Positions 1 through 64,000 of a stretch of DNA of 64,000 nucleotides are shown here, piece after piece. Location: assembly GCA_017506865.1 (NCBI GenBank), contig JAFCMP010000173.1, forward strand, positions 1-64,000, in the 5' to 3' direction. The notes under the pieces are model-generated. The model saw nothing but the letters and a program-made list of their open reading frames with translations. It did not search any database and had not been told where the DNA came from. This DNA comes from Tribonema minus (taxonomy: Eukaryota; Sar; Xanthophyceae; Tribonematales; Tribonemataceae). Both the position numbers and the translations under genes were made by a program. Positions within the stretch are counted from its first letter, which is position 1; each line of letters begins with the position of its first letter.

Positions 1-324
1 CGAACAGCAGATTGCCCTTGACCATCGCAGATGTCGCGGCGTCCGTTTGGTACTCAAGTTTCTTTGGTGACCAAGGCCCAAAGGCACACCAGCCCAGAAT
101 TCTGGCGGGGGTAGAGCATTGTGCTACTGCCCGCCCGCCTGCAAACACAAATGCAGGATGTACACTGCTTCTACCCTGTGTCTGCTGCTTGTGCATGAGG
201 GACTGGTGAAGTGTACTGCTGCAGCAGTCCCGCACACCGTGACGAACACCCCCCGTGTCCCCACCCCCGTATCCCCCTTTTCCCTCCCCCCCCCCCCCCG
301 GCTGCATGACCTCCATACTGCCCC

Positions 325-1198
325 TCATGCCATTGTGGCATCCCCCTCCTCGTCGACCCCCTCCTCGTCACCACCGCCCTCCCCGTCATCGACGCCCCCC
401 CCCCCCCCCCCCCCCTCGCCGCCCTCGTCGTCGTCGCTGCCCTCCTCGCCATCCTCCTCCTCCGAGTCGTCGTCTTCCTCGTCGCCGTCCTCCTCATCGT
501 CGTCTTCCTCGTCGCTTTCCTCCTCTTCGGTGTCCTCCTCCTCTTCTTGATCCGCCAGGACATACCCCGGGATGATGTCAGCAACGCCGCACGTGGCAAA
601 GACGCCGCGCATGCCGAGCTCTAGGTTGGCACGCGCATTGGTGTCGCGGTCGATGACAGCAACCCCCCCCTCCGCCGCCTGAGCGAGGGCGCAGTTCTCG
701 TTCCGGCAGGGACCCTGTTTCTGTGCCCAAACTCATCGCCGCCGCCCCGCGTGGGCTGTCCACACACCAGGCACGAGGCGGAACTATATGGCTGTGGTGT
801 CATCAATGTCGGACACCGGCATGCCAGCTGCGCCACCAATTTCTGGATGGGAATGGCGGCGCGGCCGCCAGCGGGGAAGCGCACGCATGCGCCGAAGAAG
901 ATGATGCGACAGGGCCTCCTGTGCGTATCCCGCCACCTCCTGTGCCTGCGCTTGTGGCGTGGATACTCGCGGCCGCGAGACCGCACACGCTTCCATCCCG
1001 GCGGCCTGTGCTGCCGCCGAAATGGGGCCAGCTTTTCTGCCATCTTGGCATGGCGGCCTGCTGCGCACGGACGCGGCTGAACCTCTCATGCCGTCGTGCT
1101 GGGTGCAGCAGCTCTCCCCACATGGAATTTGCATGGTGCCCCCAAGTGGTGCAGTAGGCGCGCAGCACCTGCAATGATGCAGCCACCAGGACGGGCAC
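325..1198 (-). pseudogene. Decayed Fanzor (eukaryotic TnpB-like nuclease) copy
   Basis: The minus strand carries Fanzor-like segments spread over three reading frames. Around 1040-1170 a helical stretch contains MWGELLHPARRHERF, like the region upstream of the RuvC core. Around 755-920 a RuvC-like strand (RIIFFGACVRF) is followed by PIQKLVAQL and the first half of a zinc ribbon (SASCLVCGQ). Around 585-710 comes the second half (CRNENC) with the RuvC-III-like DRDTNARANL. The frames are offset, so the copy is frameshifted. At the place where families of this type carry a Glu just before the [YF]xTSxxC turn, the sequence reads TPQPYSSASC, so the catalytic Glu appears lost. Downstream the frame runs into an Asp/Glu/Gly-rich low-complexity tail (325-555) over C-rich tracts. 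It sits upstream of the BRR2 exons and may lie in a large BRR2 intron. The Fanzor assignment rests on motif order recognised by eye; an unrelated Zn-ribbon protein is less likely. Confidence 0.55.
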
Positions 1199-1812
1199 CG
1201 TGTGTACACAGAGCGGAATGAGTGGGGGCTACCACTACAGTGGGGCAGGGGAGAGTCACGTGAGGGCCCACCGCGTCAGATTGTAGAGGACATACTATGT
1301 ACCATTACGGAAGCCCCAAGGCTTCTTCTCCCACTGTCAAAGCTCTGCGCAGCAAATCACAATCATTGGCTCTACGCAACATTCATACTTCCTCCGTTTC
1401 ACTTTATTAGGCTGTACTTTGCACAGAATATTTGACTTAGGGCGCGCACATCCCTTATGTAAGCAACAGACAAATTCAAGGGCTTTCACATGCAACCATC
1501 AGTTTCGAAATCGGTCCACATAACAGGAAGTTATCACTCTGCAACTACGGGGGGGGGGGGGGGGGGGGGTATAGCAAGTGCCGTGCATCATGTACACTGG
1601 TATGTTGCGCCAGCAGTACTCTGAAGTTCGTTCAATGTACTGCAGTATCTGCTGCACTTTTGTGCTTCACTCAAACAATTCAAAAAAAGTAATGTACAGC
1701 TGGCGGGCTAACCCTTCTATAGTCACTTTTATGTGATTATGCTTACCCAATTCTCCTTGCCATCTCCCTTTGTACCTCTGACAGTCACACTGCAAGCACA
1801 CAAACCTTCCAG
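1199..1812. other. Non-coding stretch with a 21-base G tract
   Basis: No supported exon was seen between the Fanzor remnant and the first BRR2 exon. A run of 21 G lies at 1549-1569, the longest homopolymer in the window and a possible assembly weak point. The stretch ends in the splice acceptor at 1811-1812. It is either part of a BRR2 intron or disrupted flank. Confidence 0.5.
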
Positions 1813-3706
1813 TGGACCTTCGCCAGGATGCCAAGATGGTGGTCCTGGATGCACCGCGTCTACTGTCAACAGTGGTGGACGTCATCAGCTCCATGGGCTG
1901 GCTCAAGCCTGCTCTTGAGGCCATGGAGCTGACACAGATGATTGTGCAAGCATGCTGGGGCAGGGATTCATACCTCAGACAGGTAGGTGCGTGTGGTGGG
2001 TGAAGCCGTGTCATGTATGCATGAGTACGTATCAGTAGCTTAAACCTTTATGAAATGTTGTGCTTGCTGTGTACTCATGATTTGCAGTTGTAAGGCCCTG
2101 TGCACTTCATTTAGCTACTTGATTGCAAATGCTCTCATGTGTGCGCGTCGGCGTGAGCAAGCCTACTGGTCAGGTCTGTTCGTGCGCCTATGAATGGATG
2201 TCAGTGTGGTGTGGAATGCGCGCAGGTTTACTCTATGGGCATGACACACAGGTTAGACATGCATCAGACAGGCGCAGCACACTCGCATGGATACATGAGT
2301 GTTCAACCTGCTCCCCTCGCTTCATCATTATGTGCGCTGTTTTGTGTGCCATAGGTGCCCCACCTGGATGATGACCCCATATCAGCACTGGCAGAAGCTG
2401 GTGTGGAGACACCGCTGGACATCCTGTCAATGGAGGATGAGGACCGTGAGAAGATCATTCAGGTGCTTGCATGCACTGGTTGAGCATCATGTGTAAGCGG
2501 GTGCTTCTTGTACTCTTTGTGTAGTACAAAACTCACATAAAATAAACATCGCAACTTGGCCTGCAGCCATGATGGCTATGGTCGATGACCACGAGTCATC
2601 CAAGCGCGAGCCAGGCATGTGAGGTGCCGGCACGTCTGTGAAAAACCTGCTTGCCATGAGTAAGAAGAGCACGTGCTATGCAGCAACAGGAGCAGCAACA
2701 GCGTCATCGCCCTGTCACAGGAGTCGAGCCAGCAGGTGCCCTTTCACAGGAGTCGAGCCAGCAGGTCAAGCCAAATGCAGCTCAACACAAGCGCATGAGC
2801 AATGATTCTGACTGAATTCATTTTGACATGTCACCCACAGGTCACCTCGCGTCAGATGGCGGACATTGCACGCTTCTGCAATGCATACCCCAACATTGAG
2901 GTCAACTACGAGATTGAAGATGAGGATGAGATCTCTGCGGGCGAAGCTGTCACCATGGTGGCCACATTGCAGCGGGAGGAGGACGAGGACGATGAGACCA
3001 AGGATGCCACCACTGATGTGAGTGCTCGCCATACTCAAGTACATGGGTGGTTGTTCTGCACCATGCGTGTGCAAGACCGTGCAACGCCTGTGTAATGACT
3101 GCTGGCTGTGGCGTAGGATGCTTGCCACCATCAGAAGTTTTGCAGCGTTGACTGGTGGACAAGAAGTTGCCCATGAACTATTGCGTGAAATTAACATGAC
3201 TGAACTCATCATGCTGCCATTGATTGGAATAACTTTTCTTGCAAATGCTGCAGTGGTGTGCTTGTCGTCAAAGGTCTCATTGTTTCTGCGATGCCCATGC
3301 TGGTGTTGCATAGGTACACCGGCTCTGTGCGCTGCTCCGTAGCTGCTGCTTGCTTGTCAGTTGCAGCAAGGTATTGTCTGCGCAGCCGCTCATGTTGGCG
3401 ACAATCCCTTGTATGTCTGCTTGCCAATTCTTACAGAAGAGCAGGGTGGTGGTCAACGCGCCTCTTTTCCCTGGCACCAAAACGGAGGGCTGGTGGTTAG
3501 TGGTGGGGGACCCAGCCACCAACGCACTGCTGGCCATCAAGAGGGTCAACCTGGGCTCCAAGGCCAATGTCAAGCTGGATTTCGCGGCTCCCGATACTCC
3601 AGGAAAGCACAAGTTTGTGCTGAACCTCATGTGCGACAGCTACATGGGCTGCGACCAAGAGTACGAGTTTGAGATCAACGTGGGGGAAGCTGCAGAGGAG
3701 GAATAG
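1813..3706 (+). CDS. BRR2: U5 snRNP RNA helicase BRR2, C-terminal exons (5' part outside or missing)
   Basis: BRR2 is the Ski2-like ATPase that unwinds U4/U6 snRNA during spliceosome activation. Four exons join in phase: 1813-1982, 2355-2462, 2841-3017 and 3437-3706 (stop TAG). They encode about 241 residues that match the end of the second Sec63 unit. Landmarks are WLKPALEAMELTQM, ARFCNAYPNIEVNYE, EGWWLVVGD, LLAIKRVNL, VKLDF and YMGCDQEYEFEINV, followed by an acidic tail. These follow plant and animal BRR2 closely, including the GCDQEY signature of the C-terminal immunoglobulin-like domain. The two helicase cassettes (about 1,900 residues) are not in the window. The first exon opens with a two-base partial codon after an AG acceptor, so coding sequence must exist upstream. 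No matching exon was found in positions 1-1812, so either a large intron (containing the Fanzor remnant) precedes it or the gene is truncated here. Confidence 0.93.
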
Positions 3707-5384
3707 GAGCAGCTGCCTTGGCGACATGAGCGGCAGTAGGGGCCGCAGCAGCAGCAGATGTGTTGTGATACTGCCACAGGACATAGACAGACAGCAGGAG
3801 CAGCTACACACTTTGCACAATACAGGCACATGCATTTTTTGTGTGGAGCTTTCACAGGCTTCAATTGCTTCATCTTTGCAATCATTGCCGCTTACTTGGG
3901 TGCAGGACTCCTGTTCCATGCAAGCAATTTCTCATTCTCGCTTCAAAAGTGCAAAAAGCCCAGATGGTGGACGTCCAGCTTGCTACCAGAATCTTAGATC
4001 ACTTCCATATGTGCATCTCGTGACCTTGAAAGTGTCTGCACCAATGATTTTGTGCTGTGGCGTACACTGCTTGCAGGAACTACTTGGTAATTAATGCATC
4101 CACCAGAACATGTTCCAACAGTTTTCAAGTCTGACAGAGCATCGTGGTGGCAAAAACTCTCAAGATTACATCCTTTCCTGTTGCCGGTTTAGCCTTGATG
4201 GCACTGACATGAAGGCCCCTCCCTTCCCCCTATGAAGAGGGGGGTGCCAGGGGACAACCATGCAAGAGGAAACAGGGTTGTCAATGACGCAATGACGTGA
4301 CATTACGTCAGAAAGCAAGCAAGTAAGTTGCTGCAAGTTCTGAAGTACGGCAGATGATGGCAAACTTCAAGTTGAGCTTGGACATACTTCAACACCAGTT
4401 CATGTTGATGCTGGTCGAAAGCATTTTATGACTATAAGATGCAGGAAAAGCGACACTGCATGCAATGCACAATGCATTTATGTACAATGCGCTTAGCAGT
4501 TGCTGTAACTGTGCATAGGAACACTTTAGATGCGGTCGCGTTTGATAGTTCAGCGTCACGCAGGAGGTCTATGCACCTTTGTAGGAAGAGCATCATCGTT
4601 GCAGATCTTGAAAGCTTTGAATGCTTTCTGCAAGTACATATGTCATGATACACATGGCAGAATCCAGGGGGGGGGGCCACATGGAGGAGGACGTAGGGGA
4701 GGACCCCGAGGTGCCATTTGGCGGCGGCGGCGTTTGAGTGGTTGTCGTTGCGACACTTTCAGACTGTCATACGACATGTAGATTCCTTACAGCTAGATGC
4801 CAATCATCTGGGCTTTTTCGCGCCCTGAGCGAGAATCAATAAAAGTACATATGAAGCATATCTGCAAGCCACCTCAGCGAGTGCACAGCCCACCTCGAGA
4901 GAGAGTTCTTGCACAGAACTTCGTCCCCACCACTTCTCCACTCTAGCAGCAGCTACAGTCATGGTGTACGCATGCCATACTGATTTCATGCCATCGGCAG
5001 AAAAATGAGTGTAGCAAGCGCACGCTGTAGCAGGAAAACACACGCAAGAACACAAGAAGAACTGTTAGCCCCTAGAAGTTGACAAAGTGTTGAAGTCAAA
5101 TTTCAACTTAAGTCACTTGAAGTTGGCCGTAGCCGTAAACGCCGCAAGTAAGTCTTGCAGAGTGACGGATGTAGTTACGCGCAAGTAACTACCTCGATGT
5201 GCCGCAATTAACAACCCTGAGAGGAACGCCAACCACTGGGCACATGCAAATGCAAGCTCAGCCAATCGTATCAGAAATCAGTTAATCACATGCAACAGCA
5301 ACGAGCACACCCATGACATCAGCTTGAAGAACACGTCAACAAAAGATCTCATTTGCCAGTTTATTCAAAAGCGAGCGAGCAGCA
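3707..5384. other. Convergent intergenic region with a dispersed repeat
   Basis: This lies between the stop codons of BRR2 (+) and the DDT-PWWP gene (-), and should hold both 3' UTRs. No coding exon is supported. It contains one copy of the repeat at 4711-4850 (listed separately) and a short G run near 4667-4676. Confidence 0.6.
4711..4850 (+). repeat. Dispersed repeat, copy 1
   Basis: This stretch reappears as reverse complement at 40203-40351. Shared landmarks in order are a GGCGGCGGCGTTTGAGTGG-like block, GTTGTCGTTG with CACTTTCAGACTGTC, ACATGTAGATTCC, and GGGCTTTTTCGCGCCCTGAGC ending in an A/T-rich ATAAAAGTACA. Both copies lie in convergent intergenic DNA. It has no coding potential, so it is probably a non-autonomous mobile element or part of one. 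Confidence 0.7.
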
Positions 5385-8300
5385 CTACACATCCCTCACA
5401 ACTCGTGCAGGAGGTGACCCATGAGGCGATGAGACAGGTCCCGCACGCGCCTGCTGCTGCTGCTGCTGCTGCTGCACCTGTATCTGCGCGTCAGCCTGCT
5501 GTTGCTCTGCGCGCTGAGGCTGAGGCTGCATCTGTTGCTCATCATGGTGCTGGTGCACCTGAAGTGCGTGCTGCTGTTCTGCGTCTGAGTCGCTGTGGTC
5601 CTCTTGATCATCAGCGTCCACCTGCTTGCGTGGTGCGACAGTGTCGCCCGCAACTGCACTGCTCGGATCAGCGTCTGTCAGTTGCAGCCCCTGCCAGTAA
5701 CCGCTCTCAACAGCTTCTTTCGCAGCCTCAGACATCTTCCGTTTACGACCAGACTGACGCGGCTCCACTTGGTTTCCAGCACTGGGCGGTGGTTTGACAG
5801 CAACAGCCTTGGGTGGTCGTGGTGCCTTGGGTGCACTGGGCGAAGCGTGAGCCTTGACAAGAGGTTTTGACTTGGCAGCAGGCTTTGGCTTGGGCGATGC
5901 AGGCACTGCCGCATCAGACTTTGACTCAACAGCTGCGGCGGCAGCAGGCACTGATGCTGACTTGCACTTCTTGGCAGCAGATGGCTCAGAGGCAGCGCTG
6001 GCAGCGGCAGATTTGACCACGGTTGGCGATGCCCTAGCGGCTACGGGGGGCATGCTGCGGTCTCGCGGCGGCGGTCGCGTGTACACCTGTGACGCATCTG
6101 GCGCTGGCAGTGTGCCAGTGGCAACTGCAACGGCCGCTGCGGCGTGCTCTGCTACAGCCTGTGACGATGAACGTGTTGTGGGTCCAGCTGTGACGGTGGC
6201 TGGGACAGGCTCTATCCTGATAGGGCGGTTCTTGGGCGCATTGGGGTCATCGTCACCGTACCTCTGCGCAACAACCATACAAACAACGATCGTCACGTCA
6301 GAAACTCAGGTGCTGCATGATCGCCCAGATTTGTCACATGTTGCAAGTGCACAAAGGCTGGTCTTATGTGCGAGTTGTTGTCAATTAAATCCTAGCTCAG
6401 CTCATGAGCTGACCACCTCCATGTTGACACAGGGCGAAGGACATAATATGCTGATACAGTAGTGGCGTGCCATGTCCTCCACACAGTTGATGCAGAGCGC
6501 TCATGCATGAGCGTTTTTTGGGCAAGTCTGAGGTGCTGCAACAGCTGTTATGGTTCCAAGCGGTCATGCTGCAGTATGCAAAGGTATAGCACTGTGGCAA
6601 GACGGCAGGGCCAGCTGCAGCCAGACTGGAGAGACCAGTGTTGTGACCAACACCTCACCCCTGATACAAGAAGAAACAATGATATGAAACTTGCTAGCAG
6701 ACACTTCAACCCATGTTATCCCTCTCTGACCGCAAATGCCATTGCTTGTGCCGTGAATTCCTCGACATGCCGACACACCACATATGACTCTTAAGACATG
6801 ACATCACAAATATGAGGCAACACGAAATACTTTCATCTATTCTCATTGCATCATTGCATTGCACGGGCACTGCAGCCTGCGTGATGGCGCACCTGCTTGG
6901 CCACCATGAGAGCCTTCGTAGCCATGCGCACGGCTTGCGACAAGTTCCTGTTGAACCTGCTGGCGCGCGCCACCAGAGGGTCCTTGCTCCCTCCTATGAA
7001 TGGTCTCGAAAACCTGCCAGTCATACAACACAAACAGTGTTCTAAACGCACAGCTATTGACTAGGATCCTGGCAGCAGGCATACCTTCACAGCTGTACGC
7101 TCTCAGGTGTGCAGATTCAATTTACAGGTCTTCAAGACCGCACATGCATACATAGTGTTCAATGTCCACACAATCGCATGGTTAATAGCAAAGCAAGCAG
7201 GAAGAAAAGGCAGCATGCATTGTTAGCTAGTTGGTGCAAGTACAGCCTGCCTTGCGAAGGCACTCTGAGTTACATTAATAAGTGGCAGTCTGACTGCCTA
7301 CAGTATAAGCTTATAGAGCACTGGCTCATGTACATGTCTACTCCTCCACTGTTACAGTGCACATGTTACCTCCGCTAGCACTGCTGCGCAATGAGCGCAA
7401 GTTGTGGCTGCAAGTGCTTCACTTTCACAATTGGCCAAGCTTTGCATGTGTACCTTGAAGCAGTGAACAACACGAACACCCATTGTACAAGGCACCACAC
7501 AAGTACCTGTAGTTGACACGGTACTGGTCGTACTCTCCCATGAATGTCAGCAGAAGATGTCCGCTTTGCTCAAGTGCCTCAGCAAATGCCTGGTCCTCCG
7601 CACTGCACCAGCATCACAAAGACACGCAATGCGAGAGTCAGCATTAATGCCTCAGACATCAGCAAAATGCCATCAAGGACTCTCAGGGCATCTGTTAACC
7701 TTGTTCGGCCTTGTCGTGATACAAAGCATAAGCGTGCTTTTGTTCGTCACACAATGTTGAACTTGACAGAATTGTTAAATGCGTCACCGTGTTGAGACAA
7801 CGTCATAACATTCACAGCGCGAATGTGTGGACCCTGTCGGTGCTACGTGACATTCACAGCGCGAATGTGTGGTTCCTGTCGGTGCAAATCATGTACTGAA
7901 CTCATGTTGCTTACGTTTTATTTGATTGCAGGTGGGGCGACTGTTGGTGTTGTAAGGTACTTCAAAGTCGAACCAACAACACAGGACTGGCGCAGATCCA
8001 ACCACTGCAGAATAGGGTTCAGAGTTGAGCAGAACACTCTCGTTCAGGAAGGATGTGCAGACATACACAAATGAAAACCATGGCAGCTGCTCTTGCTCTC
8101 GCATAAAACACCACGTTGCTGAAGAAGACTTGCACACTGATGGCCATCACCAAACATTGTTTGCGCCTACATCACAACAGGTCCCATCCTTCGTGTCCAC
8201 TCACCGAACCACCAGAGCTGGCCACCAGGGGAAGCCACTGAGGCGAGACCAGACCACCTGCAAATTGCAAATACCACCAACACGCATTGCACGAAAGTAC

Positions 8301-11300
8301 GACTTGAAGTGTGTGAAAGTGGAGTTGTTAATATTGTGCATAACATGCACTCTCATACACATACACACCACATTGCTTGTGCGTGAATGATGGGGAAAAA
8401 TATGTTCAGTGAAGCATGGATGGCTGTGCAAACAAAGAGGTCAGCAAAATATTCACTAACGCATATCCATTGCTGTTTGTGCGACCAGGCCTGGGGGAGG
8501 CTGGCTACCTATAAGAGTGAAATATCATTATTGACTTGAGTATAGTGGCTGCATTCACAGTGAGTTTTCATGGAATTATGTGCTGCTTCCCACCTGCAAT
8601 GTGCAGATTCATGCAAGAACGATTTCAGATCAACAACGTTTTTTATGATGTGTTGCGTGCGTTGACACACAATGGCGCACGTGCAAGAAGGACGCGAGCT
8701 GGCTGAAGAAGGGGGGGGGGGGGGGGCGCAGCTTTGAGCACCAAAAATGGTTGTGGCTGCGCTTGTGAGCACTTCAGTAGCTCATCCCCTTGCTCAGAGA
8801 GCGCAGGGCTGTGAAAGACAACCTCTGTTAACGTGTTGGCGCATATGCAAGGTGTAGGCACTCATTGCAACAAGCAAGATTTTGGCAGGCACAAGTGATG
8901 CTGCAAGCACACTTGTTGGTATTCATTCAGCAGTAGTCCTTGAACCAAGGGGGTCTAGAAAAGAAAAGTGGGGACGCAACTCCCCGAAACGCATGGTCAG
9001 ACCATCCCTACAAAACACTTCTAGCACACGCGCGTGAGTTATACACCACTATTGCCTGCGCAACCTTAACAGATGTTGGAGACTGCTTATCTAGCGTTCT
9101 AACGCACCCGGCCGCACCTCATAAGGTAGCGTGTAAGACGAGCACGGCTCATTTGTTTACTGCTGCTTGGTCGGCAGACCCCCCCGAAGCCCTCCTGAAT
9201 GAGTGCTCTCGCCAACCGGGACCCCTAACCCGGCAATAACTTCAGAGCAGCCTCGTTGCTGCCATGCAAGGCCGCATACGAGAAATTGCCGGGTTGCACC
9301 CCTTAACGCGCGCGTAGTGCTGCAAAACATGGTTTTCGCAGTGCTAAATGAATACAAAAAAGTGTTTTTTATATCGTGATGCCACGCTTTTGTAGGCCTG
9401 AGTTGGCGCGCGTTTAGTACGGGGATTTTGGGAAGTTGCGACCCCACTTTTCTTTTCTAGACCCCCTTGCTTGAACTGTCATGGTACTTGAGAGTGCATA
9501 TTATCCTTGAATCCTTAGATTCTTGCTGTCTGGTCAAGTATGATGACTCATGACGGTCCATCACACGCATGAGTGAGAAGCGACATTATGCGGTAAGCAT
9601 GCCAACTTGAACTCACAAAGCCTGTACTCACCTCGCCGGTCGGTGTGCACCTCACGTTGAGTTTGCGATTGCTGGCTCCTGTGGATTCCACACTGCGTCC
9701 CTGTTGGTCCTGCAGTTGCAACTGTGTAGGCAGAGAGGTGCAGACCACGGATGATAACGATGTAAGCCACACTGCCACAGCACAAAAGAGCACTGACAAC
9801 CACCTAGCATTGATGGTTTTGTGTTGATGTGCCATGGCAACCAGCCTGTCAGCACTGACGCCTTACTTGACGTGAAGTGACTGGCATTGACAGGACAACA
9901 CAACAATGTCATCACAATCGCAACCAACCACAGTAGACATTTAAGGAAACCACACAGCACATCGGCGTGAATGTAGTGCATGGTAGCAGGGCAAACCTAT
10001 CATACTCCAAAATGTTCAACACGTTTGCTTCCCACAATTTGAGGCTGCTTCCACGGCTCTGCTCTCTCAATGCATCATGAAGGTATGCACGTTTAGCACA
10101 ATTGAGTGGAGCACTCATTGGCAATCAACACAGTCTGACCTGACTCAGTAGCCTCTCGGCCCTGGTGCTGAAGCAGTATATGGCAAATGCCACCTGCGGT
10201 AGCGTCCGCGCCTTGGTTGCCATTGACACCCATGCAGCCCTACAACACAGACCGTGGCGGCAGGTACAAACAATATTTGGTGAACTTCAAAGCATTTTTC
10301 AAGTGACAACACAGCGCCGAGGCCTTCATTTATAATGAAACAGAGTGACTTTACCAGCCATTGGCAGCAGTAAGAACATGCACGGAACATGGCTATGACA
10401 AGTGCGGCATTTTGTGATTGCCTTCCAGACGCACTGCCTCCTGTGTATCAAATTCCATATAGATTCCAAATGCACACGCTATGACGACCGCAATCGCTAG
10501 CACAGCTGTTACTGTGCAGTTGAACGTACTGATGCACCAACACGAGCGTCAAAGTCGGTGTAACACGTGTGCTGTGATCTGCTTGTTGCAACTCTACCTT
10601 TCGGTCTGTTGTGCAGACAGAGCTCCTTGCAGGTCCTGCTTGAGCGAGCCAAGTGCTATGGAGTCCCGCTGCTGGTCCCAGTCAAAGTTTAGTGCATGCG
10701 TGTCTTGCGCATCACCAGCTCCGTCTTCTCCGCCATCAGCATCAGCTGTGTCATCATCACCTGCCTCATCCTCGCCATCTGCCATGCCATTGTCGCCTAA
10801 GCAATGTGTCGTCAATACCAGGACAACAAACAGATAGAGCGCATTTGATGGGCAGCAGGCACTAACAAAGCACACATGACAGCAGGTTGAGACCAGCATG
10901 GAGCTGATAGAACAAGTATCTCAATATATAGGGGCGATGTGTAAAAGTGTGCGTGTAGGAATATAATTATCACTGTAGAGCAACTTAACCATGGAATACG
11001 GCTGCTTTCAGCAGACATATGAAGCATAGCACAAGCATATATGTAGATACTTAGGTTTGTGGAGTTGTCTCCCCCTGCCCAGCATCACTCCCTCACTGTG
11101 CTTCACGTGCTTTTTGAGAGCCGCATTTTAGCTGCCATTAAGCGGCAGCAGGACAATGACATGTTTGTTCAAAGCAAACGCAAACTGCCGTCACTACATC
11201 AACTTCAACATATGCAAAAACACATTCAAATGATACCACCCCCACCAACAGGTATCCCCACACAAGCGACACACACAGTACTGACTTGTCTGGTCTTGGC

Positions 11301-14300
11301 CGTCTTCACCACCACCGCCCTGGCTTGCAGCATAAGCTTTGCCATTGTCAGCGGAGCTGGCAGCTGCAGTGTCATGAGCAGTGGCGACAGCAGGTTTCTG
11401 CTCCTGGGCCTCTGGTGCTGCACCAGCAGTGCCATCCTGTGACAGTAGAAACAAATACACAATGCGGCCAATATTAGCATGGTGCGATATGAGAATGCAC
11501 CAGTACTCTAATTCAATTTGACTGTCCTGCAGCATCGCTTGACCGCTATCATATAATGTGCATGTCTCGTTTGCACTGTAAGTCAAGGGTGGCAGGTGAC
11601 ATGGAATGGCATGCAAGTTTACTCTTGAGTCATGAGGTTCATCTGTGTAGCTGCATCTACCCAGTACATGCCCATCTTGCTGAAGGTAATGGCTCCATTG
11701 CAGTTGCAGACACCATTATTGCGCCAGATGATATGATTGGTCAAAGCATCAGGTCATGCATCGACTGCAGCATCATTTGACAAACATCACTGGAAGTGGA
11801 AACCACCCTTGTTGCCTTTGCGCTCGCCATACCGGATGCATTTTGCACAAGGCTATCACAACGCTACTGGCATGTACCTGGGTGGCAGACTCACAACAGC
11901 GCATCCTTATCTGAGTACGCGTAGCAAGGTCATGACTGCGACAAGGGCACGATTGTTAGCATTGCTACCAGGCGTCAAGGCCACCACAACCATCTTCGAT
12001 GCACTCAATTCAGAGCAGCAGCACGACCTGTTCTGTACTCGTACTTCAACAGCAGATGACTGTACATACCCATACGGTACTTGTACAAGAAGGGGATAGT
12101 CGGCTTGTGACTCACCACATCCATACCGGCCGGCTGAGCCTCCTCTGTCTTTACCCCATTTGACACATCGTGCGCTCCACTGCCCTCCTGCACAGTAGCT
12201 GCGCCTCCCACCGCACCTACTGCAGCCGCCGCTGCACCGCCGCCGCCGCCGTTCATGGTAATACCCGCCCCTGTGCTTGGTTCTGCCTCAGACTTAGCTG
12301 CACCTCGCCCCACCCGCCCTGTGTCATGGCTGTCATCACCTTGCACCCTTGTGACGTCCACCATGAGCTGCTCATTCTCATTGTCTGACTGCTCGTGGCT
12401 GCCTGCGCCTTGTGTGGCTGCTGCTGTGGCTGCTGCTGCTGCGTCTTGTGCTGCAGGTGTGCCCCACTCATACGGCGACTCATAGTTAATTACATCCTGA
12501 TCGTCCTCTGTCGCACGCATGCATTCCCAGTCAACGGTCATGAGGATACCATCAGCCCTGCCCGCAGTAGTGAGGCTCTGCAGGTTCACCATTGCTGCTT
12601 CCAGAGCTAATAGGGGTTGGACCTGTACACACAACATAACACACAGACACATGGGAGCACAGATCCCGTTTAGGCTCACAACACTGTTTCTTACCGAGGC
12701 TGTCAGCAATCTTTGGAATTTGGGAATGAGAGGCAGATCAAAGCCTCTCTTACCATGAGAGCTGCATTGGATACTTCATGGACATACTTGAATTGACACA
12801 CATTGACACACGCCTCAGCAAACACTCATATGCTTGCCATTGCATAGCCGTGTCAACCAACATCAGTATGCCTACTTTATGCAAACTCGTGGTTTGGTAC
12901 CGATTAACTTCAACAAAATATAATGTGTTCAAGTATCAAGGTGACTTTGCTCACCAGGTCCTGTGGGTGGTGCGCATGCTTTACATTAAACCTCCAGCCT
13001 GCTCGATTGTCATTGTCACCTCCATGTACACCAGCCCCCAGTTTGACAGCCTGCAAGGGTGAAAGCGGCATCGTGTGTGTAAATTTTATGTGGTGCGCTT
13101 CTGCAAAAACGACAGCAAACTATTCAAGACTGAAATACTTCAAAGTAGTGGTAGGTGCCACTGTACCATTCACAAAGGCCATAGCCCTGCTGATGTTGTA
13201 CTACTGGTAGCACAAGTAGAGCAAAGGCGCACTGACATCATTACTGGCGGTTCTTGCACACGTTCGGTCTCACTGACTTAAGCCTGACATATATATCTGT
13301 CTACACGTATGACACAGGACATTATAATGATGGCAGCACAAGTTAGAAGCAAGTAGTATGCAACTCAAAGACCTGGGCAGCTAATGCAATTTGCACCTTC
13401 AAGTGCTACACAGAGCACAATCACAGTACAAAAACTGAGGCATTATTTACATATAGTGGTGCTTTGCATGCACATGTGGCAGACGTAACACATATAGTAA
13501 AGCACTGCTCTGCAGTGACACTGTGACAGATATCTCAAATGCAGCTGCCATGCGAACTGTCGCTTTCATGTTGCCATCAGCTTGTGCACCTCACTCACTC
13601 ACAGCTTGCAAATGCCACACAACCAACCGCCCCAAGTTTTGATTTACAGTCCCTTTGTTGGACATGTCCAGGATGTCCTGTCATCATGGTGCCAACGCAG
13701 CACAAAACCCGTTTCATGATATGCCCAGTTGCTGCACATCACCAGTTACCTCTGTAAATATTCACATGTCAACAGCAGAGGAGTATGCAGCAGGGACTGT
13801 GTACCTGGTCCTCAATGCCTAGCAGCTCCATCTCAAGATGGCCCAGGATCTGTTTGCTGTCGCAAGAGCTCAGTGCATTCTGTGCCCAAGGCGGTTGCAG
13901 GGGCCTGTACTTATCACTCTTCGATGACTCGCCCAGTGAGTTGCGCTGGCTGGCAACAACCTGACACAATACGACATACGGCAGCGGAGAGTGAGGATAA
14001 TTCTTTTTCCAGGCAACACCACAGTGACGCAATAACCCGAAGGGTCGACGTGGTGAGGAGGGGAGGGACGGAGGGGAGGAGCGCGCGCGCCAGTGACGCC
14101 GATGGCCACCATGCCATTGGATCCGCATGATGCGATGCAACGGTTGACAGCTGGTAATGGCTTCAGCTGAATACGGATGCATTAGTACATATAACTTCAC
14201 CTACCCACATGCTTCACATTTCAATGCAACCATCAATCAAGTTGCTTGAGAGGGTAAATGTTATTGATATGGTGCATATAAGTCACACATATCGCTACCA

Positions 14301-17300
14301 CACATACATGAAAGCGAGCAGCACACAACTCCCGTGATGATATATCTGATATCAGAAAGGATTGTGCATGGTGCTGGCTGAAGGCAAGATCGAGCAATTG
14401 GACAACCTACATAAGTGTGGCAACATTGTGACCTGACCATTCTGTTTTAATCTGCTTTAAACATGGCGCGCGTTGCAGGTGATTTGAATTGATGACTGTA
14501 ACTGTACCTGTGCCACCAGCCTGTGCGCAGCGGCTCAGTTACATTGTCTGACCAGCTCCAGGCAAGATAAGATCACAACGAGCATTTCCTGGCAACTGAG
14601 TACCCAAAAGTGAAATGTGAAGGCATGTTGACCAGTGTCAAGGGATTCTGCAGGACCTTGACATACTCTGACTGAGCAAGCACTGACCTTGGCAACCCCA
14701 GCCGTAGCTATTGCTGTGGTGGTGGTGTCTTGTATGACCTTGATGCGTGAAGATCGGCGTGGCTCATCCAATGCTCCTGCCTCCGCTGCGGCCGCCATTG
14801 CTGCTGCCATGGCTGCCTTTCGCTGTCGTCAGCAAGTGTAAAACGATGTCGACGCTCTCATCACGATGCTCTGTTTACAGGGGGTGACACATTTTTGTTG
14901 CCCTTGCTGCAATCATGCAGCCTGCTGCATACTTTGATGTAGCAGTACAAGAAACACATCACACTCATCTATCAGCAGCCATTATACCATCATCATATGT
15001 TCGCCATAACACAAGTTTAATTGGATTTGCCATCACAGGCCCACGAGTTGATTGGCCGCAGTGCGTCATCATGTTATCATCAGCAGCTGTCGACGTCAAG
15101 ACATCATCATCTATCAGCCCTGCACACATTGCTCCATTGAGACTCGGCTTGCATTTCAACATCAGCACAGTCCTGCCTGATCCCTGTTTGTCCTGGGTGA
15201 TCCACTGCATGCGCATCACTATCAAAAGCTCAAATGTCCGCAACTCCAATGCGGAGGTGCACACAAGGAGGCAGGCCGGCCATGCATGTAGTTCGAAGTA
15301 TGCAACCACATGGCGCTCAAGCCAACAGCAAGAGTAATGGTGACGCCTGCATAAGTCCGCAGCAGCAAGCCACAAGTACCTCTGCGCGATCCTGATTCAT
15401 GGGTTTTCCCAGGCCTGCCATGAGCTTCTCCAGCTGACCCTCCAGGGACCTCTTCAACGCACTCTGAGACGGAGAACATCAAGTCGAAAACCAGTGCTAT
15501 CACAATCAGATCAAACACGCGAGAATAGAGCCAGATCTACAACATACTTCAAGGTAGTTCATTGCACCAAGTAACATATGGTAAAGGTACACCAAAGGAG
15601 GGCACTGACTCGAGAACACGCCTTCCAGCTCCATGCATCCTTTGATGTTAACAAGCTCATTTGCACCATGAGCCTTAAATCACCTGAAATCCTCACCGAG
15701 GTGCTGCTACCTGAAGCTGCATGCATTCATGAAGAGGCACACCAGGTGGCATTCTGCTGCGAATGATCACTTGCACACAATGCTGAAGCATACAAAGTTG
15801 TATGATGATGAGAGGTATGTTATCAGGGCATGCCAGAGTGCAGGGAATGAGACCCTGAACACAAAGCTGCAGATTATGTGTGATGACCAGTGCAGAAATT
15901 GGTATTCACCAGTGAGCATGCTTCACAAAGAGAGAAGCTGCGTTCATGCTTCTCTCAACCCTGGGGCTTGGGAATACGCACAGGCCGTGCAGAGAGGAGA
16001 CAAAGGTAGACCGCCGCAGGCAGCCCGCAGGCGCCAGCGTAGGCGCCGCGCCAGACCAGAACAACGAACAGTAGTATTTACTAGGAGATCCAGAGAAATT
16101 TAACCGTTATGTAACGACCATTCTCAACATGTGGTCGCAGGTACGTCATCACGTACCATGCCACTGATCAGTGCTGACACTGAATTATACTACTAGAATA
16201 TGAGTGAGGTCCATATTCCAACAGGGGATACTAACAGCAGGAATAACCATAAGAGTACCACGCGCTGTCATCAAATCATCCCAGATAGGCAGTGGCTCAC
16301 CTCTCTAATACCGCGTGCATCCAGGCTCTCAATGAGCTCTGTGAGCTCCGCCTGGTGTGTCAGCTGTGCCCATTGGGCTGGCTCCTCCTCCGGTGCTGGT
16401 AGTAGTGGTGCGGCAGCCTTGTCACCATCCTGCTGCTGCTCACCTCCACCGTCGTCGTGTGACTCATCACCTGAATCCGCCAATGCCTTGGTTGGTTTTG
16501 GTCGGCACTCAATGTGGATGTGTGCTGGGTCACTGGGGAAACTCCAGTACCTGCATTACCAAGCATACGAGGCTTGAGCCCCTTTACTAGTAGCTTGTGT
16601 GGAATCACGCAAATGTGGTGTCCATTGTCAATTGTAGGGCATTTTCATGGAGAACACCAGACCGGCATAGATGCATCCACTGTTTGAGCTCCCATTGCGC
16701 ATCATAAGTCAAGGTGCAAGTCCCCTCAATAGTGTTTGCAGGAAGTCAACCTTCAAGACCCTCATGATACCTTCATCTTGATTGCACACAGCCCGAAATC
16801 AGCATGTGTCTGTCTCCAACCACAAACTTGCAAAATGCCAATTAAATGATGCATTGTTCAACCTGTTTATTGCTTCTTGATGCTGCCAAACATACATACC
16901 TGTTCCGGTCCCTGTCCATGCCCAAAGGTATCCTACGTGGCACGCGCCCCTTCTTGAGCGCCTTGGCCAGTGCGTCTTTGGCTTTGCGCACGGCCTCAGA
17001 TGCCACTGCCAAGTCGCGCTTGCTTGTCTCCAGTGCTCCTTTCTGCAAGTGACACACATGAGTGTCAATGACACATGAGCGCACAGCACTTCCATTCATA
17101 AGCCAAAGATGCATTGTTGTCATTGGTGTTGTTGTCATTGGTGTTGTTGTCATTGGTGTTGTTGTCATTGGTGTTGTTGTCATTGGTGTTGTTGTCATTG
17201 GTGTTGTTGTCATTGGTGTTGTTGTCATTGGTGTTGTTGTCATTGGTGTTGTTGTCATTGGTATTGTTGTCATTGGTGTTGTTGTCATTGGTGTTGTTGT

Positions 17301-20300
17301 CATTGGTGTTGTTGTCATTGGTGTTGTTGTCATTGGTGTGTGGTGGTGTGCATCACATCCAGCAACAACACATTCTGTGATTGATGGACGTAATGTGCAA
17401 ATTTTTGGATGTGTTTCATCTTGATGCAGTCACACACGACCATCGTATTGAGAGCTGTCTGCAGATTATTGTGAATGCACATGCCATGATTATTCAGGCT
17501 CAAATTCTAACTGCGCACACTGAGCTTGCACACGGCCAGGGCAGGCAGGCATCCCATTCCAGTCTCATATTTCCGATGTATGCTCATGTTACATGAGGGC
17601 ATGTATGTATCATGACTGATATCAATGCAACAATACACACCTGCGCAGCTGCTGCCCGTTCTGCTCCTTCCGCCTTCTTCAAACTTGTAGTTAGCGCAGG
17701 TATTTGGTTCTCCACCAGGTCCACCGCATCACCTACCTGTCAAGTCAGCACACATGCAGCACTCATATGAGCACTATGACGTTCATACAGCGACAAGCTA
17801 CTTGTGGCACAATGTGTGCGGGATTGCAATTAAGTAGCATGACGCCATGTCTTCCAGTCAGTTACACGAGTACACTTACACAAGTACAGTTACACATTGG
17901 GTCCAGGCCATGTTACGCTGTGAAGGGATTTCACCAAGCAATATAGCTGCTCACAGTATCATCCCCTGCTTGCCTGCAACCCTTTATCAGTTGACTGACT
18001 CAAGCAGTAGCAGTTGTGTAGAATATCAGGCAATTACATGATGTTCCTCTCTGATGTACTACAGTGCACTTTTGTATAGTCTTCACATGGCGACTAAACA
18101 AGTGACTGCCTCAGGGCGGAAGAGACTTCTGTAGTACTGACCTTGTCCTTGACAATGGGGGCGTCTATAGCCTCATCCACCAGAGCCCTCAGCACCCTCA
18201 GGCCCTTCTGAGGCCCAAGCAGCCAGTATTCACCACTCTCCATCTCAGCTACAGCCTGCTGCAGTACATCACTGGTTGGTGGAGTGTGTGCTGGGCCAAC
18301 ACCTTCACCACCTTCTGTCTCCACTGACGTAGTGGGTGGAAACTTGGCCGCAAGGGCCATGTGGTACCTCTGCAGTGCGCCTAAGAAGCAGCGCAGCACC
18401 TGTATAAAGACAAGAGTCGCATCGCACCAACATTGAATGCGATCACTAATTGACATTGGCGAATGTGAATGTCTCATTCAGTCTCATTCAGCTGGTCGCG
18501 GTGGACTACATGCATGAGGGGGAACTGCCTGGTGGCATCTGAGTGAGGTTGTATATGTGGCACAGGCAGCATAAACCAGTATCGTATTGTATACACAACT
18601 GCAGCCACTTATGCAAGTACGGCAGGTAGGTAACTTTTGTCCAGAGCATGACACATTCCTCCTATTTGAATGCAATCCACAGATATGTTTGAAAATACAC
18701 AATCAGAGATAAGCTACAATCTCGAGTGCTAAACATACTTTAATCACGCTACCACCCACCTTGATGTTCAAAGAAGTTGATCGCAGTTTACATGTACTTC
18801 AAACTAGGCAATTTGCACACTCCTAGTTGTGTTCGGGCAAGCCTGAGGTAAGGCACTTGCTGCAGCACAACACCTACAGTACATTGGCTGGACATCTTTC
18901 GTCCTGCAGCTGACGCCAATGGGATGAGATTGATAGTGAACAATGCTATACTTTGAAGAGTGTAAACCGGAGTTCACATGCATGCGTGCATGCGTGCACA
19001 CAATGGGCATAGCAAGCAAGGGCTTCAAATCAACAACTGACAACGACATTGAAATGTCCATTTGTGTGGCATGCGAAAAGAAAGGTGACAACACATTATA
19101 TGAATTGGACAAACTTCAAGTCACTTCTTATCAAACTAAGCTGTGGGTGCAAGATACTCAGCACACCATTCATCGAGCTTGAAGATACGAAATCATGTCA
19201 TGATTCATATTCAAAGTGCGAACATGCAGTATGTAATGTCTGAATAGTGATTACTATTCCTGCAGAACATGAGCTACCCAGCAGCACTACCTCAACACTG
19301 CCTGATGTTGATGTAGCTCATGAGTCACATGGCATGTCCATGGCGGGCTGCATTGCGTTTAAACGGATGGCGCCGTTGTACGAGTGGCAAATGTCAGAAA
19401 TGGCGGAGCGCTTTGACATTCTACAACGTACAAAGACAAAATGTTAGACCCAGCTCGCAGTCACACCACAGTACCCTACATGCTACTGGACATCGGCAAT
19501 GATCACTGCAACGCTACATCGAACACCACATTGTACATACACCTCACCTCAGGCCAGGTGGCAGCGTTCAACACATCCCCCAGCATCTCTCTCAGCTCCT
19601 CCAGTGTGTCCAGGGCATCCTCCTCATCCGCCACTTCGCCTGTTTGAGGCACGCGCCCTAGCGCTGCCCTGAGCAGTTGCAGGTGCAGTAGCGACAACAG
19701 CGTACGCGACGCCAGTACAGGCTTTGACTCCGTCGCTGAGCCGCTGCCACCTTGACCACTGCCACTGCCAGCGTCCTCCTCGTTTTCGCTACTGTCATGG
19801 TCATCGCCGCTGTCATTGACATCACTGGCATCTCCGTGCTCCTGCTCATCAGCAGCAGCTTCGCCCCCATCAGCCGCATCAGAGTCTTCTTCCGCCTGCT
19901 CTGGTGGTGGTGATGCAGCTGGCGTGACGCGACCATTGCCATTGACATTGCCATTGACATTGGCTGTTGCCCCCCCTGATGGTGCAGGTGACGTTGACCT
20001 GCGCCTGCTCTTGCTGGGTGCGCGGGAGAATGCCAGGACGGCGGCTTGTTGCAGGTCTTTCAGGGACACTGCTTGAACTCCGAGCACGCTTCCAAAGGCG
20101 CGAGTGAAGTCCCATACTGCCAGTAGGTCGCCTATGCTTTCTGCAGGCAGCTGCAAACAACAAGAAAGGGCACACATCATATACCACTAGACTATAGCAG
20201 CCCCAAAATGGAGCGTGGTATTTCATGAGGGTTGCAATGATTGTTGTTAATTAAACAACTGAGCGATCGCTGACTCGCATGTATACTGACTGCAGCCAAA

Positions 20301-23300
20301 AATAGGTATTTGCATGCATTGTGGCATTGATGCATGCCCACCAAACAATACGCCACTCATCATTATTCAAAGGTGACTAATAAGTGCTGATCATGCACTG
20401 TCCACAGCGCATAGCCGTTTTGGACTAACGCACTTTCCACTTGACAAGATGTTGCTGGCGTCACTGACCGTGCCAATCAAGAGCCTTTGCTCAGAGTTTT
20501 CTGGATGTTCCTCATGGCGTCATTGTCATTTGGTGACATAGCTTCAGTGATGCTCGAGTCAGGGCATGTTGTTACAAGATCTTGCGATGTTGTCAATTGA
20601 TGATTTTTGTCCAGCGTCCCTGGTTGACTTGAAGAAGCTCATCCCAAAGTACATCAATAAGATGCAGGTTTGGTCCAGAGCCCTGGCTGAGTTGCATAAG
20701 TTCCTCCAAAAACTATTTGTGAACAAATGCACTGTACTTTTAGCATATACATAAGCCAACAAATGCACCACCTGCATTGCACACTGCACAATGACAATAA
20801 GCAGGGCGTTGCACCAGTCCATGTACTTCTATGTATGTACAAAGCATAGTCAGTTTGCATATCAAATGTCACAACACTTTGATGCAAGCTGTTGATGCAA
20901 GCTGACTTACCGGTAAGGTGTTGGTCAACTCCGGTCGTGGTGGTAAGCCACTTCCAGCCCGTGCTCCTGCTCTGCCTTTGCCCTTAGCGCCTTTCTTTGG
21001 TGTGCTCCCCCCACCACTTGACTTCTTTGCATCGATTTCCGGGAGCAGTGAATCCTCACAGGGGAAAACAGGCTGCTCTCCCTCCGCCACCTGCAGAAGG
21101 TAAGGGATTAAATAGGCCATCATGACATCAATCAAATACGAAATATCAGTCAGTCCCTGCTGCTTGACTCATGCTTCATATGTCAAGTGTGTATGCAGAA
21201 GCATGTCCAGTGTCGTCCACACGTAGTATGACCACATGAGGCATGCTTTGTGGCAATGATCATGGCCATCACACTTCATGTTTGACATATCAATATATGA
21301 TGACAGGCACGTCACCGGCGCTGCTACAACAGCTAAGAGGCCATTGTGTGACAAACAATTGCAGTGCAAAGCAGTTTCAAACTAAGCTACACATCAGGAG
21401 AGCATGCATATTGATGTGCATACTTCTCATCTGCAGTGATGGAATCGCAGTACCATACCTTCAGGGTGCACACTCACACTGCCATGTTCAAAGACACATA
21501 CCACCATACAGTTACCGAATCTGAGCATGCGTGTGTGCTGCATGATTAGTCTACGCATGTCAATTGACCCACTCAACAACATGTGCACACATCACGACTC
21601 GGTGAACTACAGCTTTGATGCTGTTGGGCGGTTCAGCCAATGCTGGCACTCCACATTGTGAGGCAGCCTTTCACCTCTCCATTCGCCTTTGCTGCAGCCA
21701 ATGATGCACGCTTTTCCCGCTTGGCTTTGTTCTCCCTCTCCCTAGCCATGCGCTTCACCTCTGCTGGAGACAATCTGCAGGTAAAGAGGTTGACAAGGAC
21801 TCGATTATGACTTGCAGCAGCATACTGTAATAGCTGGCAGCGCATAGCACAACAATATGAAATGACTTCTGTTGCAATCAGCAAGCAAAAACGCGAATGC
21901 ACAACAATCTTCATGACAATACTCAAAAGCGGCCATGTCCACTGTGCACTTTGGCACAAAAAAGCCCTAGCTGCAGGACTTACTTGTAGGACCCCTTCGA
22001 CTTTTCAAGAATGTCGCCCTTTGCTGTGAGAGTCTTGATGGCGCCTGCAACCTGGTTTCTGTGAAAAGCAGAGGAGATGCACCAGAGAGCACACGTGAGT
22101 GCAGCTCGCCAACAACAAGACAAGAATACATACCTGCCACACAAGCATGACAGCTGCTACAGGTCCATCTTTCATGACGCCAACCTTTAATACGCACTCA
22201 AGGGATTACACTCACAAGCTTTTGAGAGCTCATAGCACGATGACACTTGAATGGACAAGTCAACACAGTGGCATGGCCCCTAAAGTGCACTCACCGCATC
22301 TTAGCCATGTTGAAGGCCTTGCTCCATTCACTAGCACTGAGCCATTTGATGATGCTGGGTCCACTGCTGCCCTTCACTTCCTTGAGTGCCTGTATAGCAG
22401 CCTTCACCATTTCAGTGTACGGAGGGTGCTTGCCAGCAGCGCGTCCTTCAGGTCCTCCTCCTTGCTCTGTGGTAAATGCGGCACAGAACCGTACATGGTT
22501 TGATGTCAACTCATGGTCATGCTGTGCCAGACAGAAACATGCAAGGAAGCGTGACTGATTTGCTGAGGCATAGTGCAACACCAGCAGCATTGTTTGCCTT
22601 TGCTCCGCACGCATGACACAGTTAAAGCATCATCAAGAAAGCATGTGGAACAGACCTCCAGCATCCGCGGCTCCTGCAGCAGTTGAAGTTGAAGAGGCCT
22701 TGGAGGCCGCCTTCTCCAGGTCTGCCTGCTCCTTCCGCACCTCTGGCGTAGGCTTGAGTACCTGCGCCAAGCAGGAAATGAGCAGGCAATCATCAGTTGC
22801 GTGAGCGCAGCACTGTGCAATGCAGCCACTGCACCTCATGTATCCAGAGCAGCAGTAGGCAGCTGCCCGCTGAGCCCGGAACCTGCTCAAACATACCTGA
22901 TCAGCAGGGACAACGACAGTCCCCAGCGTCTTGGAAGCGCCAGTATACTGAATCCGATAGACTGTGGTGCGCACTCGCTGAACGCTGTGGTAGTCGACCT
23001 GGACAATGACGGCATCCCTGAGGCTCCGGGTGTGATCCGGCCCATCCTGAGACGAATAAACGTAGGCAAATCACATTGCGTGCTGATGAGTGGACGCAAA
23101 CGCAGCACTCCTGTTGCAAGTGCCAATATATGATATCTGCAATTACGCTCTCACCTTGGTCACAACTATGACCTTGTCTCCCTTATTGAAAGCCGGCTTC
23201 GCAACAGCTGCCCGGGAGGGCTGCTGCCTGGTGGTGCCCCCACTGCCTCCCTCTCCACCAGAGGATCCGCCACCTTGACCTCGCCCCGAATCAGCACTGG

Positions 23301-23313
23301 CACGCCTTTTCAT
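5385..23313 (-). CDS. Large chromatin protein with H15, DDT, WHIM/WSD and PWWP domains
   Basis: Twenty-eight exons join in unbroken phase from ATG at 23313 to TAG at 5385, giving 1,696 residues. Exons, 5' to 3': 23313-23155, 23046-22897, 22761-22656, 22466-22295, 22058-21984, 21774-21675, 21090-20911, 20150-19548, 18399-18142, 17736-17641, 17042-16900, 16550-16301, 15463-15380, 14822-14688, 13960-13805, 13050-12955, 12786-12754, 12622-12116, 11436-11286, 10796-10598, 10239-10140, 9721-9632, 8257-8205, 8166-8112, 8004-7961, 7602-7507, 7013-6893, 6263-5385. Domains: a Tudor/chromo-like barrel at about residues 43-105 (KGDKVIVV); an H15 winged helix at about 151-222 (HPPYTEMVKAAIQAL to KGSYKLS); DDT from 315 (LPAESIGDLLAVWDF); WHIM1 near 500-530 (TWPE-VLR); WSD/WHIM3 near 671-690 (PLGMDRDRNRYWSF) with a helical tail; PWWP from 1282 (VVWSRLSGFPWWPALVV); then a Ser/Pro/Lys-rich, polyQ C-terminus. 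DDT plus WHIM is the hallmark of ISWI remodeler partners (ACF1/BAZ, plant RLT), so a nuclear role in nucleosome spacing or chromatin reading is inferred. Least certain are the AAG acceptor of the 33-bp exon, the 8112 donor, and exons 8004-7961 and 12786-12754. Confidence 0.85.
7809..7888 (+). repeat. 42-bp tandem duplication in an intron
   Basis: Two head-to-tail copies start at 7809 and 7851 and share CATTCACAGCGCGAATGTGT and CTGTCGGTGC, with a small difference in the middle. They lie in the DDT-PWWP intron between exons 7602-7507 and 8004-7961. The repeat has no coding potential. Confidence 0.8.
8711..8726 (+). repeat. Poly-G tract in an intron
   Basis: Sixteen consecutive G bases lie in the intron between the first PWWP exon and the TIR element. 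The tract is a simple homopolymer, a likely length-variable site and a possible sequencing weak point. Confidence 0.9.
8946..9469. mobile_element. 524-bp TIR DNA transposon derivative (MITE-like) with 7-bp target duplication
   Basis: The two ends are inverted repeats of about 46 bp. The left end starts CAAGGGGGTCTAG and the right end finishes CTAGACCCCCTTG. The first 28 positions match without mismatch and the next ~18 differ at a few sites. Direct repeats CTTGAAC flank the element at 8939-8945 and 9470-9476, as expected for a target-site duplication. The interior holds no convincing transposase frame, so it is non-autonomous. It sits inside the DDT-PWWP intron between exons 9721-9632 and 8257-8205. 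The 7-bp duplication does not point clearly to one superfamily; hAT usually makes 8 bp. Confidence 0.88.
17110..17341 (+). repeat. 18-bp minisatellite, about 12-13 units
   Basis: The unit GTTGTTGTCATTGGTGTT is repeated head to tail with almost no variation; one unit carries A for G near 17257. It lies in the DDT-PWWP intron between exons 17736-17641 and 17042-16900. Since 18 is divisible by 3 it is open in several frames, which creates spurious repetitive ORFs. It is not a CRISPR array: there are no spacers and the DNA is nuclear. Confidence 0.95.
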
Positions 23314-23661
23314 ATGTCCTTGAGAAGCAACGAAAAACTGCACTGTACAACAACGTCCTCCCCGCCTCGCCCTGTCGCAGATCCCTCTCAGAAGCAGGCA
23401 ACAAGCGAAGTGCTGTCACTTCGCTGCATGAGTGCTACTGGCGGCTGGTGTAATGACGCTATACTGGCGGCTGGTGTGCGCGCTCAGGCACGCCGCCAGC
23501 CCCCTCTCGATGTACAAACGCAGCCTCCCAAATGAGTGTGCAGATCGTATCATGAGACTCGAACACTCTGACTTGCACTCGAAAGGGGATTTCGGGGGCT
23601 GCCATACGACGCAGACCAAATCCATTACATTCGGAGAAAAGAGCATCCACAACAGCTCACG
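23314..23661. promoter_or_regulatory. Divergent promoter region, DDT-PWWP gene and thioredoxin gene
   Basis: There are 348 bp between the ATG of the minus-strand DDT-PWWP gene and the ATG of the plus-strand thioredoxin gene. The region must hold both 5' UTRs and both core promoters. No TATA box was identified confidently. A short direct repeat (CTGGCGGCTGGTGT-like) occurs twice near 23438 and 23464. The promoter role is inferred from position only. Confidence 0.5.
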
Positions 23662-24443
23662 ATGACGGCATCTAGCAGCTTTCTCTTCCTCGCCTTTGTG
23701 GGCCTGGCGTGCACGGCGCAAGGGTTCCTGATGCCCACGCAGCCAGGTGAGTACTCCACAACCGGAAAATAACGAATGTGTGACAGATGTCACACGCTTC
23801 GGGCGCCTGTGCTGATGCCCTGCACTTGTCGTTGTCTGCAGGTGTGGCAAGCAGGAGAGGTGCAACGGCCGTGCGTCCGGCTGTCTCCAGGAGCAAGGCA
23901 CTATACGCGGCGCCTGCTCCACCCCAGAGGCAGGAGCAGTCAGAGAATCGGAAAGTGAAGCTGATAGAAAACGGCACGGACGGGTTCCTGGAGGCGATGG
24001 CATCCAATGCTGACAGACCTGTCGTCATCAAAGTGAGTAAAAGCCGCGGCATGCCTACTTGGATGTCGTGAATAGCCTGGCTCGTCGGTATCGAGTGTGT
24101 GGTTCTGATATGGCAGCACCTGACAGATCCGCGTTGCTCCGCTTCGCAGTTCTACGACACCTTCTGCCGTGCATGCAAGGCGATTGCTCCCAAGTTCGAA
24201 CGCATGGCGCAGGAGAATCCCGGCGTCTCATTTTACGAGGTGGAGTTCCGGGAAAACAAGCCTCTGTGCAAGTCACTGGGCATCACTATGCTGCCGACGA
24301 TCCAGATCTATCGCGGGGCAGCAGGCAAGGTTGCATCCATGCCTGTGGGACCGAAGCGGTTTCATCTGGCGGAGGAGGCCCTTGCGTCCGTGCTGGCGCA
24401 AGAAGGCAACTCGGCCGCCATACACATCCCCGATACCGTGTAA
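23662..24443 (+). CDS. ACHT-like (atypical) thioredoxin, plastid-targeted
   Basis: Three exons (23662-23746, 23842-24032, 24150-24443) join in phase to 189 residues. The N-terminus is a hydrophobic signal peptide (about residues 5-20) followed by TAQG/FLMP, then a basic Ser/Arg/Ala-rich stretch like a transit peptide. This layout fits bipartite targeting to a complex plastid. The thioredoxin fold follows: VVIKFYDTFCRACKAIAPKF, then FYEVEFRENKPLCKSLGITMLPTIQIYRGAAGKV. The cis-Pro (LP) and the MLPTIQIYRG strand are intact. The redox motif is FCRAC instead of WCGPC, with both Cys kept. The spacing and the CKSLGIxxLPxxxxYRGAxG pattern are most like plant ACHT/thioredoxin-like proteins, which pass oxidising equivalents to stromal targets. 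Disulfide exchange in the stroma is inferred. The gene is divergent from the DDT-PWWP gene. Confidence 0.9.
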
Positions 24444-26575
24444 AACCTGTCTTGATGGCCTTGGTCATGTAAGACTGCACCACATCAACATACAAACGCA
24501 GTGCTGGTGGCCTTGCAAGGCTGCCCGCTTATGGCGTCCGTGCGCTGCTTCAAGATTTTGGCTTCACATGATTTCTTGCAGAATCAGGGGTAGTGGCAGC
24601 GTGGACACACAAAAAATGCCGCTGCCAAAGCCCATGTACATACGTTAATGCAACTACACTTTTGCACAATTGAGCTTTGGCTTCGTTCGTCTCCATCTCA
24701 ACTCTGTATGCTGCGTTGCATGTTTTGTGCGGTTGCTTTCATGATTGCAACCTCTGGGATACAGTTACAATACTTGTGCTTTTTTATGGGGTGTGTGCGT
24801 TCTGGCATTGCACGCAGCTCAGAATTTGCATAAAGGACTAATGGTGAAGTGCAGCAACTTTCCAAAGATGCTTGCATTTATTAACAGCCACTGTGAAGCA
24901 ATGATTTAAAAGTGCCATGTGCATGGATCACCAGTATGTAAATTCGCATTGAATTTTGGCTTGATGTTGGAACAACAGCCCCTTCTGGGGAGCAGAACTG
25001 CGCTGTGCAAGCAGCAGTGCACCATACTGCTCGTTAGCACCGAGAGGTGCGGCAGCACTCGCGGTGGCGCTGATGGTGGCGAGGGTGCATCAGGCAGCAA
25101 GGGGATGGGAGATGCTGGCTGTGAGCAGGAGCTGCGGAGTCGCGTGTGGTGAGGATACGGCTTTGGGCAGCAGCAGGGGATATTGGAACATGGGGATACG
25201 GATAGCATCAGGGCACACTGTAGATCGTTTGCTTGAACACGCAAGAAAGAGAACCTCGGCCAGGCACGTCAGCGGCGTGCTTAGGCAAGGAATCGAGGAC
25301 CGGGCGCCTCTGGCCCAAATGTATACTAGAGGCATAACCGCGGTCCTCCGGCGTTTTCGCTCAAGAGATGGAGACATCGGCTACGATAGGTGTGGCTCAG
25401 ACTGGGTGCCGCTGTGTCTGCCCCCCATGAGTCTAGTACAAGCCTGCAACGCAGGGCTCTAAGGGCCCGTCCGATTTTAGTTTTTTGCATTCTTATCCAA
25501 CGCATCAAGCCCACCTTGGGGCTGCTATAAATACAAGATCATAAGTGCACCAGACCACCAGATCCATGCAAAAGTGACCATTTGCTAGTCAACAGCAAGG
25601 CGGTGACACTCCCACTTTGCTGCCCTACCCCTAGATTCACAATACCCACTTAGTACTGATTTCCAGAGAACAAAGAGTCAATTGGATTACTGCACTTGAT
25701 GCACGCGCCTGGACATGCAGGGACTGACTTAGCCTAGTCTACACAATTGCACCACTGCAATGTGATGTCACCATATGTTGGCATAAGGAAGACCGGCCAG
25801 GGACGCCCCATAGGCAGAGCAGAGAGAGAACACTGCAGAGAGTCGAGCTGCTGAGAGCGTGAAGCGAATTAAAGGACCTAAGGGAGATGGGCAAGCAAAG
25901 CGTGCCCTGAGAAGGAAACTGCACTGGAGAACACCATGGAAAGACCCAGAAAATGCAGGGAGGCCCAGAAGTACCTGAAGAATATGCTGTGACCCTGCAC
26001 TGCACACTGTAGCCAGAGTCATACACTCTGCATGACCTAACTAACAGCAGATCTATGATAGCTTGCTGTTCCGACACTCTATGCCCAATCCTTGTAAGAG
26101 CCGCTTCATAGGTGAGTCAGGTATTGCGTTGGCCTGAATAAATGCGATGGCCGACACCCGGTCAATGGCAAGAGATTGTTGGCAATGTTGCCACAGAGCA
26201 ATACCCACCATGGCGCCAGCTTTGGCCTACACACCTGCAACGACCCCTGCTGCTGCCGTTGCCTATGGCTTTGATCTATGTACACATGTAGGGACTTCGA
26301 CAACAAAACAGGGCCTTCTCATTATGTGGGTTTGATTTGGCCTGCTTTCAGATGATACACGGCATATCAAGTTGCATGATGCGATCTGCGATCAAATCCG
26401 ATGAGACCAAGACATAGTGCAAGTAGCTGCAAATGGATAATTCACAAATCATGTGCTAAGAATCTGTATTGTATGTACATGTGCTTACTTACTCTGGTCT
26501 ACCTTGACACATGCTCGCAACTGCTACTGGAATCTAGCAACGGGTGCCTGTCAAAATGTGTGCCTTACGGTAAAG
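24444..26575. other. Convergent intergenic region, no gene seen
   Basis: These 2.1 kb separate the thioredoxin (+) and tafazzin-like (-) stop codons. Several short open frames occur but none has family motifs, splice logic or biased composition. No tRNA, mobile element ends or strong repeats were recognised. Confidence 0.55.
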
Positions 26576-29500
26576 TCAATACACCAGGCTGTCATCGCCG
26601 TAGTAGTCTCTTCGGGCAACTTTCTCCAGTTCGAGCACGGCGTCTCTGATGGCTGCAGTGATCTCCTCATGGCAGGCCAACTCCGCTAAAGTGCCACGCT
26701 CACCTGCACATGACACAGACAACGCTGGCCTTTGAGATATTTTGATACATACTGTAGCAGGTCTGAAATGGATGCGACCACTCTTGCAAAGAGTTGACCA
26801 CTTGAGAGTCATAGTGCACTGCTGAGCACAGAAGATCTGATGTGTACGAGAAGGGTCTGCACATGGAAAGTGCATCAGATCAGCCTATTCCAAATAGACT
26901 TGAAACAAGTGTACTTGCTACCGCAGGGGCACTAGTGCTCAGGAACGCAAACCGACCGTCTGACCATGCAAAGGCACAGTCGCCAGCACAGCAGGCAAAG
27001 CCGAACAGGCTTTGACCCTTGGCATCAAGGATGCAAGTGCACAAATGTAGCTGTAGAGCTCATGTGACAACCCTAGCATGGGTTGTATAGAAATATGTGC
27101 AACTCACTCCAAGGAAACTTGCTCACGTCGCCTATTCCTTCCTGTCCGTCCCATCCCTATCAGCAAGGCAGGATGGACACAAAGCACAGCGCGGTTTGTC
27201 ATGGTTTTGGCCACATGCAAACATGAGCGCAGTGCGGCAACTGCCTTTCAGCAGCAATGCATTGGTAAAAAAAAACTTCAACAAGGCATGGCAGATTTTA
27301 AGTTGGGGCCAATGATGCTTTCGACCACCACACAGTGCTTGACATCTGAAGTAAAATGACAGTGTGACGAAAACGAATCAACATCCAGCGTACTACACGA
27401 GAGAAATACATGGCAGTATCACCAAAGTGTAAGGTGATATTGTTAGGACATCAAAAGACGTGAGGCACAAAGAGCAAAACACACTGTCGGCTAACTGAGT
27501 GAAGTGTCTCAAGTGAGTAGAGACTTCATCATTATGAAGCGCAGATATGTCCACACAAGCAGCTGCTTCAAGTATATGATTGAATTTAAATAATGCAGTA
27601 GCAAAAACAGTCTGCATCAATAAGACTTGAGCGCAGGTGGCATAAAGCGAGTGAGAAAATCTGTTGCCTGTGTTGGCTAACCCTAACCCTAACCGGATAC
27701 TATTTGCATGTATATACAGATCATTCACAAGCACACTGCACTGCAGATAGTCTCACCTGTTTCCACTTGTTGAGTATGTGTTCCACCTCCACAGGCTCAC
27801 CAACATACATGCGCACTTGGCGGCCCACGCTAAAAGCGCGCTGCAGCTTTGCAGCAGCTCGCCTGGATTGAGACAGGTACAAAGCAGCGGCAGCATATGT
27901 GGGATGAGGCTGTGTACGGGCTGAAGACTGTGCAGGCTTCAACTTCAAGTGACTGCTTCGCCGGTCTGATGCTCGTCAACATGCCCTTACCCACTGCGCA
28001 GTATCTGTTGAGCGAGGTCAGCCGTCTCCACCTCAACATCTTGATGCCTCACAATCGAGATGCCAGATGTGTAAAGTTCGATGTAATGTAAAGGCCCTGC
28101 ATACTATTGCGCTTTTGGTGCTGCAGGTTCAGTAGTCCACTGGATGTATGACGATCCTTGCGAACATGCCGTAGTTAGATTGTGCTAATTGTGCACAGGA
28201 AGTGCCACATTGATGCTGAAGACTCTCCTATGTGCACCTTTGCACGACATTGACTAGCAGTGAACCGTTACATATCATCCCATTGCAACGCAAGCCACCA
28301 ATCGAGTAGCTACTGTAGTAGACAGTTGCGCGTTGTACATACCTGGGCACGGGTTGTTCTGGCGCTATCGTGTGCATACCAATGTGGTACATGGGCACAA
28401 TGACAGGAGTGCTTGAGCATCGTGCCACAAGTCTACCCACACCAGCCTTGAAGTCTCCCAGGATAGGCTGGCCCTGCAGCAACAATGGTGGTGAGAGAAG
28501 CTGTGATTTGGTGCTCAGGCACTTGTGATATGCCTCCTGCTGGCGCAGGTCATTGCGTGGAACACTTCGACAGCGGAAAAGACTTGGATCTACATGGCAT
28601 GTGCTCCATCAGCAGCACAGAACTGGCACAGAATTGCGCTCACAGCGCACTTGGAAGACATCACCAGATGTTTGCATTTCAGATACAGTATGAGAGAAAC
28701 AGTGTTGCAACAAGACCTCAGCTGTCACACCATACTGGTGGGCACAGCAGATCACCGCAAGTGCAAACTCATGGCAAATGGTTCGCAAATAAAGGTGCAA
28801 CTGGCTTTATGGGACATGTGCGTCACCGCAGTGTAACACTGTTAATGTCCGTGATGCTCGTATACTTGTAGACATATGTAAGTAATGTAGTGACTTGTCA
28901 CATGCCAGCGCTCTGCCAGTGGTTGGCCATGCATTCCCATCTGTGACACATTGCGCCTTGCACGTGTATGTTCCAGTGTGCACCTCTTTAGACCAATCCA
29001 TCACGGGCAGTTGATCCCCATCAATTCCAGCGCAGCACAAAGACATGGCCATGCCCGTTGCTGTGGTCTAGTAGTCAGTCGAGTTTATGCTGTGTGCCTC
29101 TGCGTGCGTCAACTGCGCATATCACATGGTGTTGTACCTTTCCAAACCTCCATGGCTGCCTGACCCTCCCCTCTGGGAAGATGTGGCACCACCCACCCTG
29201 CTCCAGTTTCTTGAAGAATGTCTCAAACATAGGCTGCTCCATAGGCAGCCGTCGTTTGATGGGCAGTGCATTGCCCAATCTGTAGACACAACATGTTGCA
29301 GGCAGAGGTATGTTTGTTGAAATGATTGATTTGAGACATGGTCAATCACACAGTTTGATTAACGTGAGACATTGTCAATCACACAGTTGTAAGCCTTTGT
29401 TTGAAACACAAATGCGTACATAGAATTAATGAAGCACGTAGGCACTCATGAGCAAATGTGGCCAATCTCAGTCAAGGCATACAGCGGAGCATTCTGATGT

Positions 29501-31194
29501 GTATAAACGTGCTATTCACCTGTCGTGGCAAAATCAGTGCAGGTGTGCCCACTACCATCAGGTAGGCGCGGGCACAACCAACTCAATGGTGCAAAATACC
29601 ATGTGATGGCTGTACTGTGTTGTGGTCTGGAGCCCAGGTATGCCTCAAAATACAGTCATCCGATGCAAGCAGACCACCACCCTTCCCTGTGGTCGCTCGA
29701 CAGCAGTGCTGTGTACAGATAGGGTACGTGTCAGCTCCACGGTAAACCTTGCGAGTGGATAAGCCATTGCAACAGATCATACGCACTTGCCTGTAGAATG
29801 GGACCAGTGGCTTGACGGCAAAATATACGTCATCAGTGCACAGGCTCCAGCGCATCTTGCGCGGCCCCAGTCTCCAAAACGGCAGGATGGCACCCCACAG
29901 TCCCGGGTCATCTAGAACGCTCATGTGGTTTGAAACCGTTAGCAGCGGCGTGCCTTCTGTGCGATGATCCACATGGCGTATGAGCCCGCTCAGGTTGGTC
30001 ACACGCACTCTGTTGAGCACCTGCACAGTTTTGAGCAAGCACATGCACCTTAGCAACGCCGTGGAAGCAGCACCACACAACTGCCGTGGCGTGCAGACAT
30101 GTTTTGCAGAATGGTTCGTAACAGAGACAAACTAACGGAGAATGTCTGTCAAAACTGATACACTAACCAAATTCGAATCACAACGCCAAATATTTGTGGT
30201 GGCCCTGGGTACATGCATACGTGTGTACACAATATACTCTATGTACCAGCCTAGACACGACATGAGTGCGTTGTACACACCTGAAGCATAATGCGAAACA
30301 GGATCCCCACAATCCCAACTGCCCAAAAACTGCCCACTCGCTTTCCAATTGCTTTCAATACTCCCACTGGTCCAGTGCGGGTGCTGCCACTCGTCCCATC
30401 CGCTGCAACGCCAGTGTCAGGTGCTGCTGTGAGGGGACACATGTCATCAGCCACAGGCAAGGTCAAGGGTGCAAATGGTGCTGGTCATGTGCATGAGTTG
30501 ATGGGAACCTGCATCAGATGAGGACACATTTCAGGGCAAATGGGCACACTCAAGCTACATGCAAGACAGCATTGCTTGCGCTGTTGAGTAACGTGGAATA
30601 TGCACAGCAGTCCCATGTTGAAGTTTTGACAGAAGCAAAATTGTACCTACATTGTAAAAGTTGCTGACCTGGGCTGGAGCGCTTGGTATTTCCCCCTCTT
30701 CTCCGTGTTGTCCACCGCCGCCTCTTCGCCTTTGCAGAGTCGCCACCAGCACTCTCTCCATCGCCTGCTACATCGCCTGCACCGGCTGATGCTGCCACAA
30801 TGGCACGTGTAGTGCGGCCTGCGCATTGAAGCACGCAAGCAAGGAGGGTACGCCATGAGCTCAATCACTGATGTCTACACACCAAGATCAACGTGTTGTA
30901 GCATCGCCCACATCAGCATCATGATCCCACTGCAAAAAAGCATGACTACTGCACGTCGTTACAAGATCTAATCTAGCTTCACCAACACGCACCACGTAAT
31001 GCAGCTGCAAACGCTTGACGAGCATCGCAGGCGGCCGACGACGCGGCAGTTGGCGACCCACGGTGCGGCAGGAAGCTAGCACGGTGGGCGAGCGTCCCAG
31101 CTGTGAATCCTTGCACATGGACGATGATGCTGCACACCGACAGCACCACCACCAGCATCGCAACGCGCGCCGGTCCCATGCGCTCCGCTACCAT
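26576..31194 (-). CDS. Tafazzin-like phospholipid acyltransferase with N-terminal targeting sequence
   Basis: Eight exons join in phase to 409 residues: 31194-30993, 30818-30669, 30426-30281, 30020-29791, 29279-29138, 28473-28343, 27862-27757, 26698-26576. The core matches the tafazzin branch of the PlsC/LPLAT family: TPLLTVSNHMSVLDDPGLWG (H198-x4-D203 catalytic motif), RWSLCTDDVYF, YRLGNALPIKR, then GGWCHIFPEGRV (FPEG about 277-280), GVGRLVARCSSTPVIVPMYHIGM and VGEPV. A hydrophobic helix precedes the core (VGSFWAVGIVGILFRIML). These enzymes move acyl groups between phospholipids and lysophospholipids; tafazzin remodels cardiolipin. Unlike mitochondrial tafazzins, this one begins with a signal-peptide-like segment (VAMLVVVLSVCSIIVHVQG/FTAG) and about 100 low-complexity residues, suggesting ER or plastid delivery. 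The intron after 29791 needs a GC donor (ACAG/gcaagt). The last acceptor (GTGAG/CGT) is the least certain junction. Met at 31179 is an alternative start. Confidence 0.88.
27677..27694 (+). repeat. Interstitial telomere-like array (CCCTAA)n
   Basis: About three units of CTAACC occur in the last intron of the tafazzin-like gene. The repeat corresponds to TTAGGG on the minus strand. It is too short to be a chromosome end. Confidence 0.8.
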
Positions 31195-31321
31195 GACCGC
31201 TTCATGACTCGCGATCCCTTGCTCTATCGCCACATCTCGAGCTCTCTTGCTTGCCAACTTGGCAACGAACTTCAATCCATTTCTAGCATGAGTTTGAAGT
31301 TCGGTCAAAACCTTGAATTTT
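31195..31321. promoter_or_regulatory. 127-bp bidirectional promoter between two phospholipid genes
   Basis: This is the space between the ATG of the tafazzin-like gene (-) and the ATG of the phosphatidylserine synthase-like gene (+). Both initiation codons were chosen from frame and splice phase, so the shared control region is inferred. Nothing in it was recognised as a TATA box or a named factor site. Confidence 0.5.
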
Positions 31322-34300
31322 ATGTCAAGCGATGGCAGCGAGTCCAAGCGCAGCGCCCCATTGTCAAGCGCCGGAGGCAGCAGGCCCAGACCTGATGCAG
31401 CCAAGGTAAAGTTCAGCTAAGCCATTTGTACACCTATTTTCCATTCGACCGACAGTTGACGCACGTGTCTCTTTTGTTGCAGCCCGCAGGTGCAGGTCCG
31501 GTGGGTGGCCTGCTGTCATGGTTTCTGCTCTGCAGCCTGGTTATAGCAGTAGCTACATCGCACCTGTGGGTTCCTCAGGTGAGATTCAAAAGTGCCACTC
31601 GCATCGTCAATCCGGATTTGCGACAGTTCTGATGGTGATGGAAGGATGCAGTGCTTCAGGTTTGGTGTGTGCATACACTATCCGATCAGACTTCCATGTA
31701 CAATTCAAGTGGTTGCTACATATTTCTTGCTGACTGCAAGTATCATTACTGTACTCGTTGTCCTGTTGATTTTGTGACCTGCGACGCGAGAAGCAACCCT
31801 ACCCTGATTCCTCTGCTCACATGTGAAAAGCTGCATGTGCTTTCCAGCTGAGTGAGCAAATACATCTTTGTGGTAGCCACTGTGGCTGCCCCGTGTGGTG
31901 CTCACCGCTACAACTGCCACTATGTATCACCTATGTACAGACGGACCCTAAAACGCCCCTGCCAGCGGCGGAGCAGCTTTTTGCATCCGGAAGGGATCTG
32001 AGTGGTGCTCATGAGTGGCTGGAGGCAAATGGAGAACGCTACAGCTCCTCTTGTGAGGGCGCCAATCACTTGACAGGTGAGTGGGTACTCTCCTATAGAC
32101 TAGTAGCAGTAGCAGCAGCAGTAAACCTGACACTAGGTGAGAGACCTAGTGCTCTACTGTACTGTGCTTCCTGCTGAGCTGCATTGCTTGTTGTGCGTTT
32201 CGAGACGTGGCTGCTTTTGGCAGTACATGGCTGCTTGATCACCATTGCATGTCACCTGTTGCCGGCCGAAAACTCGGCATTAATGCAGGACCTCTGCATC
32301 GAAAAACAAGAAGCAGCACTTGACTTGCCAGCAGCAGTGACTTTCTGCACTTGACCTGTTAGCAGAGGCGACTTTCCACGCAGCGTCTGCACCTGGTTTG
32401 CAGGCCTTTTCCAGCTGCCAAGGGCTGATCACTTGTAACGTGGCCGTGTCACCTGCGTTTGAGTCCTCATGAGTCAGTGATCAATAACACCTGTTTCTTT
32501 GAAAATGTCTTGAGTGCTTTTCAACAGGTCTTGCGCGGCGCTTGTGGGAGGAAGCAGATGTGGTCTTCATGGGGCTGCACTTTCTCAACTGGTTCATTGC
32601 AGGCCTGACCATTGAGTCATCGTTGTTGGCATTTACATGCAGCATCACAGATGAGGTGGGTGTCACTCAGTGCTCATCAGCAGCTTACGGCTAAAATGCT
32701 TGCGTCATCAGTGGTCACAGTCACACGTTGTGCCTGTTGAAGTAGTAAACCACAAGTGGTCATGTAGGCACACCTAGCATACATACCCCTGTTGCTGAGC
32801 GCTGAGCACACCTAAGGTTAAGGTGCTTATCATTTGACTCAAACTGATGTTTTACCAGACCGTAATCCTAACCCAAACCCCAAAAAGAGTACTTTTGCTG
32901 CAGTCTGTGACCATGAGCGTCGTCCTTCAGCAACATTTGCTTCATGTCTTGTAATCACCTGGCTCCACCATCACCCCAGCCACATTGCAAAGTCGCTTAT
33001 GTTGCATGACATGAAGGTTTTGGAGACACGGACTGATGTTGACTTGCTGAGCATTGCATGTCCGTACCGGTGGAGCTGTTAATGATTAACAAAGCGAGTA
33101 TGCATCCAATATCCATTGTGCTGATGCCTGTCACAGTGTGTCACAGCCCTTTAACTCTGGAGGAGCAATATTTCTGCTCCGGCATGTTGGGCAAATCCCA
33201 CTTGTGATAGTTGGTCATTGACCAATGTGGTTGACCCCAAGCTGCCTGCGCAGTTACAGCTTTTGTTGAGGATAGTTGTCAAGTCTCGGTTCTAGGGCTG
33301 ACACACTTTCTGCGAGCACCGACGGCAGCCGTCGCCACCGCGGTCAAAATAAAATACTGTGCTCACTTCATGCCTAATGTGCCTTTGCATGCATGACTGA
33401 GTGTTGTACGTATTACATAGCATAATCACTGACTGATTTGTTTGCAGAGTCGACAGTGTGTGGCTCACAAAAGTCCTCACTGCCTATTGCGCTCTATGGG
33501 CTGCAGTTGCTGGAGGTGTGGAGTGCGGATCTCAACCCTACATTCAGGGAATGCTGGTATGATCGCATTCTCATGGACCTGCTAGGAGCCAATGCCCTGG
33601 GCCTTTTGTGCGCAGCAGCTGTGGTCAGATGGAGAGGTCGCACGTAAGTCAAATAACAACAAAACTAAGACACACATGTTCATCAGATTCACATGTTTCT
33701 CAGAACGAGCTCAACACGGGGATTTGGCCGGGAAGCTGTGCTGAAGACTGTCAATGGTATTCTTTATATTATGCTCACTCCAGCAACAGGTTGATGTTGG
33801 GCTATCATCTGAGAGGTCTTGTGCCTGTGTTTCACGTTAGTCATGGTAAAGTACCTGCTGCCGCATACATACCCGCATGTGCATGCATGCAAAACTGCAG
33901 TCCTAACCACTCTATTATACTTTGCGACGGCCTTTGACTGGCCCAGCACACATGTCACCCTGCACTGCAGTGTATGTCATCACATCATCACTAGTAGCGC
34001 AGCGTTGACCGGCACTGGAGTATCTGCAAACGTACTTCATTTAGTAGACGTTGTGCAAGTTTTTCTGCAAGGGCAACTAGTGGCCATGATCAGATGATGC
34101 TACAAAGCCAACATGTCCCTTAACAACGACCAAGTCACCTTTGTCTCGGCGGCACCTTGTGGGCAAATTAGCGCACACTGCCTTATTGTTTCCGATTATG
34201 CTTCGAAGTGATTATAATTATAAATGTATAAATGCATGTAGCCTGTTCACATTCACAACACATGTACTCTATGATACACGTGCTAGGTCTTTACCCATCT

Positions 34301-35775
34301 TGAGCAGATTTGTCCATACTGTACCATGAACACTGCCCATCTGCGTGGCATACTGTATCACTGGCAGTCTCTCATTGGTGATATTCTCATACTGATTGCT
34401 GCAGGCTGCCACACTTCACCAGCGCCAACTTTGGCCTGTGGAGTCCCTTTCTGCTGGGATTGGTGCACGCCACAGTTTTCCACTTTGGGTTTATGCTCAA
34501 GCTGGCCTTGCGTATGAGTGCGTCTTCGCCGATATTTATCATGATGAGCATAGCAGCTTTTGCTATGGAGTCTGCAGGGCACAGGTGAGTTGTTGACAAA
34601 CAATCCCGTCATGACATCATAACATTATGCAACACAACCCTACAGTACCAGTTGTGACTTTTCCAGCCACTGCTACACTCACTTACAAATCATGTTGCAG
34701 CGCCCACCAGCAATCAACAGGCTGCATGTGCTCAGCACGTGCTTGTTTGTAATGTTAATTTTCACCAGCTGAAGGAAAGGGAGTAAGGCTCGCTGCTGGG
34801 TGTCAATGGTAATGCTGAGAATTGCCTCATAGGTCGCAGCAGTGTGTCTGACAATGATGCACTTTATGCCTGAAGGAGGTTGCGCCCATTCAATTCACAA
34901 GTTCACTGCCAGTCATGTTGTTTTCGCACAGCAGCACTGCGTGGTGTGCTCGCTCTGGCTGACTGGTGCATGCACCCTTTCTCTTACACGCACCTCAAGC
35001 CAAGAGGTGCCTGAATGACATGTCACGTACGGTCACTGACCACCATGAGCTTGTGAACCGTACATGTCGCAACAGTTTGTGCGTAACATCTTGTGCTGCT
35101 TGCGAACATTTGTGATGCACTAAGCTCAGAAACAGATAATTCTGCCAGAAACAGATAATTTTGCCGGGGGAATGGCTGCCCGCCAACGCCTGCATGCTGG
35201 TGTGTACAGCAACATGCACTTGGGGAGGCTCACTTGCATTGTTATCATTACAGCGACGCAAATCTTGCAACGTAGTTTACCAGCCGTGAGAAGCTATCTT
35301 GCAGCACCAGCATTGTCACTGTCTGCAGAGTGTGCCTTGACTTTTCACCTTTGCACTGACATACCACATGTGGCATGATTTCATAAGGCGGACAACTGGC
35401 CATTAGGGGAGGCCATTTGAGATAACATGCTCTAATGTGGGTTCACCTTCAATCTTGGCTCCATGTTTTCTCATCCGCTAACGTCTCATCTACTGCGTTT
35501 GTGCCTGCTGCTCTTGTGTGCTGCCATGTACATATCTCAGAGCGTACCTCAAGACACGCCTGGCTATCGAACCGCCATCAAAAATGCAAGTGCGGGACTG
35601 GCCCGCAGCCTTTTGGGCATGTCTAGTTGGGTGTGGGTTAATGTGGTGTACCCTTGCCATGCTGGACGCTAAGTCAACAGTCATCATAGCCAAACGTGCA
35701 GTCGCCGTCGTTGCGTTAGTGACACCTGCCGCAGCTGTAGTGCGCTCCAGTGTGCCCTTCAAACAGCAGCACTAG
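31322..35775 (+). CDS. Phosphatidylserine synthase-like (base-exchange) membrane enzyme
   Basis: Seven exons join in phase to 331 residues: 31322-31405, 31483-31578, 31941-32076, 32528-32655, 33507-33643, 34405-34584, 35541-35775 (stop TAG). The key signature is LNPTFRECWYDRILMDLLGANALG (about residues 157-180), equivalent to the PSS1/PSS2 block xPNFxECWWDxxxLDxLxCNxxG; Trp is replaced by Tyr in ECWYD. Upstream, FMGLHFLNWFIAG and ACSITDE-like helix LAFTCSITDELLEVW match the HxxxWxxKxxxLR and SxxFExxE region. Further helices lie in SPFLLGLVHATVFHFGFML, SPIFIMMSIAAFAM and FWACLVGCGLMWCTLAML. PSS enzymes exchange the head group of PC or PE for serine in the ER. The protein is shorter than usual (400-470). 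Start at 31322 is favoured because it gives a phase-0 first exon ending at a good donor (AAG/gtaaag). The base-exchange function is inferred. Confidence 0.83.
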
Positions 35776-36612
35776 ATGGCTGTTCAGCACAGTGTGCTAC
35801 CCTGTGAACAAAAGCTGTAAATAGCGACAGGTCCCCACGTCCATCACAAGCACCGTTTGCTGCACCACAATGAAGTGACATGTTTACCACACACACAGTT
35901 TATGCGTGTTTTTCTGCCCTGTGCTGGTTCCCAGCAGCAATGCCATGGTGATTTGTTTTTGTTTTTCCCGAGAGTCACAGCACCTGTGAGCACGCTGGTT
36001 GAACCCCAACGGCTATGTACTTAACATTGGCAAACTTTTGGTGGGATATGCCTTGGCTGCAACCTTTGCATGATACTGGCATGCTCGGAAATGATAAGAT
36101 TCGCTTCATCAGGCATCGCACGGCATTGTCATAATTATCATAAATGTCCCCCGCACAGGCTGCATCAGCACCCAAGGGCAACGCCGAAGGCGGATAGCAG
36201 ACTTTCTGAGACACCTCGCGAGGCGGGCATCCATTGCCAGGGGCCAGTGGGTGTCTTGACACGCTGCTAGTATGTCCATTCCAGGAGTGCACCACTCCCA
36301 TGCCCGCAAAATATCAATATCCATGACAAAATTCCTTGTTGGCTTGATGAGGGTCTACATCTACACTGGCATGATACCATACCATCCTGATACAAGTCCA
36401 TATGACAGTCCATAAGTCCATATACAAGTCCATACGTCCATATGACAGCCGGCTGCAGCCCCCTAGCCAATGTCAATTGACGTGGCCTGCCTTCCCCCCC
36501 CCCCCCACCCTCCCTTTCTGGACCCTTGGCTCACGGTGACACCACCAGCAAAGTTTAGTTAGCGCGAGGAGAGGGTGGAGTGGATCGAGGTCGAGCGGCG
36601 CAGCTCGTGCCG
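35776..36612. other. Intergenic region with short repeats and a C tract
   Basis: This lies between the PSS-like stop and the HAD-like start, both on the plus strand. A degenerate tandem array of an AAGTCCATA(T) word lies at about 36393-36450. A 13-base C tract lies at about 36495-36507, just before the HAD-like 5' end. No other feature was seen. Confidence 0.6.
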
Positions 36613-39505
36613 ATGGCCACCAGCGAAAGCCATCCATCACCAGCGCCTGAGTGCAGCGGCACTCCGGATGCAGGAGGCCCGGAGGAGCAATCCAGGCTGC
36701 TGACCATCTTCGACTGGGATGATACGCTGCTCTGCAGCACCTACGTGCAGCAGAGCCAGCTGCTGCAGGTAAGGCAGCCGATGCACTCCGTAATTGCGCA
36801 CGCAAGTGGCATTGTCAGCGCTTAGTCGTCCCCCCTGCTCTCTCGCGGCCCAACTGTCACACACTTCGTTGTAATCGGCTGGGCCACAGCAATGGCCAGG
36901 ATTGCTGCTAGATAATTAGTAATCTTTCACTATGCTGCTGCGTTCTGTTGCAGGTGTCTCGATTGTCGCCAGCTACTGCGGAGCAGCTGGCGCGCGTGGA
37001 GGTGAGATACAAGATTGGTATGAACCTCCAACACACTTGAAAATTGAAAATAGCTGCCATCTCTCCCTTGCAATGAGGAAGCTGCCATTTAGGACCACAT
37101 ATGTTGCACTTGTTCTTCGTACTGAAGCCCTGCAGCAACAATATCTGCACAAGCCTTACGTTGTGGTTGATGGAGCTTTTGATTTGACTGGATTTTGCTG
37201 TGCACAAGTTCGCGTTAACCTCGGCTACTGGGTGGTTTCTAAGCTGACACCTGCTACTTTGTCCTGATGCATCCCAGTGTGCTAGCGAGCGCTCATGACA
37301 CCTTTTGCTTACGTGGCATTGCTTTGTACATATGCAGGCTGCAGCGGTTCGCGTGCTTCGGTTAGCGCTAAAGCTTGGGCCTGTGGTGATAATAACCAAT
37401 GCCGAAGCGGGCTGGGTGGAGCTTAGCGCGGAGAAGTACTACAGGTTGGTGTTGGCACCACGTTTGCCTTATGTACAATGCTCGGTCTTGATGGCTCTCT
37501 CAGTGCTCCTGCAGATGTGTGGTGACTGCCGTGAACGCCGTTGCTGGCAGTGATGAACGCAAGGGCATACGCCATGTCAATGTTAACAGGATCAGTAATT
37601 TACACCTTGTAAGATCATTATGCGGTCAAGCGATCCTGGTACAGCTAGTCGGTGGCTTTCAATAATTGCATCAGTGGCTTTCAGCTCGCCATGTGTGCGT
37701 GCTATGGCGAGCTGAAAGCCACTGATGTATTCTATTTTTGAAGTGCAAGCCCAAGCCTTGTGAAAGCCGCCTTTTCTGTGGCAGCATCTGCATAGCACTC
37801 ACCGCTCTCCTGCAAATGCTGACCCAACACTTGCGTATCCCGTGCGTGTTTGCATCTTGCGTTACCGTGTGATGCAGGGACGTGGTAGAGCTGCTGTCGG
37901 ATATACCTGTTGTGTCAGCACGATCCCAATTTGAGTCACAGTTCCCGGGGGCCCCCCTGAGCTGGAAAGCGGCAGCGTTTGCCTACGTACTGCATGAGCG
38001 GTTCAGCTTGGACGTCGTGACCCCTAGGCTGGTGGTGTCGGTGGGCGACAGTGATGAGGAGAAGATAGCGCTTAGGATAGCTGCGGGGCAGCACACGACC
38101 ATACAGAGGTAAGATTCCCACTAAGTACATACATGCAATACATCACATCACAGGCAGTAGATCAATCACCACATGGCAGTGTATGTATGCATGCCAACAC
38201 CATCATGCAGGCAGAGGCTGAATGCGTTGAATCGTATGTGTGATTGAACCTGCGGGACATTGCATCTGGTTGAAGGTTTGATGCTCATCTTGGAGCATTA
38301 GCATCACGTCGCACACAAAATCAAGACACTGTTGATGCAACAGAGTCTCTAGGTCCCATCCCTACAGCAAAAGATGCTGCACTTGCTCTCCATTGATCAT
38401 CGTGTATGAGCTTAATGATGCCTAATGCATGCCTCACCCAGTGACCGCTGTTGCAGGCCATGGCTTTATGGTGAAATTTATCTGCTCACGCACATGCATG
38501 TGTCGCATAGGGCTTAGTTGGATGAGTGTCACTACATATATACCTATACAGCACAGTGTGAACTAAGTTTGATATCTACAGAGCAAACTACAAAAGCCAT
38601 CGTGGTGAGTGTGACCAGTTGCATACTGGCACGACGTGAGATTTTCGGGAGCTACAGGAGCAAGTTACAGTGGGAGGGCTCCCACTTTTACTTTTGGTCA
38701 GCCACGTTTGATGGCCAGCAAAGCTTTGCTGATGAAGTTAAGTTTGTCTCGCCAACTGTGGATCTCCCTTGACAATCAGCATCACCATGTGACCTCATGA
38801 GCCCAGTGCTTCGCGCTTTTCTCTTGATGCCATGCCTTCATACCTTGCAGCTGCACCGTGAAGTTCCTGGCCCACCCAACGCCACATGCGCTGGCCGTAC
38901 AACTAGACATGCTCAGGGTCGACCTGGAACGTCTCTGCAAGGGCCTTGGACCACATCCATCATCCTCATGCACTACCACAACTGGCAGCAACGGCAGCAT
39001 GGATGTGGTGCTGTGCGAGCAGGCGGTTACGCTTGCCTGCAACCAGGACGATGCCAACAGCAGCTTCAGTGCCGACAGTGAGGACGAGGCACAGGAGCTG
39101 TCATGGGTACTCAAGGCCAGCATTGCCGCCTATGTACCTGAGAACATGAGTGTGGCTACCTTGCCGCAAATCGTTTATCCGCAGCAGCAGCAGCAGCAGG
39201 CGCCGCCGGCTGCGCGTCATTCGCCGCCATCACCCCTAAGGCGCCAGCAGCAGACGGGGGGTGTGATCACCTCACCCTTGCGTGATAGTGCTGGGGGGGA
39301 GGACGGGGGGGATAGGACACTCAAGGAGCACAACCAGCAGTTGCAGCCACCCGAGCAGTGGACAAAAGCCCCCGCTGCTGCAGTAGCGTACGTCAGCGCT
39401 GCTCGCTCCGATAGCATGGACCTGGTTGATAGTGAAGATGTGAACGTTGAGGGCACAGATGTGAGCCTCAGGAGTAGGGCCACATCAGGAGCCCCCATTT
39501 CGTAG
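36613..39505 (+). CDS. HAD-superfamily-like protein, DWDDT motif
   Basis: Five exons join in phase to 398 residues: 36613-36768, 36954-37001, 37338-37444, 37878-38108, 38851-39505. HAD motif I is TIFDWDDTLLCSTY (about residues 31-44), with Asp, WD and DT in the nucleophile/acid arrangement DxDxT. Motif II is PVVIITNAEAGWVELS (Thr followed by Asn). A Lys (SWKAAAF) and the acidic VVSVGDSDEEKIA fill motifs III and IV. The fold is therefore complete for a phosphatase-type HAD enzyme. The ITNAExGWVExS block recurs in uncharacterised algal and oomycete HAD proteins as far as I recall; the substrate is unknown. The C-terminal ~170 residues are low-complexity with a polyQ run. An open frame at 38518-38772 lies in the last intron and is not needed for the phase. 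Confidence 0.82.
37669..37727 (+). repeat. Perfect 24-bp inverted repeat (hairpin) in an intron
   Basis: The arms 37669-37692 and 37704-37727 are exact reverse complements (CATCAGTGGCTTTCAGCTCG... and its mirror) with an 11-base loop. A partial third copy of the arm (GGTGGCTTTCA) lies just upstream at about 37651. It is inside the HAD-like intron between 37444 and 37878. It could be a foldback element or a small-RNA precursor. Confidence 0.85.
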
Positions 39506-41249
39506 CGGTGCAGTGGCGCGTTTGGTGCATGTGATGTGCATGCTCACATGCGCCGACACATGGCCAATCCCCTGTGATCAAACATGGTCCAACTTGCGTT
39601 TTGTTGGGCGAACGCGGTGCGTTTGCATCCTTTACGAGGGACGCAGGAGTCATACTTTCAGAGTAACAGTTTTATGACCTCATACTTCCACTTATGTCAA
39701 GGAGTGGATAGTCAAGTCAACAAAGGGGGGGCAGGCCAGGCCAGGTGGCATTTCAAAGCGGTAGCATTGATTGCCACTCTACCTTTAGCAACTGTTGGCA
39801 TCGTTGTACGCGCAGGCTCAAAGCCTGCACACCCTGTCTGTGATTGCCATCGTTACACAGCTTTACAATACAACATCTGCGATGCGTACCTCAAATTCTG
39901 CTACTTGACTGTATGTTTGTTGGTCTTCATTGCAGCCATTGTCGACGGGTAGACGAAACTTGCATATGCGCCCATGATATCAATATGCAGGCATGATGCG
40001 TAGGCTGTCGGAGATAGCGCAGTCAAGAGTTCCCCCAATTGAGGGGGATATGCTTTGTGACGAAATTGTCACATGAGTGGTATGAGGCGTTTGTGCGCAG
40101 AGTTTCACAATGGTGTTCATGCAGGCTTCGTTGAGCATATGCATGGGTCTTGCGTGTGTACTTTTATTAATTTCGCTTCGCAAGGGGCGCGAAAAGCCTG
40201 TGTGTACTTTTTATTAATTCTCGCTCAGGGCGCGAAAAAGCCCGGATGAATGGCATCTAACTTGAAGCTTGCTGGTTGGAATCTACATGTCGTGTGACAG
40301 TCTGAAAGTGTCTCAACGACAACCACTCAAACGCCGCCGCCACCAATGGCATCTGTGTGTACTTTTTTGGTCAGGGCACGCAAACGCCACATGCTCAATG
40401 TCAGTCTTGCTGTTCAAGTCTTGTGAACCTTGCACAAAGTGCCTCGATGCTTGGCGACGACACCAGCAGATAAAATGACGACCACTAGATGAAACCGCCA
40501 AATGCTGCTCCATTCAGACTCCGCCATATGATCATCGCCCGCAAAGAGTAAATCATGATGATCATGTGGAGCGCTGCCGCCAAGGCGGAGCGTATACGCA
40601 CAAATGGTAGGATTTTAAAAGTATGTCCTACAACACAAGCCAAAGAGCAAATGTCTCTCTACACTCTGGTGAAACGTGCGACAGGGTGTTGCTATCTGGC
40701 AGGGCTCAACGTGTGCGCAATCATCATGCGCGACACTTGAGCGCTTCAAAGCACATGCAAATGACTGGGGAGTTCAGTGAGCAAACCATGGGAGTCAGCA
40801 TGCCAAGAATTTGCAGCGATAAGCATGGATACCAAAGAGTGCCAAGCACCAAACAAGTACACAAAAAACAAAGCATTTCACTCCGACCAACAACTGCTGA
40901 GGCACTCAGGGGGACCCCTTCTTGTCATTGCATGTAGCATAGTTTGCATTTTCAAAAGACATGCCAAACTAGTGCATGTACAGACCAGCGACTCTCCTGG
41001 CAGCTCCTTGCCGCGTTATCTGACAGACACAGAACGGGATGGCACACCATGTGTGCCTGGCGAAAAGGGAGCCTGCGCAACGAAATGAACACACACGTAT
41101 CTGCAACCCGACACTGTATGCAATGATCACGAGAGAGCCCAGTATCTGGTGTTCAGTTGGCGCCCATGACGACGTTCATAATGTCTGCTATGTACTGCTC
41201 CAATTGAGCAACACAATGCAATGCATCAACTTCCTGCATGCATGCGTGG
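39506..41249. other. Convergent intergenic region with dispersed repeat copy 2
   Basis: This lies between the HAD-like (+) and ATPase (-) stop codons. Apart from the repeat at about 40154-40351 nothing coding is supported; the open frames have no recognisable motifs. Confidence 0.6.
40203..40351 (-). repeat. Dispersed repeat, copy 2 (inverted relative to copy 1)
   Basis: Reverse complement of 4711-4850, with the same block order from TGTACTTTTTATTAATTCTC through GGGCGCGAAAAAGCCC to the CAACGACAACCACTCAAACG end. The terminal part is duplicated just outside as a diverged fragment at about 40154-40200, also with GGGGCGCGAAAAGCC. It lies 35 kb from copy 1. Confidence 0.72.
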
Positions 41250-44200
41250 TTACACCTGCTGAACAGATGCATTCAGCGAAGTGCTTTGGCTGCTGTCCGC
41301 AGCAACGGCTGCCTTGCCACCATGCCTCTTGTGCACCTGGCGCAAGACAAAGCGCTTCACCGCCTCAAATGCTACATGAACAAGGCCGCCCGCAATTGCA
41401 ACGGGCAGGGCCCACAGCGGAAAATTGTTGGAGCCCAGCACGGTCTGCACGCCGGGTGTAAATGTGACAAAGAACGCAATGGCAGTGCTGAAGACCATTG
41501 CCAGGTATGTCCACTTGTTGACCCATGCCGCAGGAGAGCAGAAGGGGTTGGGGTCTGTGGCCTTGAGAATGTAAGCAGTGAAGAACTGCGTGATGGCGAT
41601 GGTGAAGTAGTAGGCTGACTGCACGCTGTTGAGTATGTCCTCCTGCCTGTCGGGTGAAAAGGTCTTGCCCTCTGAGGTGAAGGTGTCACCATTTGTGGCA
41701 GGGAAGTACTGAGGTGCTGCGCCCATGAGCGATGACGGGTGCACACCGTAATGGTTGAACACCTGTAATAGGAATGAGAGCCACGGGCACGTGGTTCACA
41801 TAGTTGAGAACGCTTGAACACAGTGCATCAGCATTGTGCAAACCTTGACAGCTTGTTCATGCCGCCTGAATGCACACCACAAATATGTGACGCAATTGAA
41901 GAAATTTCAGCTGCTGAAACCTGGTGATCACAGCCCGGGTAATCACACTGGGTGATCACATCGCGGACCACACCCCCAAGTGAGGGTGCACTACTCTTCA
42001 CCTATTCACATGAAGCTGTAAACATGAACACTGGTCAGCAATCACAGAAAATGATTGCATGACATGCATGTAGTACACCACAAATCTGTGCCCTGCGCAC
42101 AAAGATGAAGCCCAGATTAAGCCCTGCAAATGCAGGGCTGTTGACATGCAAGGCTATACTTCAAAGTGTACTGATTGTTGCTGCTTCTATATGCTTGTCA
42201 TGTTAACTCCCCACTGCACTTGTCAAGCCTGTTTGCAATGCGATGCAAACATTGTTCATGTTGACAGTCGAAAGGCACTCAGCCTCAAAATATTACAGCC
42301 TGAGTACTTGGGAACATTGCACGCTAACTGCTGTGTGTCAAGTTCCATCCTGCGCTGCAACAGCTGCACCTTAGTGTAGGCATGTCACAGGTAAAACTGC
42401 AAGCGCACGTGATGAACACAGCCATACACTGGTGCATATGACTGCGATCTGCTGAAATGCAGCTCCAGGAAAATCATTGTCATAAAATGGTGCGCAGCTG
42501 CTGTAGGCATGTGTTGCAAGCCGGCTCATCTGCGGCTGAGTCAGTGCTACTAGCATGTTGTTGTTTGTGTTGGCGACAAGGACCTGGTGATGAGCTAACG
42601 ACTGAGAGCACCAGTAGGAGTAAGATATCCATAGGTTGGGCCGGAGCGCACTGGCCCTGAACAACCGCACTCAACATGGGGCAGCAGATATGACATGAAT
42701 TGCACATTGTGGCAGTGAGAGGTGGGCAAGATGACCCTTGTTTTATCATTGAATCTGTTATGGCACACGTTGGTAATATCAATGCACTTCTAAGATTTCT
42801 TGGAGATTACATAGTCATAGATATTAGTGCCGATAATGATGCCTTTATTAGAGTTGAGCAGGAATCATTAACACTTCAGACAATCCACGGGGCGTAATTT
42901 GAGCACTCACCAGGAAGTAGTTGACAAGGCCAGTGGCAACTGCGAAGAAGCCGTTCTGCACAAAGGCGAAGATGACACCCTTCCTGTCCACCAGCCGCTC
43001 GTCTCCAGGGTTGGAATGTACGTCATCCTTCCCACCTACAGAGCAAATGCAAAATGAAGAATCTTGCTGAGATCAACAAGCTGGTCAATGAAGGGTGTGA
43101 GTACATGGCTGCAGAGTGTACAGACTCATGGCATTCAACATCTTGATTGTAGCGTTGTGTGTGATGAGCATTGATCACTTTGAAGCATCAGCCGTGCATC
43201 CAACACCTGTGGCATGGCAGGTGTCACGCTTCAAAACGCTTTTTACACATCGGGTGCAAGTCTCATCCTGACACTTGCCGGCCTGCGCTCGTTCAGTGAG
43301 AACAGCGCCTGTCGCTGGAAGCTAAGTAAGCCCCACGGCCAGCAAACACATGCCACCATGGCTTAGGTACAACGTTCACTTTAATCACGCGCGAGATGCG
43401 GAATACATTAGCTGGTACGCAGCGATCCATGATGACCTAATTCAGAATTCTCTGTAGAAATTGACATCCTCAACACACATGAACCTAACGGTCACTGCTG
43501 TTCAAGCACAACGGCAATGACACTCACCACTCCTGAACGGCATCTTGCTGCTGCTGGTAAACCTGATGACAGCCCTGTAAGCACGCGTAGCCAGCGCGCC
43601 CAGTGCACCCTGACTCTTCTCGTACTGCTGCTCAATCTCCTCTTCGTCTGCTTCAGCTATCTCAATCTGCGTCAGATCCTGCAGCCGCCTCTCCTCATCA
43701 ATATCCACAAGCACATCACGCGGCACCACAGCCCGCCTAGGTGGCCTTGTCATTACGTCTGGGTCCGCGTCCTCAAAGGCAAATGACATGACAGGGGCAA
43801 TCTCTGTCCCAAGGTCTGCATGTCAACAACAACCACAAGCACCAGGGACAAGCGGCAGGCGTGAGATCACACAATGGCTGTGATTATAAGGCTGCCAAAT
43901 CACAGCCAGGCACAGAATGGCATGACGTTGAACATTGTGCAAGTCGTGCACGCAGCTATGTATAGTTGCAGAAGTAGAATACGAGGTCAGAATGAACAAG
44001 CAACTATAGATCCATACCTGATGCGCTCATGTGACTCATTTGCATGTGACTCAGACCCATCCATACACATGCTTCTACCACCTTACTTCATGAAGGGTCT
44101 GAGCGTGCAGAAGGCCTTCTCAGAAAAAGGCTTCGGAGCGGAGACATTGTTGCGCCATATTGGACAGCAGTTTCCATGCTTTTGACAGAGTCATTCAAGT

Positions 44201-47200
44201 GATTACTTTACTTACTAAATTGTGCTTGGTGCGTGCTGCATGACCAACAACACACTGTGCAGCCACAGTTACTGCTGCAAACTGCTACAGCATCAAAGTG
44301 ACAACATGCTGCATGAGTAACTCATGCAGTGGTTTCAGTACTGCCTTCAAACCAGGCTTGCTTTGTTTGAGAATATCAGGTGGGTCATCTGCTTTACAAA
44401 TGTCGCTAGTCATGGGACTTGAGTCGCGGCACAAAAGCGATCAATACATTAATCAGCGCTCCACGGGCCAACTGTTGTCTTTTGGGAGACAAGTGCAGTC
44501 TACATTGGTAGCAGAAAGTATTCACAAAGCTTGAACCAGTAAGTAATCCAGGCACCAATGCAGGGTGTACATCCACTGCAGTTTAAGTATGATGTTAGCT
44601 GCAACAACTCACCGATGAACAGGATCAGGAAGGAGCTCATGCCAAGTGGGAGGCCCAGTATGAGCAGCAGTATGGCAGGAAAGATCTCTCCCATGATGTG
44701 CCCCAGTGTGCAGCAGACGGCCTTCTTCATGTTGCTGAAGATGATTCGTCCCCTCTTGATGCCCACCACTACAGAGGTGAAGTTATCATCCAAGAGCACC
44801 AGGGATGCAGCTTCGCGGGAAACTTCTGAGCCGGTGATTGCCATTGCAATGCCCATGTCTGCACGGCGCAGTGCGGGGCTGCAACAACACAGCACACAAC
44901 ACGCATGCAAATGCAGCAGGTGCATAAGGTGATCCGCAAATCGATATGGTGCAGAAACGTGTGATGGTGGATCAACAACTCATGAGGCGTTGCAAACTTG
45001 CAGCAAGCTTTTTGTATAGTAAACCGTATTATCTATAGGCAACTGTGACAAGTGTAGGCGGTGGAGTAGAGGAAGGTGGGACAGTGTTCACTGAGCATAC
45101 AGACACAGCAGCACCTTAGCGGTGAGAAGGTCATTTCATAACATGTCATTTCATGATACCGATAAAGTAGGCCTAGGAAACCCGCAGTGCCACATGCTTG
45201 CAAATTGTTGCGGCGGCTAAAAAGATGGAGTGCAGATGTTCATGCTTCGGGAGCATATGCTATGAAGACATGTCTGATACAGCTATTGACCCTGAGGTGA
45301 TGACGAACACACCTGTCGTTGACGCCATCACCAATCATGGCTACCACATGGCCCATGGCTTGAGAACGGGTCACGATCTCCAGCTTCTGCTGCGGTGATG
45401 TGCGTGCAAAGACCACCTCACGCTTTGACAGCGCCTGCACACCAGGGGCACAACGACAAAATGTTGTGATTGTACTGTTGTTAGAGAACATCTGCATGTG
45501 TGAAAACCAGAACAAGGCATCGCTTAAGTATTGCGCGCAGAGTGCAGTACTCTTGCAGCACTGCGTACCCCTTGCTGTGAATTTGCTTTGTAGAAGGTCA
45601 ACAAGGAGGCCATCCCGCTACATGATGCAGGCATGCTTATCAGGTGCAGCTAGCGCTCCCTGTGATCGCAGATCAAAGTAGTGCAGGGTCCTAAATTGAC
45701 GATGGCATTGTCTCATCAAGTGGCGTTTTTGATCGTACCTCTGCCCACTCGTCCTCTGACATGGTGGCAAGCGTCTCTCCATGCAGAACCACCGCCTCAT
45801 ACTGGTCAGGCTTGATCTGTAACAGTCATTGCACAACAACAACAGCGCAGAGCGGTCAACCAGATGCACATGAAGAGGTGATTGTGAGGTCAATGGCACA
45901 CATCTGGCAGCAGGCAAATTGTGATCCACGTCATCAGTGACTCTCAACTTGTGCCAGTGCTAGAGTGCAGTGCAAGTGTGCTGGGGGGATATGTGAGATC
46001 TTTCATGACGATGCAGTGATATGCATGCTGGTGTGATGCCACTGCAGTGCATGCCACGGGGGCTCAGTGTACAAGTCACCATATACGAAATTATACGTAT
46101 CAACAGAGCTGCGGCAAGGCGTGTCACACGGCAGTTCCATTCACTTCAGCAAAAGTGTACCAGTCCTGAGACATCAATGATAGTAGCCAAGACTAACTCA
46201 CCGTGTCAAGTGGCAGACCCATCTCCTTGGCAGCGTTGGCCCTGGTGCGGCCACGCACAATGTGCACCTGCAACAGGCGCAACAAACCAGATCCCAGCAC
46301 ACAATAAGCACTTCAACATTGTGCATGATACCTCACCAGAGGTTTAACCTGACTGCACCAATTAGCTATGGCAGTGTTGCTCAAGGCATGCAAAGATGAT
46401 GGCTGGTAAACAGTGATGCCACCTCATGTGGGATGATGGTGAAAACACATGTTTACAACAGACTAATGGGTTGTTATCCTTGCAGCATGATCAGCTACTC
46501 GCAAAACTTGCATGATTAGATCTACAGAAGTCTATGAACGCGATGGCAGGTTAATTCTGACGTGTACTTCACTGCATGCTTCTTGATGCAAGCATGCAAT
46601 TTTCACAACATTTTGACTCCTGCAGTGCAAATACCAGTTGGCTTGGGCCACTACTAGCACACACATCCTGCCAGACGCATAGATGTACTGCTTCAAACTA
46701 CACGAACAGGGCATTATCATACTAACACTAAAGTAAGTGATAAGCATAGCGAGCACAGCAAGTGCAAGACTTTGACAAAGCAAGCGCACAGTTGTTTGGT
46801 GAGGGGCAAAAGCAATGCGATGTTGGCCGCTTACTCAGCTACTTCAACTATGCAGGTGTGACGCACCTCACGAGCAATGGCCTCAGCAGTCAGTGGGTGG
46901 TCACCAGTGATCATCATGACCTGAATGCCGGCTGTGTTGCACTCATCTATGGCCTGAGTCACACCTGCATGACACAAACAGTGCACAACAGAACATAAGA
47001 TCTTGATTGTTTGCGCCCCAGGTAGAAGTAAGCGAGAATTGATGAAAGTACAGCAACGTTGATTGCACTCATATCGACTGCGTGAACTGAACACTTTTGA
47101 GTCGTCCTCTGCTCCTGAGGACTTGCATGAGGTACAGTAATCATGACCAGCTGTCAACACCCGTCAAGTTGATCATATATAATCATTGGTGTTCAGCACA

Positions 47201-50200
47201 CGTATATGAGCAGTAGTGCAGCAGTCAATACAGGGGGAAGGGGTGCATTGGTTAACTGTTGTCGACAGCATTCCCCATCTCTGGCATCCATAAAAGCGTA
47301 CAATAAGATACAGGTAGACTATATCCTTGCCATTACTCAAAAGGGAGATTGCGCAAATCGAAATTTGGCTTAGAACTTTGGCTATTTCAAGCTGAACGGT
47401 TCGCGTTGGTCAAACTCGCGTTAATCACTTGGCTTATTCTGGCGTTTTGAGCGATTTAACCGGAAAACATATTTCGCTTAGTTGCATGGCACGGTTAGGC
47501 AGATGGCGCGCCATAGGCACACGTGCGGCAGCGGCGAGGGAGCAGATCACTTAAGTGATACTCTTGGCTGTCCAGCGCACCCACAGCGACTGCCCAAGGT
47601 GTCGTGTAGAGCTAGCACTTGGTCGGCAAGTGGGTGCTCGTCGAAATCAGCAGCCACGACCACACCCAAGCTTGCGTCTGGCACAGCCTAGGCACACGTG
47701 ACGCAGACGCAGACAGGCGGAACAGTTCTCATGACTGCTGGCGCCTGTGTGCACCAGGCTAGCCAGCTGCTGCTGTGCGCGTTAGGCAGCTGTGGCGGTC
47801 AAAGTGCTGCAGCAGAAGGGCGTCCGATCATTTTTGAGCTCTCGTGTGCACTGCGCGCCTTGCCTGTTGCGTAAGAACACATGGCGGAAGTGTCTCCTGC
47901 ACCTACTAGTCACGCCAGGGCTGCTAGAGCCTTCTACCATGCCTACCTCAGGCGTTTACGCTAAAGTAACCCGATTTGTTTTTGCGCAGGCCACCGTGTA
48001 ACACGATTTTGTTTATCAGAACAGCGCAAGGCCTAAGCGGAAAAGTTAATCAAAATTTGATTTGCGCAATCACTCGAATGCCAACTACATTCGCATCGAT
48101 GCTGATTGATTTATGATAAGTACACACCACACTAAAACGTGCAGTACTGGGCATGCCAAGCATTTTTTGACTGGGTGTGTACCTGGCTTGGGAGGATCCT
48201 GCAGAGCTACCAGGCCGAGGAACACCATGTTCTCAGATGGGAACGAGTCGGCATCAAATTGAGTGCCGTTCGGGTACTTGGCAGGGTCCAGTTCCAGGGC
48301 AGCACAGGCTATCACACGCTGACCCCTGCCTGCCATCTTCTCATATGTTGCCTGCGAACAGCGATGCAAGAGGCTGTGAGCGAGGCTTGTAGGACTTTAT
48401 ACCAAAGCACATTCTTTGAGGTGCACGAGTTTGCCAACAAGAAAGATGTAGTCAGCAGAATCAACAATGCAATCAATTTGTATGTGTGCCAGGCACACAT
48501 AGGTGTAAAGCACATACAATGCAGGCATGTGCAACAAGCAAGTTCAACACGTGATGCCTACCCTGTCATGAGTGCAGCTGCAACAGAGCAAACAATCCAC
48601 ATCAAAGTGCATCTTACACGTGAGTATCACAGTGGTAGTGTCATCATGCGGCCAATGTCAGATTAGCAATGCCTCCTGGAGCAGGTGCCATTGGCAAACT
48701 TAGCAGCATATACTTTAGAGTATGCAGTACTGCACATGTCTGTGTCTACGTTCAGCATTCCAAATGAACTCCGAATCAGAGATTGCAGGCCTCAGGTCCA
48801 GTCATGGGCAAGTCACTATGTTGCGCTTCTGTAGAGGCCAATCAGCAACTGATGTGCGCAAACATGTAAAACATGGGGCGGTGCCACAAACGTACTAGCG
48901 GTATATGTACTGGTGCGCTTGAGGTTGCCAAATGATGACACTGCGCCACACAAGGCAGCCCTGTGCAGTGTAACAGCACTTGCATTTCAGCCAGACACTC
49001 AACATAGCACCATTGAATGTCATACTGAAGCTCAAGTCCTACAGTACAACGATTCTTCAAGGCTGCACCTGGAAGGCTGCTTGCAGGTCATTGTCCATGG
49101 AGCACAGGTCGGCAGCATCATCGGATCCGTGGTTGAAGTACTGCGTGCAGCGACGAATGACGCGCTCAGGAGCACCCTGCCACACAGCACAATGAACATC
49201 ATCAGCGCGCAGCATTGTGGTCAGGCTGGCTGATGAGTCGTCCATGTATGTATGGACATGAAGTGCGAGGGGGGGCGGCGCAAGGGTGTGACTGAAGTGC
49301 ACAACAAGCAAATCACAACATTACCTACACTTGGCCTTAGGTTATGGAATTCTTTCGCCATGATCATGGACAGAAGTTCACATGAGTTGCTAGCCGTCAA
49401 TGCTAGATATGAAGCGCGCTCCTGCCAATCAATGATCTCATGACAGCGATGAAATCTGACATCCCATCCACAAGCAACAATTCAGTCCTAGACAGGCCCA
49501 GACCATTGGGATAGCCCTGATCATATGACAAAGCACAGCTTGCTTGTACACAGTAAATGTGATCATTGGCAGTGTGATCATTTTCTTGTTGCGCCACCAA
49601 CGCTTGCCATAATTGAATGGCAACAAAACTTGAAAAGTCGAGGCTGGTTGTAAGGTTGTTACACCCCATCACCCATCAGGTCTTAAACGTCACTTGACAT
49701 CACTAGACTTGCTGGGGCGGCAACAGCGAGTCATCATATAAGTGACTGATGTTGCTTCAGCTATTTCAGCTTGTACGCAGTCCTTTCAAAATGTGACGCA
49801 GTGTACCTTGAGGTACACGGTGTATGCACCCCTGGAATTGGAGAACACGCCTGCTGCCCACTTGCGGTCTGAGTTGAACGGAACCTCCAGCGCAGGAGGG
49901 TACGACGACTTGAGTTCATCCACATCTTCAGTGTTGGCAATGTGCCGCAGCAGTGCAGTTTCAGTGGCATCGCCAATGACCTCTCTGTCCGCAACAGCCT
50001 TGGCCAGGTTCTCGTCGCTGCGCACAAAGTGCGCACTGCATCATACACAGCAAACAAGACTAAAGGGAGTGAGTATGTGGCTAACTCAGTGGCCAGTGAC
50101 TGGCTCTGCCGCGCGACAGGAACAGAAGGAATGGCATAGGGGTGTTGTAAAGTTAGTGGAGTTGTCATTTGTGCTGCCGAACAAAAAAAGAGCACACAGA

Positions 50201-53200
50201 CGCAACAGCGTGGCTGGCCAGCTATGTGAAAAAGAGCACCTAGTTGCAGCAGCGTACACGCCAGCAGCTCTGTGCTGCAGTTGCAGTAAAAAGCTGCTCA
50301 GAGCAGTCTACCATGCTTTGATGTGGAGCATCTTGTCCAATCTTCACATTCATAGGAAAGTACAACAGTTGTACTTCAGAAGTACACAACATGGCTAAGC
50401 ATTGACAGCACAACAATTGTGCAACAACCATCAGCCCACACTGAGACCATGACACACACTCAGACTGTGGCAATCTTTGCAGAACCAACCATATACTTGA
50501 AAGCAGCCGCTTTAGCAGTTCATTGCCAGATTAGACTTCATCGCCATGTTCTCAGCTGACACATTTGCGGTGTGCTTTCCAACATGACTTCTGATAGACG
50601 ACTCTTTCCTGTGACAGCGCAACAAGGCAGCGCATGCTGCATACCATACACAGGCTCTAAAGCATAGAGGTCATACCTGTTGCAGAGGACCATGCAAAGT
50701 CTGAGCATGTCCTTGCTGACGTCAGGCGTGGCTGGCTCAAGTGGAGCAGCATCTGTGTTGCGTCCAAACCGCCATGTCTCCACTACAGTCATGATGTTCA
50801 TTGTGAGAGTCCCGGTCTTGTCAGAGCACAGGAGCGTGATGGCCCCCAGCGTGTCCATGGCATGCAGGTTCTTGACCAGAACGTTGTGCTTGGCCAGTTG
50901 CTTGGATGCGTAGGCCAACAGCATGGTGATCTGCACATTGAGTCATACAGCAAATGGCATCGGATGGGGTTACAAACATTCATGCATACGGTTGATGATG
51001 TACATGCCGTCTGTGCACCTTGCGTTGTGTACAGCAGTGGCAGTAAACTGTGTTTCACCACAACATGGTTGGTCATCAGTCAAGACTCACCACTGTTTCA
51101 GCTCTCGAGGGAGAGCAGATGGAGGTCGGCTCTCTTATTGGTGTTCGTATATGAAACCTGACACACACATCACAGTCAATATCACAACATGAAGCTACTC
51201 AAATTCCACACTGCGCGTGGGCAGATACATATCATATACGAATACTGACTGCAATTTGTAGATAGGACAAGCACTATGGCATGGCCGATGCAGTATCTGA
51301 CTACCATTACACTGCGTTGGCTGAGCAGCTGCGTATGCACATACAAGGTGATGGGCCCTCCCTACCAAACAGAAGTACCAATGCATGGAGGCAGCAGCAT
51401 CTGATCTCACCGTGGCAGGCATGCCACACAGTGCGAATGCAACAAAGATGCCGATGCCCAGGCTGAGGCTGTTGGTGAAGCTAATTCCACGACCCATTCC
51501 AATGCCAAACAGCAAAACCTGTAGGGGAGAGGCGGGAACGAGCAGCCAAGACAACGGAGAGTAAGCAGAAGAAACATATTCTGGACGCAGTATGGGCAGT
51601 TGGCGGTGAAAGCGGCATATGCAAGCACCTGGCGTGCAGGATAGGCTAGAGAAATGTGCAACTTGGTTTGGTGACGCAGCGAAGTATGTATGTAGGCTGT
51701 CTACATGCATACATGCCCCTGGGGCACAATATGTTAATCAGCAATGACGATGGCAGTTGCGCGCCGCGGGCTGATAAAAAAGCCTTGGGTTCTGCACGAT
51801 ATCCAGCTGATTATGCATCAGCTCACAAGGTGGCCCACTTGATAAGTGACGCTCTGTTAAGCGTAATGCACTTAGCAGTAGTGATGAGATAGTGATCAAG
51901 GGTAGAAGCTCAACTTGCATCAACATTTGGAACATCATGTGATTGGCGAACACCCATATACGAGAGCTGAGTAGGTCAGAAGATGGCTATTCATGGGTAC
52001 GTCACGACAAAGCGACCTAAGTGTACCACTTTAAACACTTGAGGCTGATGTTGGAGCTTACTACATGGGTCTGCATGACGTTGTGACCAAAAGGGAGCAA
52101 GTGGTGGTGTGTGTCATGTGCATGACGCCAGACAAACAACTCACCGCAAAGAAGAATGCAATGCCCCCCATGAGCAGCACAAAGGCTTTGATCTCCTTCG
52201 TCAGGGGGCTGCACAGACAGGACAAACAGATGACAAGCAGAGAGTGGCATAAGCATGCAGCGTCTGAATGAGCTAGCCACAACAATGCAATTGCAATGCG
52301 GATAATGCTTTCGGTTTGCAAGGCACAGACACAAGAAGCGTTGCAACAGCACATGCTTTGCCAGCAACAGATTAACGACTTACTGGAGTGCACAAGAGCC
52401 AGTCATTGCCATCACAGACTCAAGTCAGGCATGTACGCAAAAACCATTTGGCATCGTCCGGCATTCTCAACAACTTGATATCACTGCTACATACTTGGGT
52501 GCAACTGAAGGACGAGCTATGCAGACTTTGTGAGTGAATGCCTGCAAATGAATGGCAGTACAACTATTAGCAAGCCATGGACTGAGCCGATGCATTGACA
52601 TTGACGACAGCTAGTGCTGCCCAGTGGTGATTAGGTTAAGGTGGTCGCATTCTGTGCACAAGCAACTGACCAGGCATTGTGCAACATGCAGTAATCCCGC
52701 TAGGCCACGTACTGCTTGCCGCACTCTACTCTGTCACGCTGCGCTGCCACCACCAATACCGTTACTAACAGCAAGACATGACATTTGTAAGCTGCATTGA
52801 CAGCTTTCTTGCCTTTGCATGTCATCCTTGGAGGCTCCCGCCAGTGTGGATATCTTTCCCAACACACTCTCGTCTCCGCGCCTGATGACCACTCCAATGC
52901 CAGTGCCAGCCACCACAGTTGTCCCCATGAACACAAGGTTCTCAGCTTCAAGCACGGCAGGGGTGTCGGCGGTAACAGCCCTCTTCTGGGGGTCTCCTTC
53001 CCCTGTGAGGTTGGAGTTGTCAACCGTCATTTCTGTCACCTTCACCAGTCGAATGTCTGCAGGGACCTGCATGTGAACGGCACACATGAAGTGGTTTGCC
53101 GTTGAGGTTGTGTGCATGGTTTTGTAGCTTCTGGACTGCATAATCAGAGCAATCATCAATGGCAGGTTGTCTTCGCTCCACGCCATTGCGCCTCAGGCAA

Positions 53201-56200
53201 ATGCAGCACAAGACAGGCTCAGAACTGATCTGCTGTACCGAGAGACTCTACGGGTAAATTATTCCGTCTTCTTCTACTTGACACCCTAGAGAACATGCAG
53301 CACCCATCATAATTGCGCTATATGAGCTTGTGAATACACTAAACATCACATGTGACAAAGAATGCGGCCCTTCGTCATGTCACATGACTACATATGCATC
53401 CACATGCAAACCTCCAGTCCCGTATGTTTGACTATAACTTCATGACCAATTTCAACCATTTATCTTCAATTCGACGCATGCGCTGACCTTGTCGCCAGCC
53501 TTGAGCATGGTGACCTCGCCCCGTGCCAGCTGTGACGCGTTAACCTCTACTGCTGCCCCCCCCCTGAGCACCATAGCCTTGGCAGGCGCCAGCGCACTCA
53601 GACTCTTGACCATAGCTGCGCTCTTGCGTGCTTGTACAAAGTCCACTGTGGTGTTGGCCAGTGTAACAACCAGCAGGACCAAACCCAGGTAAATGGGCGT
53701 GTAGTCTCCATCGTCAGCGGCTGCTTGCGAAGCCAGCGACAGAGCTGATGCCAGCAGCAGCATTGCGGTAAGCGGATCCTTCAGCAGCCTCAGATACTGT
53801 AGGATGAGTGGATCCTCCTTGGGAGGCGTGAGTGCATTGGGCCCTTCTGTGTCCAGCCGCTTCTGTGCCTCCTCTGGTGACAGGCCCTGAGACTTTGCTG
53901 GGTCTTCAAGGTCCAGGTCAACAGAGTACCGCTCACCGAGCCTGCAGCCAAGAGGCACGTCACAGGGTTGCAGTACAAGTTGAGTTTGATGGCCAGCACA
54001 CAAGAGACAGCAGCACAGTGTAATACAAATGATGCGTTGTCCTCACTGAGGGCCGCAATCGTTTAAGTACACATACGTCCATACTCATGATGTATCTGAT
54101 GTTCAGCAAGGTCGTTTGCAGAATAATGCAACTGCTAGCATGCCCTACTGACGGCGCATGAAGGGTGACCGTTGCATACGCCACCCAGTTCAACGGGCAG
54201 TCGGCGGCATGATATTCATTGAGTACGATGCTAGTTCGTCATAGTATAGAAGTAGTAGACTAGGCGTGCTCAGTCTTTCTTGGACATGACCCCATTTGTC
54301 TCAAACAGCACATCATAACAGAGCACACACAAGCATGCATACCTTGCAAGGCTGAGGAAGTGGTCATCAACGTCCTCTCCGACAGGCTGCTTTGAGGCAG
54401 CGGTAGCCTCCTTGACTGTTGGCAGCTGACTGCTCCTGCGGGACACGGCTATGATCCTGCCTCGAGTCCTGTAGCGAGTGGCCTCTGCAAGGGAGATGGT
54501 TCTGCGTTTGCCTGACTCAAGGTCCTTCGCCCCGTCACCACCCCTCGTGCTTGCAGTAAAGCCCGCATGTGTTGCACGAGCACTGGCCTGACGCGAAGCC
54601 GGGCCACGAGGCAGCTCTGCCAGTGGTGCCCTGGCGGCTGCGCCTGCAAAGAGTAAAACACAGTTTCTGTCTCAGATTTCAGTGTTCTATTGTGCCAATA
54701 TCAACGCTATACAGACGACTTGCGGTTTGGGACTTGACCACGTCTGAGGTGTGTGTAAACCAACACACTGTGGCTGCTGGCAGGGAACAGCAAAGCGTTG
54801 AGGTTGCAGAAAGGACATTTGAATCACCCATGACTGCACAGCACATCTCACCGACGTCAATGCTGCTACTTCGACGTTCAAGCGCCTGCTGGTGATGGAA
54901 CTTGCAGGTGACAACGATGCACAGAGCATAAAGTAGTATCATGATCGCACTCAGCTGGGAATCGTCTGATGCTCCTCGGAATCCAGAGCAATGTCGCCAC
55001 CTCAAATGCAAATAGAGTGCACGGCAAGCTCAAGATATGCCAGGTATTTGCGCGGCTACATGCCGCAATGCACCATCTCTGTCAGCTGCAACAGCATGAC
55101 TGAAAGTCACGCTGGTCAATGTCTCCTGAATGTACAGTAAGCTCTTGTCAGAATGCACTTGAAGCATTTCACCCGCACGCTCACCTTCGCCGCCTTCAAG
55201 CTGCCCATCACCCTCTTTTGCTTCCATGCCAGCCAGCCTGGCGCACACAGCCACGATGGCTAGCAAGCTTGGTCGTGATGGCGGAGATGATCACAGTAAG
55301 AGCACAGAGTGAAGGGGGGTTGAATTATGAGGGGGACAAATAGTCTGCTTGGAGACGTGCACCGTGTCTACACTTTGTGTGCTGGTCTGCACAAGATTCG
55401 TGCACATGACACCACACCAAAAGCATGAAAGCACTTCTTCCAGACACACCAGTCCACTCAAAAAGAGAAAAAGCAGGATCACTGCACTTGACTTACAGCA
55501 GTGCTCTGCACAAGAAACAACACGGTGAAGCAACGGCAGGACAAAACAATGTCTACCATATCTGCAGCATGCTTGTGCTGGAGGAAGCCAGGTGCACATC
55601 TGCAACCCAGGGGCCAAGGCGCAAGATGCCCTGCCTTAACCAAATGCACAATACGTACCAGATCACGCGTGCATCATGCAGACTCATGTGCCGACGCAAA
55701 AGAAAGCTCTACATACGCTCAAAGAGCCGACAGAGTTGAACTACAGGAGAGCATGAAGAAGATGACACCCAAGCCATCAAGATGACACCCACAAGCCATC
55801 TTGCAATCACATTCGTGCACATTACTCACGTGTCAAAACGGCGCCGTATGCTCTGTCCGCGCCTGAATCGCAGGTTGTAAGCAGGCATATACACGGCACT
55901 ATCAGCACTATCGCTACCCCCATCTTCACTACCGCTGCTGCTGCTACTGCTGCTGCTGTCGAAACTGTTCCTGAAGTCAAGGAGGGCTGATTGGTCAGGC
56001 TCCTCCCAATGTCCTTGCCTTGTTTGCGAAGACTGTGAGTGGGCCCTGCCCCCATTCCCCTTGTGCCGAGACCCTTCAGAGCGCCCTCTTGCAGTTGTGC
56101 CTGCCGTGCGCTGGCGACCAGCTGCAAAACCATTCATGTTATCATACGTCTGCGCACGCGTTGCCCTTGTGCGACTTGCCCCCCTGAGCGCTGCCACTGA

Positions 56201-56383
56201 TGTCAATGGCGGCTGTATTAGTGGACTTCTCTCCGCCGTTCGCCGGCGAGGTTCTCCCAGAGGAACGGCTGCGTCGTAAGACTGGGGTTGCATGCGAAGC
56301 ATGTTCCACAGGCTGAACGGCACTGGTGGTGCAAGTGCGCCCTCAGCAGCATCTGGTGGTGGTGGTTGTGCCACGTCAGTCAT
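41250..56383 (-). CDS. P-type ATPase, Na+/K+-ATPase (IIC) type with altered TM4
   Basis: Nineteen exons join in phase to 1,367 residues: 56383-55830, 55237-55185, 54643-54343, 53941-53488, 53066-52813, 52208-52145, 51518-51411, 50930-50677, 50035-49807, 49176-49069, 48351-48183, 46964-46867, 46267-46202, 45816-45739, 45434-45313, 44878-44613, 43815-43528, 43035-42911, 41762-41250. Landmarks: LTGEGDP in the actuator domain (usual TGES is TGEG), phosphorylation site CSDKTGTLT (Asp633), KGAPER-like [34 protein letters not shown], then TM5-TM6 [21 protein letters not shown]...[10 protein letters not shown], typical of IIC pumps. The TM4 PEGLLAT motif reads LCGMPAT (Cys591 at the Glu position). 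About 300 disordered residues precede the core. An acidic insertion of about 70 residues sits between TM6 and TM7. Usual IIC length is about 1,020. It probably transports a monovalent cation across a membrane; the ion is uncertain given TM4. The intron after 52813 uses a GC donor. Confidence 0.92.
47347..48071. mobile_element. Probable TIR element in an ATPase intron
   Basis: The left end GATTGCGCAAATC (47347) is mirrored by GATTTGCGCAATC ending near 48071. Beyond this core the arms stay partly complementary (AAATTTGGCTTA against TCAAAATTTGATT, and CGCTTAG near both ends). The enclosed ~725 bp is more GC-rich than the flanking intron and has no transposase frame. It fills most of the intron between exons 48351-48183 and 46964-46867. 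The target duplication is not clear, so boundaries are approximate. Confidence 0.55.
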
Positions 56384-57000
56384 CTGCCATGCATCACCTG
56401 CTCAAGCACACAGATGGCGATGCGCAGGTGCTTGGTTGTGAAGTGCTCGGCATATTCAAAAGAATTGCCATGATCAGAAGCCATGAATGCGCCTGACTAG
56501 CAAAGGCCTACAGCGGTATGTGTACGCATGCATGCACTGTCTGCACTACGCGACTAACCCTATTTAGCAACGTGGCAAAAATTAAAAATACACTCAACGA
56601 CAGAACTGCAGACAACCTTCAATGACCCTGGACAAGTTCAAAGGCATGGCATGCCAGTGATCTGCAACTGGCAACAAGTGCTCAAGTCTGAACACGATCA
56701 GTCGTCAGATCAAGCGAAGTGGACATTAGCTCAATCGACGTGGCAGCCAGCCACAACTTGGACATAATGATGGCTGGCTCTAGCAAGCAGCAGCCAAGCG
56801 CTGCCGTGGAATCGGCAAAGACGTTTGAAGATATTCAATGCCGTGAAGTACCATTGCTTGATACCTTCAAAGTATACGTTTCTTCTGGTGCGTACTTGGG
56901 TTAGGATTAGGCCAACCCTAACCCTGACCCTAAAATTAATCCTAACGCTTCTCCAATTGCAAGTACTCAGGTGCTCGGTGCAGCACACATGGCAACCTTG
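56384..57000. other. Intergenic region between membralin and the ATPase
   Basis: Both neighbours read on the minus strand, so this is the membralin 3' flank followed by the ATPase promoter and 5' UTR. It includes the telomere-like repeat at about 56898-56935. No exon was seen. Confidence 0.6.
56898..56935 (+). repeat. Degenerate interstitial telomere-like repeat, both orientations
   Basis: GGGTTAGGATTAGG is followed directly by CCAACCCTAACCCTGACCCTAA, so degenerate TTAGGG and CCCTAA units meet head to head. The stretch is short and imperfect. Confidence 0.7.
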
Positions 57001-60000
57001 TCAGTTCATACCTGCACGGTGTGCCCTCCCCGGTGTTCGTGTGTGATACAGGTCGTCCACCACTGCTGCTGTAGGATCAGTTGCCCCTGGGTGTGCAGCA
57101 TGCCACTGGCTTTCTGCTTGGCCAAGCGCCCTTGCTTGGCCAGGATGCATGGTGCGTATGGATATCACTCCACCCATGCGTGGTCTGCTTATGGAAACAG
57201 CCCGTGATTGCAGAGCTGGCACTTCAGACCTGTATACAAGAAGGAAGTGCGAAGTTGTTTGTATTAACAGATGCATTAATTGAGTTCAACATGTATGTAT
57301 GTCATATGTATGTAGTCCAGTATACTGGCGTGATTCCATGTGCGTGTTGGTATCGCCTGTCTGGTCAACAGCGACAATCAAATTATTGTTGGTTGCACGA
57401 CTCCTAGCTGGAACATTGCACATGACTTCAAGACCAGAGCAAACACACCTGATCGCTCCAACTGCCACTTCGACAATAGTGACCTCAAGCAAGGAGATGA
57501 TGGCTAGAGCCTACATTGTAAAATTCTACATCCAGCAGAGAAGTAACACCTTCAAAGTGTGTCTGATGAAGTGCGTTATGTGTGAAACGCGCATGCTGCT
57601 GCACATAGCAGACCAGCTCACCTGTTCCAGAAGTACAGCATGCTGTGCTGCAGGAATAGTACCGTTGACACCAGCGCCAGGTAGCTGAACCCAAAAGGGA
57701 AGCTGTGTGGAGGCAAGCATTAACAAGAGCAACGGATAGCAGGCGCCATGAAATGACAGGCAACGACACCAAACATGTTTGTGTTTGGCCAGCAATGGCC
57801 ATGAAACAGCTGCATCTTCTCAGAGTGACTGCAAACTGCTGCAGCGCGTTGCTTTTCCCGAGGCATGCCTCATCAGGAACCATGCCGTTGACCTCGCCTT
57901 GCACGTGTTCATAATACCGCAGCACAGCATAGTGGGCCACAATGAATCCTGTGCAGTGGCGATGTCATGCAGTAACATCAACACACTCATGCCCGTAGTA
58001 CACTGATGCTCAAGGATGAGACAAAGGTCTACCACGCGCGTGTGTCAAAAAGTGACAAGTAACAAGAACTCCAACATGCACGAGGTTGCCTAGCGAAGCA
58101 TACTTGCAGGCTTGCTGCACTGCACAACGTTCATAAATGAGCCTTGGCTGAGCGCAGTTGTCATACTACAGCAGGCAGTGGTTGACCTAGTTACTGCAAT
58201 GTGGCAACTCAGGGAAACCCCACGTTCAGTTCAACCATGTCAGCAGGTAGTCTACTGTGTTTGCTTTTGCATGCAACAAGATCTGTCCACATTGACATTC
58301 TGTGGAGTGTAGCTTGACAAGGTTCACAGCGCGCCTCATCAAGTCATTTGTTGTGGCTCCAGAGTGTAGTGCCGTGTGTGATCACATTTACATCACTTGC
58401 ACGTGGCAGAAAGCAGCACTGGCACTGCCTGATGTGAGCCATGGGTGATGCTCCCTGCAATGGAAATGACAAGGATCTAGGTCTTTGCTCTGAACACAAC
58501 TTTGTGCGGCCTACTCACCTGAAGAAGTAGACGTGGAAGAGAGCAAAGTAGAAGGACACCACGCGTGGGAAGAAGCGTATGGATGTGCTAGTGCGCACGC
58601 TGATGACGCTGTAGACTTCACACATCCACACAACGCTCAGCACCATGAAGGCCAGCAGCTGGTCGCTGCAAACGCCAAACACAAAAGGAAGGACAGAGGA
58701 GGTCTGAGGGCAATAACCATTCAGTGCGACTTCATTTCAGCCATTACAGCGGTATGCACGACGCAGCATTGTTAGGTGTAAATGCTTCGAGAACAAGCAC
58801 TTTGGTCATGTAAAGTCTGCAAGTGATAACCCACCAGGTGATGTGATCAAACATCAGTATGCCATCATGAATGCGAGCCATGCCATGTGTAGCGCTTGAA
58901 GGCAAACAGCGCAAACAAATTACTCCAAATGCTGTATGAGCACATGACCATGCTCCAATAGCGGACGCTACCAGGTGCCACATTGAGCAGAACAGAGCCA
59001 CTGTGGGAACTCAACGTGCACTGTTTGCAAGACAAAAGTCAACACCTGCCAAGGGGAACTCGTACTACACCTTTTGTAGCCAGCCGTACGTTGCTGCCTA
59101 GGCCATAAAGCACATATATATATATCTGAAGCTGAGACGAGTAGACATCAACACGACAACTTCCGTGCAGTCTGGGCGCCAGTACAGCTAATTAAAATAC
59201 CAGCCTGCTGTGTCCACTGTGCCATGGTGCGCTGCTGCCTCTAAACATTTACTGTACGGCGAGCATTCTGAGCATTCATTTGTGCTGCACTGTAGTATAG
59301 GATTACTGACATCAGAGCATTGCAGGAACATGGAGCAAGCAGGGCAGGTGCTTGAGTGTACTTCACAAGGACCTATATGTGTGTTATCTGTGATGTTGCG
59401 TGAGATCACTGGAAATCGTACCTGAAGAACTCGAACAGGAAGAACAAAATTCCCACCATGATGGGCACAAACACCAAGCTCTCCACAACGTGGGTGAAAA
59501 TCAGGGGGGCATAGGGTTGCCTGCAGATAACAAAGCGATCAATCAAGAAATGCACATAGCGATGTGGTGAGGTGCCAAGCATAACACCAGGAAAGTATAC
59601 ACCAGGCTGACGGTGCAATGATTGAATGCAAACTAGCAGCAGTGCATGAGATTGATGACATGTCAAATGAGGGGGGTTACACGCTGCACATGCCAGTCTG
59701 TTGGCAGAAGATATGGTACTGCACCAGCAGTGACCGTGGCCGTGTGACAAACACATCTTACAGCCACTGTTTGTGATCGCAGTGCAAGAGACCCTGACAG
59801 GAGGTCTGCATCCAGAGGCTACCAGAAATTGCTGACGAGATGGCTGCAGATGATACAACAGTTGAAAAAAGATACTTACAAGTATGAATGTAAGCAACCA
59901 TAACAAAACGCAATTGATCGATTTTACACCTCTGGCACAATAAAAAGCATGCTCTCCACTAGTCATTAATGAATAATTCACTAGCATCACAGTAGCACAT

Positions 60001-63000
60001 AAGAGCACACAAGAATTCAATAGTGCTAGAACGTTATGGCAGCACAGGCATGCTATGCAGCTGCCAGCAGCATCCAAACACTGCGTGCCCCATTGCCTTA
60101 TCAATCTGAAGAGTCAGTAGCTGATGCCAGAGCGATGACTCGGTCAATGTGTAGGCATGCACTTCTATGTATGAATGTACACATAACAGCAGGAGCAATG
60201 GACCACAATGCTGACCTGTTCCTGATGTGATGCTGCAGCAGGAAGGTGAACCGCAGCATGCGCTCCTGCGTCTCCCTGAGTGTGAAGCTGACGAGTGTAG
60301 TGGTGGTGAAGAACAGGAATACTGTGGTAAACAGCACCCCCACCTTGAACACCACAAACTTGTCCCAGTCCTGCAGAGCAACAGCAGGAGACACTGAGAT
60401 CAGGCGGTGTATCCTGGATCACCATGCTTGAGTAAAAAATGTCAGTACTGTACATCTCACTTGCGGAATGAGGGCAACATGCACACCAGCACGCGTCTAC
60501 ACAAAAATGTACCACTTCATCATGCCCATACATGCGCATACACTGCTGTATGTATGCCACACTGCTGACGCAATAGAGTGCACGCACTTTGCCACCGTCT
60601 GCCAGCTGCTTGACAATGTTATTTTGGCTAGTACACACGTGAGAGTCACTTACTGTCACTTACAGCTCACCTCAGTGCTCTGCAGGAACTCATCAGCGTA
60701 GTTGAGGTTGAAGAGCTCCTTTGTAGACACGCTGTACAGGAAGCCCTTTCCATTGTACAAACTGATGAGCCAGTTCATGACCACAGTGTCATACCCTATC
60801 ACCCACTCCAATGCCCATTTGCTGCACATCAGCAATAATAAGGCGCAGCAGACGTGTGAGCATACATGTGAGCATACAGCAACTCGCATCTCATCAGCAA
60901 GTCATGAGTCCAAGTCGCTTCATGCACACACATGGAGTCTACATGTGTACAAAGAGAGCAAATGGACGACTCTGTCTAACATGCATTCATTCATGGAGGA
61001 CTGCGGTGTGACAGACATTGGCAGATGAGGCACCACTGGGCTACACACAGGGACCTTAATGGGAAGGGTCATGATCTGTTCCCAACATTGCTCAGTTGTT
61101 CAAGTGCTCCCACATCTACTCAAAAGCCAAGCTGACTGCCGGTGGTTTTGCAAAGCCACCAGAAAAGAAGCCCGGGCATGCATAACATCCAATGTCAACG
61201 CCACATGGCGATCAACGTGCTCGAGTTTCTGGATGGCATGGCACTTATTACAGCCAGCAGAGCCTTGGCCATGACTTGCCAAGTATCAACACTTCAAGTA
61301 TCAAAGGAGGGCAGCAGAGCGAATGGCATTTCCTCAACTAACAGAGGCTGACACTCCCAATGGCAGAGTTACCTGATGGATGATACGCTACTGTCTCCGA
61401 AAACAGCGAAACTAATGTTGCACTAAACTTTGCGTTTCACTGAGACAATTCGGACCGTTAACAAACTACTACAGTAGTACATCCCTGCACGCAACCAACT
61501 CCATGCCAGAAGGCAGCGCATTGACACCAACATTGACTGTCAAAGTGACGTACTTCAAATACATGTTCAGCGAGAAGCCATGCACACATTGCAGTGACGA
61601 ATACTCACCTGATGGGTGTCCCAAAGCAGTCATCCCATATTGGCACGGTGACGTTGGTAGCCACAATGCCATGCTGTGCACGCAGGTCCTGCCTGAGCAT
61701 AAGGAAACCCTTCTCCAGCGAAAACAGGTACACTTTGTCTGGCACAAAGCACCCCTCTGTCACCTGCATTATCGCAAGTTAGCATAGGGCACACTGTTGA
61801 ACTCACCATCTGCCTGAGATGTCATGTTCGGTAATAAGGGATTGTAAAGCATCCCGATATGTCATGTTCGGTAACAAGGGATTGTAAAGCATGTGTTGCA
61901 CGGCGCCAAGGTATATGCGTTCCAGCAACATACATTAAAATACTGAGGTATGGGCGGTTCTGCAAGCCACGTCAGACTCAGAGTCATGTCAAAGTGCCTG
62001 ATCCTCGCTCCATTGTCACGTACTGTTGAAGTGCGACTCTCCATGTCACGCCAGTTGAATGGCCGGGACAACAGCCTGCCAGCACTGCACCGGCACGTGC
62101 CGTACTCACATGAAAATATCAGCGAGCACATGAGTGCTTCATCAATACCATCGGCCACCGTATATGCAAGATTTTTTTGCCACAGCGTCACCAGGACAGC
62201 CCACGAAGCCAATGCCTCACCCTGCAACATCAGTAGCACCATCGTACTGCAGTGCAGGCAAATAGTGCAGGTGCCACTGCGAGCATCACTGCTGGAGCAA
62301 GATTGCATCAGCTGTGATCCACATTAGCAGCAGGTGCTCACCTTTTCAAACTGTCTGACGCAAAGGCGCAACTGGCATATTTCGAGCAGCAGCGATAAGG
62401 CTAGACAACTTTTAGCAGTGCCTTTAAAATCGCTTGACGCGCTCTCTGTCGGTACTGCTGCTGTCAATGATGTTTGACGACGTAGTCGGCTGCACACTGC
62501 ACACCAATGCTACAGTGATATTGGCACACTGACGTCACAGCAGGCTTTTTTCAGCCAAGTCTACGGGCAAACCAACCACAACAACTTGCCTGCCCAGCAT
62601 TGCTGCCAACGCCCCCCTGTGCATGGCCTCCTGAGCCGTGTCCACATGTGTCCTGACCCTCCCGCCCCACATTCTTCCTGTCAGAGAGAGACCTCCAGAG
62701 CCTGGTCGTCATGCTAGGCCCGCCTTTCATGACTGTATCCCTCTCACCACGGCTCTCGCCCAGAGACCATAGTGGTAATCGCCACGACAACGGGGAGAGT
62801 AACGCTGAGTGGCTCCTGCTCTCATCCTGGCAGCTGCTGCTTGCCAATGGTGGCAGTTCCTGTGGCAGGTCCCCTCTGCTGCTACCTGCATCGTTGGTGT
62901 TGGTGTTCTGCAAAGGTACACGCAGCAGTGGCCGAAATAGGTTTGACTACACTGCTAGCTCAACACTGAATGCTGCCAAGCTGATTGTGAGACCATCACT

Positions 63001-63808
63001 TGACAAGGTTGTTGTGTGGTGAGCTGCAGAGGAGGGCCACCTGCTCGATATCGTCACCAGCACAGTATAGTCTTGACTAGTCATGCCAACGCCTGGCTAA
63101 CACCTCAAGCAAGCTCGACGCTACTGCAGGTCCACGAACGTACCGGTTGATCGCCAGCAGCAGCAGCAGCAGCAGCATCCTCTCCCACTACACCGGCATT
63201 GCTCACATCCTCTGGCCCCTCTATTCTCAGCGTTCCTGGCCCCGATGCTGTGCCCACTGCATCCCTGCCAGTCCCTGCCTCGATGGAATAGTACTTGAAA
63301 GGAAGCAGGCTCTGGGATGCTCCCAAGCCAGCGCCAGGCTGCGCACAGCCACTATCGACGCTGCCAGCTGGTATCTGACAGTGCTGCGCCTTTGTATATG
63401 AGTGTGGGGAGGGTTGCCGTTGCTCCAGGTGGATCTGCAACACATGCACTAGACTAGGATCCACCCCAGCTCGCCGCAATGCTGTCGGCAGGCATTGATC
63501 CTGCACCATCGTGACAGCATGCGGTAAACTCACGTAAGGACGCATGCCGATATGTTATATTGACGGCGCAGCATGACACGTGATAACACAGGAAAATGGC
63601 GCACGACAACGGCACGGCATGTTGCTGAAGCACTTACAGGCCCGCTCTTCGGATTGACAAAGCTCTTGTGCAGGTAGATGAGGGCGGCCAGCAGGCAGAC
63701 GGCATTGAGCAGGCTCACGTACTCCATATACCGTCTCACTCTCCCCGGCAGCACGCGCACGACCGTGGTCGCAAAGCGTTGGTGCAGCCGGAAGAACACT
63801 GCCTCCAT
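57001..63808 (-). CDS. Membralin family multi-pass ER membrane protein
   Basis: Eleven exons join in phase to 694 residues: 63808-63638, 63434-63144, 62907-62590, 62221-61934, 61763-61609, 60821-60671, 60370-60216, 59520-59422, 58665-58519, 57702-57622, 57229-57001. Membralin takes part in ER-associated degradation of membrane proteins in animals; the algal role is inferred. TM1 is near residues 30-48 (YVSLLNAVCLLAALIYLH). A luminal region holds low-complexity loops and a beta-rich part ending VYLFSLEKGFLML and DDCFGTPI, equivalent to the YSLEYGFLRL and DKCFGD blocks of membralin. Then come EWVIGYDTVVMNW with KGFLYSV, the helical KFVVFKVGVLFTTVFLFFTTTTLVSFTLRET, FTHVVESLVFVPIMVGILFFLFEFF, WMCEVYSVISVRTSTSIRFFPR and YLALVSTVLFLQHSMLYFWNR-SEVPAL, following the family's C-terminal half in order. 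The intron after 62590 uses a GC donor. The central exon 62907-62590 is poorly conserved and supported mainly by phase. Confidence 0.88.
61819..61895 (+). repeat. 40-bp tandem duplication in an intron
   Basis: Two copies start at 61819 and 61859, sharing ATGTCATGTTCGGTAA and AAGGGATTGTAAAGCAT with a T/C difference. They lie in the membralin intron between exons 62221-61934 and 61763-61609. Confidence 0.85.
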
Positions 63809-64000
63809 CCTATCACCAGGACCGATCCTAGTTCATTTGGTTTGATGTTCTGAAGACAGGATGTGCGCGGTAGCCACTATGCCGGCCCTCAGCAGGCTCG
63901 AGGAAGGCCAGGTCCAGAGTTGAAGATGTGAAGTTTGACCCGAAGCTCACACCACTGCTGTACGCATAGTCGGCAAAATGCCGACACGCAGCGCGCCTTC
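63809..64000. other. Upstream flank of membralin at the window edge
   Basis: This should carry the membralin promoter and 5' UTR. No exon of a further gene could be supported. Confidence 0.4.

Follow-up and report, generated by a model that had tools for sequence, protein, structure and literature searches.

A gene on the minus strand of the 64,000-nt stretch of Tribonema minus DNA analysed here (the window) appears, from its spliced sequence, to encode one polypeptide with four chromatin domain types, a linker-histone winged helix (H15), a DDT domain, a WSD motif and a PWWP domain, presumably from a single transcript. We consider it probable that the product serves an ISWI remodeler as a single large accessory subunit, built on the ACF1/BAZ/Itc1 plan. 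The reading as an ISWI partner, first made in an earlier note on this DNA, is well supported: both DDT and WSD exceed their Pfam cut-offs, and SLIDE domains and an ISWI ATPase are found in the same genome.

Gene structure

The gene was spliced from GT-AG junctions picked by hand on the minus strand, and the frame was then checked by script. The boundaries and strand reported in the earlier note were borne out, with the ATG at 23313 and the stop codon ending at 5385 (Table 1). The claim of an unbroken frame from ATG to stop was likewise upheld, as the only in-frame stop of the 25-exon model is the terminal one. What did not survive is the size of the model: 28 exons and 5,091 coding nt had been given, and 25 exons and 4,959 nt fit better. 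GT-AG boundaries are present at 24/24 introns, which range from 108 to 1,374 nt, and G+C content is 59% in exons against 47% in introns.

Coding potential was estimated with a leave-one-out codon score; because the model's remaining exons supply its training set, the test is partly circular. The used frame scores best in 22 of 25 exons; in the exceptions, exons 20, 22 and 24, a different frame outscores it. Codon bias is weak throughout exons 20-24 (used-frame scores of 0.19, 0.20, -0.05, 0.21 and 0.21, respectively) and strong in exons 18 and 19, which score 0.63 and 0.62 in a shared frame. When two segments of the protein were searched against the whole genome, matches were restricted to this gene (6/6 and 6/6). 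A minisatellite lies in intron 10 at 17114-17339 (15-bp unit, 15.1 copies, 99% match). Its unit is divisible by three and translates as repeated MTTTP, in a frame that stays open into exon 11.

Table 1 Coordinates of the gene, its domains and associated features in the window
Feature	Position	Strand	Details
H15-DDT-WHIM/WSD-PWWP gene	5385..23313	-	25 exons; CDS 4,959 nt; 1,652 aa
MSL3-type chromo-barrel, probable	22714..23190	-	aa 42-119; exons 1-3; PF22732, sub-threshold
Linker histone H15 winged helix	21768..22428	-	aa 152-223; exons 4-6; PF00538
DDT domain	19635..20141	-	aa 318 to about 486; PF02791; split by acidic insert
WHIM1-like motif	18157..18252	-	aa 565-596; PF15612, sub-threshold
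WSD (WHIM2 and part of WHIM3)	15440..16937	-	aa 669-772; exons 11-13; PF15613
PWWP domain	6911..9637	-	aa 1269-1354; exon 21 (final two codons) and exons 22-24; PF00855
Exon candidate for the 28-exon model, best read as intron	7915..8004	-	stop if included alone; PWWP score falls with micro-exons
MITE-like element, 536 bp	8940..9475	.	within intron 21 (9631-8258); inverted repeats and copies

Domain architecture

The whole 1,652-aa protein was searched against Pfam profiles, with matches listed up to E 5 and filters that drop most matches above about 0.1. Four families exceed their cut-offs, namely WSD (58.6 bits), linker histone (50.1 bits), PWWP (37.9 bits) and DDT (29.1 bits), and the order H15-DDT-WSD-PWWP proposed in the earlier note therefore stands in one frame with all four past threshold. 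Among the five Pfam families listed at E up to 5, WAC, homeodomain, HARE-HTH, PHD, bromodomain and zf-4CXXC_R1 are absent.

The H15 match spans the full profile (1-74 of 74). Comparison of the first 1,379 residues with PDB sequences returned histones H5 and H1.0 among the matches (E 0.004 to 0.02), as well as the PWWP domains of MSH6, DNMT3B and NSD. Linker histone H1 is a small lysine-rich protein; despite its H15 domain, the protein described here is unlike H1, being large and carrying other domains and acidic stretches. The linkers differ in charge, with a net +7 over residues 225-316 and a net -27 over residues 1011-1185.

A Tudor/chromo-like barrel had also been suggested ahead of H15. 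An MSL3-type chromo-barrel match is indeed present there, scoring 21.3 bits (E 2.7e-4) on the excised segment and 14.6 bits in the whole protein, both under the PF22732 cut-off of 28, and among PDB sequences the barrel best matches MSL3 (E 0.054). In the alignment with the MSL3-type barrel, one of the four positions that we take to be cage aromatics is kept, so that the methyl-lysine cage looks mostly lost. A search of the N-terminal 612 residues against NCBIfam gave a single match, far below its cut-off.

The DDT domain is interrupted by a 101-aa acidic, low-complexity insert (residues 355-455). Its first part accounts for the whole-protein score (cut-off 22); once excised with the insert removed, the domain scores 42.5 bits over profile positions 1-56 of 58. 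The WSD match covers positions 2-66 of 69 and includes a GMD triplet at residues 674-676, which by our own reading of the sequence would be the published GxD signature. The excised WHIM1-like piece reaches 12.1 bits (E 0.15), under the cut-off of 19.1; the WHIM part of the earlier claim thus holds through WSD, with WHIM1 sub-threshold. Against PDB sequences the WHIM-WSD region gave chance-level matches only, as did the region just before the PWWP domain in both the Pfam and PDB sequence searches.

The PWWP match runs over profile positions 1-91 of 93 and reaches 42.1 bits when the spliced piece is scored by itself. Its first two residues come from exon 21, which links the domain to coding sequence that precedes the long intron. 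In the cage alignment, Phe and Trp are retained in GFPWWP and the third position is Met (TFMG, compared with FFFG in NSD3); we take these three to be the aromatic-cage positions. Given the Met at the third of these, where NSD3 has Phe, reading of H3K36 by this PWWP domain is uncertain.

The PWWP junction and intron 21

The 132 nt by which the 28-exon model exceeds ours (5,091 - 4,959) are accounted for by 8004-7915 (90 nt) together with micro-exons of 42 nt in total within the PWWP domain, and by this arithmetic these are presumably the extra exons of that model. Joining 8257-8205 straight to 7602-7507 keeps the phase without extra exons and yields the full 42.1 bits. Inclusion of 8004-7915 without micro-exons introduces an in-frame stop. 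Four micro-exon combinations totalling 42 nt keep the frame open, and micro-exons could also add up to other totals. The four open versions score 34.4, 34.3, 33.9 and 33.2 bits for PWWP, ~8-9 bits under the direct junction, and on this drop the 28-exon model is disfavoured. We prefer the direct 8205/7602 junction because it has the top score and requires no micro-exon. A long insertion notwithstanding, three of these four still cover the profile from position 1 to 90 or 91. The PWWP domain of yeast Ioc4 is also described as containing an insertion motif (PMC8934638), so a rare isoform including the surplus segment and micro-exons may exist.

Intron 21 is the longest of the gene (1,374 nt) and houses a MITE-like element. 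The 50-nt terminal inverted repeats of the element (8940-8989 and 9426-9475) are 90% complementary, and at least 8 places elsewhere in the genome align over at least 450 of 526 query bases at 88-96% identity. By eye, GTTCAAG flanks the element on both sides, a possible target-site duplication. Minus the element, the intron would be ~840 nt long and fall inside the size range of the rest. The gene split that had been considered possible between 9.7 and 8.3 kb falls away, as this stretch is intron 21; since the transposon explains its length, no split is needed there.

ISWI motor and related domains in the genome

The genome was searched by single ORF or exon, an approach that misses domains split by introns, such as the window's own PWWP. 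By single-ORF search, DDT was found in this gene and at one other place, on contig C10, and WSD over its cut-off in this gene alone. H15 gave six matches, on C513, C1, C79 and this gene; PWWP gave four, all outside this gene; and SLIDE gave five across C549, C31 and C53. PDB comparison covered the ATPase of C549 alone among the three SLIDE contigs. It scores 591 bits against a SMARCA-family chain, which we take to be SNF2H, and 541 bits against yeast ISW1, compared with 422 bits for yeast SNF2 and 387 bits for CHD1. As the first two exceed the others, we assign this ATPase to the ISWI type. A SLIDE match lies about 5 kb downstream of it on the same strand. HAND is a usual ISWI domain; it had no match in the genome search, which was silent on its controls too.

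The C10 locus, around 329320-329478, is a second DDT gene with two sub-threshold WSD pieces. Ten chosen ORFs surrounding it contained no H15 or PWWP, which split exons could hide. Its G+C content is 63-67%, compared with about 50% around the window, and G+C is uneven between the loci compared. A scan of viral contigs with exon 8 returned 26 pattern matches and no relative.

Neighbouring genes and other loci

A divergent plus-strand gene runs from 23662 to about 24440, leaving an ATG-to-ATG gap of about 350 bp. We take it to be thioredoxin-like; its leader reads ...CTAQGF and its active site CRAC, the usual thioredoxin active site being CGPC. By eye, minus-strand pieces resembling a P-type ATPase and a tafazzin-like acyltransferase lie at about 41250-54042 and 29583-30131, respectively.

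For PsbO, encoded on contig C224, the five best PDB chains score 372-362 bits, a second group of four scores 323-305 bits, and the others score 225 bits or less. We take the first group to be diatom, the second to include red algal and cryptophyte chains (two cryptophyte chains at 322) and the remainder to be green and cyanobacterial. The PsbO leader reads GGASAFQTPF; an ASAF-type leader motif is a feature of complex red plastids. These PsbO results disfavour a green algal origin, and the host is probably an alga of the red lineage with a complex plastid, such as a stramenopile or a haptophyte. Light-harvesting matches are less clear: a fragment is most similar to the long multi-repeat chains of 9vfj, followed by assorted chains with green types among them. 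One LHC fragment had no match at E 1e-10.

Discussion

A working model for the protein can be drawn from its better-known relatives. The DDT-WHIM core would wrap SLIDE of the ISWI motor, after the AlphaFold predictions for Itc1 and ACF1, in which the DDT and WHIM motifs engulf that domain (PMC12093815). In the same work, DNA binding is also predicted for WAC, an N-terminal module attached through a flexible linker. WSD and GxD have been linked with ISWI (PMC11789628). The H15 domain, on its basic linker, would take the place that WAC has in ACF1 and Itc1 and touch linker or dyad DNA, through which the complex might sense linkers or compete with histone H1. In MORF, the second winged helix can be aligned with H1/H5 and contacts the nucleosome at the dyad (PMC9908889). 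At the other end, the PWWP domain, on a long acidic linker where ACF1 has PHD and bromodomain, would tether the complex to nucleosomes. Its target is perhaps H3K36-methylated gene bodies, as for Ioc4, whose PWWP domain reads H3K36me3, binds DNA and brings yeast Isw1b to gene bodies (PMC8934638). The chromo-barrel might contribute an extra chromatin or nucleic-acid contact. We infer ISWI binding and methyl-lysine reading by this protein from such analogies, and on the same footing the simultaneous contact with linker DNA, motor and methylated tails envisaged in the earlier note is plausible.

The continuity of the gene is central to this model. The same stretch could instead hold two adjacent genes, a chromo-H15-DDT-WSD gene ending near exon 17 and a PWWP gene beginning at exon 19 or 20. 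Such a division would be compatible with the weak codon bias of exons 20-24, with in-frame methionines in exons 19 and 20, and with an open frame that continues past exon 17 into intron 17 until a stop at 12005. Nonetheless, it is at odds with phase-matched junctions at all 24 introns and with the high codon scores of exons 18 and 19 in their shared frame, and the PWWP residues already start in exon 21, ahead of an intron whose length the MITE accounts for. We regard two genes as unlikely. A decayed gene, or a mis-assembly mimicking a fusion, is a very improbable source of the architecture: no second copy was found in the genome to confirm the structure, but the frame stays open for 1,652 codons and domain profiles cross several exon junctions.

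For a single intact gene, the identity of the motor has still to be weighed. The DDT-WSD protein might partner a non-ISWI motor, for example another SNF2-type enzyme; H15 and PWWP would then serve as general attachments to chromatin. The undetected HAND domain would suit this reading, although that search missed its controls as well, and SLIDE matches occur on three contigs, of which the PDB comparison covered C549. Since the ATPase on C549 is clearly of ISWI type, and the strong WSD contains a GxD triplet, we find a non-ISWI partner improbable and retain the ISWI subunit as the best explanation. A more ambitious version of it is doubtful and is put forward tentatively: the protein might represent a new ISWI subunit class of a red-lineage alga in which a linker-histone domain, a DDT-WHIM core and an Isw1b-type PWWP domain share one chain that displaces or imitates H1, holds SLIDE and anchors the complex to transcribed chromatin. 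If true, this would be a natural one-chain union of ACF-like spacing with Isw1b-like targeting.

It has long been asked how ISWI enzymes sense the length of linker DNA and how they compete with H1, and a subunit with an H1-type domain beside its motor-binding core would make this testable directly by single-domain deletion. The protein would also show that a PWWP domain, found in yeast on a subunit of its own, can be part of a DDT-WHIM chain, and would support a general plan of DNA-contact module, motor clamp and chromatin reader. Such a plan is already known from BAZ and plant proteins (PMC8536118).

The earlier note knew of no described family with this domain set. Our search agrees, in that it found no description of linker histone, DDT, WHIM and PWWP in one protein; it covered published papers, mostly their titles and abstract openings, and included neither the main survey of WHIM proteins (Aravind and Iyer 2012) nor eukaryotic protein databases. 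The claim needs one qualification, as a winged helix near DDT is already known in the form of HARE-HTH in BAZ and plant HB1 (PMC8536118). Within the literature searched, the individual parts are known and their combination appears undescribed.

Comparison with known systems

MOZ/MORF acetyltransferases are large chromatin proteins of another enzyme class than ISWI partners and are not known to carry DDT or WHIM. They resemble the present protein in having a winged helix that aligns with H1/H5; theirs binds the dyad (PMC9908889). A winged helix-turn-helix is associated with DDT in plant RLT/HB1 and in BAZ proteins, where it is of the HARE-HTH type (PMC8536118); here, by contrast, the winged helix matches the linker histone family PF00538, and both HARE-HTH and homeodomain are absent by Pfam. 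Plant DDR1-3 (zf-4CXXC_R1, DDT, WHIM1) are DDT/WHIM proteins too, and DDR1 and DDR3 bind ISWI orthologues (PMC10538959), whereas zf-4CXXC_R1 is absent by Pfam from the Tribonema protein.

ACF1/BAZ1A and yeast Itc1, of the ACF and ISW2 complexes, likewise have a central DDT followed by WHIM and an N-terminal predicted DNA module on a flexible linker (PMC12093815). Unlike ACF1, BAZ and Itc1, the protein described here is without WAC, PHD or bromodomain in Pfam and has H15, a probable chromo-barrel and PWWP. For the last of these the precedent is yeast Isw1b (Isw1, Ioc2 and Ioc4), in which a PWWP domain is linked to an ISWI motor (PMC8934638 and PMC7892562). Ioc2 is described there with a putative PHD, and Pfam found none in the present protein. 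The PWWP domain of Isw1b, in the same accounts, is N-terminal and sits on the separate subunit Ioc4, whereas here it is C-terminal and lies on the same chain as DDT and WSD.
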